A stretch of DNA of 64,000 nucleotides from Dehalococcoidales bacterium. GTDB taxonomy: Bacteria; Chloroflexota; Dehalococcoidia; Dehalococcoidales; UBA2162. The DNA lies in NCBI GenBank assembly GCA_030690265.1, contig JAUYHA010000049.1, forward strand, positions 62,001-126,000, in the 5' to 3' direction. Made by a program: the position numbers and the translations under genes. Of this stretch, positions 1 through 64,000 are shown piece by piece (positions within the stretch are counted from its first letter, which is position 1; every line of letters begins with the position of its first letter). The notes beneath the pieces are model-generated. The model made no database searches and was not told the origin of the DNA. It was given only the letters and a program-made list of their open reading frames with translations.

Positions 1-1129
1 CCTCATGCCTGGCCTTGAGGTTGTCAAACCTTTTGCGGAGCTCAGCATGCCTTTTCTCCGTCAGCAACCCGGAGCAAGCCGTGGTGAGCAGGGGCAGGGC
101 AAGAGCAATATCAGCGGTAATCGGCAGGTCTACCGCTACCAGCTTTCCATAGGCGTGAGACCAGCTCCTGGTAGCCAGATGTTGCGGTGTGAAGTGTACT
201 ACCTGACACCCCTCGGGGATTATACTTGTACTCTGTCTTGTGTCATAAGCCACAGAGGTCAGGATTGGATTCAAATCGTTAACGTCTAATGCCAGGACCA
301 CGTCGGCTTCTTTCAGCAACTCTTCCTCGGCACCGCAGAGGTTAAGCGGGTGGATGTTAGGAAAGTTCCCGCCGCGAACAATAACCGGTAATGCCAGCAG
401 TTCAGCCAGAGCTGCTAATGATGCCACTACCCCCGGTCTTCCGGCAAGGCGGTCGGTGATAACTACCGGGTTTGCCGCTTCCACCAGAAGCCTGGCCACC
501 CGCTCGATAGTTGCCCCATCTGCCTGCGGGGATAACGGGTTAGGGTAGCGTTTCATAGAAGGCAGCTCTATTTCATCATTGAGCAGCCCTTCCTGTAACC
601 CGGCATCGAGACAGATATATACCGGTCCTTGCGGGTCGGTGGTTGCTATCTGGTAGGCTCTGATGAAAGAATCTATGACACCGGCAATGCTGCTTGGCTG
701 GTCATCCCATTTTACGTAATCACGCACCACGTTCCCCTGAACCAGGGCGGTGTGTATCCAGTCTATCCCCGAGCGTCTCTTTTCGATGTCCATGGGCCCC
801 GTGCCGCCAATAACCAGCATCGGGACCTTTGCCAGCCAGGCATTGTAGATATCATTAGCCGCGTTCAGTAACCCTACCACATTATGCACCATGGCTGCCA
901 TAGGCTTACCGGTAACCATTGCGTACCCGGCAGCCACATCAATGGCGATTCCTTCGTGAGCACAGAGAATCATTTCAGGTTTGTTATTACCCAGGTAATT
1001 TACTACAGAGTCATGGAGTCCACGAAAGGTTGACCCCGGCAGCATGGCGGCATAGTCAATATCCAGCAGGCGAAGCATATCAGCCATTATATCGGAGCCA
1101 TATCGGGCTTGAGATTTATCGCTACTCAT
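1..1129 (-). CDS. Thiamine pyrophosphate-dependent enzyme, acetolactate synthase-like (C-terminus beyond window edge)
   Basis: The frame stays open from an ATG at 1129 to the left edge, giving about 376 residues of a larger protein. A strong Shine-Dalgarno AAGGAGGG lies just upstream (1134-1141). The N-terminal part looks like the PYR domain of the acetolactate synthase/benzoylformate decarboxylase family: a CAHEGIAIDVAAGYA segment near residue 50 carries the glutamate that activates TPP, followed by an NAANDIYNAW helix and a GGTGPM strand. The central domain follows; the C-terminal cofactor-binding domain (GDG...N) would lie outside the window. Substrate cannot be told; biosynthetic acetolactate synthase is less likely because no ilvN or other ilv gene is adjacent. 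Confidence 0.85.
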   Translation of the reverse strand, partial: MSSDKSQARYGSDIMADMLRLLDIDYAAMLPGSTFRGLHDSVVNYLGNNKPEMILCAHEGIAIDVAAGYAMVTGKPMAAMVHNVVGLLNAANDIYNAWLAKVPMLVIGGTGPMDIEKRRSGIDWIHTALVQGNVVRDYVKWDDQPSSIAGVIDSFIRAYQIATTDPQGPVYICLDAGLQEGLLNDEIELPSMKRYPNPLSPQADGATIERVARLLVEAANPVVITDRLAGRPGVVASLAALAELLALPVIVRGGNFPNIHPLNLCGAEEELLKEADVVLALDVNDLNPILTSVAYDTRQSTSIIPEGCQVVHFTPQHLATRSWSHAYGKLVAVDLPITADIALALPLLTTACSGLLTEKRHAELRKRFDNLKARHE

Positions 1130-1433
1130 ATCACCCTCCTTGCTGTTCTAACCTGGTTTCCCCTTAATTACTTCGAATCACTACTTTATTCCAGTGAAAG
1201 CACTGTAGCGCAAAGTATAACACAAAGTGGCCTTCCAGCATAAACAGTTAATCCGGGGTCGTTTATCCGCAATGACAGTGAAAAAACCGGCAAGCTTTTT
1301 TGTAATAAGTGAGTGCCGGCAGATGTGCTTTCATTACAGGAAAGGAAAGGACTAAGGAGATAGGAGAAAAAGAAAAAAGAAATGATTTGGCAGGCATCCG
1401 CCACAAAGCATGGAAACATGATTTCATAACCGT

Positions 1434-1548
1434 GTCATTCCGTGCCCTGGCCTGTCGCCAGGACAGGCTTGATACGGAATCCAGGTGGGGTGGGCTGGCT
1501 GGATTCCGGCTTGAGTTTATCCCGTACCTGATACGGGGCCGGAATGAC
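1434..1548. repeat. Palindromic interspersed element (GTCATTCCG family)
   Basis: Bounded by GTCATTCCG (1434-1442) and its reverse complement CGGAATGAC (1540-1548). Internally it has two more inverted pairs: CCTGGCCTGTCGCCAGGACAGG, and GAATCCAGG against CTGGATTC. Pieces of the same family recur at 8835-8853 (leader of def) and 24497-24550. The rest of the 1130-1570 gap shows no convincing gene. Confidence 0.6.
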
Positions 1549-1571
1549 ATTTTTCGGAGCAACTCTATGCA

Positions 1572-1784
1572 TTATGCCTGTGATGTATTGATGTTTGCAG
1601 AACCTTCGGTTCTGCTGGTGCCCCTTCGTATCCAGTACTGACTGTTGTTCTTATCCCAGAACTCTATTAGCATTTGAAGAAGACCGTCATAAGTATCCCC
1701 GTCTTTCTTCATTGATTTCAGGGTCTCTTTGGTGTATACGGAAACGCTTATGGTGGTCTTTTCGTAATACTTGGAATAGTCCAT
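1572..1784 (-). CDS. Possible small ribbon-helix-helix-like protein
   Basis: About 70 residues from an ATG at 1784. The segment KTTISVSVYTKETLKSMKK, followed by DGDTYDGLLQMLIEF, resembles small archaeal/bacterial ribbon-helix-helix antitoxin-like proteins (a beta strand TTISVS, then two helices). The last ~20 residues look like read-through and there is no clear Shine-Dalgarno. It may be a degenerate gene. No partner toxin gene is visible next to it. An in-frame GTG at 1832 is an alternative start. Confidence 0.35.
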   Translation of the reverse strand: MDYSKYYEKTTISVSVYTKETLKSMKKDGDTYDGLLQMLIEFWDKNNSQYWIRRGTSRTEGSANINTSQA

Positions 1785-1925
1785 ATCTGTCTGCCCGGGC
1801 TGCCACGAATGTAGTTGCGGAGTAGGCACCACTTAAGAAGATATTGACATCCCGGCAATAGAGTTTCAATAACTAAAAGTGTCAAAGACGGTAGTAAAAA
1901 GGTTCTTTTTTGAGTTAGTAACCAA

Positions 1926-1956
1926 TGAAAAAGGGCCCCGAAGGGCCCTTTTCTTT
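1926..1956 (-). terminator. Rho-independent terminator of the decaheme cytochrome gene
   Basis: AAGGGCCC (1931-1938) pairs with GGGCCCTT (1943-1950) around a CGAA loop, extended by A-T pairs. Read on the minus strand the stem is followed by a T run. It lies about 25 nt past the stop codon at 1979. A-T flanks on both sides may let it work in both directions. Confidence 0.75.
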
Positions 1957-1978
1957 TGAGTTATAACCTGCTGAGAGT

Positions 1979-4288
1979 TTATTGCTTCTTACCGTAGATT
2001 GACATGATGTTCTTGATTACCTCTTGGAGAACGCCTTTGTCATTCTTTATCAGGTAGCCGCCCCCATCCATCATCTTGTAAAATTCCGCCAGCTCTTCAG
2101 GATTGTCTTCATTGATGGCATAAGCACGGTGACAGGCGCCGCAGGCTCTTGCCCCGGGGCCGGTGACATAACTCGGTACGTCTCCGATGTTTCTGTCCAT
2201 GGTCGTAACTTTGTCAGCCGCCGAAAGCAGACCGGGTAACGACTTGGACTGGTCAGGCACATTGTAGGTGCCTGGATTGTGGCAAGACTCACAATTTTTG
2301 ATTGTGAAATTGGGGAATACATGCTCGACATGGAGATTGTATTTTACAGCTTGCACCGGGTCGGTGAAGTCAACATCGCCGATGTCGAATGCCTGGAACG
2401 AGTGGATGGCATGGACATAAGATTCAATTGACCTTGACTGCATTTCCAGGTGCGAACCGGCAGCCAGGGTAACATGGCACGTCCGGCAGACCGTAATATT
2501 GCCGCCCCTGATAGGAGTGTGGAAAGTCGTTGCCAGAGCATCGTGGCATTTGTTACAGCCATTAACATCTACGATATCGGGGTAGAAATCATCATCAAAC
2601 TTGCCGCTACCGAGGTCAAAGGTGCGGGAAGGGGCATTAAGAGCAACCAGTTCACCATCCGCATTTTCCAATGACGGAAGCACCTCAAGCTCCACTCTCC
2701 TGATTGTGCCGTCGTTTATCATGTCAGCCCATTCTGCCAGGTGAGCCGTGACCGTCCATTTGCCGGGGGCTTCCGAGATGGTCGTCCAGTACTTGTGTTC
2801 GGCGCCGACATCGTAGGCTCCTTTGGGCAGGTCACCCTCGGAGCGCGAAATAGTACCATTGTTATTGCTGTCATAACGGTCGTGCCCATTGACGATGAAA
2901 TGTTTGGTGTCATAGCCATAGAGGCCAATCATCGCTTCAGGGTGGATATTCGCGGCATCAAGCCCTCCAGCCGTGCCGGAGGCACTGATATCGAAGGTAA
3001 TGTCAGTGCCGCTTAACGATGCATTATCAATCGTGACCTTAATTTTATCCGAATATTTCGTCCCGGCAGCATCGGCATAGATGATGGGGTTGTAACCGGT
3101 GTGAATCTTGTTGAATGCCGGAGCCATAGTTCCATGGCACGTGTTGCAATCGGTGGTTTCCAGGTCCATGCTGCCATGAATTGATTGTGGCATTACGGTC
3201 TTGAGCGCCGGTGCCCTGTAGGGGTCAGTCCCTTCCTCAGGTCCGGTCACCGGGTGGCAGCTTTTGCAGGTTGATATCTTGAAATTCTCCTGGGCTAATA
3301 CCATATCAAGTTTGCCTTCGTGGCAGGTGGCGCAGTTAGACATTGACTGGGGGTAGGGGAATTCCATGGCATGCGACATGTGGACATCGTTTATGAGTCT
3401 GGCTTTATAAGCGTACTGGTCTTTTTCGGCATCAGTCAAGTTCTTTGCAACGCTATTGTGAGCCGTGTCTCCGGCTGCGGCGGCAGCTTCAGCCAGTTCG
3501 GTAAGCTCGGCAAACCGTGCTGGATTATCAACTAATAGCTGCCAGTCCTGATGGCCGCCGTTACGCGTATCGTAATGGCAGCTCTTACAGGATGAGAAGT
3601 CCGATAACCCTTCAACCGCGGCTGCTCTGTAGCCGTGCTTCATGTAAGGCGTGCCGTGGCATTTTTCACAGCCGGAGGCATTGGCGGGAGATTCATAGGT
3701 GGCAACATCACCAAAAGCCTTGCCGGCGCTGGCTACATCGTCATACATGGTTACATGACCGCCGCTCTCGGTGTCAAGCTTGCCGTCAGCGATATAGGCG
3801 TAAGCTAGACCATTTGAGGTGTTAGGGTCATAATTTAAATTACTGGCAGTCAGGGAGTATTTGCCGTCTCCCAGTGCTACCGGGTTCTTGAATGGGACTG
3901 AGTTGTCAAATGTGCTGGTAGCGCTGTCATAAGCCACCGTATAAAATGTCTTTTGCTCCAGAGAGGGCAGCCCGTCCTCATCTATGTAAGGCTGGCCATT
4001 TTTCTTGATGGTGACCGTCATCGTTCCATCACCGGTAACACTATCAATGGTTAGTTCGAGCTTGCTTCTGTCGGTGTACTTATCGTAAATTGACTGATGT
4101 TCTTCACCGGCGCCCTCGTGACAGGTAACACAACGCTCACCAGTGGTGGAGACGAAGGTAACTCCTGAAGGCTCTTGACTACCGCCAGTAGCAGGAGGCT
4201 CAGTCTCATCTGGCGTACAGGATAGGAATAAAAACGATAAAGCCAGGGCCAGAGTGAAAAATCCGATAAACACTAGTAACTTTCTCAA
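1979..4288 (-). CDS. Decaheme c-type cytochrome lipoprotein, OmcA/MtrC-like
   Basis: 769 residues from a TTG start; AAAGGAGG lies 6-7 nt upstream. The N-terminus is a signal peptide with a lipobox (FLFLSC, Cys 24), so the mature protein should be lipid-anchored outside the membrane. Ten CXXCH heme motifs are visible (CVTCH, CEKCH, CKSCH, CATCH, CKSCH, CNTCH, CNKCH, CRTCH, CESCH, CGACH) in two groups separated by a beta-rich region of about 180 residues. This matches the OmcA/MtrC family of extracellular decaheme electron conduits. No porin (MtrB/MtrE) gene lies nearby, so direct display on a cell surface is the likelier arrangement (inference). It is a single-gene unit with its own promoter, leader and terminator. 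Confidence 0.9.
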   Translation of the reverse strand: MRKLLVFIGFFTLALALSFLFLSCTPDETEPPATGGSQEPSGVTFVSTTGERCVTCHEGAGEEHQSIYDKYTDRSKLELTIDSVTGDGTMTVTIKKNGQPYIDEDGLPSLEQKTFYTVAYDSATSTFDNSVPFKNPVALGDGKYSLTASNLNYDPNTSNGLAYAYIADGKLDTESGGHVTMYDDVASAGKAFGDVATYESPANASGCEKCHGTPYMKHGYRAAAVEGLSDFSSCKSCHYDTRNGGHQDWQLLVDNPARFAELTELAEAAAAAGDTAHNSVAKNLTDAEKDQYAYKARLINDVHMSHAMEFPYPQSMSNCATCHEGKLDMVLAQENFKISTCKSCHPVTGPEEGTDPYRAPALKTVMPQSIHGSMDLETTDCNTCHGTMAPAFNKIHTGYNPIIYADAAGTKYSDKIKVTIDNASLSGTDITFDISASGTAGGLDAANIHPEAMIGLYGYDTKHFIVNGHDRYDSNNNGTISRSEGDLPKGAYDVGAEHKYWTTISEAPGKWTVTAHLAEWADMINDGTIRRVELEVLPSLENADGELVALNAPSRTFDLGSGKFDDDFYPDIVDVNGCNKCHDALATTFHTPIRGGNITVCRTCHVTLAAGSHLEMQSRSIESYVHAIHSFQAFDIGDVDFTDPVQAVKYNLHVEHVFPNFTIKNCESCHNPGTYNVPDQSKSLPGLLSAADKVTTMDRNIGDVPSYVTGPGARACGACHRAYAINEDNPEELAEFYKMMDGGGYLIKNDKGVLQEVIKNIMSIYGKKQ

Positions 4289-4345
4289 TTTTTTACCTCC
4301 TTTGTCTCATTGGTTTTGGGTTTACTGACTTCAGTCCTCGCACCA

Positions 4346-4378
4346 AAAAAAGGGTTACCCCCCTTATGGGTAACCTTT
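4346..4378 (-). terminator. Terminator-like hairpin in the 5' leader of the decaheme gene (putative attenuator)
   Basis: On the minus strand GGTTACCC (4375-4368) pairs with GGGTAACC (4360-4353) around a 7-nt loop and is followed by a run of eight T. It lies between the predicted promoter (4492-4521) and the start codon at 4288, where an intrinsic terminator would stop most transcripts before the gene. Confidence 0.65.
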
Positions 4379-4380
4379 AA

Positions 4381-4416
4381 TTAATTTGCACTCAGTATTA
4401 CCTTGCTTTTCAACAT
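4381..4416 (-). CDS. Putative 11-residue leader peptide
   Basis: ATG (4416-4414) to TAA (4383-4381) encodes MLKSKVILSAN, ending a few bases before the terminator-like hairpin. The ribosome site is weak (AAAGAAG). Its position fits a ribosome-coupled attenuator, but the sequence has no obvious regulatory codon run. This could be chance. Confidence 0.25.
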   Translation of the reverse strand: MLKSKVILSAN

Positions 4417-4491
4417 AACTTCTTTACACTTTTATCCGTGTAATTCTACGTAATTCTACGCAAGTATTTTTACCTGGTTCAAAACCAAAAT

Positions 4492-4521
4492 AGGATAACA
4501 CAGATACTAGAATTTTGTCAA
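4492..4521 (-). promoter_or_regulatory. Sigma-70-type promoter of the decaheme cytochrome gene
   Basis: On the minus strand TTGACA (4521-4516) and TATCCT (4497-4492) are separated by 18 bp. The predicted leader is about 200 nt long and contains two direct copies of GTAGAATTAC (around 4440-4465), the leader ORF and the terminator hairpin. Confidence 0.6.
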
Positions 4522-4547
4522 GCCCTTTTGAAAAAAATTTTCCTAAT

Positions 4548-4845
4548 GTCATTGCGAGGAGTCCTTCTTTGGAAGGACGATGAAGCAACCTCAAAATTTA
4601 TGTAGGTTGCCACGCTTCGCTCGCAATGACAGCATGGAGGTTGTATGTCATTGCGAGGGCTTTAGCCCGTGGCAATCTATATAGATTATTCATATAGATT
4701 ACTTCGTCGCGGAGTTCACACTGAGCGAAGCGAATGTGCTCCTCGTAATGACAAGATAGGGTCGCTTCGCCTCCCTCCCCGTTCGGGAAGGAGGGCTCGC
4801 AATGACAAAGTGTGATTGCCACGTCCTTCTCAGAAGGACTCGCAG
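4548..4845. repeat. Cluster of CATTGCGAG palindromic interspersed repeats
   Basis: At least three head-to-head units, each opening with GTCATTGCGAG and closing with CTCGCAATGAC or a variant (4548-4630, 4647-4752, to about 4807). Internal parts such as CCGTGGCAATCTATA are shared with units near 15.3, 15.6 and 52.3 kb. The flank GTTAAACAATCTT at 4851 recurs, inverted, beside the 52.2 kb copy. No coding potential. Confidence 0.8.
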
Positions 4846-4874
4846 GAACTGTTAAACAATCTTAACTTAAGGAG

Positions 4875-4903
4875 TTGAGATTTCGGGTCTTGTTTATTAT
4901 AAT
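4875..4903 (+). promoter_or_regulatory. Promoter of the trmD-rplS unit
   Basis: TTGAGA (4875-4880), 17-bp spacer, TATAAT (4898-4903). About 100 nt upstream of trmD and immediately after the repeat cluster. Confidence 0.6.
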
Positions 4904-5006
4904 TGAACTCGCCTGCTGGTACGGGCAGGGGAATGCCTTTCAGTATAGATGGCAAGGCACAAGAAGTTTTTAATGACCTTAATCTGTGTTAGAATATGGC
5001 GGGAAG

Positions 5007-5765
5007 ATGCGAATAGATATCTTGACTCTGTTTCCGGAAATGTTCCAGAGCGTGCTTGGCTCGGCTATTTTCAAGCGGGCCAGTGACCGTAAGCTGGTTA
5101 AAATTGTTGTTCACAATATACGGGACTATACTCATGATAAGCACCGCACCGTTGATGATTATCCTTTTGGTGGGGGAGCGGGGATGGTGCTCAAGCCAGA
5201 GCCTATTTTTGAGGCTGTGGAAGCAGCGAAAGCGGGGGCTTACCCCGGTGAAGAGGATGGTGATTTACCCGTTATTTTGCTTACCCCACAGGGGCGTCTT
5301 TTTTCCCAGCGGATTGCTCAGGAGCTATCCGGAAAGAGCCGGCTGATTCTTATCTGCGGTCATTATGAGGGGGTTGATGAGCGGATAAGGGAGCACCTGG
5401 CTACTGATGAAATTAGCCTTGGTGATTATGTGCTTAGCGGTGGTGAGCTGGCGGCAATGGTGGTGATTGATGCCGTGGTCAGGCTGGTGCCCGGGGTGCT
5501 TGGCTCCGCTGCTTCACCAGTAGATGATTCCCACGCTGCCGGGCTGCTGGAATATCCCCAGTACACCCGTCCTCCGGTGTTCAGGGGATGGGCGGTGCCA
5601 GAGGTACTGCTTTCAGGGAATCACGCTCTGATTGCCGGATGGCGCCGTGAGCAGGCACTTATCCGGACGCTGGAGCGCCGCCCGGAGCTGCTAGCCAAAA
5701 CTAATCTTACTCCCGCAGAAGAGCGGTTTATAGAAAATTACAAAAATTCTAGCTGCAAGAGGTAA
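5007..5765 (+). CDS. trmD: tRNA (guanine37-N1)-methyltransferase TrmD
   Basis: Methylates G37 of tRNAs with SAM, which prevents +1 frameshifting. Family signatures: start [38 protein letters not shown], and the trefoil-knot SAM site [17 protein letters not shown]. About 252 residues, normal for TrmD. The ATG at 5007 is preferred because homologues begin here; an in-frame GTG at 4986 adds seven unconserved residues. rplS follows at once, the usual trmD-rplS pairing; the other common partners rpsP and rimM are not here. Confidence 0.95.
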
Positions 5766-5771
5766 TTGAAG

Positions 5772-6266
5772 ATGATATCATTCGCTGAAGTCAAAGCAAA
5801 TCCAAATATTCCAGCTTTCACCTCCGGTGACACCGTCAAGGTCACCTTTAAGATTGTCGAGGGAGATAAAGAGCGTAACCAGGTCTTTCAAGGAGTAATC
5901 ATCAGGGTGAGGCGGGGTGGCATCGGTTCCAGCTTCACGGTGAGGCGGGTCGTTTATGGTATAGGTGTGGAGCATACCTTTCCTCTGAACTCGCCGCTGA
6001 TGGAAAAAGTGGAAGTAGTGAGGCGGGGGAGAAAACGCCGGGCGAAACTTTATTATCTGCGCGGACTAAGTGCCAAGGCTTCTCGTCTTAGAGAGAGACG
6101 CCTAACTCAGCAAGAGCTGGAAAGGGAGCGAGAAAGAGTCCAAATGCTGGAAGAGGAACAGGAAAAGGCATCTGAGGCGGAAGGAAAGCTGGAGGCGGAA
6201 TTGCCTCAGGAAGAAACCCCTGACCTGGAGCGTGAAGAGGGAGCGGAGGCAGGAGGAAACAGCTAA
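5772..6266 (+). CDS. rplS: 50S ribosomal protein L19 with acidic C-terminal extension
   Basis: Residues 1-115 are a full L19 ([51 protein letters not shown]). It lies at the interface of the ribosomal subunits. About 50 extra residues follow, rich in Glu, Gln and Arg and predicted to form a coiled coil (roughly residues 115-164); ordinary L19 stops near 115. ATG 5772 has AGAGG nine bases upstream; a TTG at 5766 is a poorer alternative. It follows trmD by 6 nt. Confidence 0.95.
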
Positions 6267-6348
6267 GTTAGAGCAGGAAGAAGAGAAAGAGTAGAGCAGG
6301 TCAGGACTTTTCGCCGGATGCAGGAAAGCTACCTCGCTGGAGTATTGA

Positions 6349-8784
6349 ATGAGGTATGCTGAGGTTTGTGTTAATTCTCCCATTGGTCAGCGCCGTACCT
6401 TTAGCTATGCTATACCCCCGGGTTTGAGTATTGATTTGGGGCAGGCGGTCTGGGTTCCCTTCGGGGAGAAGCTCCTTCAGGGCATTGTTTTAGGACTAAG
6501 TGATTCCCCAGCAGTAGAGCAAACCAGGGAAATAGCCGGTACCATCGAGCCCGACCCGGTACTATCTCCGGTTGATATCTCGCTGGCTTATTGGCTCAGC
6601 CAGTACTATCTATCACCTCTTTTTGATGCCGTGGCTTTGATGCTGCCGCCGGGTTTTGAACGTAAGCCCCTTACTTTTCTTTCAGTCTGCCCCCTTCCCG
6701 ATGACTTTGATTCATCATCGCTCAGCCAGGACCAGAGACATGCCCTGCAATTGCTCGGCAGAGAGAACAGGATAAGTCTGAAAAGACTGGAAAAAGTACT
6801 GGGGCAGAAGAAGACGGCACGTATCGTTTCCCAGCTGGTGACGCGGGGGCTGGTAAGCCGGAGCTATGAGTTAGAGCCGATTAAGGCGAAGCCAAAGCTA
6901 GAAACCTATCTTAGCCTGGCAGTTAGTCTTGATAAAGCTCAGCAAGAGCTAATCAGTCTCTCTAAAAAGAGAGCCGTGAAACAGGCGGCCCTTCTCCAGT
7001 TTCTAATTCAGCAGCTTGAACCCGTTTCCCTGACAGAAGCCAGGCAAAAGACTAAATGCAATAAAGCGACAGTTGATGCTCTGGCTGGAAAAGGGCTGGT
7101 CAGTGTCCAGCAAATCAGGGTAAGGCGCGACCCTCTTGCTGCCCGGGCCGTAAACCTTTCTTATCCCTTAACTCTTACGGCTGCCCAGGAATCAGCCTTC
7201 AGGGCTATCAGCCAGAGTCTGGGGCAGGAATCGAAAGGACTGCCGCAGGTTTTCCTGCTTCACGGGGTTACCGGCAGCGGCAAGACGGAGGTCTATCTGC
7301 AGGCTCTGGCTGAGGCGGTGAGGTTGGGTAAACGGGGCTTTGTTCTGGTCCCGGAAATTGCTCTTACTCCCCAGACCATAGAGCGCTTTGCCTCGCGTTT
7401 TCCCGGTAGAGTGGCTGTCCTTCACAGCCAGCTCTCACTTGGTGAGCGATTTGACGAATGGCACCGAATAAAAAACGGGGAAGTTGATGTCGTTATCGGC
7501 CCCAGGAGTGCTCTTTTTGCCCCTCAACCTGACCTGGGGCTTATCGTTATGGATGAGGAACATGATTGGAGCTATAAACAGACGGATAAATCACTCCGCT
7601 ATCACGCTCGCACTGTCGCTATCAAGCTGGCCGAACTGACCGGGGCGGTGGTTGTTCTGGGTAGTGCTACTCCTGATGTAGAGACTTTCTACCATGCCCG
7701 CCAGGGAGGCTACCAACTGCTTCGGCTCCTGGAGCGGGTTACGCCGAGAGAGAGTTCTCCCCTGCCACCGGTTGAGATAGTGGATATGAGGACGGAGCTT
7801 AAAGCCGGGAACAGGAGTATGTTCAGTCGCTCTCTCTCCCGCGCTATAGCCAAAGCTGTATCTGGTGGGGAGCAGGTGATGCTCTTTCTTAACCGGCGGG
7901 GAGCGGCTACCTTTATTCAGTGCCGTGATTGTGGCTTTGTCCTTGACTGCCGCCGCTGTGAGCTTCCCCTCACCTATCATCTGGCTGAAGATATACTGGT
8001 GTGCCATCAGTGCAACTACCGGGGAGCGGTGCCTAAAATCTGTCCACGGTGCCAGAGCCAGCGGATAAAGTTTCTGGGTGCCGGCACCCAGAAACTCGAG
8101 CAGGAGGCAGGCAGTATCTTTTCTCCAGCCCGCCTCCTACGCTGGGACAGTGATGCCGTCAGGCAGAAGAATGCCCACCAGGAGATACTAGATAAGTTCC
8201 GCAGTCACCAGGCTGATATTCTTATCGGTACCCAGATGATTACCAAGGGGTTAGACCTGCCCGGGGTTACTTTAGTCGGGGTAGTGAATGCTGATACCGG
8301 TCTAAATCTGCCTGACTTCCGGGCCGGGGAAAGAACCTTTCAGCTGCTCAGCCAGGTGGCGGGGAGGGCCGGGCGGGGTCCGCTTGGTGGGGAAGTTATC
8401 ATTCAAAGCTATTCGCCGGAGCACTATGCCGTTCAAGCCGCTGCTAAACATGACTATGCTTCCTTCTATGATAAAGAAATCGGCTACCGCCGCCAGTTTC
8501 ACTATCCTCCTTTCAGCCGGCTGGCAAGCCTTATTTATACCCATACCAATGATGCCCGCTGTCAGCAGGAAGCGGAAAGAATGAAGCGGTTACTTATCGA
8601 GGAGATGGCGGCTAAAGGAATAGCTGACCTCAATATCATTGGCCCGGCGCCCGCCTTTGTTCACCGGCTAAGGGGCAGGTTCCGCTGGCAGCTTATCCTT
8701 TATGGCGCCGACCCTGCCTCCCTTCTTTCAGCAATACCTGTTCCCCAGGGCTGGATGATTGACATTGACCCGGTGGGGCTTTAG
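6349..8784 (+). CDS. priA: Primosomal protein N' (replication restart helicase PriA)
   Basis: 811 residues. PriA reloads the replisome at stalled forks by 3'-5' unwinding. Visible features: N-terminal 3'DNA-binding domain (VNSPIGQRRTFSYAIP), Walker A GVTGSGKTEVY, DEEH box, GSATPD motif III, the zinc-binding insert with paired cysteines (CRDCGFVLDCRRC and CHQCN...CPRC), GTQMITKGLD and QVAGRAGRG. All catalytic motifs are intact. It sits 82 nt after rplS and 91 nt before def, so the block may be co-transcribed; the priA-def neighbourhood is common in bacteria. Confidence 0.95.
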   Translation: MRYAEVCVNSPIGQRRTFSYAIPPGLSIDLGQAVWVPFGEKLLQGIVLGLSDSPAVEQTREIAGTIEPDPVLSPVDISLAYWLSQYYLSPLFDAVALMLPPGFERKPLTFLSVCPLPDDFDSSSLSQDQRHALQLLGRENRISLKRLEKVLGQKKTARIVSQLVTRGLVSRSYELEPIKAKPKLETYLSLAVSLDKAQQELISLSKKRAVKQAALLQFLIQQLEPVSLTEARQKTKCNKATVDALAGKGLVSVQQIRVRRDPLAARAVNLSYPLTLTAAQESAFRAISQSLGQESKGLPQVFLLHGVTGSGKTEVYLQALAEAVRLGKRGFVLVPEIALTPQTIERFASRFPGRVAVLHSQLSLGERFDEWHRIKNGEVDVVIGPRSALFAPQPDLGLIVMDEEHDWSYKQTDKSLRYHARTVAIKLAELTGAVVVLGSATPDVETFYHARQGGYQLLRLLERVTPRESSPLPPVEIVDMRTELKAGNRSMFSRSLSRAIAKAVSGGEQVMLFLNRRGAATFIQCRDCGFVLDCRRCELPLTYHLAEDILVCHQCNYRGAVPKICPRCQSQRIKFLGAGTQKLEQEAGSIFSPARLLRWDSDAVRQKNAHQEILDKFRSHQADILIGTQMITKGLDLPGVTLVGVVNADTGLNLPDFRAGERTFQLLSQVAGRAGRGPLGGEVIIQSYSPEHYAVQAAAKHDYASFYDKEIGYRRQFHYPPFSRLASLIYTHTNDARCQQEAERMKRLLIEEMAAKGIADLNIIGPAPAFVHRLRGRFRWQLILYGADPASLLSAIPVPQGWMIDIDPVGL

Positions 8785-8875
8785 AGGATAAAATTTAACT
8801 GAATCCGATTAAGCGTTGACCCTGAAACAAGCCTGTCCTGGCGACAGGCCAGGGTTCAGAGTAAGGGGATGGCAG

Positions 8876-9370
8876 ATGGCGGTTTTGCCTATTCGGCTGG
8901 TTCCTGACCCGGTATTGCGGCAAAAAGCGAAGCGGGTCAGGTCTGTTAATGGCTCAATCCATAAGCTGATAAGCGATATGATTGAGACCATGTATGCCGC
9001 TCCGGGGGTGGGGCTGGCCGCTCCCCAGGTAGGTGTTTCCTTGCGGGTGATTGTAATTGGTCTACCGGAAGAGGAAGAAATAATCTTAATCAATCCTGAG
9101 GTAGTGCGGAGGAGGGGGGAACGGGTGGTAAACGAAGGCTGCCTTAGCCTGCCGGGCTATGTCGGTCAAATCAAGCGGGCTGAATCGGTTACCGTTAAGG
9201 GACGGGACCGGGATGGCAGGGAGGTAAGGATTAAGGCGGATGAGCTTCTGGCTCAGGCACTGGAGCACGAGATAGACCATATCAATGGCAGACTCTATAC
9301 CGACCACCTGGAAAGCAAAGATGATTTTCATAAGATTGAACCGGAAGAGATAAACGAAGAAGGGCTTTAG
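8876..9370 (+). CDS. def: Peptide deformylase
   Basis: Removes the N-formyl group from nascent proteins with a metal-bound water. All three motifs are present: GVGLAAPQVG, EGCLSLPG (metal Cys) and QALEHEIDHINGRLYTD (two metal His and the catalytic Glu). 164 residues. ATG 8876 has AAGGGG about 8 nt upstream; the longer reading from TTG 8816 would translate a piece of an interspersed repeat (CCTGTCCTGGCGACAGG, 8835-8852), so it is rejected. No fmt gene is next to it. Confidence 0.95.
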   Translation: MAVLPIRLVPDPVLRQKAKRVRSVNGSIHKLISDMIETMYAAPGVGLAAPQVGVSLRVIVIGLPEEEEIILINPEVVRRRGERVVNEGCLSLPGYVGQIKRAESVTVKGRDRDGREVRIKADELLAQALEHEIDHINGRLYTDHLESKDDFHKIEPEEINEEGL

Positions 9371-9426
9371 CTGACATCGTAAAAACCCCCGCTTTTGCGT
9401 TTTATCTTAGAATTGCCCCTGCTTTC

Positions 9427-9456
9427 TTGACAACAGGAAATTACTCTTGTTATACT
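9427..9456 (+). promoter_or_regulatory. Promoter of the solute-binding protein gene
   Basis: TTGACA (9427-9432), 18-bp spacer, TATACT (9451-9456), about 115 nt upstream of the start codon. Confidence 0.65.
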
Positions 9457-9501
9457 AAATATACCAAATTTACCTGAAGAAATTTGAGGTAAGGAGGGAA
9501 G

Positions 9502-9537
9502 GTGAAAAGGAAAGTTAATCTGGTTGTACTTATCTAG
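9502..9537 (+). CDS. Eleven-codon ORF duplicating the start region of the next gene
   Basis: A GTG start behind AAGGAGGGAAG gives VKRKVNLVVLI and then TAG. The ribosome site plus the first codons closely copy the start of the following lipoprotein gene (AAGGAGGAAGG, VKRKFIWLI at 9574). It is either a leader peptide or the stub of a tandem duplication. Confidence 0.4.
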   Translation: MKRKVNLVVLI

Positions 9538-9573
9538 TATATACCTAAGGAACATTTAAAATAAGGAGGAAGG

Positions 9574-11475
9574 GTGAAAAGAAAATTTATCTGGTTGATA
9601 GCAAGTGGTTTGATAGTGCTGTCTATGGCAGCCACCGCCTGTGGTGCTCCGCCAGCCACAGAACAGCCGCCGGTAACAGAACAGCCGCCGGTAACAGAGC
9701 AGCCGCCGGTAACGGAAGAGCCAGAGGTGATTGAGCCTGAGACGGCTAAGCCGAAGTATGGCGGGGTGCTCAGGATTGTTCAGAGAAATGATATGACCGA
9801 CTGGGATGATATAATCGGCAACACTCATACCGGGCGAGCGAAAATGACAACCAACGAGCCGCTCACGGCCGGTGACTGGGCTAAGGGTCCCGCCGGAGGC
9901 TATGGTGAGAATAAGACTGACTGGGTGGAGAGGGGACTGTCCTTTGAAAATCATATCAGAGGCGGCTACCTGGCGGAAAACTGGGAGTTTCCTAAGTCCC
10001 AGGAGGGAGACACCGCCACTCTCATCTTTCATATCCGCCAGGGAGTGAACTTCGCTGTTAATCCAGCGTCGTGGGCTGAAGCTGCCCACCTGGTCAACGG
10101 CCGGCAAATGACCCTTGATGATGTCCTCTATAACTTTAACCTGCAGATTACCGACACCCGGGCTTTCATTTACCGGACCAACCCCGACCTACGGGTTGCC
10201 AAAATAACCTCCCCGGCGCCGTGGACGGTCCAGATTGAAATCCCCTGGACATCCTTTGATTCAGCTGTAACCCGCTTTGGCGGTCATGTCCACATTTTCC
10301 CCAAAGAGGTATATGAACAATTTGGACCTACTGCTTTCAGTAACTGGAAAAACTCTGTCGGCACTGGTCCCTTCGTCCTGGCTGACAATGTCCCCGGCAG
10401 CACGGCGACCCTGGTGCGGAACCCCAACTACTGGATGACGAATCCCGTTGGCCCGGGCAAGGGCGACCAGCTACCCTACCTGGACGGAGTCAAGTTCTTC
10501 ATCATTCCTGACTTCTCTACGCGTTTGGCTGCCCTGCGCACCGGGCAGGTTGATGTGCTTGCCGAAAAGGACTACCTTGGCTGGGATGATGGCCTCATCC
10601 TGAAGAAGACGGCACCGGACTGGATGACGGTGAAAGCCTATAACCAGAGGACGGGGGGAGGGGTCCCGGTTCACATGAACCTGACCAAGCCACCCTATAA
10701 CGACCTCCGGGTGCGGCGGGCACTGTTTATGGCTATTGATTTTCAGACCATCAATAACGAGTTATACGATGGTAATGGCTTCATCTACTCCCAGCCGGTA
10801 CCTGACCCGATGGATTTTCCTGACGCTTACTTCGGACCCGACCCGGAGACAGGGGAATGGCCCTCGGATGCTTCTGAATCAGTAAAAGAGCTTTTCATCT
10901 ACAACCCGGAGAAGGCGAAACAGCTCCTTGCTGAAGCCGGCTACCCCCAGGGCTTCAAGACCACCCTGACTATTTCTAATGATGCCGAGGTTATTGACTA
11001 CTTCTCGGTATATAAAGATTACTGGAGCAAGATAGGTGTTGATGTGGTGCTAAATCCTATGGAGACTGCCGCCCAGGATAACTGGGAGAGAGAGGGGAAA
11101 AACGAAGCCATGCACCAAATGACCTCCGCATCCAGGGCACGTCTTTACGAACTGCAAATGTGGACCGGTCATGCCGAGTATAACGATATGGGAAATGACC
11201 CCGAGCAGCTGGCGGTAGCCAATGAAGCATATGGGCAAGTGCAGAGCAACCTCTTCTTTAATAAACCGGAGGCCGACCGTGTCTTTCGGGAGCTGAATAA
11301 ATATGCCCTGGAAGATGTCTGGGGCATCAACGTGATTGGCAAGCCGCAGTGGTTCACCTGGCCATCCTGGATAAAGAACTACAGCGGCGAGAGAATGGTC
11401 AGTTTTGGCGTTGCCAAAGACTTCTATCGCTGGGTCTGGATTGACCAGGACTTGAAGAAGAGCCTGGGTTACTAG
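9574..11475 (+). CDS. Extracellular solute-binding lipoprotein, ABC transporter family 5
   Basis: 633 residues. Starts at GTG behind AAGGAGGAAGG. A signal peptide with lipobox (ATACG, Cys 23) predicts lipid anchoring. A Pro/Glu linker with three copies of TEQPPV (18-bp DNA repeats) precedes the binding domain, which shows KYGGVLRI, LTLDDVLYNFN-like, and FIYNPEKAKQLLAEAGYP motifs of oligopeptide/nickel-type receptors (DppA/OppA fold). It binds an extracellular solute, identity unknown. No permease or ATPase gene is adjacent, so it is an orphan receptor; a terminator closes the unit. Confidence 0.88.
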   Translation: MKRKFIWLIASGLIVLSMAATACGAPPATEQPPVTEQPPVTEQPPVTEEPEVIEPETAKPKYGGVLRIVQRNDMTDWDDIIGNTHTGRAKMTTNEPLTAGDWAKGPAGGYGENKTDWVERGLSFENHIRGGYLAENWEFPKSQEGDTATLIFHIRQGVNFAVNPASWAEAAHLVNGRQMTLDDVLYNFNLQITDTRAFIYRTNPDLRVAKITSPAPWTVQIEIPWTSFDSAVTRFGGHVHIFPKEVYEQFGPTAFSNWKNSVGTGPFVLADNVPGSTATLVRNPNYWMTNPVGPGKGDQLPYLDGVKFFIIPDFSTRLAALRTGQVDVLAEKDYLGWDDGLILKKTAPDWMTVKAYNQRTGGGVPVHMNLTKPPYNDLRVRRALFMAIDFQTINNELYDGNGFIYSQPVPDPMDFPDAYFGPDPETGEWPSDASESVKELFIYNPEKAKQLLAEAGYPQGFKTTLTISNDAEVIDYFSVYKDYWSKIGVDVVLNPMETAAQDNWEREGKNEAMHQMTSASRARLYELQMWTGHAEYNDMGNDPEQLAVANEAYGQVQSNLFFNKPEADRVFRELNKYALEDVWGINVIGKPQWFTWPSWIKNYSGERMVSFGVAKDFYRWVWIDQDLKKSLGY

Positions 11476-11522
11476 CCCGGGACAGGCATACAGGTGTTAG
11501 CATAGTCAACTGCTAAGCATTA

Positions 11523-11554
11523 GCCTCACCCCTGAATAAAGGGGTGAGGCTTTT
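11523..11554 (+). terminator. Rho-independent terminator after the solute-binding protein gene
   Basis: GCCTCACCCC (11523-11532) pairs with GGGGTGAGGC (11541-11550) around an 8-nt loop, followed by TTTT. It starts about 47 nt past the stop codon. Confidence 0.85.
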
Positions 11555-11596
11555 GGCTGGTTTTTCAAACGCAAACTGATTGAGGAGGTAGAGAAT

Positions 11597-11845
11597 TTGC
11601 CTGTTTACGAATATAAATGCCCCTGCTGTAAGACTCGCCTGGAGTTAAGGCGGGGCTTTAACGATGAAAGCCCGGTGCTCTGTCCGCAGTGCGGGAGCAA
11701 TGCCTGCCGTGTTTTCTCCCCGGTGCCCGTAATTTTCAAGGGGTCTGGCTTTTATTCTACGGACTACCGGCAAAATAAGGGGCACGAGCCGGAGAAAGAG
11801 GAAACAGAAAAAACTAAAGCCGACAGTAGTAAGGACAGTGATTAG
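11597..11845 (+). CDS. FmdB-family zinc-ribbon protein
   Basis: 82 residues from a TTG start behind GAGGAGG. The N-terminus MPVYEYKCPCC, then CPQC about 20 residues later and GSGFYSTDYR, define the FmdB/CxxC_CXXC_SSSS putative regulatory family: one small zinc ribbon with a charged, Lys/Glu-rich tail. Function in the family is not established; FmdB was proposed to regulate formamidase genes, which are absent here. Confidence 0.85.
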   Translation: MPVYEYKCPCCKTRLELRRGFNDESPVLCPQCGSNACRVFSPVPVIFKGSGFYSTDYRQNKGHEPEKEETEKTKADSSKDSD

Positions 11846-11898
11846 TTTCTGAAAGTTTTTACCTGTTTTATCGTTAGTAGCTAGTAGGAGGTTATAAT

Positions 11899-12060
11899 AC
11901 GACCGCTGAAATAGACAAAGAAGAAAAGTCAAAGGTAAAAGAGATTACCTTTAAGTGTAAGTTCTGTGAAAAAACCAAGCCATTGGACGAAATGATAGTT
12001 ATAACCAGGTTCTTCCCCCCGACTCCAGCCTGCCGGGATTGTGAAAAGAAAATGCGGTAA
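11899..12060 (+). CDS. Small zinc-finger protein, probable non-ATG start
   Basis: The frame from 11899 to TAA 12058-12060 encodes about 53 residues, including FKCKFCEKTKPLDEM and TPACRDCEKKMR, i.e. two CXXC knuckles about 30 residues apart. The block between stop codons contains no ATG, GTG or TTG before the conserved part. A good Shine-Dalgarno (AGGAGG, 11886-11891) is followed by an in-frame ACG at 11899, which is the best start candidate. It stands between the FmdB-like gene and the HDAC-family gene and is likely translated with them. Function unknown. Confidence 0.6.
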   Translation, partial: TTAEIDKEEKSKVKEITFKCKFCEKTKPLDEMIVITRFFPPTPACRDCEKKMR

Positions 12061-12074
12061 AGGCGGGTGAGTTT

Positions 12075-13184
12075 TTGGCTATTGCCATTCTGTCTCACCA
12101 GGAACTGCGAGAGTATCATTTTGGCTCCGGGCATCCCTTTCATGGAGACCGTTTTGACATCTTCCTTCAGTTCTTAAAAAAGCGTCTGCCCGAGGATGAT
12201 AATTATCATCTCCTTAAAGCGGATTGGGCAACGGAAGAAGACCTGCTTCTCATCTGCCAGAAAGAATATATTGATTTTACCAAAAGCTACTATTATGCCG
12301 CCAATCTGGGTTTGAGCTATGCCGGTCAGTTTTCCCGGTTTCAGAGCGGGGATAACCTGCCCTTTGGCAGACCGGGCAGGGTGGAAGAGGCGGCAAGATT
12401 GATTGTCGGCCAGGCTAAGGCGGCTTGTCATCTGGTTCAAGGGGGGGAATTTAAGAAGGTAGTCTCCCTGGGCGGTGGACTTCACCACGCCAGGCCGGCT
12501 TACGGCGAGGGGTTTTGCCTCTACAACGATGTTGCCTTCAGCGGCCTGTATCTAATGCAGGAATACGGCCTGGAGAGAATCCTCATCCTGGATACCGATG
12601 CTCACGCCGGAAATGGCACCAGCGAGTATTTCTACGAAGAGCCGAGGGTTTTATTTATTGACCTGCACCAGGACCCAATGACCCTCTACCCGGGTACCGG
12701 TTTTGTTGACCAGATTGGCTCCGGTCGCGGTAGAGGCTTTACCATTAATATCCCCTTGCCGCCTTATGCCGGCTACGATTCTTACAAGCTGGTTTTTGAG
12801 TCTATCGTTGAGCCGGTAACCCGGGAATTTAGCCCCCAGATTATTATCCGCAACGGCGGTTCTGACCCCCATTTTGCCGACCAGCTGACCAATCTGGGAC
12901 TGCCGGTAAAAGGCTTCAGGATGATTGGGGAAAAAGTCAGGGAAATGGCTAAAGTTTGTGACGGTAAAGCTATGGATTTGATTGCCTCCGGTTATAATCA
13001 GGAGGTTTTGCCCTATGGCTGGCTGGCTTTGATTGCCGGGCTGGGCGGTATTGACCTTGAAGTAGAGGAGCCGGAGCCTGCGCCTCAGCGGTTTAACACG
13101 GATGCTTCCTCTTTAGCCGGGACGGAAAGAGTGGTCGAGGCAGTTAAAAACCAGTTAAAAGATTACTGGAGCTGCTTGAGCTAG
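12075..13184 (+). CDS. Histone deacetylase/AcuC-family amidohydrolase
   Basis: 369 residues, TTG start with AGGCGGG upstream. Zinc-dependent deacetylase fold with the expected catalytic set: GGGLHHA (His pair), FCLYNDVAFSG, LDTDAHAGNGT (Asp and His zinc ligands), FIDLHQDP, NGGSDPHFAD (third zinc ligand) and a Gly-Tyr near ASGYNQ. Bacterial members deacetylate acetyl-CoA synthetase (AcuC), polyamines or other amides; the substrate cannot be named from sequence. Its stop is followed at 1 nt by the convergent phosphoesterase gene. Confidence 0.88.
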   Translation: MAIAILSHQELREYHFGSGHPFHGDRFDIFLQFLKKRLPEDDNYHLLKADWATEEDLLLICQKEYIDFTKSYYYAANLGLSYAGQFSRFQSGDNLPFGRPGRVEEAARLIVGQAKAACHLVQGGEFKKVVSLGGGLHHARPAYGEGFCLYNDVAFSGLYLMQEYGLERILILDTDAHAGNGTSEYFYEEPRVLFIDLHQDPMTLYPGTGFVDQIGSGRGRGFTINIPLPPYAGYDSYKLVFESIVEPVTREFSPQIIIRNGGSDPHFADQLTNLGLPVKGFRMIGEKVREMAKVCDGKAMDLIASGYNQEVLPYGWLALIAGLGGIDLEVEEPEPAPQRFNTDASSLAGTERVVEAVKNQLKDYWSCLS

Positions 13185-13185
13185 C

Positions 13186-13920
13186 CTACATGCCGTAGCT
13201 CAGGCGGGCTACCAGTCGCATCGGTAGTCCTAGCTGTACCATTCTATCCTGGGTAGCCCGGATATCGTAAGGGATGCGGTGAAGAGTAATCACCCTGGTT
13301 TCAGTGTCATAGATGGCGTAGCTGGCTTGAGAGTTGCCGTCCCGGGGCTGCCCCACACTGCCAGGATTGATAATTAACCGGTCTTTGCCCAGAGTAAGCT
13401 TGACATCAGGCAAAAAGCGTTTGCCGGAGCAGGTGCCATTTTCGTCACGGCTGAACACCAGGGGCACATGTGAGTGTCCCACCAGACAAAATTGCGTTTT
13501 GAAGGCAGCAAAGTTTTCTTTAGCCATACCGGTCGAGGTAAGGTATTCCCAGATAGGTTCTCTGGGGCTGCCGTGCACCAGGGTGAAATTTTCTTCCTCA
13601 ATAACCGGCGGCAGTCCTTTGAGGTAGTCCGTGTCTGCCGGGCTTAGTTGCTGGGCTGTCCATTGACAGGCTTCAGCCGCATCGGGGTTAAACTCGTTAA
13701 TGCCAATCTTACCACTGGCTCCCCAATCATGGTTACCGGCAACACTGATATGGTTGGTCTGGCACAGAAGCTCTATGCATTCACCCGGCTCCGGGCCGTA
13801 ACCAACGATATCTCCCAGGCACCATATCTTCTCCACCCCTCCCCGGTTCGTAATGTCATCTAACACGGCCCTGAAAGCGGCCAGATTAGCGTGAAGATCA
13901 CTGATGATTGCGTAACGCAT
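13186..13920 (-). CDS. Calcineurin-like metallophosphoesterase
   Basis: 244 residues beginning MRYAIISDLHANLAAF. All five metallophosphoesterase motifs are seen: DLHAN, GDIVGYGP, GNHDW, VHGSP and GHSHVP, predicting a two-metal phosphodiesterase/phosphatase similar to YfcE/PP2A-like proteins. It is downstream of hisS on the same strand (21-nt gap) and probably co-transcribed with it. Substrate unknown. Confidence 0.9.
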   Translation of the reverse strand: MRYAIISDLHANLAAFRAVLDDITNRGGVEKIWCLGDIVGYGPEPGECIELLCQTNHISVAGNHDWGASGKIGINEFNPDAAEACQWTAQQLSPADTDYLKGLPPVIEEENFTLVHGSPREPIWEYLTSTGMAKENFAAFKTQFCLVGHSHVPLVFSRDENGTCSGKRFLPDVKLTLGKDRLIINPGSVGQPRDGNSQASYAIYDTETRVITLHRIPYDIRATQDRMVQLGLPMRLVARLSYGM

Positions 13921-13941
13921 TTACCCTTATCCCGACTGAAA

Positions 13942-15189
13942 TCAAATCAGTAACCCGGGCAGCTGGTCAGGAGAGACGGCTTCCTGCCGGGCTGTGGCCA
14001 TGTCTCTAAGTATCACCGTGCCTGTCTTCACCTCGCGGTCACCGATAATTACCGTGTGGCGAACACCGAGAGTATTTGCCTGTCTCAGCTGGGCTTTCAG
14101 GCTCCGGCTGCCGGTAGCCTCTATCAGAGCAATGCCGGCCTGCCTCAGCCTGGATGCCAGCTTTATCGCCTCGTCCCGGGCTTCACTACCCAGGTGGGCA
14201 ATAAAGACCTGCGGTTTGGGCAAAGAGGGGATAGACACTTCTTGCTTCTTCAGGTTGAGTATTACCCGCTCTATGCCGGTGGCAAAACCTATGGCCGGCG
14301 TGGGCTTACCGCCCAGCTGCTCAATCAGGTTGTCATACCGTCCTCCCCCGCCGAGGGTGCTCTGGGCGCCATCTGCTTCAGGCTGAATCTCAAAGACAGT
14401 CCGGGTATAGTAATCAAGCCCCCGGACCAGGCGGTGGTCTGCTTCAAAAGGAATTTCAAGCAGAGCCAGGTATTTTTTTAACTGGTTAAAGTGTTCCTGA
14501 CATGGCGGGCAAAGATAGTCAAGGCTCTTTGGAGCCAGGTTAGCTACCGGCTGGCACGTTGATTGTTTACAGTCGAGCAAGCGAAGCGGGTTTTTCTCCA
14601 GCCTGGTGCGGCAATCGGAGCACAGTCTATCAGCGTAGCTCGCATAGTAATTTTTCAGAGCGGAGAGATAGCCGGGCCGGCATGATGAACAACCAATGCT
14701 GTTCAGCTTCAGGGAGAGATGGACAATGTTCATCGAGCTAAAGAATCGCCAGGCCATATCAATAACTTCAGCATCGAGGGAGGGGTCTTCATCACCGATA
14801 GCTTCACAGCCGAACTGGTGGTGCTGTCGGTATCTGCCGGCCTGAGGCCTGTCGTAGCGGAAAATTGGAGCCAGGTAATAGAGCCTTACCGGCTGCGGTA
14901 AGTTGTGCAGGCCGTGCTCTATGTAGGCACGGCATATTGAGGCGGTTTCTTCCGGTTTCAATGTTAAGCTGCTGCCTCCCCTGTCTTCAAAGGTATACAT
15001 TTCCTTGTCAACGATGTCCGTAGCATCTCCGACACCGCGAGTAAACAGGCTGGCGTCTTCAAATACCGGGGTATCAATTCGTTCATAACCGTAGAGACGG
15101 CAGACATTAACTGCCTGAGCTTCGACATAACGCCAGTAGGCTTGTTCCCCGGATAGAATATCCGAGGTTCCCCGTGGTGCTTGATACAA
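13942..15189 (-). CDS. hisS: Histidyl-tRNA synthetase
   Basis: 415 residues of class II synthetase. Charges tRNA-His. Motif 1 lies in the YERIDTPVFED region; motif 2 is FRYDRPQAGRYRQHHQFGCE; histidine loop LVRGLDYYTRTVFE; motif 3 GFATGIERV; C-terminal anticodon domain ends QLPGLLI. The TTG at 15189 is chosen because it gives the family start YQAPRGTSDIL and has GAGAGG at the right distance. The upstream TTG at 15210 abuts the CATTGCGAG repeat and lacks a ribosome site. A Cys-rich insertion (CSSC, CSDC, CPPC) in the middle may bind zinc, which is unusual. Confidence 0.95.
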   Translation of the reverse strand: MYQAPRGTSDILSGEQAYWRYVEAQAVNVCRLYGYERIDTPVFEDASLFTRGVGDATDIVDKEMYTFEDRGGSSLTLKPEETASICRAYIEHGLHNLPQPVRLYYLAPIFRYDRPQAGRYRQHHQFGCEAIGDEDPSLDAEVIDMAWRFFSSMNIVHLSLKLNSIGCSSCRPGYLSALKNYYASYADRLCSDCRTRLEKNPLRLLDCKQSTCQPVANLAPKSLDYLCPPCQEHFNQLKKYLALLEIPFEADHRLVRGLDYYTRTVFEIQPEADGAQSTLGGGGRYDNLIEQLGGKPTPAIGFATGIERVILNLKKQEVSIPSLPKPQVFIAHLGSEARDEAIKLASRLRQAGIALIEATGSRSLKAQLRQANTLGVRHTVIIGDREVKTGTVILRDMATARQEAVSPDQLPGLLI

Positions 15190-15211
15190 CCTGCTTTCCT
15201 CTCTAATCAAC

Positions 15212-15466
15212 CTGTCATTGCGAGCGACTCGTTCCGACTTGCCTCGACTCGTTCCGATATGTCAGAGTGAACAAGCTCGGAGCAGGTTACCTGTAGCGAG
15301 GGTTCAACCCGAGTTCACCCCGAGGGTTCGGTAACGAGTTATCGTCTTCAGACCGAGTTCAGACTTCAGGCCGAGCCTTCAGTCCGAGGACCGAGGTCAG
15401 AGTGAAAGCGTTGCAATCTATAAGATTTATAGAGATTGCCACGTCGCTCCGCTCCTCGCAATGACA
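15212..15466. repeat. CATTGCGAG-type interspersed repeat array upstream of hisS
   Basis: Bounded by GTCATTGCGAG (from 15214) and CTCGCAATGAC (to 15465). Inside are shuffled short modules (ACTCGTTCCGA, CAGAGTGAAC, CCGAGTTCA, GAGCCTTCAGTCCGAGG) that recur at 28.7 and 52.3 kb. No coding potential. The 15467-15552 stretch after it holds nothing recognisable. Confidence 0.75.
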
Positions 15467-15552
15467 ATTAAGTGGTCTATCTCTTCCTAAAGCTAGGATA
15501 CAGTATTAGCAGCCAAGTGTAAAGACGGATGTGAGATATTAATGATTCCTTT

Positions 15553-15643
15553 GTCATTGCGAGGGCTTTAGCCCTCGGGCTGAACTCGGGCCTCGGACTG
15601 AAGGCTCGGCCTGAAGGCTGAAGCCCGTGGCAATCTCTATAGA
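15553..15643. repeat. CATTGCGAG-type repeat abutting the 3' end of the squalene synthase-like gene
   Basis: Starts GTCATTGCGAGGGCTTTAGC, contains palindromic CCTCGGACTGAAGGCTCGG-like modules and ends with CGTGGCAATCTCTATAGATT right at the stop codon of the following minus-strand gene. It may serve as the 3' end of the hopanoid operon transcript. Confidence 0.7.
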
Positions 15644-16672
15644 TTATTCATAGGTATTCGGGGGCAAAGAGGCTCTTAGCTGGCGGTAGACCTCCCGATA
15701 GTCCTTTTCCAGCAGGTCGTTTGACCCGGCAAAAGAGGCGCATCTGGCTAGCAGGGTAGCTACTTGGTCTTGTGACAGCTTGGCGTTTCTCGTCCGGATG
15801 AGGTGAAGTAAGGTGTTGTAGGCAAGGACAAAGGCGATTAGGCAAAACATCCGGATGGGTTTTTCGCTCTCCGGTATGCTCTTGATATACTTCAGTGTTG
15901 AATCAAAGTAGCTCAGTATGGTCGGGGTTAGTTCATCCAGGAACTCTTTGGGAATAACTGGTAGAGAAGCCTCACGCTCCGGATGGAAAGCGTATTTTCC
16001 GGTTATTGAAGCAGGAACATAACACCAGCCTCTGGCTATATCTTCCGGGTAGTTCTTGACGATATTGGTGACCTGAAGTGCCAGGCCAAACCGGGTCTGA
16101 TATTTTTCCAGCTCTGATTTGAAGGGTGAGACCTTTTCCTCAAGGCAGAAAAGCCGGGTAAGCATCTCACCGACAATACCGGCTACCTGATAGCAGTAGT
16201 CTTCCATTTCCGCCAGGTCCTGCAGCTGGAATACCCCGGCACTTTGCAGTTTTCTTTCCTGGAACTTCGCCATACCCTCGGAGGTGCGGGCAATATGGGG
16301 GTCGATAATTTCCCGGTAAGCATCCGGCAGTTGGAAGTAGCACCTTATCACTCTATCGCCATTTTCAACAAGCTCTTTCGCCGGTGATGCTGCCAGCCAG
16401 CTAAACTCCAGGGACTGGTAAATCTCCAATCTTTCCCTCAGGGTTTGATTTCCCCGGAAGACTCCGGCATAGCTGTGGAGAGCCTCTATTTTCTGAGCCT
16501 CGTTCTGGAGAGCGTCATCCTCGAAAGTATCGGCAATCCGGAAGAATAGATAGCCGAGCAGGATTGCCTTATGGATATTCCCTTCTAACTGGACTATATT
16601 TAGAGCGAAAGTCCTTGATACCCCGGGCAAAATTGCCTGACAATATTCCCAGTCCGTTCTCGTATCTGCCAA
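15644..16672 (-). CDS. Squalene/phytoene synthase family protein
   Basis: About 342 residues. Head-to-head condensation of two prenyl diphosphates. First Asp-rich motif FFRIADTFEDD and second motif TNIVKNYPEDIARGWCYVP are intact. In this operon the likely product is squalene (from FPP) to feed the adjacent squalene-hopene cyclase. It is the only such enzyme here, in contrast to the HpnC-HpnD-HpnE trio of many hopanoid bacteria. TTG 16672 is chosen: it starts 4 nt after the cyclase stop and has GGAG upstream. The longer reading from 16747 overlaps the cyclase by 70 bases. Confidence 0.88.
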   Translation of the reverse strand: MADTRTDWEYCQAILPGVSRTFALNIVQLEGNIHKAILLGYLFFRIADTFEDDALQNEAQKIEALHSYAGVFRGNQTLRERLEIYQSLEFSWLAASPAKELVENGDRVIRCYFQLPDAYREIIDPHIARTSEGMAKFQERKLQSAGVFQLQDLAEMEDYCYQVAGIVGEMLTRLFCLEEKVSPFKSELEKYQTRFGLALQVTNIVKNYPEDIARGWCYVPASITGKYAFHPEREASLPVIPKEFLDELTPTILSYFDSTLKYIKSIPESEKPIRMFCLIAFVLAYNTLLHLIRTRNAKLSQDQVATLLARCASFAGSNDLLEKDYREVYRQLRASLPPNTYE

Positions 16673-16676
16673 TAGC

Positions 16677-18626
16677 TTAGGCTCCGTTCCTGGTTTTGCT
16701 TTTGTCCTTTTTCTCTGCCAGAGAAGCCCGGTAGCGCCCCAGAGCAATTAACGGGAAATAGATTCGGTAGAGGTCATATTTCAAATAAAAGGCTCTGGGG
16801 AAGCCGGTGCCGGTATAGGCATCTTCCTGCCAGCTTCCGTCCTCTTTCTGGGTCTTCAATAGGTAGGCAATGCCTCTTCTGACACTCCGGCTGGCTGCCC
16901 GGTCAGCGGCAACCAGCCCGATGATTGCCCAGCCAGTCTGAGATGCCGTGCTTGGGCTGACGCCCCGGGTGCCGGGCCGCTCGTAGCTCTGGCAGGTCTC
17001 ACCCCAGCCCCCGTCCTTATTCTGGCAGGATATTAGCCAGGAGGCGGCCCGCTGGACATAATCCCGGGTCATATCTTCACCGGCGGCTCGCAGTGCGGCG
17101 AGGACTAGTCCGGTGCCATAGATATAGTTCACCCCCCAGCGCCCGTACCAGGCACCATCAGGCTGCTGGCAATGCTTGAGATAGGAAATTCCCTTCGCGA
17201 GGGAAGAGGCACTGCTATCCAATAGGCCCATCAGCTCTACGGCATGAGCGGTAACATCCGGGCTGGTCGGGTCGACGGGAGTCATAAAATCGGCAAAAGG
17301 AATGTGCTCCAGAATTTTGTTATTATTGTTGCGGTCGAAAGCCGCCCAGCCACCGTTATTGCTCTGCATACCAAGCACCCAGCTTAAACCTTTTCTGATA
17401 GCCCCGGCTTTATGTCCTTCTTCCGGCTCTGCCAGGCGGGTCTTGAATAAGGCTCTGGAGACAACGGCAGTGTCGTCGATATCGGGGTAAAGGTCGTTAT
17501 CAAATTCAAAAGCCCAGCCTCCCGGCTCGGTTTTCGGGTTCTTGACCTGCCAGTCACCGCCAACCCGGATTTGCTCCTTGAGCAGCCAGTGGGCCGCCCT
17601 GCCCAGCGAAGGATGATTAGTATCCAGGTCAGTCTCGACCAGGGCAAGCAGCGTCCAGGCGGTATCCCAGACCGGAGAAACGGCTGGCTGTAGCCGGAGA
17701 GTGGTACTGTCCTCGATGATGAAGCCTTCCAGCCCCTTCAGCCCTTTGTCTATTACCGGGTGGTCAAGTGGATACTCAAGGCTTTTAAGGGCAAAAAGAG
17801 AGTATACCCAGGGGAGCATAATGCCTCCCCAGCTCCCGTCCGCGTCCTGGTGGTCGATAATCCACTGCTCCGTCTTACGCAGGGCAAGCCGCCGCCCGGG
17901 CTTCACCGACAGCTTTTCCCAGGCTTTAAAAAGCTGGTCCAGCAAAAGAAAGAAACCTCTCCAGCTAAAAAGCCCTTCACCTTTGTCCGAATAATTTTGA
18001 TTGCCTTCCGGCCCGGCATAAAGCTCGGAAAGTTGAGCCGAATCAGGTACCGGGCAGACCGGTTTCAAGGTTAAAACCACGCTGAGAGCCATAATAGTCG
18101 CCCGCGACCAGCTGGCGAACTCGTAGATATTAAAGTAAGACCAGTTGGGAAGGAAGATTATCTCCGGGGGCAGGGAGGGTATCTGGCTCCAGTTAAACTG
18201 GCCAAAGAGAGCCAGCCATATCTTGACGAAGACATTAGCCCTGGTGATACCTCCCCGGTTCAGGATAAAATCCCGTGCCCGCCGCATCAATGGCTCTTCC
18301 GGTGAGACCCCGGCCAGCTTCAGGGAAAAGTAAGCCTGGATGGTCACACTCAGGTCACCGGGGCCGCCGTAGTAGGTGCTCCAGGAGCCATCAGCCTGCT
18401 GCTGGCTCTTCACATAGTTGACTACCCTGTCCCGTCTCCTGGCGTCAATCTGCCGGGTCATGAAAAACATCAGGGGAAGATAGCCGGCGGTTACGCTGGC
18501 GTCGGCTTCAAGCTCACCCACCCAGAATCCCTCCCGGCTTTGCCTGCCAAGAAGATAATCCTGAGCTTTTTTGATAGCCTGGTTTACAAAAGTTTTATTT
18601 ATATTTTTAGTTTCTGACATAGCCAT
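16677..18626 (-). CDS. shc: Squalene-hopene cyclase
   Basis: About 649 residues, full length. Cyclises squalene to hopene at the membrane. The protonating motif is YPDIDDTAVV (DXDDTA class). Multiple QW repeats are visible (QSREGFW, QQADGSW, QDADGSW, NNGGWAAFD, QQPDGAWYGRWG, QNKDGGWGE, QKEDGSW), and the C-terminus FYLKYDLYRIYFPLIALGRY is typical of bacterial SHC. The start at ATG 18626 (or 18620) overlaps the end of hpnA by 14-20 bases; longer frames would run deep into hpnA. Co-transcribed with the hpn genes upstream and the squalene synthase-like gene downstream. Confidence 0.95.
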   Translation of the reverse strand: MAMSETKNINKTFVNQAIKKAQDYLLGRQSREGFWVGELEADASVTAGYLPLMFFMTRQIDARRRDRVVNYVKSQQQADGSWSTYYGGPGDLSVTIQAYFSLKLAGVSPEEPLMRRARDFILNRGGITRANVFVKIWLALFGQFNWSQIPSLPPEIIFLPNWSYFNIYEFASWSRATIMALSVVLTLKPVCPVPDSAQLSELYAGPEGNQNYSDKGEGLFSWRGFFLLLDQLFKAWEKLSVKPGRRLALRKTEQWIIDHQDADGSWGGIMLPWVYSLFALKSLEYPLDHPVIDKGLKGLEGFIIEDSTTLRLQPAVSPVWDTAWTLLALVETDLDTNHPSLGRAAHWLLKEQIRVGGDWQVKNPKTEPGGWAFEFDNDLYPDIDDTAVVSRALFKTRLAEPEEGHKAGAIRKGLSWVLGMQSNNGGWAAFDRNNNNKILEHIPFADFMTPVDPTSPDVTAHAVELMGLLDSSASSLAKGISYLKHCQQPDGAWYGRWGVNYIYGTGLVLAALRAAGEDMTRDYVQRAASWLISCQNKDGGWGETCQSYERPGTRGVSPSTASQTGWAIIGLVAADRAASRSVRRGIAYLLKTQKEDGSWQEDAYTGTGFPRAFYLKYDLYRIYFPLIALGRYRASLAEKKDKSKTRNGA

Positions 18627-19596
18627 TTTCTTTGAACCAGCTGACCGCTTTGCTGAAGGCTTCTTCAACTGCTGTCTGAGGCAAACCCAGCTCGGCAACC
18701 GCTTTAGAGCCGTCAAAGTATCTCAGCCGGCAGGCGGTTTTAACCCCTGCTACCGGGACCCTGGGGTGTTTGCCCAGAATGTCTGAGACAGCTTCATTGA
18801 TGTGAGCTGCTGCCAGAGCCAGCCAGGTGGGTATCTTCAACCCGGGAGCCTTGATACCGGTGATGCTTTCCAGAATAGCCAGGATTTCCCGGAAGGTGAG
18901 GTTCCGGTTGCCCAGGATATATTTTTGACCGATACGTCCTCTTTCCAGAGCCAGGATGTGCCCCTTAGCCACATCGCCGACATCAACTACATTTAAGCCG
19001 CACTCAACATAGGCGGGTAACCTGCGGTTCAGGAAGTCAACGATGAACTGACCCGTGGGAGTCGGTTTAATGTCACGGGGCCCCACCGGCACGGTGGGAT
19101 TGACGATGACTATGGGGAGGCCCTTATTAGCCATATCCAGGGCGAGCCTCTCCGCCAGGTATTTCGACCTGTGGTAGTGCCCGGTGAAATTACGGGGACT
19201 TGCCTCTACTTCCTCGGTGAGAATATTGCCGTTTTTATTGATGCCTATGGTTGATTCACTGCTGGTATAGACCACCTTTTTTATCCCCTTAGCCAAAGCG
19301 GCGGTAAGGATATTTCCCGTGCCCTGCACATTCGTTTCATAGATAAACCCGGGGTCACGAGCCCAGAAAGTATAGGCAGCGGCGGCATGAAAGAGGGTAT
19401 CACAGCCGTCAAGGGCTCTAATGAGTGATGCCTTATCCTTCAGGTCTCCAGAGATTATCTCAATGTTAAGCCCCTGGATGTTTCTCCGGTCACTGCCCTT
19501 CCTGACCAGGGCTTTCACCTCGTAGCCTTGCTTCAGAAGCTCAAAGACCAGATTGCTGCCGATAAATCCGGTGGCTCCGGTAACCAGGGTTTTCAT
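18607..19596 (-). CDS. hpnA: Hopanoid-associated sugar epimerase/reductase HpnA
   Basis: 329 residues, extended short-chain dehydrogenase fold. NAD(P)-binding GATGFIGSNL at the N-terminus, DTLFHAAAAYTFW, and the catalytic pair within YHRSK (Tyr-X3-Lys). The AAAYTFWARDP and NPTVPVGPRDIKPTPTG segments are typical of HpnA. Its exact reaction in the family is unsettled; it is thought to act on the ribosyl side chain of hopanoids. ATG overlaps the hpnG stop by 4 bp, showing translational coupling. Confidence 0.9.
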   Translation of the reverse strand: MKTLVTGATGFIGSNLVFELLKQGYEVKALVRKGSDRRNIQGLNIEIISGDLKDKASLIRALDGCDTLFHAAAAYTFWARDPGFIYETNVQGTGNILTAALAKGIKKVVYTSSESTIGINKNGNILTEEVEASPRNFTGHYHRSKYLAERLALDMANKGLPIVIVNPTVPVGPRDIKPTPTGQFIVDFLNRRLPAYVECGLNVVDVGDVAKGHILALERGRIGQKYILGNRNLTFREILAILESITGIKAPGLKIPTWLALAAAHINEAVSDILGKHPRVPVAGVKTACRLRYFDGSKAVAELGLPQTAVEEAFSKAVSWFKENGYVRN

Positions 19597-20369
19597 CTCA
19601 ATAATTCCGTTTCATTTTCCAGCTTAGCCAGCAAACAGTCAACCAGGGTGCTCAGGTTTCTCCCTGCTTGCCGGGCGTTCCTGAAAAGGGTGAACAACTT
19701 TATCATCTGCTGAGGGTGAGTAAGGAAATAAAGACCTGCTTCTTTCCTTTGCCAGCTGCCGTTGGAATCCAGCATACGGTCAAAGGGGGGGAGGTTATCC
19801 CGCATTGAGTCGGAAATAGCCCGAATTGCCAGAAACGGCACCCCTTTAGCCGAGGCTATCCTGGCTGTCCAGTAACTTTCCATATCCACGATATCCGCCT
19901 GGAAGATTTTGCCCAGCGCCTGCCTTGACTCAAATTGAGAAACTAACTGGGTTGTGGTGACACTACTCCCCTGGCGTAACTTAGCTGTAGTGTCCGGAGC
20001 TTGGCAAGCCAGGGAGACCAATCCTGGGTCCGAATGGTAAGGGTTGTCTTCTTCGTTTTTCCCGGGTGTCTCTCCATTATCAGAGTAAAGCGTAGAGCAA
20101 AGAAAAATATCCCCCACCTTTGCTTCTTCGGTCAGTGCCCCGGCAAAGCCGAGAGAGACCAGGGCGGTAACCGGATAATGCTCCAGGATAAAATTGGTGG
20201 CTCTCTCGGTTCTCTCTTTTCCCATACCGCTTTGTATCAGGAGAATCGCTTTATTCCGGTAGCTTCCTCTAAAGATACGGCAGCCCTCCTGGCCGGAGAT
20301 TTCTTCACAAAGCATATGCCTTCGCACATCGGCAGTCTCTTCTTTTAACGCACTCAGCAAAGCCAGCAT
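19593..20369 (-). CDS. hpnG: Hopanoid-associated nucleoside phosphorylase HpnG
   Basis: 258 residues of the purine nucleoside phosphorylase superfamily. Known role: removes adenine from adenosylhopane to give (phospho)ribosylhopane. Seen here: MLALLSALKEET, QSGMGKERTERAT, LVSLGFAGALTEEAKVGDI, VDMESYW (substrate-contacting Met-Glu) and AIRAISDS. ATG 20369 is chosen for its GGGAG ribosome site 6 nt upstream; a longer frame from 20456 would overlap hpnH. It lies between hpnH (22-nt gap) and hpnA. Confidence 0.9.
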   Translation of the reverse strand: MLALLSALKEETADVRRHMLCEEISGQEGCRIFRGSYRNKAILLIQSGMGKERTERATNFILEHYPVTALVSLGFAGALTEEAKVGDIFLCSTLYSDNGETPGKNEEDNPYHSDPGLVSLACQAPDTTAKLRQGSSVTTTQLVSQFESRQALGKIFQADIVDMESYWTARIASAKGVPFLAIRAISDSMRDNLPPFDRMLDSNGSWQRKEAGLYFLTHPQQMIKLFTLFRNARQAGRNLSTLVDCLLAKLENETELLR

Positions 20370-20391
20370 TGTTGTCTCCCGGGCTGATTTT

Positions 20392-21402
20392 TCAGCCGCC
20401 AGCGAAGTGCCATCGGATGGTTCGCCAGATATTAGCCAGGTTCTTCCCGGTTTCATTTATAGCACTTGCCTCAAAGCCACAGTGAGTCATACAGTTAGCG
20501 CAGCGAGGGTCATTGCCGGCACCGTACTTCTCCCACGGCGTTTCCTCCAGCAGTTCCCCCAGCGACTGGCAGTAGTCATCGGTAATGAGATAGCAGGGTT
20601 TTCTCCAGCCCCCGGGGCTTCTGGTAGGGTTGCCCCAGGGAGTACAGGTAAGCTCTTCTTCCCCGCTGAGAAAGTCCAGATAAATGGGAGTATTATAGAA
20701 GGGAAAGCGCCGGCGCAGTCCATTGAGAGAGCTGAAGAAGTCTTTGATTTCGTCTCGAGACAGGAAAACATCGCCATCAACTGCCTCATAGCTAAAAGCT
20801 GGTGCCACCATCATGCCATCAACGGGTATCCGGGAGAGCAAGAGAAAAAGCTGCTCTATTTCTGCCGGGCTGGTTCCCTTGTAAATGGTGGTATTGGTAA
20901 GCACCCGAAAGCCGGCTTGCTTGGCGAGCTTCATTCCGGCAATGGCTGTCTCAAAAACGCCTTCTTGCCCCGCCAGCCGGTTATGAGACTCAGCCAGACC
21001 ATCAAGATGAAGAACGAAGCTGAAGTAAGGACCGGGCTTGAATTTTTCCAGCGATTTTTCCAGCAGTAATCCGTTGGTGGTGAGATAAACGAAGCGTTTT
21101 CTGGCAGTAATCTCCCGAACAATTTGCTCAATCTCCGGGTGGAGCAGGGGTTCGCCGCCGCTGACGGCTACTACCGGAGTACGCGCCTCTTCAACCGCTG
21201 CCAGACATTCCCCGGCAGAGAGCATTTGGGCGGGGGCGCTCCGGAACTCTCTGACGCGCCCGCAGCCTTCACAGGATAGATTACAGCGCAAGCTTGGCTC
21301 CAGCATCAGCAGCAGAGGGAACCGCTTTCTGCCCAGCAATTTGTTTTTTACCAGGTATTTAGTTAGAGCCAGGGATAATTGCCAGGGGAAGGCCATTTTC
21401 AT
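20392..21402 (-). CDS. hpnH: Adenosyl-hopene transferase HpnH (radical SAM)
   Basis: 336 residues. HpnH uses SAM to join a 5'-deoxyadenosyl radical to diploptene, giving adenosylhopane, the first step of hopanoid side-chain formation. The CX3CX2C cluster motif is at Cys 40, 44 and 47 (LRCNLSCEGCG). Further family features are AVSGGEPLLHPEI, FVLHLDGL and C-terminal cysteines CANCMTHCGFEA. The N-terminus MKMAFPWQLSLALTKYLVKNK is also typical. Together with hpnG it predicts extended C35 hopanoids, not only C30 hopene. Confidence 0.95.
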   Translation of the reverse strand: MKMAFPWQLSLALTKYLVKNKLLGRKRFPLLLMLEPSLRCNLSCEGCGRVREFRSAPAQMLSAGECLAAVEEARTPVVAVSGGEPLLHPEIEQIVREITARKRFVYLTTNGLLLEKSLEKFKPGPYFSFVLHLDGLAESHNRLAGQEGVFETAIAGMKLAKQAGFRVLTNTTIYKGTSPAEIEQLFLLLSRIPVDGMMVAPAFSYEAVDGDVFLSRDEIKDFFSSLNGLRRRFPFYNTPIYLDFLSGEEELTCTPWGNPTRSPGGWRKPCYLITDDYCQSLGELLEETPWEKYGAGNDPRCANCMTHCGFEASAINETGKNLANIWRTIRWHFAGG

Positions 21403-21425
21403 ACCTCCGGCTTTTTCTGCGGTTA

Positions 21426-22454
21426 TTAAAAGTCTCGTTCAATCAGAAAATGAGCCACTTCCTTCAGGTCGGAGCTAACCGAGGGCAATAATGCCAGACT
21501 ATCTATTGCTTTGAGGGCTTTGGAGCAGTATTTTTCAGCCATCTTTTGAGCTTGAAATTGAGCATTAGCAGATTCAAGGATGGTTAAGACTGTGGCTATG
21601 CCATCACTCCCGACCTCTCCATTCTGGTAGACATCTACCAGTTCCTGTCTCAGCCTATTTCCAGCCTTTTCCAGAATATATACTATGGGAAAAGTTCTTT
21701 TTCTGTGCCGAATATCGCTGCCCAATGGCTTGCCCGTCTTTTCTTCCTCGCCCCAGATGCCGAGAATATCGTCTCTAATCTGGAATGCCAGTCCCAGATT
21801 TTTGCCAATCTCCCGGAAATGTTTTGCCATTTCCTGGTCATCAGTGCCGAGTAAAGCTCCCACCTCTAATGAGCAGGCAATCAGGGCGGCCGTTTTTCCC
21901 TCAATCATACTCAGGTAATCGGTAACTTCAATATCAAAGTGGCTTTCGTAGCTGATATCCAGGAACTGTCCCTCAAGCAAGCTAAGGGTGGCCTCATCTA
22001 TCAGGTGCTGGATAGCTAATTGTTTTTCCATTGAGACACCGCATTTTTCAAGCCGTGATAATGCTAGATTAGCCATAAGACGCATTGCCGTGCCGACATT
22101 GATAGCCTGGGGCTTTCCCCAGATACTCCAGACGGTGGGGGAATGCCGTCGCTCTCTATCATCGTCTTGAATATCGTCAAGGATGAGGGAAAAGTTATGC
22201 ACCAGTTCAATAGTTATGGCGGCGGGCAATGCCCTGCGGTAGTCTCCGCCTACGGCTTCACAGGTGAGCAGACATAAAGTGGGTCTCAGGGCTTTACCCG
22301 TTGTCCCCTGCCGCGGATTGCCTCTCTCATCTACCCAGCCGAAGTGGTAGCGCATAATATCATAAAGGGGTGCTTCCCGTTCAGCCAGTACCAGCTGCAA
22401 CTCAGCTTTTATTTCCGCCGCATACCTCTCAAAAGAGGCGGGTAAGCTCGTCAC
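21426..22454 (-). CDS. Polyprenyl (farnesyl/geranylgeranyl) diphosphate synthase
   Basis: 342 residues, all-alpha prenyltransferase. First Asp-rich motif LILDDIQDDDRERR and second FQIRDDILGIWGEEEKTGKP chelate Mg and the diphosphates; GKALRP binds IPP. Makes C15 or C20 prenyl diphosphate; chain length cannot be fixed by eye, but FPP is what the operon needs. GTG start with AGGGGG upstream, 10 nt after dxs. Confidence 0.92.
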   Translation of the reverse strand: MTSLPASFERYAAEIKAELQLVLAEREAPLYDIMRYHFGWVDERGNPRQGTTGKALRPTLCLLTCEAVGGDYRRALPAAITIELVHNFSLILDDIQDDDRERRHSPTVWSIWGKPQAINVGTAMRLMANLALSRLEKCGVSMEKQLAIQHLIDEATLSLLEGQFLDISYESHFDIEVTDYLSMIEGKTAALIACSLEVGALLGTDDQEMAKHFREIGKNLGLAFQIRDDILGIWGEEEKTGKPLGSDIRHRKRTFPIVYILEKAGNRLRQELVDVYQNGEVGSDGIATVLTILESANAQFQAQKMAEKYCSKALKAIDSLALLPSVSSDLKEVAHFLIERDF

Positions 22455-22464
22455 TCTATTCCCC

Positions 22465-24357
22465 CTATTTTACGGGCGTCTTAAGGCAAAGTTCCGGGAA
22501 GGAGGATTTAATATACTGGGCTATGCCTTTAGCATCCAGATTAAACATTGAGTAGAATAATTCTTGAGTGCCGTGTTCAATAAAGATGTCGGGCAAACCA
22601 AGGCGCTCCACCCTTATCTGGCTCAATTTAGCCTGGGCTATTAGCTCCAGAACGGCACTGCCAAAGCCGCCGGCGAGGGCGTTCTCCTCAACAGTCAGCA
22701 CCCTCCTCGTTTTCGCTGCCAGTTTCAGCAGGAGTTCTGAGTCCAGGGGCTTGGCAAAGCGGGCATTGACTACGGCGCACCGGATACCATCTTCAGCTAA
22801 TTGTTCCGCCGCCGTAACGGCCGCGTTCACCCGGGAGCCGATAGCAAAAATAGCCACCTCATCTCCGTCTCTGAGCAGCTCACTTTTACCCAGAGGTAAC
22901 TGTTCCGGGTTCGGCTTGAGGGGAACCCCCGTTCCGTTACCTCTGGGATAGCGGACTGCCATCGGTTGGCCGGCATGGACTGCGGTAAAGAGCAGGTGCT
23001 GAAATTCATCCTCGTCTTTAGGAGCGGAAACAATCATGTTCGGGATGCTGCGCAGGTAGGAAATGTCAAAAGCACCCTGGTGGGTTTTACCGTCATCGCC
23101 CACTATGCCGGCCCGGTCAATGGCAAAAACTACCGGCAGATTCTGGATGCAGACATCATGAATAACCTGGTCATAGGCCCTTTGCAAAAAGGTGGAATAG
23201 ATAGCAACAATGGGGATAAATCCCTGGGTGGCCAAACCAGCCGCCAGTGTTACGGCGTGTTGTTCGCAGATGCCGACATCAAAAACGCGCTTAGGAAACT
23301 CGGTAGATGCCAGGCTGAGCCCGGTTCCATCGGGCATGGCGGCGGTAATAGCCACCACTCGTTCGTTTTCCCGCATCAGGCGAAGAACGGTTTGACTGAA
23401 AACCTGGCTGTAAGACGGGGCATTATTAGCTTTGCTATCTTTTTCTCTTTTAGTGTTATTTGGGGGCACACCGTGAAATTTGGTGGCGTTCTCTTCAGCG
23501 GCGGCATAGCCTTTCCCTTTCTGGGTAATAACGTGAACGAGGGTTGGTCCGGTCTCAACATTGCGGGCTCTGTTTAAGGCTGCTTCCAGCTCTTTAATGT
23601 TGTGACCATCCACCGGACCGAGGTAAACAAAGCCGAGCTGTTCCCAGAAGATATTAGGCAGTAGCATACTTTCAACCCGGCTTTTGAGGCGTTTGCTCAG
23701 TGACCAGGTTTGTTCTCCAAAAGGCAGGCGGGTAATGGTTTTCCTGGCTCTTCTTTTGGCAGTTTCATACCTCACGTCAAATCTCACCTGGTTAAGCAGT
23801 CTGGCGATGGCGCCAACGGTCGGGGAGATGGACATTCCGTTATCATTCAGGATAACAATTATCTTGCTGCCAAGATGTCCGGCATGGTTAAAAGCCTCAA
23901 GAGCCATGCCGGTACCCAGAGAACCGTCACCAATTACCGCTACCACCTCGTAGCTTTGCTTGCTCAAGTCCCGGGCTAGAGCCATGCCCATAACGGCCGA
24001 GACGGAAGTCCCGGCATGCCCGGTACCGAAAGCATCGTGCTCACTTTCCTCGCGCACCGGAAACCCGGATAAGCCTTTATACTGGCGGAGGGTAGCAAAA
24101 TTGGCTCTACGTCCTGTGAAGAGTTTGTGAGCATAGCTTTGATGTCCTACATCCCAGACTATTTTGTCTTCAGGACTATCAAAAACGCGATGCAGAGCTA
24201 GAGTCAGTTCCACAACGCCTAAACTGGGGGCGAGATGGCCACCATTTAAAGACACCGTCTGAATCAAAAGTTGCCGGACTTCAGCGGCGAGCTGTTTAAG
24301 CTCTGGTAAAGTTAGCTTTTTTAAGTCAGACGGGGAATCAATGCTGTCCAGAATCAT
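22465..24357 (-). CDS. dxs: 1-deoxy-D-xylulose-5-phosphate synthase
   Basis: 630 residues. Condenses pyruvate and glyceraldehyde-3-phosphate with TPP; committed step of the MEP isoprenoid pathway. TPP/Mg site VIGDGSLGTGMALEAFNHAG, GGHLAPSLGVVELTLALH, VDGHNIKELEAALN, the catalytic Glu region VGICEQHAVTLAAGLA, and C-terminal transketolase domain with GFGSAVLE are all present. It opens the hopanoid operon, which places precursor supply and hopanoid synthesis under one promoter. Confidence 0.97.
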   Translation of the reverse strand: MILDSIDSPSDLKKLTLPELKQLAAEVRQLLIQTVSLNGGHLAPSLGVVELTLALHRVFDSPEDKIVWDVGHQSYAHKLFTGRRANFATLRQYKGLSGFPVREESEHDAFGTGHAGTSVSAVMGMALARDLSKQSYEVVAVIGDGSLGTGMALEAFNHAGHLGSKIIVILNDNGMSISPTVGAIARLLNQVRFDVRYETAKRRARKTITRLPFGEQTWSLSKRLKSRVESMLLPNIFWEQLGFVYLGPVDGHNIKELEAALNRARNVETGPTLVHVITQKGKGYAAAEENATKFHGVPPNNTKREKDSKANNAPSYSQVFSQTVLRLMRENERVVAITAAMPDGTGLSLASTEFPKRVFDVGICEQHAVTLAAGLATQGFIPIVAIYSTFLQRAYDQVIHDVCIQNLPVVFAIDRAGIVGDDGKTHQGAFDISYLRSIPNMIVSAPKDEDEFQHLLFTAVHAGQPMAVRYPRGNGTGVPLKPNPEQLPLGKSELLRDGDEVAIFAIGSRVNAAVTAAEQLAEDGIRCAVVNARFAKPLDSELLLKLAAKTRRVLTVEENALAGGFGSAVLELIAQAKLSQIRVERLGLPDIFIEHGTQELFYSMFNLDAKGIAQYIKSSFPELCLKTPVK

Positions 24358-24430
24358 TGCCTGTCTCCCTCAAGCAGAGAGCTTCCAGATATCGGGGGAT
24401 GGAATAATTTACGTAATCGGCTATATTAAA

Positions 24431-24460
24431 ATAATAGGCTGGCTATCAGAACCTTGTCAA
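24431..24460 (-). promoter_or_regulatory. Promoter of the dxs-hopanoid operon
   Basis: Minus strand TTGACA (24460-24455), 18-bp spacer, TATTAT (24436-24431). The predicted leader to the dxs ATG is about 65-70 nt. No other clear promoter is seen within the seven-gene operon. Confidence 0.65.
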
Positions 24461-24496
24461 GAGCTTGATTTGGAGGGTGGCTAATTTCTGTATTCC

Positions 24497-24616
24497 GACT
24501 ATCATTCCAGCGAAACCTGTCCCGTACCTGGTGACGGGAGCTGGAATCCAGGGGGTCTTGTATCAGAGTGGCATTATGGAGGAGTCCTTCCAGGGAAGAA
24601 CTCCTCGCAATGACAA
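24497..24616. repeat. Interspersed repeat pair (ATTCCAGC and CTCGCAATGAC families)
   Basis: The first part (about 24497-24550: ATCATTCCAGC ... GCTGGAATCCAGG with CCCGTACCTG) matches the element at 1434. The second part (about 24583-24613: GAGGAGTCCTTCC ... CTCCTCGCAATGAC) matches the 4.6 kb cluster. Confidence 0.6.
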
Positions 24617-24673
24617 TAACGGTCTCCTAAAATAAACTTGCCAAATTATAAAAAATTTAGTAAACTATAAGTG

Positions 24674-24746
24674 GTTTCACGGTAGCTCAGCGGTATAGAT
24701 TATTAGCCCCAGAGGTGTAGTGAGCATTCAAATCCCTCCGAGGGCA
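24674..24746 (+). pseudogene. tRNA-like relic upstream of porC
   Basis: The stretch has tRNA hallmarks: GTAGCTCAGCGGTA (D arm) near the start, TTCAAATC (T loop) followed by CCTCCGAGGGCA (3' acceptor side). But the 5' acceptor strand (GTTTCACGG) does not match, the D stem is interrupted and no regular anticodon stem forms. It looks like a decayed tRNA gene. A weak promoter-like pair (TTGCCA, 17 bp, TAAACT) lies just upstream and would transcribe through it into por. Confidence 0.35.
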
Positions 24747-24752
24747 TTTTAA

Positions 24753-25346
24753 TTGAATAGGAGTCGAAGGCTAATAGCTCTAGAAACAGGGATTGAGATC
24801 AGATGGCATGGCCGGGGAGGCCAGGGGGCTGTTACCTCTGCTGAATTGCTGGCGCTGGCTGCTATCAGCGAAGGACAGTATGCCCAGGCTTTTCCCAGCT
24901 TTGGTCCGGAACGGAGAGGGGCACCGGTCCTCTCCTTTGTTCGTATCAGCCGTAATGCTCCGCTCAGGATAAGAGCCGAGATTACCGAACCTGATGTGGT
25001 GGTGGTACTTGACCCCGGCTTACTGCCCATAGCCAATGTTACCGCCGGGCTCAAGCCAGACGGTATTGTAGTAACCAATACCAAAAAAGGGCCAGATGAC
25101 ATCAGGAGAGAGTTTGGTATTAAGCATACTCTCGCTACGGTAGATGCCACCAGAATTGCCCGCGAGATTCTGGGAGTGCCTATCACCAATACCACTATGA
25201 TTGGCGCCCTGCTCAACGCTACCGGGGTGGTTAAAATAGAATCGCTTGAGGAACCATTAATGCACCGCTTCGGGCAACTGGGGGCGAGAAATTTCCAGGC
25301 GATGAAGCGTGCCTATGAAGAGACTGTTGTTAAGGAACGAGCCTGA
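24753..25346 (+). CDS. porC: Pyruvate (2-oxoacid):ferredoxin oxidoreductase, gamma subunit
   Basis: Conserved start region GIEIRWHGRGGQGAVTSAELLA, then FPSFGPERRGAPVLSFVRIS and an NTTMIGAL segment, all typical of the gamma subunit. The complex oxidises pyruvate (or another 2-oxoacid) to acyl-CoA and reduces ferredoxin, or runs in reverse. The start is uncertain: TTG 24753 lacks a ribosome site, while homologues begin at the IEIRWHG segment, where the in-frame codon is ATT (24792) behind CAGGG. First gene of porC-D-A-B. Confidence 0.92.
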   Translation: MNRSRRLIALETGIEIRWHGRGGQGAVTSAELLALAAISEGQYAQAFPSFGPERRGAPVLSFVRISRNAPLRIRAEITEPDVVVVLDPGLLPIANVTAGLKPDGIVVTNTKKGPDDIRREFGIKHTLATVDATRIAREILGVPITNTTMIGALLNATGVVKIESLEEPLMHRFGQLGARNFQAMKRAYEETVVKERA

Positions 25347-25640
25347 GTGACCAAGTCAGAAAGCGAACTAACCTCGAAAGATATAGAAATCGGTGCTATT
25401 GTCACTGAACCGGGCAGTGCCCGGCAATACCAGACCGGCACCTGGCGCTCAGAAAGGCCGGTGGTTGATTTCAGCAAATGTATCAAGTGTGGTCTCTGCT
25501 ATGTCTTTTGCCCTGAGGGCTGTATCGCTGAGCGGGAAGACGGCTATTTCACTGCCGATTTGTATTACTGTAAAGGGTGCGGCATTTGTGCCGAAGAGTG
25601 TCCGACAGATGCGATAACCATGGTGGAGGAAGAAGAGTGA
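25347..25640 (+). CDS. porD: Pyruvate:ferredoxin oxidoreductase, delta (2x[4Fe-4S] ferredoxin) subunit
   Basis: 97 residues from a GTG directly after the porC stop. Two ferredoxin motifs, CIKCGLCYVFCPEGC and CKGCGICAEECPTDA, hold two [4Fe-4S] clusters that carry electrons from the TPP site to external ferredoxin. The preceding segment TGTWRSERPVVDFSKC is characteristic of PorD. Confidence 0.95.
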   Translation: MTKSESELTSKDIEIGAIVTEPGSARQYQTGTWRSERPVVDFSKCIKCGLCYVFCPEGCIAEREDGYFTADLYYCKGCGICAEECPTDAITMVEEEE

Positions 25641-26815
25641 CGGCTAAGATGAGGGGTATGGAGGTTTCGGCAGCCATAGGTGAGGTGGTCAAGATGGCTG
25701 ATGCTGATGTTATCGCCGCCTACCCGATTACTCCCCAAACCCATATTGTTGAGAGCCTGGCCCAGCTGGTGGCTGATGGTGAGCTTGATGCTGAGTTTAT
25801 CCCGGTGGAATCAGAGCATTCGGCAATGAGTGCCTGCCTGGGCTCAGCAGCGGTGGGAGCCAGAACCTTCACGGCAAGCGCCGGCCAGGGCCTGGAATTA
25901 ATGCACGAAGTACTCTATGTAGCTTCTTCAATGCGGCTACCCATAGTGATGACCGTGGCTAACCGGGCTTTATCCGCCCCTCTCAGCGTCTGGGGTGACC
26001 ACTCTGATGCCATGGCAGTTCGTGATACCGGCTGGATTCAGATTTTTACCGAAAACGGACAGCAGGTTATTGATAATGTCCTCTGTGCTTTTCGTATTGC
26101 CGAAGACCCCAGGGTATTACTTCCGGTGATGGTGCACCTGGATGGATTTCACCTTTCCCATATGATTGAGGCGATGATTTTCCCTGAGCCGGCTGAAGTT
26201 AACCAGTTTCTGCCTGCGAACAACTATCCTCTGCCTCTGAATCCCAATAAGCCGGTGACGATGGGTGACTTTGCTCCGCCGGTTATCTATAGCGAGGTAA
26301 AGTGGGCTCAGGAGGTCAACCTGAGAGCTTCTAAGGAAGTTATCCTGGAGTGCTGGCAGGAATTTGCCCGCAAGTTCGGCAGAAATTATTCTCCCGTGGA
26401 AGAGTACCGGACTGAACAAGCCCGGGTGCTGTTACTTACTATGGGAAGTTTTAGCGAGACAGCGATGGGTGCCATTGACGAGATGCGGGACGAGGGGCAG
26501 GATGTCGGCCTGGTGAGGCTGCGGCTATGGCGGCCCTTTCCTTTTGAAGAACTACGCCAGGCAGTTAAGGGGGCAGAGGTGCTCATTGTCCTTGACCGTG
26601 CTCTTTCCTACGGAGGTCCCGGGGGACCGGTCAGTTCGGAAGTCCGCTCAGCCTTATATAACCTGGCTCAAAAACCGAAAGTGGTTAGCTTCGTCGGTGG
26701 TCTGGGGGGCAGAGATATAAAGGTAAGCGGATTTCAGGAGATAGTCAAGCGCGGCATGGAGGTGGCGGAAAAGGGAAGCCCCCGTGAGTTTGAGATATTT
26801 GGAGTGAGAGAATAG
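25637..26815 (+). CDS. porA: Pyruvate:ferredoxin oxidoreductase, alpha subunit
   Basis: 392 residues from GTG 25637, overlapping the porD stop by 4 bp, with GGAGGAAG upstream. GMEVSAAIGEVVKMADADVIAAYPITPQT and FIPVESEHSAMSACLGSAAVGART are the hallmark pyrimidine-domain segments; SYGGPGGPVSSEVRSAL closes domain II. Longer readings from 25577 start inside porD in another frame and are rejected. Confidence 0.95.
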   Translation: MTAKMRGMEVSAAIGEVVKMADADVIAAYPITPQTHIVESLAQLVADGELDAEFIPVESEHSAMSACLGSAAVGARTFTASAGQGLELMHEVLYVASSMRLPIVMTVANRALSAPLSVWGDHSDAMAVRDTGWIQIFTENGQQVIDNVLCAFRIAEDPRVLLPVMVHLDGFHLSHMIEAMIFPEPAEVNQFLPANNYPLPLNPNKPVTMGDFAPPVIYSEVKWAQEVNLRASKEVILECWQEFARKFGRNYSPVEEYRTEQARVLLLTMGSFSETAMGAIDEMRDEGQDVGLVRLRLWRPFPFEELRQAVKGAEVLIVLDRALSYGGPGGPVSSEVRSALYNLAQKPKVVSFVGGLGGRDIKVSGFQEIVKRGMEVAEKGSPREFEIFGVRE

Positions 26816-27753
26816 TGGTAAAGCCAGTAAAGCCATCAGCTTTTGTTACACGGTTAATATCCGAAGAGGAAAGGTTTGCCCCGGGCCACCGTGCCTGTAT
26901 CGGTTGCGGTGAGGCTCTGGCAGTAAGGTTAGCCTTCAAGACTCTCGGGGATAATGTTATCATCGCCAGCGCTACCGGCTGTATGGAGATTGTTTCTTCA
27001 CAGATGCCCTACACTTCCTGGACGGTGCCATGGATTCACACCCTGTTTGAGAATACCGCTGCGGTAGCTTCAGGGATAGAAGCCGGTATCAAAGCTATGG
27101 CAAGAAAAGGAAGATGGACGCAGGGAAAGGTTAAGGTGGTGGCTATGGCGGGTGATGGCGGCACAAGTGACATCGGTCTGCAGGCGCTATCCGGAGCTCT
27201 GGAAAGAGGGCACAACCTGCTTTACATCTGCTTTGATAATGAAGCCTATATGAATACCGGTGTCCAGCGCTCCTCTTCCACACCCTATGGTGCGGCTACC
27301 ACTACCTCACCAGCGGGTAAAGTGAAAAGCGGGCAGTTTTCCTGGAAGAAGAATATGCCTGCCATCGTCGCTGCCCATAATATCCCTTATGTAGCCACTG
27401 CCAGTCCCGGTTACTTTAAGGATATGATGAACAAGCTGGAGAAGGCAGCGGCGGTTGAGGGACCCTCTTATCTCCATATCTTCTCAGTTTGTCCCGTCGG
27501 CTGGCGCAGTCCCCCCGAGTTGACCGTCAAGTTAAGCCGTCTGGTAGTGGAAACGGGCATGTTCCCTCTCTACGAAATAGAAAATGGTAAATACAAGTTA
27601 AATATTGATTTACCACGACTAAAACCGGTTAATGAGTATCTCAAGCTGCAGGGACGCTTCCGGCACCTTACTGAAGACACCGTAAACGAGATTCAGCAAG
27701 GGGTTAATGATGAGTATGCCCGGCTCAAAGAGAAGGCTCAGGGTGGTGTGTAA
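26815..27753 (+). CDS. porB: Pyruvate:ferredoxin oxidoreductase, beta (TPP-binding) subunit
   Basis: 312 residues, GTG start sharing one base with the porA stop. HRACIGCGEALAVRL supplies cysteines for an Fe-S cluster, SATGCMEI the next, and AGDGGTSDIGLQAL ... FDNEAYMNTGVQ is the TPP-Mg motif. KYKLN near the C-terminus is typical of PorB. Completes a four-subunit archaeal-type enzyme that supplies acetyl-CoA and reduced ferredoxin in anaerobes. Confidence 0.95.
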   Translation: MVKPVKPSAFVTRLISEEERFAPGHRACIGCGEALAVRLAFKTLGDNVIIASATGCMEIVSSQMPYTSWTVPWIHTLFENTAAVASGIEAGIKAMARKGRWTQGKVKVVAMAGDGGTSDIGLQALSGALERGHNLLYICFDNEAYMNTGVQRSSSTPYGAATTTSPAGKVKSGQFSWKKNMPAIVAAHNIPYVATASPGYFKDMMNKLEKAAAVEGPSYLHIFSVCPVGWRSPPELTVKLSRLVVETGMFPLYEIENGKYKLNIDLPRLKPVNEYLKLQGRFRHLTEDTVNEIQQGVNDEYARLKEKAQGGV

Positions 27754-27771
27754 CCTGAAGTAAGAAGAGCT

Positions 27772-27924
27772 CTATTGGTCGCCCTTTTCCCCCTTGAGTG
27801 CCTCTTTTAGTGAGTCAATCTCCCGTCGTAAGCCTCGTTGCCTGCCGAGCAGAACAAAAACATAGCCGAAAACTACCGCCCAGACGATGGCATAAGCTGT
27901 AAATAGATAGCCGCCATTCTCCAT
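27772..27924 (-). CDS. ccmD: CcmD-family heme exporter subunit
   Basis: 50-residue protein with a single membrane helix (YLFTAYAIVWAVVFGYVFVLL) followed by a basic, helical tail (GRQRGLRREIDSLKEALK). ATG 27924, with GGAG about 9 nt upstream. It is directly downstream of ccmC (25-nt gap), the usual position of ccmD. In the family CcmD stabilises release of holo-CcmE from the CcmABC complex. Confidence 0.8.
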   Translation of the reverse strand: MENGGYLFTAYAIVWAVVFGYVFVLLGRQRGLRREIDSLKEALKGEKGDQ

Positions 27925-27949
27925 TGCTATTTATCTCCTTTACTGGATT

Positions 27950-28630
27950 TTATCCTTGAACGTATTCCTTCAACCTCTTTACCTCCACCTCATCATGCTT
28001 CAGTGAGACTCTCTGTATCAGGAGGAGGGCATATAAAGCGGTGAAGGCAAATATGCTGACCATAAGGGTTAGGCGCATATCGGGAGCCAGCCCGCCGCTT
28101 GAGAAGATTAAGGCTGGAGGATGCAGTCCTGGCTCCTGCAGGGTGGGCAGGATGATTGTCAGGGCGACAATGGGTATATCAATGAAGCCGATGATGCCGA
28201 CGACTGCAGCAAACCTGGCCCCCCGGGATTCCTCGGCGGCAAATGAGCGTGCCACGAAGTAGGTAAGGTAGATGAACCAGAGGACGAGGGTAGATGTCAG
28301 GCGGGGAGTTCCCCAGTCCCACCACACTCCCCAGGCGGGCTTTGCCCAGATGGAGCCGGAGATGAGGGTCAGGGTGGTGAAGATAATACCTATCTCAGCC
28401 GCAGAGTAAGCCAGGATATCCCATCTCTCCGCCCTTCCGGTAAGATAGAGAATACTGCTGATAAAAATAATCAAGAAAGACAGCATAGCCAGCCATCCCG
28501 AAGGGACCATAATGTAGAAAATCCTCTGCACAATCCCCATCTCTGCTTCGGTACTGACATAAACAAAGACGAGATAGAGGGCAGCCACCATCAGCCCCAG
28601 GCTCAGCCAGAATAAGATGTATCTTTTTAT
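27950..28630 (-). CDS. ccmC: Heme exporter protein CcmC, probable ATA start
   Basis: Six-helix heme-handling protein that loads heme onto CcmE. The tryptophan-rich heme motif is WGVWWDWGTPRLTS. The first ATG (28591) would cut the first membrane helix in half. The frame stays open upstream to a TAG at 28648, and reading from an ATA at 28628-28630 gives KRYILFWLSLGLM, completing the helix, with AGGAG 8 nt before it. No ATG, GTG or TTG lies in that stretch. So the start is most likely ATA 28630, giving 226 residues. Separated from ccmB by an interspersed repeat. Confidence 0.88.
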   Translation of the reverse strand: MKRYILFWLSLGLMVAALYLVFVYVSTEAEMGIVQRIFYIMVPSGWLAMLSFLIIFISSILYLTGRAERWDILAYSAAEIGIIFTTLTLISGSIWAKPAWGVWWDWGTPRLTSTLVLWFIYLTYFVARSFAAEESRGARFAAVVGIIGFIDIPIVALTIILPTLQEPGLHPPALIFSSGGLAPDMRLTLMVSIFAFTALYALLLIQRVSLKHDEVEVKRLKEYVQG

Positions 28631-28654
28631 AGCTCTTTCTCCTTTCTACAGGTC

Positions 28655-28861
28655 TGTATCAAAAGTGGTTTTTGCCTGTCACCCTGAGCACGTTCACTCC
28701 GTTCACTCTGACGATAACCTGCTCCGAGCTTGTCGAGGCAAGTCGGAACGAGTTCAGTGTAAACTTAGCGAAGGGTCTTGGGGTGGTGCGGATTCACGGA
28801 TTCACCACCGCCCATGCCCGGATTCTTCGTCGCTTGACTCCTCAGAATGACATTTGATACA
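28655..28861. repeat. TIR-bounded interspersed element inside the ccm operon
   Basis: About 207 bp bounded by perfect 9-bp inverted repeats TGTATCAAA (28655-28663) and TTTGATACA (28853-28861). Inside are the ACTCCGTTCACTCTGACGAT, CTCCGAGCTTGTCGAGG and GTCGGAACGAGTTCA modules also seen at 15.3 and 52.3 kb. It separates ccmB from ccmC without breaking either gene. Short ORFs within it are not credible. Confidence 0.65.
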
Positions 28862-28871
28862 AAGCCTCTTT

Positions 28872-29543
28872 CTATTCTTCGATAACGAAGGTAAAGACCA
28901 GGAATGACACCACCAGGAAAATAATATCAAAAGCGGCTATTATCTGAAGCCAGGAGGAGAGACTGCTCCAGGCTTCACCTGAAAGTGACAGTCCCGAAGC
29001 TCTAACGGCACTGATAATGAGCGGGATAACAATGGGGAAGAAAAGAATGGGCAGGACCATCTCCCTTGCCCTGGTATTGACCGCCAGAGCAGAAAACAGG
29101 GTACCCACAGCGACAAATCCCACCGTGGTTAAGACCGTGATGGTAATAAGCTGGGGTGAGAGAACAGCCAGATTGGAAAGGAAAGCAAAGATAGGCAGGG
29201 CTATCGCTTCGATAATCAGCATAAAAAGGAGGCTTCCCACCATTTTGCCGACATAGATAGCCTCCCGGCTTATCGGAGCTACCATCAGTCCCTCAATGCA
29301 GCCCTCTTCTTTTTCCAGGACAAAAGAACGGTTGAAGCTCAACACTCCGGCAAAGGTAAAAGTGACCCAGAGGATACCCGGGGCTACCAGCGCCATTGTC
29401 TCCTGGCTGGCTCCAAAAGCGAAATTAAAGATTACTATTACCAGAAGAGTGAAAATCAGCACTGAAAAAATAATCTCCCTGGTCCGCATTTCAGAGAGAG
29501 CGTCCTTCCAGGCAATGGCTATCACTTTACGCCAGAAACTCAT
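28872..29543 (-). CDS. ccmB: Heme exporter protein CcmB
   Basis: 223 residues with six predicted membrane helices. Permease partner of CcmA in the ABC complex that drives release of heme-loaded CcmE. Start MSFWRKVIAIAWKDALSEMRTREI and FAGVLSFNRSFVLEKEEGCIEGL are characteristic. ATG overlaps the ccmA stop by 4 bp. Confidence 0.93.
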   Translation of the reverse strand: MSFWRKVIAIAWKDALSEMRTREIIFSVLIFTLLVIVIFNFAFGASQETMALVAPGILWVTFTFAGVLSFNRSFVLEKEEGCIEGLMVAPISREAIYVGKMVGSLLFMLIIEAIALPIFAFLSNLAVLSPQLITITVLTTVGFVAVGTLFSALAVNTRAREMVLPILFFPIVIPLIISAVRASGLSLSGEAWSSLSSWLQIIAAFDIIFLVVSFLVFTFVIEE

Positions 29544-30271
29544 ACTTTGACACTTGTACTGTGCTGATAGGCTTGCCTCAATCCTGCCAGGTCCAAGGCT
29601 TTTCTTGTCCCTTCGTAGACAATCTGTCCCTTATCCAGAATGAGCAGGCGGTCGCCCAGTTCAAGCCCTCGCTCCAGGTTATGGGTGGTAAGGATAGTGG
29701 TGTGTTTCCTTTCTCCCCCGGTGCGCAGTGCCTCCCAGAGCATCGACATGGCTTGCTGGTCTAACCCTGCTTCGGCTTCATCCAGCAGCATTAAATCCGG
29801 CTTGTGCAGCAGGGAACGGGCCACAGATACTCTCTGCTGCATACCCCGGGAAAGAGTGCCTACCCGGTCGTGGAGGCGGGATGTTATTGCCACCATAGCG
29901 GCTACCTCGGTAATTCGTGTTTTATATCCGGGCACATCATATAAGCGGCTGTAGAACTCCAGATTTTCATAGGCAGTGAGATTGCTGTAGAGGAAAGTCT
30001 GGTGGGTAACCACGCCAATCCGGCGGCGGATTTCTTCAGCGTTGTTCCTGGGGCTCAGGCCGTCAATCAGGACAGTGCCAGAAGAAGGGTTCATAATGGT
30101 GGCTAACACCTTGATTAAAGTGGTCTTGCCGGCCCCGTTAGGACCGAAGATGACAACAGACTCCCCCCTCTTTACCTCAAGGTCTATTCCTCTCAAAACA
30201 CGCTGATGGCCGAAGGATTTGGTCAGCCCCTGGATTTCGACCAGGCTTCTTTGAGGAGTGGAACCAGCCAT
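29540..30271 (-). CDS. ccmA: Heme exporter ATP-binding protein CcmA
   Basis: 243-residue ABC ATPase. Walker A FGPNGAGKTTLIK, Q-loop VVTHQTFLY, signature LSRGMQQRV, Walker B LMLLDEAEAGLD, switch His in LTTHNLE. Its 5' end shares one base with the stop region of the upstream gene (30271). Position between the unknown 30271-31440 gene and ccmB identifies it as CcmA. Confidence 0.93.
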   Translation of the reverse strand: MAGSTPQRSLVEIQGLTKSFGHQRVLRGIDLEVKRGESVVIFGPNGAGKTTLIKVLATIMNPSSGTVLIDGLSPRNNAEEIRRRIGVVTHQTFLYSNLTAYENLEFYSRLYDVPGYKTRITEVAAMVAITSRLHDRVGTLSRGMQQRVSVARSLLHKPDLMLLDEAEAGLDQQAMSMLWEALRTGGERKHTTILTTHNLERGLELGDRLLILDKGQIVYEGTRKALDLAGLRQAYQHSTSVKV

Positions 30272-31440
30272 TACCTGCTGCCCTTCCCCTTTTTTATGCC
30301 CTGTGTTAACTCAACCAGCTGATTTTTCTTCTCACTCCGCAGCCTGCGGTAAACTTTTTCCGAGATTTCACTGGCCTCGAAATCGTCATCCAGCTGAGCG
30401 AGTTCAGCAAGTAAGCCCCCTCTTCTCTGGTCAAGAGTGCCGCTTTTAGAGGTCACCGGCTGAAGCCTGTTCTTCTTCATCAGATAGGAAAGACCAAAAC
30501 CACCGCTCAGTGCTACCAGCGCCAAGACCGTCCAGAGAATAGTTCCCTGATTACTGCTTTCCGGCAGTCCGGAAAGCTGAGCTGTCACGATATCGCCCGG
30601 AAGAAGCTGCCCGCCGGAAAGGTAATTAAAGCTGGCGCCTTCAATATCCACCGGTTCATTTGATACTAACCGGTCGCTGGCAACCTGGCTGGTCTCGCCT
30701 TTAACCAGGAAATTGTAGTTAGCAATCGGGTAGTTTATTTTCTGAGAGAAGTCATATCCTCCTGATTTGTAGTCCACTCTGTAAGAGTAAGCTATCTCTT
30801 TAGTTCCGGGCATGACTGCCATGGTATCAGTAAGACCATCCTCGCTATTGAGAACGCAGCACTCCATCAGTTCTCCGCCGTATTGTAGCCCGGTCATTTT
30901 TTCGGGTAGTGGAAATCGCAATGTGCGTCGGGTGCCTGTAGCAGTGATTTCTCCTGACCCGATGTAGGTATGGTCAGTTTCGTTGGTAAAACGGTAAAAT
31001 TCCATTATCTCAAGGCTGCCTTCTCCAGGGTAAATAATAGTATGAGCGTCAGTTACTTTGATTGCTTCATCACTCTGGGTCGAGTCATAGACGGTGAGCA
31101 TGGTAGATTTGGTCGTCTCTCCCTCACCAAAGCTGAGCCGCTCACCATTGTACTCTGCCTCCTGGTAAGTGATGGTTATCTGATAACTGTAGCTTGAGCC
31201 GGTTGACAAACCATCAAAGGTGAACTGACCGTCGGGGCTGGTTTTGCTTGTACTTGAGGTTGTTTCGGTGTCGTTAAGAAAGGTCTTTAAAGTAATTTCC
31301 TGGTCGGCAACACTGCCGCCGCCTTCGGTACTATTAACTATCTGTCCCTGAATTGTCCCGCTGCCCGGTTCGGCAGCCAGCGCCGCTGAAGAAAAGCTCA
31401 AAGCAATTAACGTGGTTAATAAAACAATATGCTTAATCAA
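30271..31440 (-). CDS. Unknown exported membrane-anchored protein of the ccm operon
   Basis: 389 residues. N-terminal signal peptide (cleavage near SSAALAA-EP), then a carboxypeptidase-regulatory-like beta domain (TIQGQIVNS ... PDGQFTFDGLSTGSSYSYQI, residues 25-105), a second beta-rich region to about 300, one membrane helix (ILWTVLALVALSGGFGLSYLM), and a basic cytoplasmic tail with a helical hairpin (GLLAELAQLDDDFEASEISEKVYRRLR). That tail resembles the C-terminal helices of CcmI-like proteins. I do not recognise a named family. Its place inside the ccm operon, overlapping neighbours on both sides, suggests a role in apocytochrome handling. Confidence 0.75.
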   Translation of the reverse strand: MIKHIVLLTTLIALSFSSAALAAEPGSGTIQGQIVNSTEGGGSVADQEITLKTFLNDTETTSSTSKTSPDGQFTFDGLSTGSSYSYQITITYQEAEYNGERLSFGEGETTKSTMLTVYDSTQSDEAIKVTDAHTIIYPGEGSLEIMEFYRFTNETDHTYIGSGEITATGTRRTLRFPLPEKMTGLQYGGELMECCVLNSEDGLTDTMAVMPGTKEIAYSYRVDYKSGGYDFSQKINYPIANYNFLVKGETSQVASDRLVSNEPVDIEGASFNYLSGGQLLPGDIVTAQLSGLPESSNQGTILWTVLALVALSGGFGLSYLMKKNRLQPVTSKSGTLDQRRGGLLAELAQLDDDFEASEISEKVYRRLRSEKKNQLVELTQGIKKGKGSR

Positions 31441-32047
31441 TTTGTGGCTCCTTTTTCAGGTTTGCCCCGCAATTGGAGCAAAAAAAGTCACTTTCTTCAA
31501 CCCTGCTCCCGCATTGGCTGCAGAAATTTCTCTCTTCCCGGGGCATTTGCTGTACTTCCTTCTCCGCTTTTTGTTTGATGTCTGTTTCCTTTTTTGCTCT
31601 GGCGGCAGTCTGGGGGCGATGAGTACGGCTCCGGCGCAGTGCCAGAACCTGCTTTTCAATTTCATCGCCGGTCTCTCCCCTTTTTGACTTAGTCGAAATC
31701 TGGCGGCGGGGTCGGGCTTTGCCCCGGCGTAGGTTCAGAACCTGCTTTTCTATTTCATCATCCGCTTCAGGACTCTTGTCCAGATTATCAATACCTTTCA
31801 GTATAGATATAGCTTTTTTCTTGTATCTTTCCTCCAGGTCATGGTAGTCCTCCTCGGTCAGGACGCCTGATTGGAAGTCAAATTCCAGCTCCTTGAGCAT
31901 GGAATAGGTGGTATTCCGCCGGGATGATAATTCTCCCAGTTCCTCATCCTCGAATGAACCTGAAAGGGCTGGTTTTCGTTTCAGCAATGGATAGGTCACG
32001 AAGGCAAAAGTCGCTGCTGTCAGCACCAGAGCCACAAAGATAGTCAT
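31433..32047 (-). CDS. CcmI-like membrane protein with C-terminal zinc ribbon
   Basis: 204 residues: one N-terminal membrane helix (MTIFVALVLTAATFAFVTYPLL), a helical segment (NTTYSMLKELEFDFQSGVLTEEDYHDL) like the N-terminus of CcmI-type proteins, a basic linker holding two copies of DEIEKQVLNLRR/DEIEKQVLALRR about 33 residues apart, and a zinc ribbon (CSQCGSRV ... CSNCGANL). CcmI normally chaperones apocytochrome c through TPR repeats, which are missing here. Overlaps ccmH by 4 bp and the next gene by 8 bp. Confidence 0.75.
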   Translation of the reverse strand: MTIFVALVLTAATFAFVTYPLLKRKPALSGSFEDEELGELSSRRNTTYSMLKELEFDFQSGVLTEEDYHDLEERYKKKAISILKGIDNLDKSPEADDEIEKQVLNLRRGKARPRRQISTKSKRGETGDEIEKQVLALRRSRTHRPQTAARAKKETDIKQKAEKEVQQMPREERNFCSQCGSRVEESDFFCSNCGANLKKEPQID

Positions 32048-32550
32048 CTAAAACCCCTCTCCTCAAAAGCTTTCAGTTCCATCTCCAGCCGGTAGCGGTA
32101 TTCCTCTTCCTCCCCCTCTTCAACTTCGGTTGTGATTTTGGCCTGGTCTGCCTGGCCTTGTCCTACCCATTTCCTTATTGCAAAGTAGATTACTCCCCCG
32201 CCAGCCAGTATCGCCGCGAAGGGTAAGAGCCAGGCTACCAGATTAAAGCCTTGCTTGGGGGGGGAAGCCAGCACCTGTTCCCCATACTGGGCGACAAAAA
32301 ACTGGACAATCTGTTCCTTCGATTGCCCATCATCGATTTTTTGCTTGATTACGGTGGTCATCGAGTCCCGCACCATGCATTCGCCATGGGTACAGTTACT
32401 TAAAACTGCTGTGCAGCCGCACTGGCAGATGAGCTCGTTGTCTATGTCACTCACTGTTACCGAGTTTGCCATAACCGGAGAAGCAGAAAGAATCATAAAG
32501 AGCAGAATAGCGCCAGCTAAAATAGCGCCAAAAGTGTTTCCCAGTTTCAT
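32044..32550 (-). CDS. ccmH: Cytochrome c-type biogenesis protein CcmH
   Basis: 168 residues with signal peptide, a CcmH/NrfF helical domain, a membrane helix (LVAWLLPFAAILAGGGVIYFAI) and a charged tail. The usual RCXXCQ redox site is replaced by LICQCGCTAVLSNCTHGEC, a cysteine-rich variant known in some Chloroflexota and other lineages. Reduces apocytochrome thiols and presents them to CcmF. Two bases from ccmF. Confidence 0.88.
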   Translation of the reverse strand: MKLGNTFGAILAGAILLFMILSASPVMANSVTVSDIDNELICQCGCTAVLSNCTHGECMVRDSMTTVIKQKIDDGQSKEQIVQFFVAQYGEQVLASPPKQGFNLVAWLLPFAAILAGGGVIYFAIRKWVGQGQADQAKITTEVEEGEEEEYRYRLEMELKAFEERGFR

Positions 32551-32552
32551 CC

Positions 32553-34529
32553 TTATCCTCCCTCACTGCCGTCCTGTCTCGGAGCCGGCAGTTTCTGGCG
32601 CTCGGGCCAGAAAGCGATTAACCCACCCAGGATGAAGACGCCTCCACCAATCCATATCCAGCTGACTAAAGGATTGATTATGACCTTGAAGGCAGTGGCG
32701 CCGTCCTCTTCCCAGCCAATGAATATAACATACAGGTCTTCAAGGAGAGTAGAGCGGATTGCGACCTCGGTCACTGACTGTTCGTAGCTGCGGTGAAAGT
32801 ATTTTTCTGGTGTTAACCTGCCGAGTAGTTCCCCCCCGTTAGAAACAGAGAGGGTTGTCGTAACCACGCTTTTGCTCTGGGTATCATAAGAGGTTATATT
32901 CTCATAGGTGATGATGTAGTTATTGATAGTCATTGATTCGCCGGGCTTAAGGGTGATCTCCCTTTCAACATTATAGAGCGAGGAACCAACAACCCCGATA
33001 GCGATAAGAATGATACCGATATGAACAATATAGCCACCGTAGCGGGGTCTATTAGCACCAATCAAGCCAAAAAATGCCTTGAGATAGTTATCTCCCCTCA
33101 TCCTGTGGCGGGCTCTGCTGCCCCGGAACCATTCATAAAGTATGGTAGATAGGACAAAACCACAAACCACGAAAGCAATAAGGGCATACCATTGCCTTAT
33201 GCCGAGGACGAAGAGGACTATGCCTAGTATTAGTGCCGCCACCAGCGGGCCGAGGAAATTGCGGACCAGGTTTTTGATTGACGCCCGCCGCCAGCCAATA
33301 AGAGTACAAATCCCGGCAAGCAGAATAATGGCTAAGAAAATGGGCCCGTTCACCTGATTGAAGAAAGGTGGGCCAACACTAATCTTGGTGCCCCGCACTG
33401 CTTCGGATATTACCGGGAAAAATGTTCCCAGGAAGGTAGCAAAGGCAGCCCCCACCAGGAGCAGGTTGTTCAGCAGGAAGGTGCTTTCCCGGGAGACAAG
33501 GGATTCCATCTCCGCCTCACTCTTTAGCTCTTTACTGCGGTGATAGAGTAGACCTAGCGAGCCAAAGAGGGTGATACCAATAAAAGCCAGAAACAGGTTG
33601 CCTAGTACGGGAGACTCGGCAAAGGTGTGCACTGAGGAAAGAACACCGCTCCGCACCAGGAATGTGCCCAGTATTGATAGGGAAAAGGTGATTATTATCA
33701 GCGCCATATTCCAGACCTTGAGCATTCCCCTTCTTCTCTGCATCATAATGGAGTGAAGGAAGGCAGTAGCTGTCAGCCAGGGTATAAAGCTGGCGTTCTC
33801 TACCGGGTCCCATGCCCAGTAGCCTCCCCAGCCAAGCTCAACATATGCCCACCAGCCACCAATAAGATTACCAATTCCAAGGAAGAGCCAGGCAACAAGC
33901 GTCCACCTTCTGATGACTATTAACCACTCATCGCCGAGCCGTCTGGTTAGCAAAGCAGCCATGGCAAAGGCAAAGGGGATGGTGAAGCCAACATAGCCGG
34001 CCAGCAAAGCTGGCGGATGAACTATCATTCCCGGATTCTCAAGCAGGGGGTTAAGTCCCATTCCTTCAGCGGGAACAAACGGTAGCGTGTGGAAGGGATT
34101 TGATACCCAGAGCAGTAAAATAAGGAAGAAGGCCTGGGTGACCATGATGATTGAAGAAGCATAGGGTATTAAATTCTTACCGAGGTCTCGTTTCTGAAGT
34201 AACAGCACAGTGGCAAATATGGAGAGAAGCCATGCCCAGAAGAGTAATGAGCCGGCGTTGCCAGCCCATAAGGCGCTCAGGAGGTAAGCCAGGGACAGGT
34301 CACTGCTGGTATATGAGGCGACATATTCTATCTGGAATTTATGAGTAACCAGGGCATAAAGCAGTATCCCTACCGATATAGAAACCAATCCGCAGGCAGC
34401 CAGAAGACTGTTTTTAGCACTGGCAACCAGACGCGGTTGTTTTCCCCTGGCTCCGAGTGCAAAGGAAACAGCCGAGTAAATTGAGGCTACCAGCGCCAGG
34501 AGTAGAGAGATGTAGCCAATATCCGCCAT
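32553..34529 (-). CDS. ccmF: Heme lyase CcmF/NrfE-type
   Basis: 658 residues, about 15 membrane helices. Ligates heme from CcmE to CXXCH motifs. Tryptophan-rich heme motif GGYWAWDPVENASFIPWL and HPPALLAGYVGFTIPFAF are diagnostic. The C-terminal periplasmic domain with EITLKPGESMTINNYIITY is also typical. Long cytochrome list nearby (39 CXXCH motifs) explains the need for a full lyase. Confidence 0.95.
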   Translation of the reverse strand: MADIGYISLLLALVASIYSAVSFALGARGKQPRLVASAKNSLLAACGLVSISVGILLYALVTHKFQIEYVASYTSSDLSLAYLLSALWAGNAGSLLFWAWLLSIFATVLLLQKRDLGKNLIPYASSIIMVTQAFFLILLLWVSNPFHTLPFVPAEGMGLNPLLENPGMIVHPPALLAGYVGFTIPFAFAMAALLTRRLGDEWLIVIRRWTLVAWLFLGIGNLIGGWWAYVELGWGGYWAWDPVENASFIPWLTATAFLHSIMMQRRRGMLKVWNMALIIITFSLSILGTFLVRSGVLSSVHTFAESPVLGNLFLAFIGITLFGSLGLLYHRSKELKSEAEMESLVSRESTFLLNNLLLVGAAFATFLGTFFPVISEAVRGTKISVGPPFFNQVNGPIFLAIILLAGICTLIGWRRASIKNLVRNFLGPLVAALILGIVLFVLGIRQWYALIAFVVCGFVLSTILYEWFRGSRARHRMRGDNYLKAFFGLIGANRPRYGGYIVHIGIILIAIGVVGSSLYNVEREITLKPGESMTINNYIITYENITSYDTQSKSVVTTTLSVSNGGELLGRLTPEKYFHRSYEQSVTEVAIRSTLLEDLYVIFIGWEEDGATAFKVIINPLVSWIWIGGGVFILGGLIAFWPERQKLPAPRQDGSEGG

Positions 34530-34554
34530 ATAATATTTTCTCTAACAGGTCTGC

Positions 34555-34956
34555 TCATTCAGGCACATATCTGGAGGGGCATTTCGGCATAAGGGTATGT
34601 GCCTGAAAGACGCCATCTGAATCAAGATAACCTTCAATAACAATCTCACTGTCAACTTTGAAGGTGTCGGGGACGACCCCCTGGTAAACCACAGGCAGGC
34701 TTCCTTCTCCATTAACATCGCTAATGGTGAACCTCAGTATGCTTCCTGCTGATTCCTGTTTTACGGAGCCGGCAGCCACCCGCCCGTTCACCCGTATATT
34801 CTTGTCGTAAATTGAGTCTCCCTGTATTGTGACTTCACCGACCGTATAGTAATAGGTCGCTGCATTGCTAAAAGCCGTGTACCCCAGATAGCTTATCGCC
34901 AGAAACACAATAAGACCACCGATAAGGAACTTTTTTTGTTTTAGCACACTATTCAC
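34555..34956 (-). CDS. ccmE: Heme chaperone CcmE, Cys-type (CXXXY) variant
   Basis: 133 residues: N-terminal membrane anchor, then an OB-fold (VGEVTIQG, IRVNGRVAAGSV, LRFTISD, VVYQGVVPDTFK, IVIEGYLD, TLMPKC). Classical CcmE binds heme through a histidine in HDENY. Here the end reads KCPSRYVPE: Cys 126 replaces the histidine and Tyr 130 is kept, the CXXXY form described from sulfate reducers and archaea. First gene of the ccm operon. Confidence 0.92.
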   Translation of the reverse strand: MNSVLKQKKFLIGGLIVFLAISYLGYTAFSNAATYYYTVGEVTIQGDSIYDKNIRVNGRVAAGSVKQESAGSILRFTISDVNGEGSLPVVYQGVVPDTFKVDSEIVIEGYLDSDGVFQAHTLMPKCPSRYVPE

Positions 34957-35137
34957 CTAAGGTATCGAAGTTTGGAAAGCCAGGAAAGGACAAATCTTCA
35001 GCCTCCGCTGCTTCAGCCTGTCCACCCCCCTTGAGATTACTACATTGTATCATATTGGCTGTCACTTGGCAACTGTTGTTTTGCCCCCTACTTTTAGTTC
35101 TCTATACCCCCTGCCCCTATAGGGCATATTAAAATGA

Positions 35138-35166
35138 ATTATATCGCCCGTTTTTTCTAATGTCAA
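35138..35166 (-). promoter_or_regulatory. Consensus promoter of the ccm operon
   Basis: Minus strand TTGACA (35166-35161), exactly 17 bp, TATAAT (35143-35138): both hexamers are perfect sigma-70 consensus. About 13-25 nt downstream of the -10 lies the palindrome CCCTATAGGG (35115-35124, extended GCCCCTATAGGGC), placed as an operator in the early transcribed region would be. Leader to ccmE is about 175 nt. Confidence 0.75.
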
Positions 35167-35182
35167 GGGGGCAGGTCATTTT

Positions 35183-35341
35183 TTAAAACGAATCTCCTTC
35201 CTGTTCTGGTTCTAAAACATAGTGGCATGCATCGCAGCTGGCATCAAGTGTCTTGCCCTTTTGCTCACCGGTGGTGGCGACTAGCTTGCCGTGACATCTC
35301 AGACAGCCCGGTGATTTCTGAAATCTCAGCAAATATCTCAT
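35183..35341 (-). CDS. Small diheme-motif protein without signal peptide
   Basis: 52 residues: MRYLLRFQKSPGCLRCHGK ... SCDACHYVLEPEQEGDSF, with two CXXCH motifs (CLRCH, CDACH). ATG overlaps the cytochrome b stop by 4 bp (ATGA), a strong sign of translation. There is no export signal, so heme attachment by the periplasmic Ccm system is puzzling. Either the two motifs bind metal, or the polypeptide is exported with its partner or translated by read-through coupling. Last gene before the ccm promoter. Confidence 0.65.
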   Translation of the reverse strand: MRYLLRFQKSPGCLRCHGKLVATTGEQKGKTLDASCDACHYVLEPEQEGDSF

Positions 35342-36108
35342 TCTTTTGCCTCTCCTTCAACACTCTCTTCAACTGTCTCTCCTTCCTCATCCTCCTCAAC
35401 CATATATAATCTTTCGTATTCCAGAGGGTGGTCCCGACGGTAGCGTTCTCCGGATACTTTACCGGTAAATATGGAACTATTGAAGGGAAAGATGCCCGGG
35501 GTGAAATGGTTGAAAAAGATATGTACCAGGAAAATCCAGGTTAAGGCCAGCAATGCCTCATCGCTATGAGCTACCAGAGCCACAGGAACAACCCAGCCGG
35601 GCAGAAACCTGGTAGCCAGGACAGGATACATCAGAATAAAGCCCGAGCCAGCCATAACAGGTATTCCCCAGAAAATAGCCCAGTAATCAAACTTCTCTTT
35701 CCAGTTGAAGCGGTCATACCTGGGCATTTCTTTTCTCAACCCCAGGAAATAACCCAGCTCCTGAATGAGTTTCACAAAGTCATGAGGGCTGGGAATCATC
35801 TTTATCGGAAAAGGTCTCTTGAGGATAACGATGGTATACCATAGATAGGCCAGGTGATACAGGCAGACGAAAACCATTACCCAGCCCGCCAGATGGTGAA
35901 CGGCGCGGGTGACTTCAATCCCTCCCCACACTCCCACCCACCACTGGCTGATTGCCGATTCGTGATATTTTAGCGGGAAACCGGTAACCACCAGCAGTAT
36001 AAAGCTCACCATCAGTATGGCGTGTTGAATTATTTGGTGGATATCAAAACGGGTAATCTTCTCTTCCAGCCCTTGTTCTAGCGGCATGGCTTCACTTACG
36101 GTCGCCAT
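35338..36108 (-). CDS. Four-helix cytochrome b, formate dehydrogenase-gamma/HyaC-like
   Basis: 256 residues. Membrane helices with heme-ligand histidines: FDIHQIIQHAILMVSFILL, TRAVHHLAGWVMVFVCLYHLAYLWY, and LVAHSDEALLALTWIFLVHIFFNHF. It should carry two b hemes and exchange electrons with menaquinone. ATG 36108 is preferred (GGAGGG 7 nt upstream, overlapping the stop of the preceding gene). C-terminal tail is acidic and cytoplasmic. Paired with the heptaheme cytochrome c upstream as a quinone-cytochrome c module. Confidence 0.88.
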   Translation of the reverse strand: MATVSEAMPLEQGLEEKITRFDIHQIIQHAILMVSFILLVVTGFPLKYHESAISQWWVGVWGGIEVTRAVHHLAGWVMVFVCLYHLAYLWYTIVILKRPFPIKMIPSPHDFVKLIQELGYFLGLRKEMPRYDRFNWKEKFDYWAIFWGIPVMAGSGFILMYPVLATRFLPGWVVPVALVAHSDEALLALTWIFLVHIFFNHFTPGIFPFNSSIFTGKVSGERYRRDHPLEYERLYMVEEDEEGETVEESVEGEAKE

Positions 36109-36110
36109 CT

Positions 36111-37016
36111 TTACTCCCTCCATCTATTGACGGAAAACCTTACGGTGGCGAAAAAGACCACCAGAGCACCAAAGGAAACGACGGATATCAATAGAGTAGT
36201 AAAAATTATTTCCGTGTAATGTGCCGCCGGGATATTCTGCGGTGATGCTTCCTCGTGCCCGAGAAAGCCGCTGGCAAACTCAACCCCGGCACCGGGATGG
36301 CACTGCTCGCAGGTTTTTGCCAGATTTTCCAATCCGGCTACTGGGGAGGTGGGGTCACTCACGCTCTTTATATCGTGGACACCATGACAGTTGGTGCAGG
36401 TCGCTTTATCCAGCTGGCTTATTTCATAGGTGCCCAGTTGCATTGCCTTGCCATGAAAGCTGCGCGTATAGGACTCGTAGACCTTCTCAACAATGGCGTA
36501 GTTTGCCATAAGCTCTTCATTGTTATGGCAATTAGCACAGGTCCGGGCGATATTCTTTTTATAGGTAGGAGCGTCATATTGAAGCACCCGGACGATGCTG
36601 TGCGGATTATAGTCTGGGCTATGGCAATCTACACAGGTAGCCACATCCTGGTTGCCCCTGGCTAGCTGCTGCCCGTGGACGCTTTGAAGGTGTAATTTGT
36701 ATTGATACTGATGGCAGCTGCCGCACTTTTCCGCCAGTGATAATTTGGTTAGTGGGGTGATAACCTCGTGCGGTTCTGATGTATGGCAGGTAGTGCAATC
36801 TATAAAACGGTGAGCTCCGCTATTCACCGCCTCTTCATTGACGTAGAGGGATATTTTAGTACCTTCCCCGTTGGTCTTGGTTAGCCCCGGGTTACCGTGG
36901 CAGGACAGGCAATTGTTCTCATCAAGGCTGTAAACTCTGGTGGAGCCAAATAACAGAATCGGGATAAAGATTGCCAGTATAAGTCCTATAGCTGGGAATA
37001 GAGACACTCTTTTCAT
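36111..37016 (-). CDS. Heptaheme c-type cytochrome, membrane-anchored
   Basis: 301 residues. N-terminal signal/anchor helix, seven CXXCH motifs (CLSCH, CTTCH, CGSCH, CVDCH, CANCH, CTNCH, CEQCH), and a C-terminal membrane helix (IIFTTLLISVVSFGALVVFFATVRF). Intervening His residues (SVHGQQ, SFHGKA, HYTE) are candidate distal ligands. Two bases upstream of the cytochrome b gene, so the pair most likely forms one complex passing electrons from quinol to periplasmic carriers. The 37017-37235 gap upstream holds no gene that I can see. Confidence 0.9.
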   Translation of the reverse strand: MKRVSLFPAIGLILAIFIPILLFGSTRVYSLDENNCLSCHGNPGLTKTNGEGTKISLYVNEEAVNSGAHRFIDCTTCHTSEPHEVITPLTKLSLAEKCGSCHQYQYKLHLQSVHGQQLARGNQDVATCVDCHSPDYNPHSIVRVLQYDAPTYKKNIARTCANCHNNEELMANYAIVEKVYESYTRSFHGKAMQLGTYEISQLDKATCTNCHGVHDIKSVSDPTSPVAGLENLAKTCEQCHPGAGVEFASGFLGHEEASPQNIPAAHYTEIIFTTLLISVVSFGALVVFFATVRFSVNRWRE

Positions 37017-37235
37017 TTTCTGCCCCTATTTACCTCGGATTCACTGGAACCTGTTGGCTCCCCCCTTTGTCAGATGGTCACTTTTTGGACAAGTCTATAA
37101 ACCTGTTTGCACAGGCCCTTATATTGGAGATGCGCCGGTTCAGCCTCTGACTTTGCTTTATCGAGGCATCATTCTAATTATCCCTTCAGCTAGAAAGAAT
37201 CTTTTTCTTTTCCTGCCGGTTTTTCTATGTTATCC

Positions 37236-37541
37236 TTACCCTGCTGGTTGATGGCACCCGCGGCACATATCATTGGTGCGTCCGGCATGGTTGGCGGGGA
37301 AGGGCTTAATGCCACTTTCACCATGGCATACCAGGCAGTCGTCCCGTCCTTCGAGGGTGTGGGGTATTGCCGGTGGCCCCGCGGTTTCTGTCGGTTCCTC
37401 TGCCGGTGGCGTTTCGTCAGCCGGTGGAGTTGTATCTGGCGTGTTGGGGGTGGTGGTAGTTCCGCCACCACAAGAGATAGCCAGTAGAGTTAACCCTAGT
37501 ATCAGTGCAATCACCAAATACCAGGTTATCTTTCTCTTCAT
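37236..37541 (-). CDS. Diheme c-type lipoprotein
   Basis: 101 residues. Signal peptide with lipobox (LLAISC, Cys 24), a Thr/Pro/Glu spacer, then CLVCH and CRGCH. The core PHTLEGRDDCLVCHG ... IKPFPANHAGRTNDMCRGCH closely matches modules of the octaheme protein at 44710 (PHTLEGRTDCLSCHG; GIKPLPQDHLGRKSTTCLNCH). Probably a surface electron shuttle serving the same pathway. GGAGGTG ribosome site. Its promoter carries the regulator site described at 37616-37694. Confidence 0.9.
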   Translation of the reverse strand: MKRKITWYLVIALILGLTLLAISCGGGTTTTPNTPDTTPPADETPPAEEPTETAGPPAIPHTLEGRDDCLVCHGESGIKPFPANHAGRTNDMCRGCHQPAG

Positions 37542-37615
37542 TGCTATACACCTCCTTAGATTATAATATACTTTTCATCCCTGAAATTCCATCAATTTTC
37601 TTTTGCTAAAGGCTA

Positions 37616-37694
37616 AATATATTTTACTCGGTATACTCCACTCCTATTCAGCCTAAAACTACCCGAATATGTAGAGTAGGGACTACCCAATTTT
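37616..37694 (-). promoter_or_regulatory. Predicted operator and promoter for the diheme lipoprotein gene
   Basis: The 19-bp block GTAGGGACTACCCAATTTT (37676-37694) is identical, inverted, to 40009-40027. A further CTACCC half-site lies at 37659-37664, 24 bp from the CTACCC at 37683. On the minus strand TATATT (37621-37616) sits 38 nt past the half-site, exactly as in the 40 kb copy. Transcription would run toward 37541. The response regulator at 39297 is the natural candidate binder (inference). Confidence 0.65.
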
Positions 37695-37810
37695 ACGGCA
37701 GGTCATCAAAATAGAGTGGAAACAAGGCTAGAAGGACTTGACTGGGGATTTCAGTAAAATTGAAAATAAGGGGAACCAGTGGCTATAATCAAAGTGAGCG
37801 GGGTATCAGG

Positions 37811-39304
37811 GTGTTTAAGAACAGGCTTCAATATAGAATAATCCTGTTAGTTTCTGGCATCTTACTGGTTATTGGTATCTTTGGCGGCGCAGTTATGCTC
37901 TATTTACAGCGGCAAACTACCGTGGCTCACTTTACCGAGTCAACAGTTGCCTTAGCTGCAATGCTTCGTGACTCTTTGGAACGTGATATGCTTCTGGCGA
38001 ACCGTGAGCACGTGCAAGATTCTGTTACCCTGATGGCTTTAAGGAAGCCCGTAAATGATGTGACTATTCTTTCTAACCAGCGGAAGGTCTATGCTTCCAG
38101 TGAGACCTCTGTTATTGGTGAGATAAGGGATGACGAAAGCATTAGCCAGGTCTTTACCTCCGGGAAAACGGTCACAGGAGTGGAGAACCGCTACGGAAAT
38201 AAGAGCCTGTATGTTATCTTTCCGGTATGGAACAAGCCTGATTGCTACAGCTGTCACGGTTCGGCATCAGAGATTCTGGGGGCAATTGAGATTGGTGTGG
38301 ACAGCCATATGCTGGATAGGCAGATTCAAGAACAAACGCTGACCATGGCGGTGATAGCCGGGGTTACCTTTGTCATCGTGGGGGGAGTACTGACCTATGT
38401 CTTGCGCTCAGCAGTGGCTAATCCCATGTCAAAGCTGGCAGCCTCAGCTCGGCGAATCGCCGGAGGTGACCTTAGCGCTAGGGTGGAGATTGAGAGGGAC
38501 GATGAGGTTGGCATGGTGGGGCGCAGCTTTAATGAAATGGCGGAGCAAGTTGAGCAGCACGCTCAAGCTCTTGAAGTTTCTAAAAAAGAGCTGGAAGAGA
38601 CGGTTCAGGAGAGAACCCGGCAGCTGCAAGAAACGGTAGGGATTCGCGGGCAATTGCTGGAGAGTCTTATTTCGGCGCAGGAGGAAGAGCGCCACAGAGT
38701 AGCCCGGGAGCTTCATGACGAAGTCGGGCAAGCTCTTTCTGCCATTATGATGGATTTAGCCAGGGCGATTGACGGCTTACCGGATGAGGCAGCCGAAGCC
38801 AAGCAGAAGCTAACGCAGTCGCGTGCCCTCGCCGCTCAGACTCTGGCAGAACTGCGCAAGCTGATTTATGACCTCCGTCCTGAAGTGCTTGACCAGCTCG
38901 GTCTGGCTCCAGCCCTGCGCTCCTATGTCAAAAGTCGCCTGGAGGCTCAAGATATCAAAGCGCGCCTCAGCTTCTCCGGGCTGGAAAACAGGCTCCCTTC
39001 CCGGATGGAGATTACCCTATTCCGGATTATTCAGGAGGCGACTACCAATGTAGTCCGCCACTCCGGGGCATCTATGGTCAGTATCAAAGTGTCAGCAACA
39101 GACTCGCGAGTAGAGGCTGTCATTCAAGACAATGGCCAGGGTTTCGATGTTGCAGCGGCTCTTCAAGCCTCAGAGTCCTGGGGGTTACGCGGTATTCGCG
39201 AAAGGGTCAACGTTGTCGGGGGACAGCTGAGTATAGAATCAACACCTGGGAAAGGCACTCGGATACGCTTCCAGGTTCCTCTGGAGGGTAACTATTATGA
39301 GTAA
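37811..39304 (+). CDS. Sensor histidine kinase with heme c-type motif in its sensor domain (NarX/HisKA_3 family)
   Basis: About 497 residues. TM1 (IILLVSGILLVIGIFGGAVML), an extracytoplasmic domain of ~150 residues containing CYSCHG just before TM2, TM2 (LTMAVIAGVTFVIVGGVLTYVL), HAMP, coiled coil, HisKA_3 with phospho-acceptor in RHRVARELHDEVGQ, and an HATPase (NVVRHSGAS, DNGQGFD, WGLRGIRERV). The CXXCH in the sensor predicts a covalently bound heme, hence sensing of redox state or a heme ligand. GTG 37811 is chosen since it gives MFKNRLQYRIILL; a TTG at 37760 is an alternative. Overlaps the regulator gene by 8 bp. Confidence 0.9.
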   Translation: MFKNRLQYRIILLVSGILLVIGIFGGAVMLYLQRQTTVAHFTESTVALAAMLRDSLERDMLLANREHVQDSVTLMALRKPVNDVTILSNQRKVYASSETSVIGEIRDDESISQVFTSGKTVTGVENRYGNKSLYVIFPVWNKPDCYSCHGSASEILGAIEIGVDSHMLDRQIQEQTLTMAVIAGVTFVIVGGVLTYVLRSAVANPMSKLAASARRIAGGDLSARVEIERDDEVGMVGRSFNEMAEQVEQHAQALEVSKKELEETVQERTRQLQETVGIRGQLLESLISAQEEERHRVARELHDEVGQALSAIMMDLARAIDGLPDEAAEAKQKLTQSRALAAQTLAELRKLIYDLRPEVLDQLGLAPALRSYVKSRLEAQDIKARLSFSGLENRLPSRMEITLFRIIQEATTNVVRHSGASMVSIKVSATDSRVEAVIQDNGQGFDVAAALQASESWGLRGIRERVNVVGGQLSIESTPGKGTRIRFQVPLEGNYYE

Positions 39305-39950
39305 GCTGCACATTTTGATTGTGGACGATCACGGGATTGTTCGAGCCGGCATACGCTCCTTGCTGGAGGGTCAGCCTGATATTGAGGTAGTGGGAGAGGC
39401 GGCAGGAGGGGAAGAGGCTATCGAGAAAGCGGTGCAATTTCAGCCGGACCTGGTGCTTATGGACATCGCTATGCCGGGGATGAATGGTATTGAAGCTACC
39501 TATCGTATAAAGAAGGAACTCCCTCACACCCGTGTCCTTGTCCTCAGTATGCATGATGACGAGGAGTTTTTCTTCCCTGTGCTCAGGGCGGGAGCCTCGG
39601 GTTATATCCTGAAGGAAGCTGAACCGCAGGAACTGCTCTACGCTATCCACACGGTTCACCAGGGCAATGTTTTCCTTTCACCAGCCGTCGCCAGTACTTT
39701 GCTGGAAGGCTTCATTACGGCGACCCCCGAGACGGCTGGCGAGACTTATGGTGCCCTGACCCGCCGTGAAAAAGAGGTGCTCCGGTTAGCCGCTTCCGGT
39801 CAGACCAACCGCGAGATGGCGGAGGCACTTTTCCTGAGTATCAGGACGGTGGAGAAATACCGCCAGGCGGTAATGCACAAGCTCGGCCTGGCCAGGCGGG
39901 AGGACCTGACCAAGTATGCCATTCGTAGAGGACTTATTGACTTCGAGTGA
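39297..39950 (+). CDS. Response regulator, NarL/FixJ (LuxR-type) family
   Basis: 217 residues. Receiver domain with acidic pocket VDDH, phospho-acceptor in LVLMDIAMPGMNG, Thr/Ser in LVLSMHDD and Lys in YILKEA; C-terminal LuxR helix-turn-helix LTRREKEVLRLAASGQTNREMAEALFLSIRTVEKYRQ. Cognate partner of the upstream kinase by overlap. It lies between two copies of a CTACCC-based site, which are its most plausible targets. Confidence 0.95.
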   Translation: MSKLHILIVDDHGIVRAGIRSLLEGQPDIEVVGEAAGGEEAIEKAVQFQPDLVLMDIAMPGMNGIEATYRIKKELPHTRVLVLSMHDDEEFFFPVLRAGASGYILKEAEPQELLYAIHTVHQGNVFLSPAVASTLLEGFITATPETAGETYGALTRREKEVLRLAASGQTNREMAEALFLSIRTVEKYRQAVMHKLGLARREDLTKYAIRRGLIDFE

Positions 39951-40008
39951 TTAACCACTCCCAGAGTTCTCCTTATTTATTTATTGCTCTTTATCGTCAG
40001 CTTTCAGC

Positions 40009-40087
40009 AAAATTGGGTAGTCCCTACCCAAAACATTTGGGTAGTAAAAGGCTATCTCATCTTTACAAGCCTCTGTTAGGATATAAG
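40009..40087 (+). promoter_or_regulatory. Predicted operator and promoter for the SPFH/NrfD gene cluster
   Basis: AAAATTGGGTAGTCCCTAC (40009-40027) contains the inverted repeat TTGGGTAG-TCC-CTACCCAA (40013-40031). A GGGTAG half-site follows at 40039-40044 and TATAAG (40082-40087) 38 nt later. The -35 region (ATCTTT) is poor, as expected of an activator-dependent promoter. Same geometry as the copy at 37616-37694. Start of the downstream gene is at 40198. Confidence 0.65.
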
Positions 40088-40197
40088 CGAAGATGGTGCT
40101 TGCCTGTTAACCGAATCTGAAGTATTAAATACTTGCCAAATACAATTATAAAGCGGATATTGTGAAGCTTATTTAAATAAAGGAGGATAGATAAAAT

Positions 40198-40953
40198 ATG
40201 GAGACCTGGCTTATCGTTCTAATTGCGGTGGTAGTATTGGTGCTATTGCCTCTTGCCGTCAAGATTGTGAAGCAGTACGAGCGGGGGGTGATGCTTCGTT
40301 TCGGGCGCCTGGTTGGGGTAAGAAACCCCGGTTTTAATTTGATTATTCCCTTTGTTGACCGAATGACCAAGGTTAGCCTTCGTATCGTGACCACGGTGTT
40401 AGAGCCACAGGAGGTGATAACCAGGGATAACGTCACCGTCAGGGTGGATGCGGTAGTCTACTTCAAGGTGATTGAGCCGGCAAAGGCAATAATTAATGTT
40501 GAAAACTACCGTGATGCAATCATTCAGCTGGCTCTGACTACCCTTCGAAGTGTTCTCGGGCAGTCAGACCTGGACGAGTTGCTGGCCCATCGTGACGAGA
40601 TTAACCTGAGACTTCAGCAGATTATTGACAAAGAAAGTGAAGAACCGTGGGGGGTCACTGCTACGCTGGTCGAGGTTAAAGATGTTCTTCTCCCCGAAGG
40701 AATGCAGCGGGCTATGGCTCGTCAGGCTGAGTCAGAACGAGAAAAGCGAGCCAAGATTATCCATGCCGAAGGTGAACAGGCGGCGGCGTCAACTCTGGCG
40801 GAAGCGGCCAGGATTATTAACGCTCAGCCCGCGGCCCTGCAGCTGCGCTACCTGCAAACCCTGGTTGAGATGTCCGGCGAGAGGAACAGCACCATCATAC
40901 CGTTACCGGTAGACATCCTTAATATCCTGTCCAATGTATCTAAAGGTGGGTAG
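40198..40953 (+). CDS. SPFH/band 7 protein (slipin/stomatin-like)
   Basis: 251 residues. N-terminal membrane helix (LIVLIAVVVLVLLPLAVKI), then the PHB domain (VKQYERGVMLRFGRLVGVRNPGFNLIIPFVDRM; VITRDNVTVRVDAVVYFKV) and a helical tail AMARQAESEREKRAKIIHAEGEQAAA. Typical short bacterial slipin; oligomeric membrane scaffold. AAGGAGG ribosome site. No NfeD partner gene is adjacent. Leading the cytochrome/NrfD cluster, it may organise or protect those membrane complexes (inference). Confidence 0.93.
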   Translation: METWLIVLIAVVVLVLLPLAVKIVKQYERGVMLRFGRLVGVRNPGFNLIIPFVDRMTKVSLRIVTTVLEPQEVITRDNVTVRVDAVVYFKVIEPAKAIINVENYRDAIIQLALTTLRSVLGQSDLDELLAHRDEINLRLQQIIDKESEEPWGVTATLVEVKDVLLPEGMQRAMARQAESEREKRAKIIHAEGEQAAASTLAEAARIINAQPAALQLRYLQTLVEMSGERNSTIIPLPVDILNILSNVSKGG

Positions 40954-41032
40954 CATTAGTAGCGGAAAGAACTGAAGCGTTGGACAGGCCCGTTTGAAAG
41001 AGTCTTCATCTCATGGCGGAAAGGGTATCTTT

Positions 41033-42283
41033 GTGAAATTTAAGTTGCTTCTATTTGTTGCCTTCGCAGTCTCGGTCTTATGGATTTTGACTACTGCTGT
41101 CCTCGCCCAAGAAGAGTTGCCCCCAAGCTATGCCGGATTGAAGAACCCTTTCCCCTGGACTGATGGTACTGCTCAGGAAGCAGGCAAGGAGTTATATCAG
41201 GTTACCTGTCTTCCCTGTCACGGAGCCAGCGGGGGTAATATAGCCGGGGCTAACTTTGCCAGTGCGAATTACACGGGTCGTCTCGAGGAAAGCCCTGACC
41301 GTTCTTTCTGGCTCTTGAGCGAGGGTAGTCAGGATAAAGGTATGCCCGCTTACAAGTTTTCCCTTTCCGAAGAGCAGCGGTGGCAGGTGCTGACTTACCT
41401 CTGGTCTTTAAGCAAAGAAGGAGCTTCTACCGAGATAGCTGGTCCGATTGTGATTAACCCGGTAAGTGAAGAAGGCGTCTTGCCAGACTGTTTTCGATGT
41501 CACACGAGGGTGCTGAAGGGCCATGATAAACTCGGTGAAGGAAGCGGTGCCTGTCTCATCTGCCATAGCGGCACCCACATGGGAATGCTGCGTCTTTTTG
41601 ATGGCACCGAGCTCTCTCCGGAGGATTCCCCCAAGCTCTGCGGGCAGTGTCATTCGGCGCATTATGCTGCCTGGCAGGAAGGGACTCACGGCATCGTTGC
41701 TGGAAGGGAAGAAAGGACCGGGTTGCCCATTGTGGTGAAGCCAAAGTGTGCTGATTGTCATGAGCCGCACCAGCCCCAGATGTCTCTTGCCATAGGTAAG
41801 ACCTATCCGCCTCTATCCGCTGAAGGGGGTCAGCTGGACTGCTTGAGTTGTCATGTGAGAGTGCTGAAGGGTCATGATAAACTCGGTGAAGGAAGCGAAG
41901 CTTGCTGGGCCTGCCATGTCAGTACCCAGATGAAAACACTACATCTGGCTGGTGGAGAAACCCGGTTGCCCTTGTCAGATTCTCCCAAACTTTGTGCCCA
42001 GTGTCATCAGGCGCGTTATGAAGCCTGGGAAAGAGGAACACACGGAGTTCCTGCCTGGAAGGAAGGAGAACCAGCAATTGTTGGTGCTGATAAAGTTAAG
42101 TGTATTAACTGTCACGAACCGCACCAGCCTCAGATACCTCTTCTGAATATAACCAAACCTCATCCACCGGCTCAGCCTCCGCCGGCTAAACCATCGGCTC
42201 TCTTGTTAGCCCTGCTTGGCATCTCCGGAGTACTTGTAGTAGCGGTTGGCCTGGCAGTGGTGAGAAGAGGAGAATTGCCATGA
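41033..42283 (+). CDS. Nonaheme c-type cytochrome with class I domain and two tetraheme modules
   Basis: About 416 residues from GTG 41033 (AAAGGG upstream; the alternative TTG 40994 would add residues before a clean signal peptide). Signal peptide, then a class I cytochrome c domain (CLPCHG, with DKGMPAYKF as the likely Met ligand), then two tandem modules each with four CXXCH (CFRCH-CLICH-CGQCH-CADCH and CLSCH-CWACH-CAQCH-CINCH), a Pro-rich linker and a C-terminal membrane helix (LLLALLGISGVLVVAVGLAVV). The ATGA overlap with the Fe-S subunit gene shows they form one complex. Confidence 0.92.
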   Translation: MKFKLLLFVAFAVSVLWILTTAVLAQEELPPSYAGLKNPFPWTDGTAQEAGKELYQVTCLPCHGASGGNIAGANFASANYTGRLEESPDRSFWLLSEGSQDKGMPAYKFSLSEEQRWQVLTYLWSLSKEGASTEIAGPIVINPVSEEGVLPDCFRCHTRVLKGHDKLGEGSGACLICHSGTHMGMLRLFDGTELSPEDSPKLCGQCHSAHYAAWQEGTHGIVAGREERTGLPIVVKPKCADCHEPHQPQMSLAIGKTYPPLSAEGGQLDCLSCHVRVLKGHDKLGEGSEACWACHVSTQMKTLHLAGGETRLPLSDSPKLCAQCHQARYEAWERGTHGVPAWKEGEPAIVGADKVKCINCHEPHQPQIPLLNITKPHPPAQPPPAKPSALLLALLGISGVLVVAVGLAVVRRGELP

Positions 42284-43134
42284 AGCAAATGGGGCGCAGA
42301 GAGTTCATCAAATATTCGGGCGGGCTGATAGGGTTTGTGCTCCTGGGTAAATACATCAGGTTCCCTTTTTCCTCCCGGGCTTCTGGGCAAGCTTCCGGAC
42401 AGGAGTCAGTTTTGAAGCGAGCGGCTGACGGGCTGGGCACGGTAGCTGACCCGGCTAACAGATTTGCCATGGTAATAGATGTCGGGGCATGTATCGGCTG
42501 TAGGAGATGCCAGTGGGGGTGTAAAGAAGAGAATAATATCCCGGACACCATCTCTCCGCCCTGGATAGAGGTATTTGAGGTGAAATCCGATGTAAGCGTC
42601 GGCGGTCACCCATCACTGCAAGACCTCAAGGAAGGAGTCACTACATCCTATACGGAATCTCCTCGAGAGGGAAGGTGGTATTTACCCGCCCAGTGTAATC
42701 ACTGTGACAATCCGCCGTGTGTCAAAGTCTGTCCCGTGGGAGCAACCTATAAGGATAAAGATGGGCTTGTTTTGATGAATTACGATAGGTGTATCGGTTG
42801 CCGAATTTGTGTGGTAGCCTGTCCCTACAGCGCCCGTCGCTTTAACTGGTTGGAACCAGAAATTCCTGCTGACGAGACGAACCCGCTGGTGCCGGTCCGT
42901 CCCCTGAGCGTTGTTGAGAAGTGCACTTTCTGCGTACACCGAACCCGGCAAGGAAAGTTACCCCGCTGCGTTGAGGTATGCCCGGTGCGAGCCCGGCACT
43001 TCGGCAACATTAACGACCCGGAAAGCGAAGTTGCCAAAATATTAGAGACAAACCTGAGCTTCCGTCTTTTGGAGGAAGCTAATACTCATCCTCACATATG
43101 GTACATTACACGGGGTAAAAAATGGCTGCAATGA
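42280..43134 (+). CDS. Four-cluster iron-sulfur subunit (PsrB/NrfC/HmcB-type), module 1
   Basis: 284 residues. N-terminal MGRREFIKYSGG is twin-arginine-like. Cysteine motifs CIGCRRCQWGCKEEN, CNHCDNPPCVKVCPVGA, CIGCRICVVACPYSA and CTFCVHR...CVEVCPVRA coordinate four [4Fe-4S] clusters. Family members wire an NrfD membrane quinone site to a partner on the outer face. Overlaps nrfD by 13 bp. No molybdopterin catalytic subunit is present in this cluster. Confidence 0.92.
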   Translation: MKQMGRREFIKYSGGLIGFVLLGKYIRFPFSSRASGQASGQESVLKRAADGLGTVADPANRFAMVIDVGACIGCRRCQWGCKEENNIPDTISPPWIEVFEVKSDVSVGGHPSLQDLKEGVTTSYTESPREGRWYLPAQCNHCDNPPCVKVCPVGATYKDKDGLVLMNYDRCIGCRICVVACPYSARRFNWLEPEIPADETNPLVPVRPLSVVEKCTFCVHRTRQGKLPRCVEVCPVRARHFGNINDPESEVAKILETNLSFRLLEEANTHPHIWYITRGKKWLQ

Positions 43135-44444
43135 TGAGAAGAAGAACAGATAGACCAGATAGAGTTACCCTGGATTTGATGCGGCCGGTACTATTTACAG
43201 GCAGAGCCTTTTTCCCGTTAGCTGCTCTGGTGGTAGTTGTCTTTGGCTTGTATGTTTATACCTTCTACATTCAAGTTACCCAGGGTCATGGAGCTGCTAC
43301 CGGTCAATCCACCCCGGTGGGAGCGGTATGGGGCCTGTATGTTGCCAGTATTGTCTTTTTCATAGGTATCAGTCATGTCGGCATCGGCGTTTCTGCTGCC
43401 ACTCGCCTCCTCAACCTGCACTATTTAAGACCTTATGCCAGGGTAGCTGAGCTACTTACCCTGTTCTGTTTACCGGCGGCTGTTCTCATTATCACCCTGG
43501 ATATTGGCAGACCAGAAAGGTTTCTCATAAATGTTATGATATACGGGCGCATTCAGGCACCCTTTGTCTGGTCAGCCACCGTTATCTCGGTCTATCTTTT
43601 TGCCAGTCTCGTCTATCTCTACTTATCAATGCGCCGGGATTTAGCACTGAGTGCCAGGTATGTGCCAAGGTGGGGGTGGTTATACAGGCTATTAGCCCTG
43701 GGCTATGAGGATACCGAGGAAGCAAGAGAATTGCATGAAAAAGTCCTGTGGTGGATGGCTCTGGTCCTTATCCCCATTATGGTTTCAGTGCACTCCGTTT
43801 ACGGTTTTGTCTTCGGTCTTCATGGTGGCAGGCCGGGGTGGTTTAACCCTTTTATGGCTCCGTACTTCGTCCTCGGAGCTCTGATTAATGGCTTTGCCAC
43901 CCTCGTTGCTGTGGTGGCTATCATCCGCAAGCTCTATCATTGGGAAGAGTATCTACCCGTTGAAGCAATAAGGAACCTCGCCCGGTTCCTTTGCTGGATG
44001 ACGGCCATATATATCTATTTCATGGGGGCTGAATACCTTACCTATATTTACAGTCCGCCGGCTGGTGAGGTCAGTGTGGCTCGGTCCGTATTGAAAGGTG
44101 AGTTTAGCCTGATTTTCTGGCCGGCAATGGGCACACTTGTTCTCGGCTGGCTTTTGCTCTTTCTTAATCAAACCATATTCAACCGCCAGTTTACTCTCTG
44201 GGTCACTGTCGTTGGAGCCTGCTTGATAAACATTGTCTTGTTTGCTACGCGGTACCTGATTGTGGTACCTTCCCTGCTGCGCCCTCTTCTTCCTTTTCCG
44301 ACCGGCACCTACACGCCAACTTTGTACGAGTGGGGAGCATTTCTCGGAGTGGCTGCCTTTGTGGTTGGCGCCTATACGCTATTTCTGAAGGTCTTTCCGA
44401 TTATAGAGCTTCCCCATTCCAGTGAGCTGGAGGAGCGGCGGTGA
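43122..44444 (+). CDS. NrfD/PsrC-family membrane subunit, module 1
   Basis: 440 residues, about ten membrane helices. VGIGVSAATRLLNLHYLRP, TLDIGRPERFLINVMIYGR and WWMALVLIPIMVSVHSVYGFVFGLHGGRPGWFNPFMAPYFVLGALINGFA are landmark segments of the long NrfD type (as in ActC/HmcC). Contains the putative quinone site but no heme-binding His pattern. Acts with the preceding Fe-S and nonaheme subunits. Confidence 0.93.
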   Translation: MAAMMRRRTDRPDRVTLDLMRPVLFTGRAFFPLAALVVVVFGLYVYTFYIQVTQGHGAATGQSTPVGAVWGLYVASIVFFIGISHVGIGVSAATRLLNLHYLRPYARVAELLTLFCLPAAVLIITLDIGRPERFLINVMIYGRIQAPFVWSATVISVYLFASLVYLYLSMRRDLALSARYVPRWGWLYRLLALGYEDTEEARELHEKVLWWMALVLIPIMVSVHSVYGFVFGLHGGRPGWFNPFMAPYFVLGALINGFATLVAVVAIIRKLYHWEEYLPVEAIRNLARFLCWMTAIYIYFMGAEYLTYIYSPPAGEVSVARSVLKGEFSLIFWPAMGTLVLGWLLLFLNQTIFNRQFTLWVTVVGACLINIVLFATRYLIVVPSLLRPLLPFPTGTYTPTLYEWGAFLGVAAFVVGAYTLFLKVFPIIELPHSSELEERR

Positions 44445-44644
44445 CGAAAAAGTTGCTCATTATTTCAGCCAATGCGGTGGTGAGCCTGACAATGGCAGCT
44501 ACCGGCTTGACCCGAATGATTCTGAGAGACCCCCTCCTGGGGGGTGGTTACGAGTTCTCTACTCTGCTGTGGATTACCGGCCTGATAACCCTTTTCTTGA
44601 TACCGCTGGAAATATGCATAATAAAGCCGTTTAAAAGAAGTTAA
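44441..44644 (+). CDS. Small two-helix membrane protein of module 1
   Basis: 67 residues; GTG overlaps the nrfD stop by 4 bp (GTGA). Two predicted helices (LLIISANAVVSLTMAATGL and FSTLLWITGLITLFLIPLEICII) joined by a short loop, basic C-terminus. Not recognised by name. The coupling and place in the cluster suggest an accessory membrane subunit, as small extra subunits occur in ActF/HmcD-like complexes. Confidence 0.75.
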   Translation: MTKKLLIISANAVVSLTMAATGLTRMILRDPLLGGGYEFSTLLWITGLITLFLIPLEICIIKPFKRS

Positions 44645-44709
44645 CCAGAATATAGCCAGGGTAAAGTTTACGGCAAAGAATACTTGTCACCAGGGTAAGG
44701 TAGCTAAAA

Positions 44710-45459
44710 ATGAAACATTTAGCTAGGGCCGGGGTGTTATTATCAGCGGTACTCCTATTCGTTTTTGTTGGCCTCAGAGTAATGCCTATCCCGCCCTTTC
44801 TGACCGGTTTTGGCTTTCACCAGAAGAATGTGGAGGAAAATGAGGCGCTGTGGGCGAGCCTGCCGTTTCAGTATGTTAGTTCTTCTATCTGCAGTGATTG
44901 TCACCAAAATGAGTACAGCTTGCGGGAGAAGGCGAAGCACCGGTCAGTTAGCTGTGAGACCTGTCACGGCCCAGCCAGGGAACATCTGGCAACTGGAGCA
45001 GCCGAGACTCTGGATACCTCAAGAGAACTTTGCGGATTGTGCCATGCTCGGCTTATCTCTCGGCCCAGCGGCTTTCCCCAGGTAGATATGGGAAAGATGG
45101 GCGGGGATGCGGAGTGCATAACCTGCCATGACCCCCATGAGCCTCGGGTAGGGATGCCTCCCGAGGTTCCCCATCACCTGGAGGAACGCAGCGACTGCCA
45201 GACATGCCATAGTCCGAGTGAGCCTCTGGAAATACCACCACCTCAGACTCCCCATACTCTGGAGGGACGGACTGATTGCCTGTCGTGCCACGGTCCATCC
45301 GAAATCAGAGGAGCTACATTACCCCATATCCCCAGCAGTGTAGCTGGAATAACTGATTGCCTGGCGTGTCATAGTGTCGGCGGGGGAATCAAACCTTTAC
45401 CCCAGGACCACCTCGGGCGCAAAAGCACCACCTGTTTGAACTGTCATCGGAGTGAGTGA
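44710..45459 (+). CDS. Octaheme c-type cytochrome, membrane-anchored
   Basis: 249 residues. N-terminal helix (GVLLSAVLLFVFVGLRVM) as signal anchor, then eight CXXCH motifs: CSDCH, CETCH, CGLCH, CITCH, CQTCH, CLSCH, CLACH, CLNCH. The second half is built of repeats of the form PHxLExRxDCxxCHxPSE. Its last part resembles the diheme lipoprotein at 37236. Overlaps the following Fe-S gene by 4 bp; first gene of module 2. Confidence 0.9.
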   Translation: MKHLARAGVLLSAVLLFVFVGLRVMPIPPFLTGFGFHQKNVEENEALWASLPFQYVSSSICSDCHQNEYSLREKAKHRSVSCETCHGPAREHLATGAAETLDTSRELCGLCHARLISRPSGFPQVDMGKMGGDAECITCHDPHEPRVGMPPEVPHHLEERSDCQTCHSPSEPLEIPPPQTPHTLEGRTDCLSCHGPSEIRGATLPHIPSSVAGITDCLACHSVGGGIKPLPQDHLGRKSTTCLNCHRSE

Positions 45460-46268
45460 AGAAAATGAAAATTTCACGGCGGGATTTTGTAAAAATAGGG
45501 GCTAAGGGATTGCTGGGGGGAATTATCGCTTATAGTATTCCTTCCCTGTTACGAAATTTTGCGCCGGTGGGCGGTGTTAGCCGGTCTCTGGCGGCAGCTT
45601 ACCCTGCTGAACTTGAGTGGGAAAAACGCTACTGGGGATTTATCGTAGATAATGAAAAGTGTATTGGCTGCGGCAGATGTGTCCGGGCTTGCAAGCTGGA
45701 AAACAAGGTACCCTGGGAAGCTGAATATAACCGAACCTGGGTTGAGAGATATGTTATTGCTGAGGACGGAGAGGTTTTTGTTGACTCCCCGGAGGCGGGC
45801 AGGGATGGCTTTATCGCTGAACCCGTAAATAAGAAATACCTGGGTCTGGATGTCAGGAAAAGCTTTTTTGTGCCCAAACTTTGTAACCAGTGTGATAACC
45901 CGCCCTGCGTAACCGTTTGTCCGGTTGGGGCTACCTATATGACCAAGGATGGGGTTATCCTGATTGACCAGGAACACTGTATTGGCTGCGGCTATTGTAT
46001 CCAGGCATGCCCCTACGGGGCAAGATTTTTCCTCCCCGAGGAAAGGGTGGTAGATAAATGCACCTGGTGTTACCACCGCATCCAGAAGGGGCTTGCTCCG
46101 GCCTGTGTCGAGGTATGTCCGGTGGGAGCCAGGATTTTTGGTGACCTGCGGGACCCGAATAGCCAGGTAAGGAAAATACTTGCTGAGCAGCGTGTCTATG
46201 TTTTAAAACCGGATTTGGGTACCGAACCAAAGGTCTATTACATTGGATTTGAGAAGGGGGTACATTAA
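45456..46268 (+). CDS. Four-cluster iron-sulfur subunit, module 2 (Tat substrate)
   Basis: 270 residues from GTG 45456 (ATG 45465 also possible). Clear Tat signal SRRDFVKIGAKGLLGG. Four cluster motifs: CIGCGRCVRACKLEN, CNQCDNPPCVTVCPVGA, CIGCGYCIQACPYGA, CTWCYHR...CVEVCPVGA. Paralogue of the module 1 subunit, with which it shares the same order, so the two modules probably arose by duplication. Export by Tat places it on the outer face with the cytochromes. Confidence 0.93.
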   Translation: MKKMKISRRDFVKIGAKGLLGGIIAYSIPSLLRNFAPVGGVSRSLAAAYPAELEWEKRYWGFIVDNEKCIGCGRCVRACKLENKVPWEAEYNRTWVERYVIAEDGEVFVDSPEAGRDGFIAEPVNKKYLGLDVRKSFFVPKLCNQCDNPPCVTVCPVGATYMTKDGVILIDQEHCIGCGYCIQACPYGARFFLPEERVVDKCTWCYHRIQKGLAPACVEVCPVGARIFGDLRDPNSQVRKILAEQRVYVLKPDLGTEPKVYYIGFEKGVH

Positions 46269-46271
46269 GCT

Positions 46272-47450
46272 GTGGTCGGCTTCGTATTTCCTAACGAAGG
46301 TATGATAGAGTGGGATTTACTCATCGTTATTTATCCCTACATTACCGGCCTGGTGGCCGGTGCCTTCATCGTGTCATCCCTCTATCATGTCTTCGGTCTG
46401 ACCAAGCTCAAGCCCGTGGCTCGTTTCTCTCTGGTTGCCGCCCTCGCTTTTCTTATAGTTACTCCTCTGCCTCTGCTCATTCACCTGGGGCGACCGGAAA
46501 GAGGGCTGGAGATGTTTCTAACTCCGAACCTTAACTCGGCTATGTCTGCCTTCGGTTACATATGGTTTTTCTATCTCCTGCTGGTGCTTCTGGAAATCTG
46601 GCTCGTTTTCAGACAGGATATCGTGAACTACGCCATGACAACCGAGGGTACGAAGAAAACCATCTATTCTGCCTTAGCCTTAGGGGTCTATGACATATCA
46701 GAAGAATCCCTGGCTATTGACAAGAAGCTCATCAAGGTGTTTTCCTTCATTGGAATCCCCACCGCCGTTCTCCTGCATGGCTATGTTGGCTTCATCTTCG
46801 GGGCGGTTAAAGCCAACCCCTGGTGGTCTACCCCATTAATGCCTATCATCTTTCTGATGTCAGCTACAGTCTCCGGCATAGCCCTGCTGATTGTATTATA
46901 TGTCATCGTAAGCAAGCTCAGGAAAGTGCCCCTGGATTCTGCTTGCCTGCGAACCCTGGCTCTCTGGCTAGCCGGCTTTCTGGCTATAAATGTAGTCTTG
47001 GAAGGCCTGGAAGTCTTCTCCATGCTCTACGAGTCCGAGGAGAGCTGGGGTATCATCTCCCAGTTGATAACTCAGAAAATAGGCATCAGCTACTTCGGTA
47101 TCCAGTTTATCATGGGTGCCGTGGTGCCACTGCTTACCCTGGCATTTGTGGAGTTAGGTGTGGTGGGCGAAGATACCAGGACCTCTCTAAGATTTCTGGC
47201 TGCCAGCCTGGTGTTAATCGGTGTCTTTGCCATGCGCTGGAATGTGGTGATAGGGGGCCAATTGATGTCCAAGAGCCTGAGGGGTTTCTCAAGCTACACT
47301 CCGCCCCTTCTCGGCTTAAACGGGTTAATTATGGCGGCGCTGCTCATGGGACTGCCCTTTATCATATTAGCCGCAATTATTTATCTCATCCCTCCCTGGC
47401 AGGAAGAGCCTCAGAGGGAGACCGGGCTCAGGAGAAGGCGCTTACGATAG
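46272..47450 (+). CDS. NrfD-family membrane subunit, module 2
   Basis: 392 residues, nine or ten membrane helices. Start EWDLLIVIYPYITGLVAGAFIVSSLYHVFG, then LLIHLGRPERGLEMFLTPN and AVLLHGYVGFIFGAVKANPWWSTPLMPIIFLMSATVSGIALL. It is a different NrfD subtype from module 1 (shorter, TtrC/PsrC-like features) but keeps the GRPER loop. It starts 3 nt after the Fe-S gene. Ends the electron-transfer cluster; no terminator is obvious before the tRNA. Confidence 0.92.
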   Translation: MVGFVFPNEGMIEWDLLIVIYPYITGLVAGAFIVSSLYHVFGLTKLKPVARFSLVAALAFLIVTPLPLLIHLGRPERGLEMFLTPNLNSAMSAFGYIWFFYLLLVLLEIWLVFRQDIVNYAMTTEGTKKTIYSALALGVYDISEESLAIDKKLIKVFSFIGIPTAVLLHGYVGFIFGAVKANPWWSTPLMPIIFLMSATVSGIALLIVLYVIVSKLRKVPLDSACLRTLALWLAGFLAINVVLEGLEVFSMLYESEESWGIISQLITQKIGISYFGIQFIMGAVVPLLTLAFVELGVVGEDTRTSLRFLAASLVLIGVFAMRWNVVIGGQLMSKSLRGFSSYTPPLLGLNGLIMAALLMGLPFIILAAIIYLIPPWQEEPQRETGLRRRRLR

Positions 47451-47523
47451 AGCAGGGCGACTGGTTGTACTTGCCGGGCAACAGGGCAGGATTACTGGTA
47501 GTGGCTGGTAATCTGTAATTCTG

Positions 47524-47599
47524 TGGTAGGCCGTACAGGTCTCGAACCTGTGACACCCTGATTAAAAGTCAGGTGCTCTACCAACTGAGCTAACGGCCC
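47524..47599 (-). tRNA. tRNA-Lys (anticodon TTT)
   Basis: Reads GGGCCGTTAGCTCAGTTGG from 47599. D arm GCTC-AGTTGGTA-GAGC, anticodon arm CCTGA-CTTTTAA-TCAGG with TTT, T arm with GGTTCGAGACC, and acceptor GGGCCGT pairing with ACGGCCT, then A and an encoded CCA. All four stems close; 76 nt. Confidence 0.97.
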
Positions 47600-47761
47600 G
47601 TATGACAACTTTCCGGATATAACTTTATCCTTGCTTAATTTTACCACATTTGTGCAACTCTTTGGTTTCCTTTTTCTTTGCCCTGATTAATGTTAGAATG
47701 TAGATGCTGTCAGGGTAGATTTTTGCCTTGTTAACAGGTTTAGATGAGATGGGAGAACAAA

Positions 47762-48388
47762 ATGATTCTTGAAATGCTGGAAACAGGAGCCCTTGCCGCC
47801 AACTGCTACATTGTAGGCGATAACAGCAATGGAAGCAAGAGGGAGGGGATGATTATTGATCCGGGGGCTGAGGCTGAGCGGATTTTAGAGAGGGTTAATG
47901 ATTTAGAGCTGGAGACGAAACTTATCGTCTTAACTCACGGTCACCGGGACCACATTGGTGCTCTGAGCGAGTTGAAAGAAGCAACCGGAGCTGAAATCTG
48001 CCTTCATACTGCTGAGGCTGATGTTTTTCAGACGAAGCGCTCCCACTTTCAACAGCCTCCCCCTCCCCCGGACCGCTGGCTAAATGGCGGGGATACTCTG
48101 GAGATTGGCGCCCTTCGTTTTCTGGTTCTCCATACCCCGGGCCATACCCCTGGCGGGATTTGTCTCTGGGGAGAAGGAGTACTCTTCAGCGGGGACACCC
48201 TGTTCAACTTTGGCATCGGCCGCTACGATTTTCCGGGCAGCAGCGGCGCCCAATTAATGGATAGCCTTCATACCAAACTGATGGCTCTGCCCGATAACAC
48301 TATCGTTTACCCGGGGCATGGCCCGTCTACTACTATCGGCACCGAGCGCCGTGGCAATCCCTTCTTGACCGGCTTTTTTTCTCCTTAA
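47762..48388 (+). CDS. Metallo-beta-lactamase fold hydrolase, glyoxalase II-like
   Basis: 208 residues. Zinc motif LTHGHRDHIGAL (HXHXDH), then LHTPGHTPGG and FSGDTLF with further metal ligands and a final YPGHGPSTTIGTE. Typical compact bacterial MBL hydrolase often annotated as hydroxyacylglutathione hydrolase-like; glutathione use is unlikely in this kind of organism, so the thioester substrate is unknown. ATG 47762 has GGGAG upstream. Convergent with hppA, sharing 4 bp. Confidence 0.9.
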   Translation: MILEMLETGALAANCYIVGDNSNGSKREGMIIDPGAEAERILERVNDLELETKLIVLTHGHRDHIGALSELKEATGAEICLHTAEADVFQTKRSHFQQPPPPPDRWLNGGDTLEIGALRFLVLHTPGHTPGGICLWGEGVLFSGDTLFNFGIGRYDFPGSSGAQLMDSLHTKLMALPDNTIVYPGHGPSTTIGTERRGNPFLTGFFSP

Positions 48389-48398
48389 AAAAGCCCGG
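48369..48398. terminator. Hairpin in the convergent 3' ends of the MBL hydrolase and hppA
   Basis: CCGGCTTTTTT (48369-48379) pairs with AAAAAAGCCCGG (48387-48398, one bulged C). It covers both stop codons, so one short hairpin with T runs on either strand could end both transcripts. Confidence 0.5.
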
Positions 48399-50454
48399 AG
48401 AAATTAGCCAGCACCGGCGCCAGCAATAAAGCGGTTACCGCCATCAGCTTGAGCATAATGTTAAGCGATGGGCCAGCCGTGTCCTTCATCGGGTCGCCGG
48501 TGGTATCTCCTATTACGGCTATCTTGTGGGCTTCTGAGCCTTTTCCCCCAAAGTTTCCTGCCTCAATCCACTTCTTGGCATTATCCCAGGCTCCTCCAGC
48601 GTTATTTAAGGTAATGGCAAGAATAAAGCCCGTAGCCAGAGAGCCGATAAGAAAGCCACCGAGGGCGTATTTACCAAGTACCATGCCAACAATTATCGGG
48701 GCAACGAGAGCCATAAGTGATGGAGCTAACATCTCCTTAAGCGCCGCTCTGGTGCAGATATCCACGCATCTGCCGTATTCCGCCTGTGCCTTGCCTTCCC
48801 TCAGTCCCTTAATCTCACGCCACTGGCGCCGCACCTCTTCTACAATTAAGGCGGCGGTTACTCCTACTGATTTCATAGTCATAGCTACAAAGATGGCGGG
48901 TAAAAGAGCCCCGACAATGACCCCAACGACCAGGGGGGCGCTTAATATACTCAGCTCCGGCGACGAAATTACCTGTCCTTCATTGGAAATTGTCACCAGT
49001 CCCGCCGCCAGTCCGTAAGCGAGGGTGAGTCCCAGGGCATTCAGGGCGGCGGCACCAATGGCAAAGCCTTTGCCTGTCGCCGCCGTGGTGTTACCCAGCG
49101 AATCCAGAGCATCTGTCTTCTCCCTTACCTCAGGAGCTAATTCAGCCATGGTGCTGATGCCGCCAGCGTTGTCAGCTACCGGTCCGTAAGCATCAGTGGC
49201 CAGGGTTACTCCCAGTGTGGAAAGCATACCGGTGGCAGCTATGGCGACACCGTAAAAACCAGCCATTTTAAAGGCGATGATAGTGGTTATGGCGAGAAGT
49301 AAAACCGGTGGCCAGGTGCTGGTAAAACCGGTGATAAGCCCCTGGACTATGGCCGCCCCGCCGCCCACAGTTGAGGCTTTGGAGATTTCTCTGGTTGGTT
49401 TAAAGGCGTAGGAAGTAAAGTAGTTGGTGCTTTCTCCCATAAGCACCCCGGCTATCAGACCTGCCAGCACCGCCCAGAATATTGCCAGGCTGGCGCCCAA
49501 AAAATAGATGGCAAGAAAAGAAAATATGGCAGTTAATATTGAACTGCTAAGCGTGCCCCACCGCAGTGCCCCGAGGAGAGCCTCCATTTCCGGCTTTTCA
49601 CCAACCCTGACCAGGAAGCTACCAATGATAGAGGCGATGATACCTCCACCGGCAATCAACAATGGTAAATACCAGGCAGTCGCATTGTTAGCGACGATGC
49701 CGATGCCAACGGCGATGGTGCTTAAGACCATAGCTCCAATGATAGCCTCAACATAGGATTCGAACAGGTCAGCACCCATTCCGCAAACATCACCAACATT
49801 ATCACCAACCTGGTCAGCAATGACAGCGGCATTTCTCGGGTCGTCTTCCGGGATGCCGGCTTCAATTTTACCTACCAGGTCAGCGCCGGCATCAGCTCCT
49901 TTGGTAAAGATGCCGCCACCTACTCTGGCAAAAAGGGCTACCAGCGAGGCGCCGGTGGCATAAGCCGGGATTATGCTTGTGAAATACGGGTCATTATGCC
50001 AGAAAAGGTAAAGGATTGATACTCCGATAACTCCGATACTGACTACGGATAGCCCCATAACAGCACCACTGCGGAAGGCAACCCGCAGCCCCTGATTCAG
50101 GCTTTTTTCTGCAGCCGTCGTGGTGCGACCGTTAGCTCTTATGGCTATGTTCAAGCCGGCATACCCAGCCCCCAGAGAGCAGAGAGCTCCGAAAATAAAA
50201 GCTACCGCCGGTTTCCAGCCTAAAGCGGGACTAACGAAGCCGAGAACCCCCAAAATTAAAGTGATGATAATGACGACGATAATCTCGGTGCGATATTCGC
50301 GGTGGATAAAAGCCATAGCCCCTTCTTGAATAGCTCTGCAAATCTCCCTGACTCTTTCATTGCCTTTGTCCTGTTTTAAGACATACCGGACAAAGTAAGC
50401 GGCAGTACCGGCTCCAAGAATGCCGCTTATTACGCTTAGCCACACTAAATCCAT
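48385..50454 (-). CDS. hppA: Membrane-bound pyrophosphatase, K+-dependent type
   Basis: 689 residues, about 16 membrane helices. Couples pyrophosphate hydrolysis to H+ or Na+ export. Catalytic loops FTKGADAGADLVGKIEAGIPEDDPRN, VADQVGDNVGDVCGMGADLFESY, TDAYGPVADNAGG and GNTTAATGKG are intact. The alanine in GNTTAATGKG marks the K+-dependent subfamily (K+-independent ones have Lys). Whether H+ or Na+ is pumped cannot be decided here. It saves energy in anaerobes by recovering PPi from biosynthesis. Confidence 0.95.
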   Translation of the reverse strand: MDLVWLSVISGILGAGTAAYFVRYVLKQDKGNERVREICRAIQEGAMAFIHREYRTEIIVVIIITLILGVLGFVSPALGWKPAVAFIFGALCSLGAGYAGLNIAIRANGRTTTAAEKSLNQGLRVAFRSGAVMGLSVVSIGVIGVSILYLFWHNDPYFTSIIPAYATGASLVALFARVGGGIFTKGADAGADLVGKIEAGIPEDDPRNAAVIADQVGDNVGDVCGMGADLFESYVEAIIGAMVLSTIAVGIGIVANNATAWYLPLLIAGGGIIASIIGSFLVRVGEKPEMEALLGALRWGTLSSSILTAIFSFLAIYFLGASLAIFWAVLAGLIAGVLMGESTNYFTSYAFKPTREISKASTVGGGAAIVQGLITGFTSTWPPVLLLAITTIIAFKMAGFYGVAIAATGMLSTLGVTLATDAYGPVADNAGGISTMAELAPEVREKTDALDSLGNTTAATGKGFAIGAAALNALGLTLAYGLAAGLVTISNEGQVISSPELSILSAPLVVGVIVGALLPAIFVAMTMKSVGVTAALIVEEVRRQWREIKGLREGKAQAEYGRCVDICTRAALKEMLAPSLMALVAPIIVGMVLGKYALGGFLIGSLATGFILAITLNNAGGAWDNAKKWIEAGNFGGKGSEAHKIAVIGDTTGDPMKDTAGPSLNIMLKLMAVTALLLAPVLANFSGLF

Positions 50455-50562
50455 CTTCTTTTCTCCTTTCTCCTGGCTAAAACTGGGCTGCTGGTTCAGT
50501 CAAAAAGTTTAATCTGAATCAAAAAGCGTATGGTTTTCCGAGGGCAATCTATTGTGGTTAGG

Positions 50563-52119
50563 TCATTCATTTTGGTGGTTAAAACAATCAGCTATTTCCC
50601 GGCTGGCTTTTTCCGGTGATTCAGCACTCAATACGGCGCTGATAACGGCTACTGAGTCAGCACCGGCGGCAATAACCTCAGGGGTATTGTCTTTGGTAAT
50701 GCCGCCGATAGCCACCAGCGGCAAGGTTACCGCCTCTCTCACCTGACGCAGGGTTTCAAGCCCGACAACCTTTGCCGGGGTCGTGGTCGATGTCTTGGAG
50801 GAGGTGGGGTAGATAGAGCCGACGGCAACATAATCAGCCCCTGCAGATTGAGCCTTAACCGCCTGCTCAACGCTGGTTGCCGAGCCGCCGACAATCTTAC
50901 CCGGGGGTAAGAGTTTACGGGCTGCTTCAATGGGCAGGTCGTCCTGTCCCAGGTGCAGGCCATCGGCATCGCTGGCAAGGGCTATATCCAGATAGTCGTT
51001 TATGATAAAAAGCACCTCGTGTTCAGCGCAAAGCCTCTTCAATTCGGCAGCTGCAGCCAGTATTTTCTCCTTGCTCCGGACTTTATCGCGCAGTTGAATC
51101 GTTTTAGCGCCGCCCTGAATTACCTGCCTGGCTGCTTCAAGGGGAGGGCGCCCTTTCAGCGCTTCGGCGTCTATAATAACATAAAGCCCGGACAAACGCA
51201 CTAGCTTGTCCTGGCGCAGGAGTTTGGACATCAAGTCTTGCTCTATAGTGTAGAGATTAAATCTGGTTCGCACGAATTTTTCGGAATCTAGTTCAGGAGT
51301 AATGCCGGGAATTTTAGCCAGCTCTTCCAGGGTCCTCAGCGATTCCTGCACCCGCCTTGAGTTAGCCACCAGCACGGCAGCTAGCTCTTTCCCCTTTTCT
51401 TCTCCGGGCGCTTCTAGGTCGATGCCGACATCACCTTCGGCGTTTCGTGATTGAAGGAGCTGTTGCTGAAAAGGGACATCAGTTACTATTAGCTCGTGGC
51501 GCAGGGTCTTTAGCTGCTGCGTCAGGGTTACATCGTTAAGCAGCAAGCGGGCTATTTCTTCGAGAAGGCGGAGCCCTTCTGCGGCACGGTTGAGGTTGGC
51601 GTCGATAATGCGTAACAGTTGTTTTGTTACCGCTTGCCCTGCAATGCTTTTTGCGAGACCTTCCGTTTGGAAGGGAGGCTTTGCTGATGGGGGAGGCACG
51701 GCTTTTTTACCTGATGCTTTGCCTAGTCCCATTTCAGCCTGGCTCGCCAGACCTGTCGCCAGGGTGTGTGCCTCTTTGTGAAAAGGATTTCCGGCAGTCT
51801 GGTCAAGCCACTCCCAGCGTACTTTCCGCCCGCTTTGTGCCTTGTCCAGCTCTGCCCAGAGGTCACGGTTAGCCCGCCTCTGCCACCCTTTAGTCATAGA
51901 ACCAAAGAGGTACTGGCTGTCAGTGTGGACGACCACCTCCGAGTATTGAGGCGTGCGTGAGATGCCTTCAAGAGCGGCCGTAATTTCCATCCGGTTGCTG
52001 GTGGTCTGCTTTACCAAGCCTGAGAAAATACGCTTTTGCCCGTTTTCAACGGCAACTACTCCCCACCCCCCCTGGCCCAGCACCGGGTTGTAAGCGCCGT
52101 CAGCGTATATCTCAATCAT
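50563..52119 (-). CDS. thiE: Three-domain fusion: RNase HI, ThiD2-type domain and thiamine-phosphate synthase
   Basis: 518 residues in one open frame. Residues 1-125: RNase HI (IYADGAYNP with Asp 7, NRMEITAALEG with Glu 45, VHTDSQYLFGS with Asp 67; the fourth carboxylate position appears as His 118 in HKEAHTLA). Residues ~165-295: ThiD2-like helical domain (IIDANLNRAAEGLRLLEE, LKTLRHEL). Residues ~309-518: ThiE TIM barrel (TIQLRDK, INDYLDIALASDADGLHLGQ, GGSATSVEQA, VGSIYPTSSK, VAIGGIT), which joins HMP-PP and the thiazole phosphate. ThiD2-ThiE fusions are known; the RNase H domain is the odd part. Confidence 0.9.
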   Translation of the reverse strand: MIEIYADGAYNPVLGQGGWGVVAVENGQKRIFSGLVKQTTSNRMEITAALEGISRTPQYSEVVVHTDSQYLFGSMTKGWQRRANRDLWAELDKAQSGRKVRWEWLDQTAGNPFHKEAHTLATGLASQAEMGLGKASGKKAVPPPSAKPPFQTEGLAKSIAGQAVTKQLLRIIDANLNRAAEGLRLLEEIARLLLNDVTLTQQLKTLRHELIVTDVPFQQQLLQSRNAEGDVGIDLEAPGEEKGKELAAVLVANSRRVQESLRTLEELAKIPGITPELDSEKFVRTRFNLYTIEQDLMSKLLRQDKLVRLSGLYVIIDAEALKGRPPLEAARQVIQGGAKTIQLRDKVRSKEKILAAAAELKRLCAEHEVLFIINDYLDIALASDADGLHLGQDDLPIEAARKLLPPGKIVGGSATSVEQAVKAQSAGADYVAVGSIYPTSSKTSTTTPAKVVGLETLRQVREAVTLPLVAIGGITKDNTPEVIAAGADSVAVISAVLSAESPEKASREIADCFNHQNE

Positions 52120-52187
52120 ACTAAGCTTAGAATATTAGCATACTTTGGGGGAAAGGTAAATACTTAGGCGAAGATTGTTTAACAATT

Positions 52188-52416
52188 CCTTTGTCATCGC
52201 GAGCCATTCGCAGAAGGCTTCAGCCTTCAGGCCGAGCCTTCAGTCCGAGGCCCGAGTTCAGCGTTCGACTGAGCTCACTCGTTCCGATATGTCAGAGTGA
52301 ACTCGTTCCGATTATCGTCAGAGTGAACTCGTTCCGATTATCGTCAGAGTGAACTCGTTCCGATTATCGTCAGAGTGAACGCCGAAGTCCCGAGGGCTTC
52401 ACCCTCGCAATGACAT
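52188..52416. repeat. Interspersed repeat array with 26-bp tandem repeats
   Basis: Opens with TTTGTCATCGCGAG and closes with CCTCGCAATGACA. In the middle (52277-52380) one 24-bp and three 26-bp copies of ACTCGTTCCGATTATCGTCA+GAGTGA are arranged head to tail. The outer flank AACAATTCCTTTGTCAT matches the flank of the 15.55 kb copy. The remainder of the 52120-52530 gap shows no gene. Confidence 0.75.
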
Positions 52417-52530
52417 ATTGTGATAAGTGACCTCCCCTTTACGCAGCAAATTGTTCACAGAGAGAAGGGATATGATAAAATGTTATTAGTACCCGGAAAA
52501 ACGCTATTTGTTAATCGGTGAGGAGGAGAT

Positions 52531-53625
52531 TTGAAAGCAGTTATCCTGGTCGGCGGGAAAGCAACCCGGCTGTTGCCCCTTACCAGACATACACCCAAGT
52601 CTATGGTGCCGGTGCTCAACATCCCATTCCTGGAGCATGTTATCCGCCACCTTGGCAGTCACCAGGTAAAGGAAATAGTCCTGGCTCAGGGCCACCTTTC
52701 GCAGCCGATTGAAGATTATTTCGGTGATGGTAGCCGGTTTGATGTCAAACTCCATTACGCCGTAGAAGATACCCCCAGGGGAACGGGTGGGGCGGTGAAG
52801 AATGCGGCGGGGCATCTGGATGATACCTTCCTGGTCTTAAACGGTGATGTTTTTACCGACCTGGATATTACCGGGATGGTTGCTTTTCACCGGGAAAGGC
52901 AGGCAAAGGCAACCATTGCTCTTACTCCAGTGGAAGACCCAACCGCCTACGGCTTGGTAGAAACGGAGACTGATGGCAGGGTTGTCCGTTTTCTGGAAAA
53001 GCCAAGCTGGGACGAAGTCCTTCAAAGAAAGACCAATATGATTAATGCCGGCACCTATATTCTGGAGCCGGATATTCTGGCTCAAATCCCGCCTGAAAGG
53101 GAAGTCAGCATCGAGAGGGAGACCTTCCAACAGCTTCTGGCTCAGGAAGAGCCGATGTATGCCTATTCCTCTTCGGCTTACTGGCTGGATATGGGTACTC
53201 CGGAGAGATATCTTCAACTGCACCGGGACATCCTGGACGGTAAATGCCCCCGGTGTGCTCTTGCTCCGGATATGAAAGTGGTTATTGAAAAGCCGGGCAA
53301 TGTTCATCCTGCCGTCCGGCTAGAGCCACCGGTGGTCATCGGGGCTAACTGCTCCATTGGAGAGGGGGTGAGGCTGGTCGGGCCGGTGGTTATCGGGGCG
53401 GGTAGTACCATCCTGGAAGATAGCCTGATTGAAAACTGCATCATCTGGCGTAATGCCCGGCTGGGGCCGCGAGTCAGGCTGAAGGACTCCATTCTGGCGG
53501 ACAACTGCCGTTTCGGGGCGGACACCATCGGCGAAGGGGTGGTGGTGGGTGACAATGTCACCGTGCTCAGCGGCATCAAACTTGAACCCGGCAGCAAAAT
53601 AGAGCCGGGGACAACCATTGGCTAA
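52531..53625 (+). CDS. Sugar-1-phosphate nucleotidyltransferase with left-handed beta-helix domain
   Basis: 364 residues, TTG start behind GAGGAGG. N-terminal nucleotidyltransferase (MKAVILVGGKATRLLPLT, KSMVPVLNIPFLEHVI, EDTPRGTGGAVKNA, LVLNGDVFTD, FLEKPSWDEV, NAGTYILEPDIL) and a C-terminal hexapeptide-repeat beta-helix (VVIGANCSIGEGVRLVGPVVIGAGS...). Resembles mannose-1-phosphate guanylyltransferase/glucose-1-phosphate thymidylyltransferase types; nucleotide and sugar cannot be fixed by eye. Supplies activated sugar for glycans. Confidence 0.92.
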   Translation: MKAVILVGGKATRLLPLTRHTPKSMVPVLNIPFLEHVIRHLGSHQVKEIVLAQGHLSQPIEDYFGDGSRFDVKLHYAVEDTPRGTGGAVKNAAGHLDDTFLVLNGDVFTDLDITGMVAFHRERQAKATIALTPVEDPTAYGLVETETDGRVVRFLEKPSWDEVLQRKTNMINAGTYILEPDILAQIPPEREVSIERETFQQLLAQEEPMYAYSSSAYWLDMGTPERYLQLHRDILDGKCPRCALAPDMKVVIEKPGNVHPAVRLEPPVVIGANCSIGEGVRLVGPVVIGAGSTILEDSLIENCIIWRNARLGPRVRLKDSILADNCRFGADTIGEGVVVGDNVTVLSGIKLEPGSKIEPGTTIG

Positions 53626-53681
53626 ATAAAAATACCGTAATGTCATTCTGAAGGCGTCCTTTCACTCTTGTATTAACCTAT

Positions 53682-53710
53682 TTGAGCCTCAACCGTGCCT
53701 GTGCTATAAT
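53682..53710 (+). promoter_or_regulatory. Promoter of the prfA-prmC unit
   Basis: TTGAGC (53682-53687), 17 bp, TATAAT (53705-53710). The expected transcript start near 53717 leaves a leader of under 12 nt, which rules out the TTG at 53713 as the prfA start. Confidence 0.65.
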
Positions 53711-53724
53711 TTTTGGTGGTGATT

Positions 53725-54798
53725 ATGATGTGGGATAGATTGGAAGAAATAGATAAGCGCTTTCAGGAGCTGGAGGAGCAAATCGCTGCTCCTGAGATAG
53801 CTTCTGACCCGAAGCAGCTGCAAAAGCTGGCTAAGGAGAGAGCCAGTATTGAAGATATGGTGACCAGGTTCCGGGAATATAAAGCTACTGCCAGGTCTCT
53901 GAAGGAAACCAGGGCAATGCTGGCTGAGGGGCTTGACGAGGAAATGAAAGCCCTGGTCAGGGAAGAGATAGAAAAACTTGAGTTAAAGGTAGAGAACCTG
54001 CTTCAGGAGTTGAAGATTGCGCTTTTACCCAAGGATGAGAGTGATGAAAGAGACATCATTATGGAAATCCGGGCCGGAGCCGGCGGTGATGAGGCCGGGC
54101 TCTTTGCTGCTGACCTTTTTCGTATGTATGCCCGCTACGCTCAGTCCAGGGGCTGGCAGGTAGAGATTATCAATGCCAATGAGAGCGGCATCGGAGGCTT
54201 TAAGGAAATAATCTTTGAAATTAAAGGTGGGGGGGCTTTCAGCAGGCTGAAATATGAAAGGGGAGTTCACCGGGTGCAACGGGTGCCGGTTACCGAGTCA
54301 TCCGGCAGGATTCATACCTCGACAGCAACGGTGGCGGTGCTTCCCCAGGCGGACGAGGTGGAGGTGGATATCAATCCGGACGACCTGAGAATTGATATTT
54401 TTCACAGCGGCGGTGCCGGAGGACAGAATGTAAACAAGGTGGCTACCGCCGTGCGCATCACCCATCTACCCACCGGCATAGTCACCGTCTGCCAGGATGA
54501 ACGCTCGCAGTTAAAAAATAAGACGAAAGCGATGGCGGTCTTGCGGGCACGTCTCCTGGATATAGCGCAGCGTAACCAGAGAGAATCGATAGCCAGTGAA
54601 CGCCGTTCCCAGGTGGGCAGCGGCGAGCGGGCGGAAAAGATACGCACTTACAATTTTCCCCAGGACCGGGTTACTGACCACCGCCTCGGCCAGTCCTGGC
54701 ATAACCTGAATAAAATCCTGGAAGGAGACTTTGACCAGCTTATTGATGCCCTGGCTACCGATGATGAGGCAAAACAATTGCTGGAGCTGTCAGCGTGA
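53725..54798 (+). CDS. prfA: Peptide chain release factor 1
   Basis: About 357 residues. Terminates translation at UAA/UAG. The stop-codon-reading tripeptide PVT is seen in VQRVPVTESSGRIHTS, and the catalytic GGQ in HSGGAGGQNVNK. N-terminal coiled coil and AGAGGDEAGLFA also match. ATG 53725 (or 53728) is chosen from the promoter position and the GGTGGTGATT ribosome site. Confidence 0.96.
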   Translation: MMWDRLEEIDKRFQELEEQIAAPEIASDPKQLQKLAKERASIEDMVTRFREYKATARSLKETRAMLAEGLDEEMKALVREEIEKLELKVENLLQELKIALLPKDESDERDIIMEIRAGAGGDEAGLFAADLFRMYARYAQSRGWQVEIINANESGIGGFKEIIFEIKGGGAFSRLKYERGVHRVQRVPVTESSGRIHTSTATVAVLPQADEVEVDINPDDLRIDIFHSGGAGGQNVNKVATAVRITHLPTGIVTVCQDERSQLKNKTKAMAVLRARLLDIAQRNQRESIASERRSQVGSGERAEKIRTYNFPQDRVTDHRLGQSWHNLNKILEGDFDQLIDALATDDEAKQLLELSA

Positions 54799-55631
54799 CC
54801 CTGAAACAGACTTTGAGCCAGGCAGGGGAAATTCTTGCCGCCAGTAATATTGAAGGCCCGCTCCTGGAATCTGAGCTACTGCTGAGACACGCCTTGAAAA
54901 TAGACCGTATCCAGTTGTATCTAGCTCTTGCCCAGGAGCTAACTCCTGACCAGCACGAAGATTTCTGGCGCCTGGTCCAGCGCCGTCTTAACCATGAGCC
55001 CTCTGCCTACATAACAGGACACCGCGAGTTTTACGGGCTTGATTTCTATGTCAATTCTGACGTTCTTATCCCTCGACCGGAAAGCGAACTGCTGGTGGAA
55101 AAGACTCTGGAGCTTGGCCGGAATGAGGCTATGGGCACTATAGCCGAAATTGGCACCGGCAGTGGTGCTATTGCCATTAGCCTGGCGCTAAACCTGTCGG
55201 AGACTAAAATCTACGCTACCGATATCTCAGCCCCGGCTCTCAAGGTTGCCTTATTTAACTGCCGGAAACACGGGGTGGAGAACATTCACCTTCTGGAAGG
55301 CGATATGCTTGACCCTTTACCTGAACCGGTTGACCTGATTGTAGCCAATCTGCCCTATGTCAGAGAATCGGAACTAGCCCGGGTAAACACGCTCGATTTT
55401 GAGCCTTCTATAGCGCTGAACGGAGGCTCGGATGGTCTGGAGAAGATACGGAAGCTGGGCGCCGGCCTGAGCACGAAGCTCTGTCCCGGCGGTTCTCTGC
55501 TCTTGGAGATTGGACAGGGACAGAGTGAAGCAGTAACCAGCCTTTTGTCCGGTCTCTTCCCTACAGCTAAAACAGCCGTATTCCCGGATTTGGGCGGCAT
55601 TGACCGGGTGGTAAGCCTTACTCTAAGCTGA
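54795..55631 (+). CDS. prmC: Release factor glutamine methyltransferase PrmC
   Basis: 278 residues. Methylates the Gln of the GGQ motif in RF1/RF2, so its overlap with prfA (GTGA, 4 bp) is functional. SAM site EIGTGSGAIAISLAL, VLIPRPESELLVE, and the catalytic motif as VANLPYVRE (NLPY in place of NPPY). Confidence 0.95.
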   Translation: MTLKQTLSQAGEILAASNIEGPLLESELLLRHALKIDRIQLYLALAQELTPDQHEDFWRLVQRRLNHEPSAYITGHREFYGLDFYVNSDVLIPRPESELLVEKTLELGRNEAMGTIAEIGTGSGAIAISLALNLSETKIYATDISAPALKVALFNCRKHGVENIHLLEGDMLDPLPEPVDLIVANLPYVRESELARVNTLDFEPSIALNGGSDGLEKIRKLGAGLSTKLCPGGSLLLEIGQGQSEAVTSLLSGLFPTAKTAVFPDLGGIDRVVSLTLS

Positions 55632-55670
55632 AGTTCCGAAACACTTCTGCCTGAGAATGCCTTATCCAGC

Positions 55671-55699
55671 TTGACGCAAAGCTCAGTTGGTGCTAGATT
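55671..55699 (+). promoter_or_regulatory. Candidate promoter of etfBA
   Basis: TTGACG (55671-55676), 17 bp, TAGATT (55694-55699); about 55 nt upstream of etfB. The -10 box matches consensus at four of six bases. Confidence 0.4.
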
Positions 55700-55754
55700 A
55701 AGCTACTGGGTTTTGCCCTCAACAAACCTGGATAGAAGGAGGAGAATCTATAAG

Positions 55755-56555
55755 ATGAACGTGATAGTCTGCTGTAAACAGGTGCTTGACCCAGAGGCGC
55801 CACCGGCCAGTTTCAAGATTGATGCTGCTTCCAATAAGGTGGTGCCGCCGCAGAGTGTGCCGCCGGTAATCAGCCCTTTTGATGAAAATGCGGTAGAGGC
55901 GGCATTAAAGATTAAGGACGCCCAGGGTGGCAAAATCACGGCCCTGAGCCTGGGGGTTAACCTGCTCCGGGATGTGGTTAAAAAACCATTATCAATGGGA
56001 GCCGATGAGCTTATCCTGCTTGAGGATGAAGCTTTTGCCGATGGCGATAGCTGGTCAACGGCTTACGCTCTGGCAATGGCTATTAAGAAAATAGGTGACT
56101 ATGACCTTATCTTCTGCGGACGGCAGGCGGCTGACTGGGATGGCGGGCAGGTGGGCTCGGGTATTGCTGAGCTCCTGGGGCTGCCCAGTGTCACTCTTGC
56201 CAAAAAGATAGAGATTACCGATGGCAAGGCGAAGGTTGAGCGGGTAACTCCCGATGGTTACGATGTCATCGAGGTATCTTTGCCTGCCCTGATTACGGTG
56301 AGTAATGAGCTGGGGCAGGCTCGCTATCCGACTATTAAAGGAATAATGGCGGCGAAACGGAAGGAGCCGGTTGTCTGGAAACCGGCCGATATAGGGGTTG
56401 AGCCTTCCCAGCTTGGTGCTGCCGGCCGGCACACCAAACTGCTGAAACTCTTCCAGCCAGTCAGGGAAGGTAAGTGCCAGATGATAGAAGGTGAAAGTCT
56501 GGAAGAGGCCGGGGCTAACCTGGCTCTGAAACTCAGGGAAGCGAAAGTCCTCTAA
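55755..56555 (+). CDS. etfB: Electron transfer flavoprotein, beta subunit
   Basis: 266 residues from ATG 55755 (GGAGGAG upstream). NVIVCCKQVLDPEAPP, ISPFDENAVEAALKIK, DLIFCGRQAADWDGGQVG and LPALITVSNELGQARYPTIKGIMAAKRKEP are ETF-beta hallmarks. Pairs with EtfA to carry electrons between acyl-CoA or other dehydrogenases and a quinone or ferredoxin partner. No dehydrogenase or bcd gene is adjacent, so bifurcation cannot be judged. Confidence 0.95.
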   Translation: MNVIVCCKQVLDPEAPPASFKIDAASNKVVPPQSVPPVISPFDENAVEAALKIKDAQGGKITALSLGVNLLRDVVKKPLSMGADELILLEDEAFADGDSWSTAYALAMAIKKIGDYDLIFCGRQAADWDGGQVGSGIAELLGLPSVTLAKKIEITDGKAKVERVTPDGYDVIEVSLPALITVSNELGQARYPTIKGIMAAKRKEPVVWKPADIGVEPSQLGAAGRHTKLLKLFQPVREGKCQMIEGESLEEAGANLALKLREAKVL

Positions 56556-56596
56556 GAGATTAGGTCATCAAGTCTGAATCAAGGAGATAAAATCGG

Positions 56597-57595
56597 ATGT
56601 CTGAAAATAAAGGTGTTCTCGTTCACAGTGAAGTTTCAGAAGGCAGGCTAAGCGCCATAACGGCTGAACTCCTGGGGAGTGGCCGAAAACTGGCTGATGA
56701 CCTGGGAGAGGAACTAAGCGCTGTTCTGGTTGGCAGTGGAGTGAGCAATTTAGCCCAGGAAGCCATTAACTCTGGTGCCGACAAGGTATATGTCGTTGAT
56801 GACCCTCTGCTTGGAGACTACCAGACAGGATCCTATCTTTCGGTGCTGGAGAAGGTAGCTAAAGAGGTAACTCCTCAGATTATTCTCCTGGGGCAGACCT
56901 CTGTCGGTCGAGACCTGGCTCCCAGGCTGGCTTTCAGGCTGGGGACAGCCGCCACCCTGGACTGCGTGGCTCTGGATATTGACCCGGAAACAAAGCGGCT
57001 TTTACAAACCAAGCCGGTCTACGGGGGTAATGCCCAGGCTACCTTTGCCTCTGAGCTTGACCCGCAGGTAGCCACGGTTAGAGCCAAGGTGATGGAACCT
57101 TTAACTCCTGATTCCTCAAGAAAAGGAGAGGTTATCACTATTGAGGCTGGGCTGGACACTTCGGCAATAAGAAGCAGAGTCCTGGAGAAAGTAAAAGAAG
57201 AGGCGGAAGGGATAAAGCTTGAGGATGCTTCAGTAGTGGTCAGCGGGGGCAGAGGTATCGGCGGCGCTGACGGTTTCAAGCAGTTGGAGGAGCTGGCTAA
57301 TTTACTGAAGGGAGCGCTAGGCGCCAGTCGCCCCCCCTGCGATGACGGCTGGATAGCTGACAGCGCTCAAATAGGCCTTACCGGCAAGATTGTTACGCCT
57401 GACCTTTACATTGCGGTGGGTATCTCTGGAGCCAGCCAGCATCTATCCGGTTGCTCAAGCTCTAAAACTCTGGTCGCCATAAATAAAGACCCCGAGGCAA
57501 ACATCTTCAAACAGGCTCATTACGGCGTGGTTGGCGACTGGAAGAAGGTATTGCCTGCCTTCACCGAAAAGGTTAAAGAATTGCTCGGTGGCTAG
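56597..57595 (+). CDS. etfA: Electron transfer flavoprotein, alpha subunit
   Basis: 332 residues. N-terminal domain (LAQEAINSGADKVYVVDD, LGQTSVGRDLAPRLAFRLGTAATLDCVALD) and the FAD-binding C-terminal domain VVSGGRGIGGADGFKQLEELA ... GASRPPCDDGWI ... QIGLTGKIVTPDLYIAVGISGASQHLSG. The position usually Arg-(P)-(A)-(V/A)-(D)-(A/D) reads RPPCDDGW. Follows etfB by 41 nt with its own AAGGAG site. Confidence 0.95.
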   Translation: MSENKGVLVHSEVSEGRLSAITAELLGSGRKLADDLGEELSAVLVGSGVSNLAQEAINSGADKVYVVDDPLLGDYQTGSYLSVLEKVAKEVTPQIILLGQTSVGRDLAPRLAFRLGTAATLDCVALDIDPETKRLLQTKPVYGGNAQATFASELDPQVATVRAKVMEPLTPDSSRKGEVITIEAGLDTSAIRSRVLEKVKEEAEGIKLEDASVVVSGGRGIGGADGFKQLEELANLLKGALGASRPPCDDGWIADSAQIGLTGKIVTPDLYIAVGISGASQHLSGCSSSKTLVAINKDPEANIFKQAHYGVVGDWKKVLPAFTEKVKELLGG

Positions 57596-57623
57596 CCATG
57601 CATTGAGAGGAACAGCCTGATTT

Positions 57624-59144
57624 ATGGGATTGGCGAAGGTAAGAACGGCGGCAGTAGTAGGTCTTGAGGCACAAGAGGTGGAGGTGGAGGTTGATATTGC
57701 CAGCGGTTTACCGGCTATGACCGTGGTTGGTTTGCCTGATGCCGCCATACAGGAAGCCAGGGAAAGGGTCCGAGCCGCCGTTAGGAACTCGGGATTCACC
57801 TTTCCGATGAGGCGAATCACCGTAAATCTGGCTCCGGCAGACCTGAAGAAGGCAGGCCCTGCTTATGACCTGCCTATCGCCGTAGGTATCCTCATCAGTT
57901 CGGAGCAGGTCAGCGCCGATACCTCCGGGATACTTTTCCTGGGGGAACTTTCTCTTGACGGCTCTCTGCGCCGCACTCACGGCATTCTTTCTATGGTCAC
58001 TCTGGCTAAGGAAAAAGGAATCCCATCCGTCTTTGTTCCTGCCATTGATGCCGAGGAAGCTTCCTTGATAGATGGCGTCCAGGTTATTCCCTTCAATTCT
58101 CTCGCTGAGCTGGTAGCTCATCTCAGGGGTGAGGTTCTTGTTTCTCCCTGCATAGCACAAAAGAAGGAGGCGATAGTAGCCCCCGTCTTCAGTAATGGTC
58201 TGACTGATATTAAAGGGCAGGAGCATGCCAAGCGAGCTTTGGAAATAGCTGCCGCTGGAGGGCATAACCTGGTTATGGTCGGGCCTCCGGGCAGCGGCAA
58301 GACGATGCTTTCCCGCTCCCTGCCTTCAATCCTGCCCACGATGAGAATTGAAGAGTCTCTGGAAGTGACCAGGATTTACAGCGTAGCCGGACTGCTGTCT
58401 TCAGATACTCCGCTGATTACCCAGCGCCCCTTCCGTTCGCCTCATTACACTATTTCCAATGCCGGGCTGGTTGGGGGAGGGCGCTTGCCAAGACCAGGTG
58501 AAATAAGCCTCAGCCACCGGGGAGTGCTTTTCCTGGATGAGTTCCCTGAGTTCGGGCATACCGTTCTGGAAGTCTTACGCCAGCCTCTGGAAGATAAGGT
58601 GGTGACCATCAGCCGTGCCCAGGGCAGTGTTACTTTCCCTGCGAATTTTATGTTAGTTGGTGCCAGTAACCCCTGTCCCTGCGGATATTACGGTGACCTG
58701 GTTAAGGAGTGCCGCTGTTCGCCCGGCGAAATTTCCCGTTACCAGAAGAGAATCAGCGGCCCCTTGCTTGACCGCATTGACATCTTCATTGATGTTCCCC
58801 GGGTGGATTATGAAAAGCTGGCTGATGATAGAGTCGGGGAGAGTTCGGAAAAGGTTAGAGCCCGGGTGGAGCAGGCCCGCCAGGTTCAAAACGAGCGGTT
58901 TAAGGAGACAGGACAGTTCTGCAACGCCGATATGACCCCGGCCGAGGTAATGAAGTTCTGTCACACCGAGCCGGAAGCTCAGAGCTTGCTGAAGGCAGCG
59001 ATGAAGAGCTTTTCTCTCACGGCTCGCGGTTTTCATCGCATTCTTAAAGTAGCCCGCACCATCGCCGACCTCGAGGGAGCTGAAACAATAGGCTCAACCC
59101 ACCTGGCTGAGGCAATTCAGTATCGCTCCAGAAACGGTATCTAA
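57624..59144 (+). CDS. YifB/ComM-family AAA+ (Mg-chelatase-like) ATPase
   Basis: 506 residues. N-terminal Lon-protease-like domain (VEVDIASGLPAMTVVGLPDAAIQEARERVRAA; VNLAPADLKKAGPAYDLPIA), AAA+ core with Walker A VGPPGSGKTML, Walker B GVLFLDEFPEF, and C-terminal Mg-chelatase segment (VGASNPCPCGYYGD ... FSLTARGFHRILKVARTIADLEG). In naturally transformable bacteria ComM is a branch-migration helicase for incoming DNA; elsewhere the role is open. Confidence 0.93.
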   Translation: MGLAKVRTAAVVGLEAQEVEVEVDIASGLPAMTVVGLPDAAIQEARERVRAAVRNSGFTFPMRRITVNLAPADLKKAGPAYDLPIAVGILISSEQVSADTSGILFLGELSLDGSLRRTHGILSMVTLAKEKGIPSVFVPAIDAEEASLIDGVQVIPFNSLAELVAHLRGEVLVSPCIAQKKEAIVAPVFSNGLTDIKGQEHAKRALEIAAAGGHNLVMVGPPGSGKTMLSRSLPSILPTMRIEESLEVTRIYSVAGLLSSDTPLITQRPFRSPHYTISNAGLVGGGRLPRPGEISLSHRGVLFLDEFPEFGHTVLEVLRQPLEDKVVTISRAQGSVTFPANFMLVGASNPCPCGYYGDLVKECRCSPGEISRYQKRISGPLLDRIDIFIDVPRVDYEKLADDRVGESSEKVRARVEQARQVQNERFKETGQFCNADMTPAEVMKFCHTEPEAQSLLKAAMKSFSLTARGFHRILKVARTIADLEGAETIGSTHLAEAIQYRSRNGI

Positions 59145-59176
59145 AGCATCTCTTGAGTTTTCTTATCGGGCGCTGG

Positions 59177-60121
59177 CTAGACTGGCCAGGGCTGATAGCC
59201 CTTAAGTAATACCCTGGGCACCTGTTGGGCTAATTCCTTCAATGTCCAGAGACCATCTTCTTTATCCAGGGTGGCTACCTCTTCCGGCTCTGAGAACAGA
59301 CCAACATGCTCACCGTGGACCTTGAAGATTAAGCCGCTGATGGGAGCTGCTTCCTCAGTAGCCAGATAGACGACGAATGGAGCTACTGCCTCCGAAGGGG
59401 GTATAGCTTCAACATCAGTAATGCCGCGAGTTCCATACATTACGCTTCTGACTTTAGACCTCGACCTGGCAGTTGGCGAATAAGCGTTGCAGGTGATGCC
59501 GAACTCCCATAAGTCTTTTGCCACTGCTTTGGTCAGGCCAGCGATTCCCGATTTAGCCGCAATGTAATTAGTCATGTTCTTAGACAGACTGGTGGAGACG
59601 CAGTTGATTATTCGTCCCCACTTTTGTTCTTTCATAAAGCCAGCCGCATGCCTGATACAGTTCCAGCTGCCAGTAAGGTGACTGCCTATAAGGAGATTCC
59701 AATCTGCCGGTGACATCTCCCAGACGGGAATTCTATTTCCTTCACGGGCACCGGCATTATTTACCAGGATATCTATTTTCCCGAAGTTCTCTACCGCCAT
59801 TTTGATGAGTTTGCCCGCTACCTCAAAGTCAGAGATATCACCGAAGAAGGCTACCGCCTCGCCACCCAGGTCTCTTATCGCTTTGGCGGTAGTTTCGGCG
59901 TCTCCCCTCATCTGCTTTTCCTGCTCCAGCACCCATTCTTTTAGTTCTGGACTGAGGGTCTCCAGGCGCTTGTCTTTGGTAATTAAGTCAGTAGAGCCTG
60001 GCTGGCGGTTATTAGTGACTACTTTGGCGCCTTCTTTTGCCATGGCAAGAGCAATACCCTTGCCGATATTCTGCCCTGACCCGGTAACTACTGCCACTTT
60101 ACCCTTTAATTTTTCACCCAT
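59177..60121 (-). CDS. Short-chain dehydrogenase/reductase
   Basis: 314 residues, classical SDR core with TGSGQNIGKGIA cofactor loop, NNAG, catalytic Ser in INCVSTS and Tyr-X3-Lys in NYIAAKSG. A long insertion (about residues 40-75, TDLITKDKRLETLSPELKEWVLEQEK) and an extended C-terminus (GEHVGLFSEPEEVATLDKED ... WPV) set it apart from FabG. This resembles the SDR half of certain peroxisomal-MFE-like or DUF-annotated SDRs; substrate unknown. Stand-alone gene. Confidence 0.88.
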   Translation of the reverse strand: MGEKLKGKVAVVTGSGQNIGKGIALAMAKEGAKVVTNNRQPGSTDLITKDKRLETLSPELKEWVLEQEKQMRGDAETTAKAIRDLGGEAVAFFGDISDFEVAGKLIKMAVENFGKIDILVNNAGAREGNRIPVWEMSPADWNLLIGSHLTGSWNCIRHAAGFMKEQKWGRIINCVSTSLSKNMTNYIAAKSGIAGLTKAVAKDLWEFGITCNAYSPTARSRSKVRSVMYGTRGITDVEAIPPSEAVAPFVVYLATEEAAPISGLIFKVHGEHVGLFSEPEEVATLDKEDGLWTLKELAQQVPRVLLKGYQPWPV

Positions 60122-60193
60122 CTTTTAGCCCCCCTTTTAATGTTACCCGTTTATAGTAGCTAAACTGCTGAGAAAGTCAAGAATTTCCCGGCT

Positions 60194-61675
60194 CTAGTCT
60201 TTTAGCAGGTAGATATTCCTGGCTACCTCCGTCAGGTCAGGATTGTTACTGCTGTAATCGAAGTTCTTATTGCGGTCTGTATCGTAAACGCGGGTGTAAA
60301 CAATAGAAATCCCGTTTTCCTTCAGGAAGGTGGTGCTGGCGCTGCCCTGTTCCAGAAAATCGTAAGCCCGCCTGTCTTTGTCGGTAGGGTAGGAGTGTGT
60401 CCTGGTATAAATAGTCTTGCCGGTGATGGCGGTAAAGGCGGTGGCTTTCCACGGGTCGAGTATTGCCTTCTGATAGTCCTTGCCGAGATGCTCTTCAATC
60501 CAGACAAATGCCTGGTAGTCCTCTTCATCTATCATCTGGTAGTAAAGGGCGCTCTGCCTTTCCGGGATAGCTACGAATAGTGTTACAGCGATAAGAACCA
60601 GGCAGAGGAACCTGCCTGCATTCCGGGTAATAAAAGGGGTTAGCCAGGTGTCGAAACTTGCCGGCAGGGTGAGGTTTTTTACCACCATCAAACCAGCTCC
60701 GGCAACGATGCTTGCCACCAGCATCATAAATGTCAGACCCCGCTCGTACATTATCCAGATTCCGTAGTTAAAGGTGTAATAGCTGACCAGCATCAGCAGC
60801 ATCGCCAGTAAGCCAAGTATCAAGCCGTAGTTTTTATTGCCCCCTCTTATTGCCAGCACAAAGACTCCCAGCAGAGAGAACAGGATGGGCAGAAAACCGT
60901 AGGTCTGGATAACTCTTGGCAGGACGACAAATTCTGACTGAGTGGTGGGGCTAAGGAGACTTTTGGCTGTGGGCAGGAGCAGATTAAATATCCAGGGGAA
61001 GATTATCAGAAAGGGAAGTGCCAGAGCCAGGGCTGTTGCCAGGCTGTGCTTGAAGTTACCCTTTAGATTGAGTAGGATATAGGGAGCGAGTACGATAATT
61101 GGGAAAATGGCTGAGGGAGCATGTATTGAGAGTAGAAAGACGGTGAGAACAAAGATTAGCAGATAAGACCAGATACTTCTGAAATTGAAGGCGAGAAAGA
61201 TAATCAAAGGAGTAAAAAGCAGTCCCACGCTTGCCGGGACAAGAAAGACGGGTCCCAGTACCCCGATGGTGCTGGGTATCAGGCAGGCGAAGAAAGCAGC
61301 TTCCCAGCCAAAGCCTTCTCTCCGGGCAGCTATGTAGACTGACAGGACGGTGATGACGAAGATGACCCCGGGAAAGTATCTGAAGATAGCCATCCAGGAT
61401 ATGCCACTGATAGCCTGGAAAACACCCCAGAACAGGTGGAAGCCAGCTTCCAGATTGGAGCTCAGGCTCACTGTTCCCACTCCGGAAAAGGGGTCAACGA
61501 AAGTGGTGCTGCCGGCTTGCATTATTGCCCGGGAGCGAGCCAAATGAACCCATTCATCCACATGCAGGGCATAAGGATAGCTCTGGTGGGGAATAAAAAC
61601 CAGATAAAAAGCCAGCCCCAGTATGGGCAAAAGCATGAAATAATCGAACCAGGAGATTTTACCGGCGTTAAGCAT
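60194..61675 (-). CDS. Polytopic membrane protein, GT-C glycosyltransferase-like
   Basis: About 493 residues with roughly 12 membrane helices and a soluble C-terminal domain of about 110 residues. The first extracytoplasmic loop has ALHVDEWVHLARSRAI, an Asp-Glu pair where GT-C enzymes keep their metal/catalytic acids. The C-terminal part (FVWIEEHLGKDYQKAILDPWKATAFTAITGKTIYTR) is like that of oligosaccharyltransferase-type proteins. Likely a lipid-linked sugar transferase (inference). ATG 61675 preferred over TTG 61693; divergent from the next gene by 26 bp. Confidence 0.7.
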   Translation of the reverse strand: MLNAGKISWFDYFMLLPILGLAFYLVFIPHQSYPYALHVDEWVHLARSRAIMQAGSTTFVDPFSGVGTVSLSSNLEAGFHLFWGVFQAISGISWMAIFRYFPGVIFVITVLSVYIAARREGFGWEAAFFACLIPSTIGVLGPVFLVPASVGLLFTPLIIFLAFNFRSIWSYLLIFVLTVFLLSIHAPSAIFPIIVLAPYILLNLKGNFKHSLATALALALPFLIIFPWIFNLLLPTAKSLLSPTTQSEFVVLPRVIQTYGFLPILFSLLGVFVLAIRGGNKNYGLILGLLAMLLMLVSYYTFNYGIWIMYERGLTFMMLVASIVAGAGLMVVKNLTLPASFDTWLTPFITRNAGRFLCLVLIAVTLFVAIPERQSALYYQMIDEEDYQAFVWIEEHLGKDYQKAILDPWKATAFTAITGKTIYTRTHSYPTDKDRRAYDFLEQGSASTTFLKENGISIVYTRVYDTDRNKNFDYSSNNPDLTEVARNIYLLKD

Positions 61676-61701
61676 GGTCAAAGACCATCCCAATCAAAAT
61701 A

Positions 61702-62082
61702 TTGATAGAGCGAGGCAAACAGGGCGTGGACTGGCTATCTCCGGTTAGGGAGCTTTTCGAGTTTGGTCTTCCATTTCTGGACCGTCTGCCGTTTATCAGG
61801 GCGGGGTTGGGGATTGCCCTGGTATTCTTCCTGCCCGGCTTTGCCTGGACGCTGGTCTTTTTTAGAAAGGTAACCGTCCTGGAAAGAATTGCCCTGTCCT
61901 TTGCTCTGTCCATAGCTGTGGTAACCCTGAGTCTCCTTTTTGCCAGCCGGCTGGGTGGATTTAGTCTTAACGGGTTTAACTCGGTTCTGGTTATTATTGT
62001 GATTACTATTTTACCCTTAGTCATCTATTATCTCAATAGACTTATAAACCGGGGGAATGGGGAGCAGGATGAAGATGTATGA
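61702..62082 (+). CDS. Small membrane protein, DUF1616-like
   Basis: 126 residues, TTG start without a clear ribosome site. Two or three helices: LPFIRAGLGIALVFFLPGFAWTLVFF, then VLERIALSFALSIAVVTLSLLFA, and SVLVIIVITILPLVIYYL. The FLPGFAWTLVFF...LERIALSFALS pattern resembles the N-terminal part of DUF1616 proteins, which are often near archaeal/bacterial glycosylation genes, fitting the adjacent GT-C-like gene. Overlaps the next gene by about 14 bp. Confidence 0.65.
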   Translation: MIERGKQGVDWLSPVRELFEFGLPFLDRLPFIRAGLGIALVFFLPGFAWTLVFFRKVTVLERIALSFALSIAVVTLSLLFASRLGGFSLNGFNSVLVIIVITILPLVIYYLNRLINRGNGEQDEDV

Positions 62083-63334
62083 TGTTGCCATCATCGGAGC
62101 CGGACCGTCCGGAAGCTGGCTGGCAAGCCGGCTGGCGGAGAGAGGGCATCAGGTAGTGGTCCTTGAGCAGAAGAAAGGCTGGGGTGAACCGATTTGCTGC
62201 ACCGGTATTGTCAGTCAGGAGTGTGTTGAGCACTATGCCATTGAAGACAGTGTTATTTTCCGGCGGGCGAACAGTGCCCGGGTTTTTTCGCCTTCCGGGA
62301 AATTGCTCCGCCTGTGGCGGCCCGAGCCGCAGGCGTGTATTTTAGACCGTCCCGCTCTTAATCTGTCTTTAGCCAGGCGAGCCCAGGAGAAAGGTGCCGA
62401 GTACCGGTTGAATACTCCGGTCAGGGGAATTGAGGTGGAGGATAACGCTGTCAGCATTAAAACCGGAGATGGCGAAGGGCAGGTCGAGGCTGTTAAAGCC
62501 AGAGCGGCGGTTATCGCCACCGGCTTCGGCTCAAAACTGGTTGAAGGATTGGGCCTGGGTAAGTTTGGCGATGCTGTTGCTGGAGCTCAGGCGGAGGTAG
62601 CAACCAACGGGGTCGATGAAGTTGAAGTCTACCTGGGTCAGCAGATAGCCCCGGCTTTTTTTGCCTGGCTGGTGCCAACTTTACCACAGCGGGCAATTGT
62701 TGGTCTGCTCTCCCGGCGTCGCCCCGGTTTTTATCTGAAAAATCTAATCTCGTCTCTGAAGGCTCAGGGGAAGATTACCTCGGTTGAAACCGGGTTAAGC
62801 TATGGTGGGATTCCGCTGAGACCTCCGGCCAGAAGTTACTCTGACAGGGTAGTGGTAGTGGGCACTGCGGCCGGACAGGTGAAGCCGACCACCGGCGGCG
62901 GTGTTTATTATGGCTTGCTCTGTGCTGATATTGCCGCTGATAATTTAGGCCAGGCTTTAAAGAATGACGCCCTTTCCGCCAGGAACCTGGCTAATTACGA
63001 AAAGGAGTGGCGGGAGAGGCTGGGCTGGGAACTGAGGATTGGCTACTGGGCACGGAAATTTTATGAGCGGCTAAGTGACGGGCAGGTGGACCGGATATTT
63101 GACATAATAAAAAACAACGGTATTGATGAGGCTTTGCTCAAATCTGATGATTTGACCTTTGACAGTCATGGTAAGGCGGTGTTAAAGTTAATCGGGTACA
63201 AGGCGTTATCCAGGATAGTTGAAATAGTGAAGCTCCCCTTTCCCGGGAGGAGCGACACAAGCAGGAAATTCGACTCTTTTGAGGAAGCAGCTGAAAAAAA
63301 TGAACGGAGAAAGCAAGAATCCGGGCCTGGGTGA
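62069..63334 (+). CDS. Geranylgeranyl reductase-family FAD-dependent oxidoreductase
   Basis: About 421 residues from ATG 62069 (GGGGAGCAGG upstream). FAD Rossmann motif DVAIIGAGPSGSWLASRLAERGHQVVVLE; GWGEPICCTGIVSQECVE; ARAAVIATGF; VVVVGTAAGQVKPTTGGGVYYGLLCADIAADNL (second FAD motif). Family members saturate geranylgeranyl chains of lipids, quinones or chlorophyll. Here it might reduce polyprenyl chains of menaquinone or lipid carriers (inference). Confidence 0.88.
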   Translation: MKMYDVAIIGAGPSGSWLASRLAERGHQVVVLEQKKGWGEPICCTGIVSQECVEHYAIEDSVIFRRANSARVFSPSGKLLRLWRPEPQACILDRPALNLSLARRAQEKGAEYRLNTPVRGIEVEDNAVSIKTGDGEGQVEAVKARAAVIATGFGSKLVEGLGLGKFGDAVAGAQAEVATNGVDEVEVYLGQQIAPAFFAWLVPTLPQRAIVGLLSRRRPGFYLKNLISSLKAQGKITSVETGLSYGGIPLRPPARSYSDRVVVVGTAAGQVKPTTGGGVYYGLLCADIAADNLGQALKNDALSARNLANYEKEWRERLGWELRIGYWARKFYERLSDGQVDRIFDIIKNNGIDEALLKSDDLTFDSHGKAVLKLIGYKALSRIVEIVKLPFPGRSDTSRKFDSFEEAAEKNERRKQESGPG

Positions 63335-64000
63335 AGCAGCCAGCCTTTTTCTGGCTGATTTAGCCCCCGAAGAGAAAAACCTGAGCCAGCAGGAAGTAGC
63401 CAGGTTTGTCCGCTGGTTCGGCAGGGAACATCCTCTTGCCGGGCTCACCGCTGCCGAAGTGAGCAACTATGCCGAGCAGTTATCCTTTTCCGATGCCGGC
63501 GGAGATAGAAAGCTTGATTTAGTGCGTGCTTTCCTGGCTTATGCTAAAAAGCGGGGATGGAGCAAGACCAATCTAGCCACCTATCTTAAGCCCAGGAAAG
63601 GGAAAACTAAATCGGCTTCCCCGGCGAGACTGAGCCCGGTGGAAAGTATCGCTTTGACCCGTCAGGGTTATGCCGCATTGGAAGCCGAGCTTGCTGAACT
63701 TCAGAGTGAGCGTCTGAAAGTTATTGCCGAAATACATGCCGCCGCTGCCGATAAGGACTTCCGCGAGAATGCTCCGTTACAGGCGGCTAAGGAACGGCAG
63801 GGGCACGTGGTGGGACGAATCAGGGAGCTGGAAAGGGAGCTAAAGTCAGCGAAGATAGTTGATGAAAAGCGGGTGGAGCACACTCTCAGGGTAAATATTG
63901 GTAATAGTGTCCTTGTCCTTAACCTCGACTCCGGTGAAGAACTGATTTATACCCTGGTCAGTTCCAGGGAAGTAGACCCGGCCAATGGCAAAGTTTCTAC
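63300..64000 (+). CDS. greA: GreA-type transcription elongation factor with extra N-terminal domain (3' end beyond window)
   Basis: ATG 63300, overlapping the preceding gene by 35 bp; open to the right edge (233 residues seen). Residues 1-100 form a helical SAM-like domain similar to the core-binding domain of tyrosine recombinases (LFLADLAPEEKNLSQQEVARFVRWFGREHPLAGLTAAEVSNYAEQL ... RKLDLVRAFLAYAKKRGW). Residues ~113-190 are the GreA coiled coil with tip acids Asp 153 and Glu 156 (DKDFRENAPLQAAKERQ), then the start of the GreA/GreB C-terminal domain (IGNSVLVLNLDSGEELIYTLV). GreA rescues backtracked RNA polymerase. Confidence 0.85.
   Translation, partial: MNGESKNPGLGEAASLFLADLAPEEKNLSQQEVARFVRWFGREHPLAGLTAAEVSNYAEQLSFSDAGGDRKLDLVRAFLAYAKKRGWSKTNLATYLKPRKGKTKSASPARLSPVESIALTRQGYAALEAELAELQSERLKVIAEIHAAAADKDFRENAPLQAAKERQGHVVGRIRELERELKSAKIVDEKRVEHTLRVNIGNSVLVLNLDSGEELIYTLVSSREVDPANGKVS

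Follow-up and report, generated by a model that had tools for sequence, protein, structure and literature searches.

A cytochrome c maturation operon of Dehalococcoidales-like Chloroflexota with methionine at an axial histidine position of CcmC

We analyzed a 64,000-nucleotide stretch of DNA (the window) from Dehalococcoidales-like Chloroflexota and found an operon that probably encodes a complete, functional cytochrome c maturation (Ccm) system of the Cys type (System I*), in which the heme-loading site of CcmC appears to have been rebuilt. The surprising part of the operon is a methionine at the position of the CcmC axial heme ligand P-His1. A methionine CcmC was not met in the literature searched, unlike the pairing of CcmE and CcmH in the operon, which is known. 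A preliminary description of this DNA had pointed to CcmE and CcmH as the atypical components; it missed the methionine, the most unexpected feature.

Operon layout and genomic setting

The operon lies on the minus strand (as do all window coordinates given here for its genes and codons) in the order ccmE-F-H-I'-CPD-A-B-C-D, and all of its genes are open reading frames. The first gene, ccmE (34555..34956, GTG start; Pfam PF03100), encodes a 133-aa Cys-type heme chaperone. It is followed by ccmF (32553..34529; 658 aa; Pfam PF16327 and PF01578), which encodes the heme lyase, by ccmH (32044..32550; 168 aa; Pfam PF03918), and by genes for a CcmI-like protein (31433..32047) and for CPD, an exported tandem beta-sandwich protein (30271..31440). 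The remaining genes are ccmA (29540..30271), encoding an ABC ATPase (Pfam ABC_tran; TIGR01189 127.1 bits, cut-off 131.6), ccmB (28872..29543; Pfam PF03379, 129.8 bits), and ccmC (27950..28591), encoding the heme-loading protein. Directly after ccmC is a 50-aa ccmD candidate (27772..27924), for which the Pfam CcmD match is weak (19.9 bits, E 0.00077, under the 25.6 cut-off) and the size and place fit. The preliminary description had called the locus a full System I operon, and profile searches agreed, finding E, F, H, the CcmI-like and beta-sandwich proteins, A, B, and C; the ccmD candidate is a member absent from that description.

Since five ORFs in the window, beside the operon and elsewhere, contain 2, 7, 8, 9, and 10 CXXCH motifs, the cell has cytochromes to mature. 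Three genes directly upstream of ccmE and in its orientation (35338-37541) encode likely clients of the Ccm machine: a membrane protein resembling cytochrome b561, a cytochrome with seven CXXCH motifs, and a lipoprotein-like protein with two.

The assembly that carries the operon comprises 2.44 Mb in 196 contigs and is 91.7% complete, with 7.3% contamination; among named loci, the nearest in our scan for its CcmH carry the labels Dehalococcoidales bacterium and Chloroflexi bacterium. On contig C65, a second KCPSRY ccmE heads an E-F-H-I-CPD cluster whose proteins are 48-75% identical to their window counterparts, and the fetched region contains no ccmABC. Matches in the assembly to PF01578, which covers CcmC, CcmF, and CcsA, were limited to two CcmF and the one CcmC of the window. 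With no CcsA among these matches, System II was rejected as the real route of cytochrome maturation. The preliminary description also stated that no CcmG was visible, which is correct for the operon but not for the genome. At C150:92263-93551, a CcdA-like protein (29.4 bits, cut-off 27.1) adjoins a ResA/CcmG-like thioredoxin carrying a WCPSC motif (redoxin 105.9 bits; ResA model 139.4 bits).

A methionine at the P-His1 position of CcmC

The window CcmC matched Pfam PF01578 at 84.9 bits and scored 123.4 bits with TIGR01191 (cut-off 186). In our alignments, its Met28 (ATG codon, 28508..28510) is opposite His60 of E. coli (MG1655) CcmC, the P-His1 axial heme ligand, and the histidine is lost. P-His2 is kept as His157 (28121..28123, codon counted by hand; His184 in E. 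coli), as are the equivalents of W114, W119, W122, and W125; D126 is not kept. The protein is among the more divergent members of its group, with a WWDWGTP motif and an extra loop before P-His2. By contrast with P-His1 of CcmC, the heme ligands of CcmF are those of E. coli: all four histidines aligned to H173, H261, H303, and H491 are kept in the window CcmF, and all are histidine in 26 of 26 CcmF proteins from genomes with a methionine CcmC.

Passages of PMC9616876 (see also PMC10457321) identify P-His1 and P-His2 as the residues that ligate heme in CcmC. We found no mention of methionine at P-His1 in the open PMC literature searched, including portions of PMC8112865 and PMC13141917, and H60 did not appear in the portions of PMC6204919 and PMC12077264 consulted. 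No P-site heme ligand is reported for any Cys-type system in the parts of the literature consulted.

An order-wide survey of 151 genomes yielded CcmC-like matches in 75, some of the weakest of which are probably other WWD proteins. Among 100 distinct CcmC ORFs from 97 genomes (three mis-hit CcmF rows were left out of the alignment), the P-His1 residue was methionine in 23 and histidine in 77. Since the same residue occurs in 23 ORFs of independent assemblies, sequencing error at the methionine codon was rejected. The partner of a methionine CcmC was a Cys-type CcmE in 17 cases and a His-type CcmE in none, with no CcmE in view in the other 6; for histidine CcmC, the corresponding numbers were 44, 10, and 23. 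In a 98-row CcmC tree (which left out rows shorter than 170 aa, identical rows, and all rows from the cross-phylum loci described below), a single branch (support 100/99) separated the methionine rows from the rest, indicating that the methionine had a single origin. The association of methionine CcmC with Cys-type CcmE therefore rests on one event, and the 44 operons that combine a histidine CcmC with a Cys-type CcmE reveal that this type of CcmE does not require methionine.

The presence of CcmH was also compared between the two groups. Within the order, CcmH was in view of the ccm operon at 11 of 20 methionine loci and 0 of 40 histidine loci; contig ends truncate several loci in each group. 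Where a methionine operon had ccmE and ccmF in view, CcmH was of the CxCxC type in 10 cases and absent in 5, and in one the ORF was cut before the motif. Since methionine operons without CcmH exist, methionine and CxCGC CcmH are not strictly coupled.

Other residues of the CcmC heme site are highly conserved alongside the methionine. In 34 methionine rows, which combine survey ORFs with loci from the cross-phylum scan and include some of the same genomes, W114, W119, W122, W125, R128, and H184 were kept in 34 of 34 among the positions tabulated. D126 was present in none of these rows, with glutamate there in 28. Judging from the six constant residues, the site is maintained rather than decayed. 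Changes near P-His2 accompany the methionine, as T182 is replaced by glycine and V177 by threonine in 21 of 23 ORFs each. A replacement histidine or cysteine nearby in CcmC was rejected, since no such column was gained: in the methionine rows, no column except P-His2 is at least half histidine, and no column is at least half cysteine.

It is very improbable that the operon is an unused relic and the divergence of its CcmC a sign of decay. The WWDWGTP-bearing CcmC and the second EFHI operon on C65 are what such a reading can point to, but every operon gene is open, the fetched C65 cluster lacks ccmABC and the assembly has only one CcmC, the methionine is common to 23 ORFs, and multiheme cytochrome genes adjoin the operon.

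Could the methionine simply be tolerated? In an otherwise ordinary System I*, the change at P-His1 would be near-neutral, with P-His2, the WWD cradle, or CcmE supplying ligation. The single origin of the methionine is compatible with this, as is the histidine of most Cys-type operons. Moreover, according to passages of PMC9616876, heme in E. coli CcmABCD has been observed with P-His1 as its sole His ligand or with none, implying that ligation is labile. We nevertheless consider near-neutrality unlikely. All 23 ORFs of the group, drawn from many families, have methionine without exception, whereas neutral drift should have left a mixture, and the T182 and V177 positions beside P-His2 changed along with it. 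In addition, passages of the same paper report that neither holo-CcmE nor cytochrome c is made in E. coli when CcmC carries H60A or H184A.

Our tentative reading, on which we are almost evenly divided, is that a large Dehalococcoidia lineage replaced P-His1 of CcmC, an axial ligand regarded as essential, by methionine and that heme is presented to Cys-type CcmE with Met/His or single-His ligation. Methionine would be a weaker or softer axial ligand, giving Met/His or effectively single-His coordination, and heme held in this way might be released more readily or passed on more readily to CcmE, whose cysteine is a soft nucleophile. If this is true, nature would have rewired the WWD heme site so that the strength of the ligand matches the chemistry of the residue that accepts heme. 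The System I* literature (passages of PMC3601427) raises the question of how the stable thioether that joins heme to the CcmE cysteine can be made and then broken. As both the acceptor (cysteine in CcmE) and one donor ligand (methionine in CcmC) differ, these operons may offer a natural handle on loading versus release.

A Cys-type CcmE with a five-cysteine CcmH

The window CcmE matched Pfam CcmE at 97.5 bits over residues 34-132 (cut-off 24.6) and ends in LMPKCPSRYVPE, which contains the heme site KCPSRY, an example of CXXXY. The CPSRY codons (Cys126 to Tyr130), counted by hand from the translation, occupy 34567..34581 and fall inside the interval 34555-34600 where the preliminary description had placed a Cys-type KCPSRY site. 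That description had also raised a second, His-type CcmE elsewhere in the genome as the possible true chaperone. Of the four CcmE-domain proteins in the assembly, two carry KCPSRY and the other two end in CXXCH. No His-type CcmE is among these matches, which rules out that candidate for this assembly, with absence not absolute at 91.7% completeness and 7.3% contamination. Relatives in a plasmid collection were only distant (<60% identity).

Covalent heme binding by a Cys-type CcmE of Desulfovibrio is described in passages of PMC3601427, and those of PMC9084895 report that C120 of the Methanosarcina CXXXY motif is required for heme attachment. By analogy with these and other known homologues, CcmABCD would load heme onto the window CcmE, with the covalent bond forming at Cys126 of CPSRY rather than at a histidine and Tyr130 becoming the later iron ligand. 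Holo-CcmE would then hand heme to CcmF and CcmH for attachment to the CXXCH motifs of apocytochromes. Either the unlinked CcdA/ResA-like pair or the five-cysteine CcmH, or both together, could keep the thiols reduced.

CcmH is classical in family and unusual in motif. The protein matched Pfam CcmH PF03918 at 71.2 bits (cut-off 25), and it contains LICQCGC where the classical CXXC (LRCxxCQ motif) is not present. Its five cysteines (CQCGC...C....C, Cys42-Cys58; codons 32377..32427, counted by hand) are invariant alignment columns, conserved as CxCGC...C...C in 19 of 19 aligned members. An AlphaFold model (pLDDT 86) matches the known three-helix periplasmic fold, in agreement with the family profile; the top Foldseek matches were 2HL7 (prob 1.00) and 2KW0 (prob 0.95), with E 0.07-0.1. 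In a quick tree built from few columns, CxCxC CcmH proteins formed one branch (SH-aLRT 95); this tree retains two stray rows, L192 and L195, which at those positions are probably other zinc-binding ORFs. The CxCGC CcmH is a five-cysteine subfamily spread over many phyla. We found no mention of CxCGC CcmH in the open PMC literature searched, including portions of PMC8112865 and PMC13141917.

The cysteine pair of classical CcmH is thought to be redox-active. The preliminary description was right that this CcmH is atypical, but in calling LICQCGC a redox site it went too far, as five invariant cysteines fit either a thiol relay or a metal site. Reductant from the CcdA/ResA-like pair may pass through the protein, or the protein may bind metal. 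A possible reading, which we consider less likely than not, is that the five-cysteine CcmH is mainly metal-binding or structural (zinc or iron-sulfur) and that the unlinked CcdA and ResA/CcmG-like pair performs the thiol chemistry. Five invariant cysteines without a CXXC, together with a genome that encodes CcdA and a redoxin, would suit this role, while the resemblance of the AlphaFold model to the periplasmic domain of classical CcmH (2HL7 and 2KW0, at the modest E values given above) argues against it.

The pairing of this CcmH with a Cys-type CcmE is widespread. In a class-wide survey of 119 genomes, we detected CcmE in 58 and CcmH in 50. The 103 distinct CcmE-domain ORFs from Dehalococcoidia comprised 80 of the Cys type, 15 of the His type, 5 ending in CXXCH, and 3 with no readable motif (the His-type count is 15 and not 16, as an automatic 'His' call at G039:C11 had no real motif). 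Within operons, the partner of a CxCxC CcmH was a Cys-type CcmE in 21 of 21 cases. For CXXC CcmH, the partner was His-type in 10 and Cys-type in 5, the latter having Phe or Met for Tyr. The relationship between CcmH type and CcmE type gave a Fisher p of 1.2e-5, not corrected for shared ancestry. These counts leave out 10 CxCxC and 20 CXXC CcmH without a CcmE within contig reach and one CcmH ORF cut before its motif.

A cross-phylum scan for CcmH gave 80 loci. In 49 of them a CxCxC CcmH occurred together with a CcmE that could be scored, and each of these CcmE was Cys-type. As the scan was seeded with CxCGC CcmH, it is uninformative on Cys-type CcmE with other CcmH. The figure of 49 of 49 holds after locus L164 is read across a run of Ns: an apparent His-type CcmE beside a CxCxC CcmH at that locus was an artefact, since the N-run shifts the frame and KCPSKY lies in another frame. 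The recurrence of five-cysteine CcmH with Cys-type CcmE in many phyla points to a difference in thiol chemistry at the lyase as well.

Thus, the coexistence of Cys-type CcmE with CcmH, which the preliminary description had singled out, is no oddity. Such coexistence was already published, CxCGC CcmH is the usual partner within operons, and Cys-type CcmE is the majority form in the class. CcmE and CcmH are each atypical relative to E. coli and together are of a standard, recurrent kind.

Among the His-type CcmE of the class (e.g., G001:C8, G043:C9, and G030:C36), the heme site is HXXXF or HXXXM in 15 of 15 and HXXXY in none. The later iron ligand of E. coli CcmE (Tyr134) is therefore missing there.

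Accessory proteins, known Ccm systems, and related genes

Two further proteins are encoded between ccmH and ccmA. The CcmI-like protein has one membrane span, the N-terminal segment of CcmI (NCBIfam TIGR03142 20.6 bits, under the 29.3 cut-off), and a C-terminal zinc ribbon (Pfam 25.9 bits) in place of TPR; no Pfam match to a periplasmic TPR domain was found in it. CPD, which has a weak CarboxypepD_reg match, spans the membrane and has a cytoplasmic tail that is CcmI-like; this C-terminal tail aligns with the segment of the CcmI-like protein (hhalign probability 96%). The periplasmic beta-sandwich part was modeled by AlphaFold with a pLDDT of 89.8; the nearest folds were ribophorin I (OST) at a TM-score of about 0.32 and M1 aminopeptidase beta-sandwiches at about 0.3. 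Besides Chloroflexota, several other phyla have CPD in their ccm operons, and no description of its role was found in the literature searched. We suggest that the CcmI-like protein and CPD may jointly replace CcmI in apocytochrome handling.

The operon is closest in content to System I* (Allen 2006; Goddard 2010; reviewed in 2011 in PMC3601427), with which it shares a CXXXY CcmE, CcmABCDEF, and the lack of ccmG in the operon. It contains the CXXXY motif and CcmABC with CcmF, and no CcmG is encoded in the operon itself, the CcdA and ResA/CcmG-like pair being elsewhere in the assembly. It differs in having a five-cysteine CxCGC CcmH, a zinc-ribbon CcmI-like protein without a TPR match, an extra beta-sandwich gene, and methionine at P-His1. 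Absence of CcmH belonged to the original 2006 description of System I*, but passages of the review hold that it is not characteristic, so that it no longer defines the system. According to those passages, a Cys-type CcmE is present in delta-proteobacteria, chloroflexi, and firmicutes, and CcmH in about one third of the bacteria with that CcmE. Ferroglobus and ANME-2d have also been reported to carry CcmH, and ANME to have a duplicated CcmF (passages of PMC4429474 and PMC9012536).

With the classical System I of E. coli (ccmABCDEFGH), the operon shares the gene set except ccmG, the CcmF ligands, the CcmC tryptophans, and P-His2. E. coli differs in its CcmE His130, CXXC CcmH, ccmG in the operon, and CcmC His60, and passages of PMC3601427 describe a TPR-type CcmI domain where the window CcmI-like protein has no TPR match. 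The streamlined Ccm of archaea such as Methanosarcina shares the CXXXY CcmE; as described in passages of PMC9084895, these archaea are without CcmD, CcmH, and CcmI, whereas the window operon encodes CcmH together with a CcmI-like protein and a candidate for CcmD.

A third, short relative of CcmH is encoded on contig C176 (L043:7483-7785), a 100-aa lipoprotein with LNCVCGN..C and no ccm neighbors among the ORFs listed. Some kilobases away (L043:949-5415) is a cluster in which an ABC ATPase is encoded together with two FtsX-like permeases and a CTFCGA-type membrane protein; this may be an unrelated set for metal uptake.

CcmE-like proteins that end in CXXCH and lack CXXXY made up 10 of 171 CcmE-like ORFs (one genome counted twice). 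Two are in this assembly (G000:C65:8690-9076 and C150:79323-79775); others are at L153:6848-7273, L164:11756-12427, L173:3202-3603, L174:13578-13979, L208:9780-10190, G008:C334, and G040:C60. Six of nine such genes are near an E-F-H-I-CPD cluster with no ccmC in view. The proteins may carry heme, may themselves be tiny c-type hemoproteins, or may bind metal. At L005:7649-8649 and L007:6358-7355, the CXXCH-ended gene is preceded by genes for a lipoprotein and for a membrane protein of 178 aa with a conserved AACCAHHLADVLPLLGLSG, neither of which has a Pfam match. The same pair precedes a true ccmE in other genomes (e.g., G024:C2).

Follow-up and report, generated by a model that had tools for sequence, protein, structure and literature searches.

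Organization of the Gene Cluster

The window, a stretch of 64,000 nucleotides from an uncultured Chloroflexota bacterium, carries seven genes at 41033–47450, organized as two cytochrome/Fe–S/NrfD modules in the order and on the strand first described (Table 1). All open reading frames were in place, and none of the seven encodes a molybdopterin protein, in agreement with the earlier note. The overlaps of 1–13 bp reported there for nearly all junctions were found at four of them (4, 13, 4 and 4 bp), whereas gaps of 3 and 65 bp occupy the others. The 65-bp gap separates module 1 from module 2, suggesting that the modules may be two transcription units; a promoter and terminator scan gave no signal above chance. 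The first gene had been started from a TTG at 40994, but the start is probably the GTG at 41033, which is associated with a signal peptide (MKFKLLLF...VLA/QE). The SPFH/stomatin-like gene is probably associated with the cluster, and the CxxCH-containing histidine kinase is its probable regulator. The genome is a MAG with 7.3% contamination.

Table 1. Genes of the two modules and of the upstream region, in window coordinates.
Feature	Position	Strand	Description
Sensor histidine kinase, CxxCH-containing	37760..39304	+	Similar kinases upstream of related modules
NarL-type response regulator	39297..39950	+	Partner of CxxCH-containing kinase
SPFH/stomatin-like protein	40198..40953	+	Directly upstream of most such modules in relatives
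Module 1 cytochrome	41033..42283	+	Sec signal peptide, monoheme c head, octaheme body, C-terminal TM
FeS1	42280..43134	+	16 Cys, four-cluster, Tat motif; DsrO/NrfC/PsrB kind
NrfD_L (NrfD-1)	43122..44444	+	440 aa, ActC-type 10-TM fold
67-aa membrane protein	44441..44644	+	Sole homolog found: behind NrfD of L161 molybdoenzyme operon
Module 2 octaheme cytochrome	44710..45459	+	249 aa, N-terminal hydrophobic segment
FeS2	45456..46268	+	Four-cluster, Tat motif
NrfD_S	46272..47450	+	392 aa, NrfD subtype

Related Clusters

Relatives from the same family (L034 and L035) have three modules and ten genes, in the order SPFH, (octaheme, FeS1, NrfD), sm93, (FeS_M, NrfD_M, monoheme c), (octaheme, FeS2, NrfD_S). 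Genes for multiheme lipoproteins that carry the Pfam MtrC/MtrF domain come immediately after this array. No molybdenum (Mo) subunit is present in these clusters. The middle module is missing from the window copy, and no second genome shows the same seven-gene arrangement. Relative to the L034/L035-type form, the window copy is a reduced, recombined derivative. The suggestion of an undescribed two-part quinone:multiheme conduit thus needs qualification: the cluster is Mo-free and a search yielded no paper with its gene order, but seven genes do not make up the basic form of the system, which in the relatives comprises three modules and ten genes. Relatives of the middle module adjoin cytochrome oxidases in Bacteroidales, which supports electron export from quinol.

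Cytochromes

The cytochromes of modules 1 and 2 contain nine and eight heme motifs, respectively, as expected for the nonaheme and octaheme proteins of the earlier description; at least four motifs occurred in none of 20,000 shuffles of the module 1 cytochrome. The nonaheme is not a single unit, however, but consists of a monoheme cytochrome c-type domain (residues 1 to ~138) and an octaheme body (~141–412), itself a duplicated tetraheme. Head and body are encoded separately in every other genome of the order with a match, and no other of the 156 order genomes has the fusion. These comparisons indicate that the nonaheme is an in-frame fusion of two ancestral genes, with the monoheme c domain of the middle module placed onto an octaheme cytochrome. 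The module 2 cytochrome is 69% identical to its L034/L035 counterpart. In the PDB, the cytochromes of neither module matched ActA or ActE.

Fe–S Proteins

FeS1 and FeS2 each have 16 Cys residues in four-cluster spacing. Tat export had been ascribed to the second protein, but both carry a twin-arginine motif (GRREFIK and SRRDFVK). FeS1 is orthologous to FeS1 of L034 and L035, scores just above the cut-off of the DsrO model (202 bits; cut-off 200) and, over its 284 residues, aligns solely with the C-terminal Fe–S part of ActB. At the position equivalent to QrcC Y113, FeS2 has a Tyr (CIGCGYC) and FeS1 has none. This quinone-site Tyr was discarded as an activity test, being a weak one because the FeS_M proteins that adjoin oxidases mostly have Phe or Met there.

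NrfD Proteins

Both membrane proteins scored above the Pfam NrfD cut-off of 25.8 (106 and 145 bits), and the claim of two NrfD subtypes in one cluster was borne out. In the structural comparison called for earlier, the predicted structure of NrfD_L gave a TM-score of 0.85 to ActC and about 0.6 to ActF, and phmmer matched the protein to ActC (8k9e_C) at 3.5e-27. NrfD_S is of the other subtype, and also fits ActC better than ActF.

NrfD_L is a hybrid, with its first ~27 codons native and its body of the molybdoenzyme-anchor type; the seam falls at about codons 25–45. The DNA at the FeS1/NrfD junction matches L035, and residues 1–31 give a score of 80 with the native L035 protein and of 41 with the Mo type. 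The body, on the other hand, is 60% identical to the NrfD of a Mo operon in another genome of the class Dehalococcoidia (L161) and falls in a tree clade with a support of 0.98 (1.00 for the pair with the Mo-operon NrfD), in which the other members (11/11) all have a Mo subunit as neighbour. The only homolog found for the 67-aa protein lies behind the NrfD of the same L161 operon (E 1e-13), and the protein is unrelated to the sm93 protein of the native position. Identity, tree and small partner together show that NrfD_L is not orthologous to the NrfD that occupies the equivalent place in L034 and L035.

The quinone-site positions of NrfD_L are occupied by D127, A146 and S151. Every other aligned NrfD has a Ser at the site where NrfD_L alone has Ala. 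The ActC quinol residues H139, D169 and D253 correspond to D127, S151 and V230, and are not conserved. In QrcD, loss of the quinone-site Ser (S138A) abolishes activity (PMC13059093); module 1 may therefore be impaired, or may not react with quinone. NrfD_S, which is 80% identical to its L034/L035 counterpart, keeps the canonical residues (H71 and S89) at these positions, and module 2 is probably the main quinone-reactive part.

Proposed Function and Alternatives

We propose, with a probability of about 0.6, that the locus encodes a Mo-free NrfD-type quinol:multiheme-cytochrome oxidoreductase of two modules, from which electrons would leave towards surface cytochromes. The Tat-exported Fe–S protein of each module would sit outside the membrane on the NrfD protein. 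By homology with Nrf, Psr, Act and Qrc, menaquinol electrons would pass through it to the membrane-anchored multiheme cytochrome, and from there to further multiheme cytochromes of the surface or periplasm, which, judging from the neighbourhood, are most likely the OmcA/MtrC-like lipoproteins of the lineage. Module 1 is a rebuilt version, with the exit domain of the lost middle module (monoheme c) fused onto its octaheme cytochrome, and with the NrfD body and small subunit replaced from a molybdoenzyme operon, giving an atypical quinone site. The analysis shows the gene content, the fusion, the hybrid NrfD, the residue changes, the predicted fold and the relatives. All functions are assigned by homology, and we infer the oxidation of quinol, the direction of flow, the coupling to protons, the acceptor of the electrons and the physical association of the modules.

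The nearest OmcA/MtrC-like gene in the window lies 37 kb from the cluster on the opposite strand; its product shows no significant similarity to the cluster-side lipoprotein of L035 and was rejected as its ortholog. The genome also encodes a bc complex, NarGHJI and an aa3 oxidase, so other electron acceptors are possible, and, given the bc complex, the idea that the cell has no quinol:cytochrome c oxidoreductase other than this cluster was rejected.

A more specific model, which we regard as unlikely, is a single complex with an ActC/ActF-like division of labour, of independent origin and without the Mo-like domain. NrfD_S would bind quinol, the Mo-derived NrfD_L without its Ser would be purely proton-conducting or structural, and the fused monoheme head would have taken over as exit from the lost third module.

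Electrons might also flow in reverse, from outside or periplasmic donors through the multiheme cytochromes and Fe–S/NrfD proteins to menaquinone, as in QrcABCD, for which cytochrome c3 is the donor (PMC13059093). NrfD_L has an Asp at the QrcD D120 position, and the oxidase and nitrate reductase of the genome could use up the quinol. However, terminal oxidases are the partners of the middle-module relatives, the cytochrome c-type domain that forms the fused head comes from that module, and neither a hydrogenase nor a formate dehydrogenase was seen adjoining the cluster, making reverse flow unlikely.

We consider it quite improbable that the cluster serves to anchor a periplasmic molybdoenzyme or multiheme reductase encoded elsewhere to the membrane, as NrfBCD does for NrfA. 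NrfA was ruled out as a partner, since the PF02335 profile had no match in the genome (the E. coli control was positive). The origin of NrfD_L and its small partner in a molybdoenzyme operon would suit an anchor, as would the NrfD-like protein of module 2 and a truncated Mo gene at the edge of a small contig, C128. The earlier note would have counted an obligatory Mo partner elsewhere as a refutation; that gene apart, none that fits was found in the genome. NarG comes with NarHJI of its own, and the remaining Mo proteins are one of NuoG/Fdh-like type and one of Fdh-like type with no visible export signal. Nor do the L034 and L035 clusters include a Mo subunit.

Alternatively, module 1 may have been decaying since the middle module was lost, with module 2 alone at work. 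Although this would account for the unique Ser-to-Ala change and the missing Tyr of FeS1, all frames are intact with tight overlaps, NrfD_L keeps the other residues tested (H85, Y158, H224, E304 and R377), and the Tyr is usually missing from oxidase-adjoining FeS_M as well; we judge decay very improbable. Lastly, contamination of the MAG and the confinement of the arrangement to one genome might point to the fused cytochrome and hybrid NrfD being metagenome assembly products, but such a chimera is unlikely, and the least probable of these explanations, as neither join breaks the reading frame, the two parts of the cytochrome are not homologous to each other at the seam (residues ~138–145), the cluster is internal to a 163-kb contig, and the foreign NrfD is followed, with a 4-bp overlap, by the small protein that matches it.

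Under the preferred reading, quinol oxidation with electron export, the cluster would represent a respiratory complex caught in the middle of being rebuilt by subunit fusion, module loss and a membrane-subunit swap, with the three-module relatives as the earlier state. It would show that Mo and Mo-free complexes can trade NrfD subunits. The cluster would also provide a concrete quinone-to-multiheme route for this Chloroflexota group, and the Ala of NrfD_L a natural test of the need for the supposedly universal quinone-site Ser.

Comparison with Known Systems

Alternative complex III (ActABCDEF) resembles the cluster in the ActC-type fold of NrfD_L, the four-cluster Fe–S protein, multiheme and monoheme c parts, two NrfD proteins and the absence of a Mo cofactor. 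In contrast to ActB, the Fe–S protein of the cluster is separate and lacks the Mo-like domain. NrfD_S is closer to ActC than to ActF and retains H71/S89; an ActF partner is without quinone-site residues, and in NrfD_L the Ser is gone while D127 is present.

QrcABCD shares a four-cluster Fe–S protein, a 10-TM NrfD, a multiheme cytochrome and the Asp at the D120 position, but it has the Mo-like QrcB, and QrcD keeps S138 where NrfD_L has Ala. With NCBIfam cut-offs for the family models, FeS1 reached 159 bits for QrcC (cut-off 400), neither NrfD matched QrcD, and QrcB was not found in the cluster. Module 2 has the gene order of NrfBCD (cytochrome, Fe–S, NrfD), and its His/Ser pair is spaced as in E. 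coli NrfD (H74/S92); the curated cut-offs were missed for NrfD (59/348 bits) and NrfC (177/378). DsrMKJOP was rejected as an identity: FeS1 just passes DsrO, but DsrP fails (66 and 52 bits; cut-off 350), and DsrM, DsrK and DsrJ are absent from the cluster. The Hmc models were likewise missed (HmcA 23/400, HmcB 113/420 and HmcC 18/550 bits), and the NCBIfam output contained no model specific to the Nhc or Tmc complexes. The Psr/Phs/Arr-like L161 operon is similar in the NrfD_L body and the 67-aa protein, but the window cluster has no counterpart of its catalytic Mo subunit or its TorD-type chaperone. By its own genes, the cluster falls outside the CISM molybdoenzymes, defined by a catalytic Mo subunit with Fe–S and NrfD proteins.

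No description of the seven-gene order, fused and recombined as it is, was found in the open-licence literature, but single cytochrome/Fe–S/NrfD modules are already known or proposed. By description, the TMH1-DsrOhPh-tetrahaem locus of cable bacteria is similar in its DsrO-like Fe–S protein, DsrP-like NrfD, multiheme cytochrome, small TM protein and lack of a catalytic subunit (PMC13047784). It was placed near DsrP in the published tree, and a quinone-to-periplasm role was proposed; it is a single module, with neither a fusion nor a second NrfD subtype described (PMC13047784). SirCD of Shewanella (Fe–S and NrfD-type proteins) and CbcSTU of Geobacter (Fe–S, membrane and c-cytochrome) are quinol dehydrogenases of extracellular or periplasmic respiration, and the SirCD pair can stand in for CymA in Shewanella, ferric citrate included (PMC11434368). 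Likened by description, they differ from the window cluster in being single modules with other cytochromes. Together with the cable-bacteria locus and alternative complex III, they are the known systems that come nearest to it. What the cluster shares with SirCD, CbcSTU and the DsrOhPh-tetrahaem locus is the Mo-free combination of a four-cluster Fe–S protein, an NrfD-type protein and a c-type cytochrome with no catalytic subunit.

Organization of the gene cluster

The seven open reading frames described in the earlier note are real and lie on one strand in the order claimed: a first cytochrome, an Fe–S protein (FeS1), a long NrfD (NrfD_L) and a 67-aa protein, referred to as module 1, followed by a second cytochrome, FeS2 and a short NrfD (NrfD_S), module 2. 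Adjoining genes overlap by 4, 13, 4 and 4 bp at four joints; the other two have a 3-bp gap and, between the modules, a 65-bp gap. A GTG codon at 41033 is the most likely start of the first gene. The first cytochrome has nine CxxCH motifs and the second eight; when the first was shuffled 20,000 times, no sequence had even four. Each Fe–S protein has 16 Cys, and a twin-arginine motif, previously ascribed only to FeS2, is present in both. NrfD_L and NrfD_S both match Pfam NrfD. The source genome is a 2.44-Mb MAG, 91.7% complete and 7.3% contaminated.

The window copy is a rebuilt three-module cluster

Two relatives from the same family, L034 and L035, carry an intact three-module cluster in the order SPFH, octaheme cytochrome–FeS1–NrfD, sm93 (a protein of 93 aa with two TM), module M (FeS_M, NrfD_M and a monoheme c with three TM), and octaheme–FeS2–NrfD_S. 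The genes that follow immediately encode multiheme lipoproteins bearing an MtrC/MtrF domain, the L034 copy being cut by the contig end. Other genomes have single modules: tetraheme–FeS1–NrfD (L037, L038, L254, L255), FeS_M–NrfD_M–monoheme (L039, L041, L256, L265, L266, L270) and cytochrome–FeS2–NrfD_S (L257–L262, L053), the last sometimes accompanied by 15-heme and MtrC-domain cytochromes (L260). NrfD_S relatives (E ≤ 1e-40) occurred in 13 of 393 class genomes, the sole match being 36% identical in two of the 13. At L258 (1–5400), Rieske-like, cytochrome b and triheme genes continue directly into cytochrome–FeS2–NrfD_S, so that an NrfD module and a bc-type complex share a single gene run.

Relative to the three-module form, the window copy is rebuilt. 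It lacks module M: no NrfD_M-type gene was found in the cluster or its assembly, from which ≈8% of the genome may be absent, and the only further NrfD, on contig C127, is of a different type with its own Fe–S and cytochrome genes. The nonaheme cytochrome arose by fusion, its head (residues 1 to ≈138) matching the module M monoheme c and its body (residues ≈141–412) matching the octaheme protein; the octaheme body is a duplicated tetraheme. When 156 genomes of the order were compared, the head–body fusion occurred in the window genome alone; the remaining matches cover head or body alone, and a longer head match in genome G076 is a diheme c protein. The fusion suggests that the octaheme and monoheme domains were once part of one electron path.

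NrfD_L is a hybrid by sequence, with a body 60% identical to the NrfD of L161, a molybdoenzyme operon from a Dehalococcoidia-class genome, versus 41–43% to native-position NrfD. A tree built from 138 NrfD proteins pairs the two with support 1.00, within a clade of 12 (support 0.98) in which a Mo subunit adjoins every other member. The first 31 residues, in contrast, score 80 and 79 against native proteins but 41 when compared with the L161 protein. At the junction of FeS1 and NrfD, the DNA from the stop of one gene to the start of the next is near-identical to L035 and has the same 13-bp overlap. The only homolog of the 67-aa protein among all loci fetched (1e-13) is encoded immediately after the NrfD of L161; in native module 1 loci its place is taken by sm93, to which it is unrelated. 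Most simply, then, the NrfD_L body and the 67-aa protein were acquired together from a Mo operon.

Features of the window in and around the cluster
Feature	Position	Strand	Remarks
OmcA/MtrC-like multiheme lipoprotein	1979–4288		135 bits, below the 209 cut-off
Ccm-type cytochrome c maturation genes	27950–34529	minus	Required for the many multiheme proteins
Cytochrome b561-like (PF01292) and seven-heme membrane cytochrome pair	35338–37016	minus	Pair also adjoins clusters of L034, L035, L260
Small diheme lipoprotein-like gene	37236–37541	minus	Kept beside cluster in L035 (E 1e-27)
SPFH/stomatin-like gene	40198–40953		Upstream of most such modules in relatives
Seven-gene cluster	41033–47450		First cytochrome most likely begins at 41033
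tRNA-Lys (ttt)	47524–47599	minus	Immediately behind cluster

Predicted folds and quinone sites

AlphaFold models (pLDDT 81 for NrfD_L, 72 for NrfD_S) allowed the structural comparison proposed in the earlier note to be made with ActC and ActF. The predicted NrfD_L fold resembles ActC (TM 0.85–0.86) more than ActF (0.54–0.62), as does that of NrfD_S (0.70–0.74 and 0.48–0.59); no Hmc or Qrc structures were among the PDB matches.

Quinone-site residues were read from an alignment of ≈140 NrfD proteins and two ActC sequences. The site Ser (Ser164 in ActC), reported in all NrfD-like proteins save ActF (PMC8076601), is Ala146 in NrfD_L and Ser in every other aligned member. ActC H139 and D169 are replaced by D127 and S151 in NrfD_L. 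NrfD_S H71 and S89 are identical in pair and spacing to E. coli NrfD H74/S92. At the equivalent site, S138A in QrcD stopped electron transfer, and a change in HybB had little effect (PMC13059093). The QrcC Y113 position, assigned from that paper's description and the PsrB Ala, is occupied by Tyr in FeS2 and by Ile in FeS1; this is weak evidence, because oxidase-linked FeS_M proteins mostly lack the Tyr too. The quinone site is thus canonical in module 2 and atypical in module 1.

Electron transfer and candidate partners

If the modules work like their homologs in Nrf, Psr, Act and Qrc, then quinol would be oxidized at the outer face of NrfD, and electrons would pass to the Fe–S protein and then to the cytochrome, which would hand them on. 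We infer export rather than uptake, since module M relatives in Bacteroidales adjoin aa3 (TIGR02891, 677 bits) or cbb3 (NF011053, 1133 bits) oxidases and MtrC-domain multiheme proteins adjoin the L034, L035 and L260 clusters. The acceptor, proton coupling and the joining of both modules in one complex are likewise presumed.

Among L100–L160 (mostly Bacteroidales), a three-gene Fe–S–NrfD–monoheme c unit stands beside aa3 or cbb3 oxidase genes, as it does in about half of a set of 80 loci, and no ActB-type gene was seen between them. This unit is possibly a minimal ACIII-like quinol:cytochrome c reductase.

No obvious molybdoenzyme partner was found elsewhere in the window genome. Its Mo proteins include NarG with its own NarHJI, a NuoG/Fdh-like protein and a separate Fdh-like protein that has no visible export signal. 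A truncated PhsA-like gene ends a 4.8-kb contig and adjoins transposase-like genes. NrfA is absent from the genome. Present are a bc complex and an aa3-type oxidase, as well as a pair of OmcA/MtrC-like genes, the second of which (contig C102) passes the cut-off with 450 bits.

Comparison with known systems

The rearranged copy has been seen in a single MAG, and this is the chief caveat. In the open-licence literature we found no description of genes ordered in two or three such modules, of the fused cytochrome or of an NrfD exchanged for one from a molybdoenzyme. Single Mo-free Fe–S/NrfD/cytochrome units are known or proposed, namely SirCD and CbcSTU (PMC11434368) and the DsrOhPh-tetrahaem unit of cable bacteria (PMC13047784).
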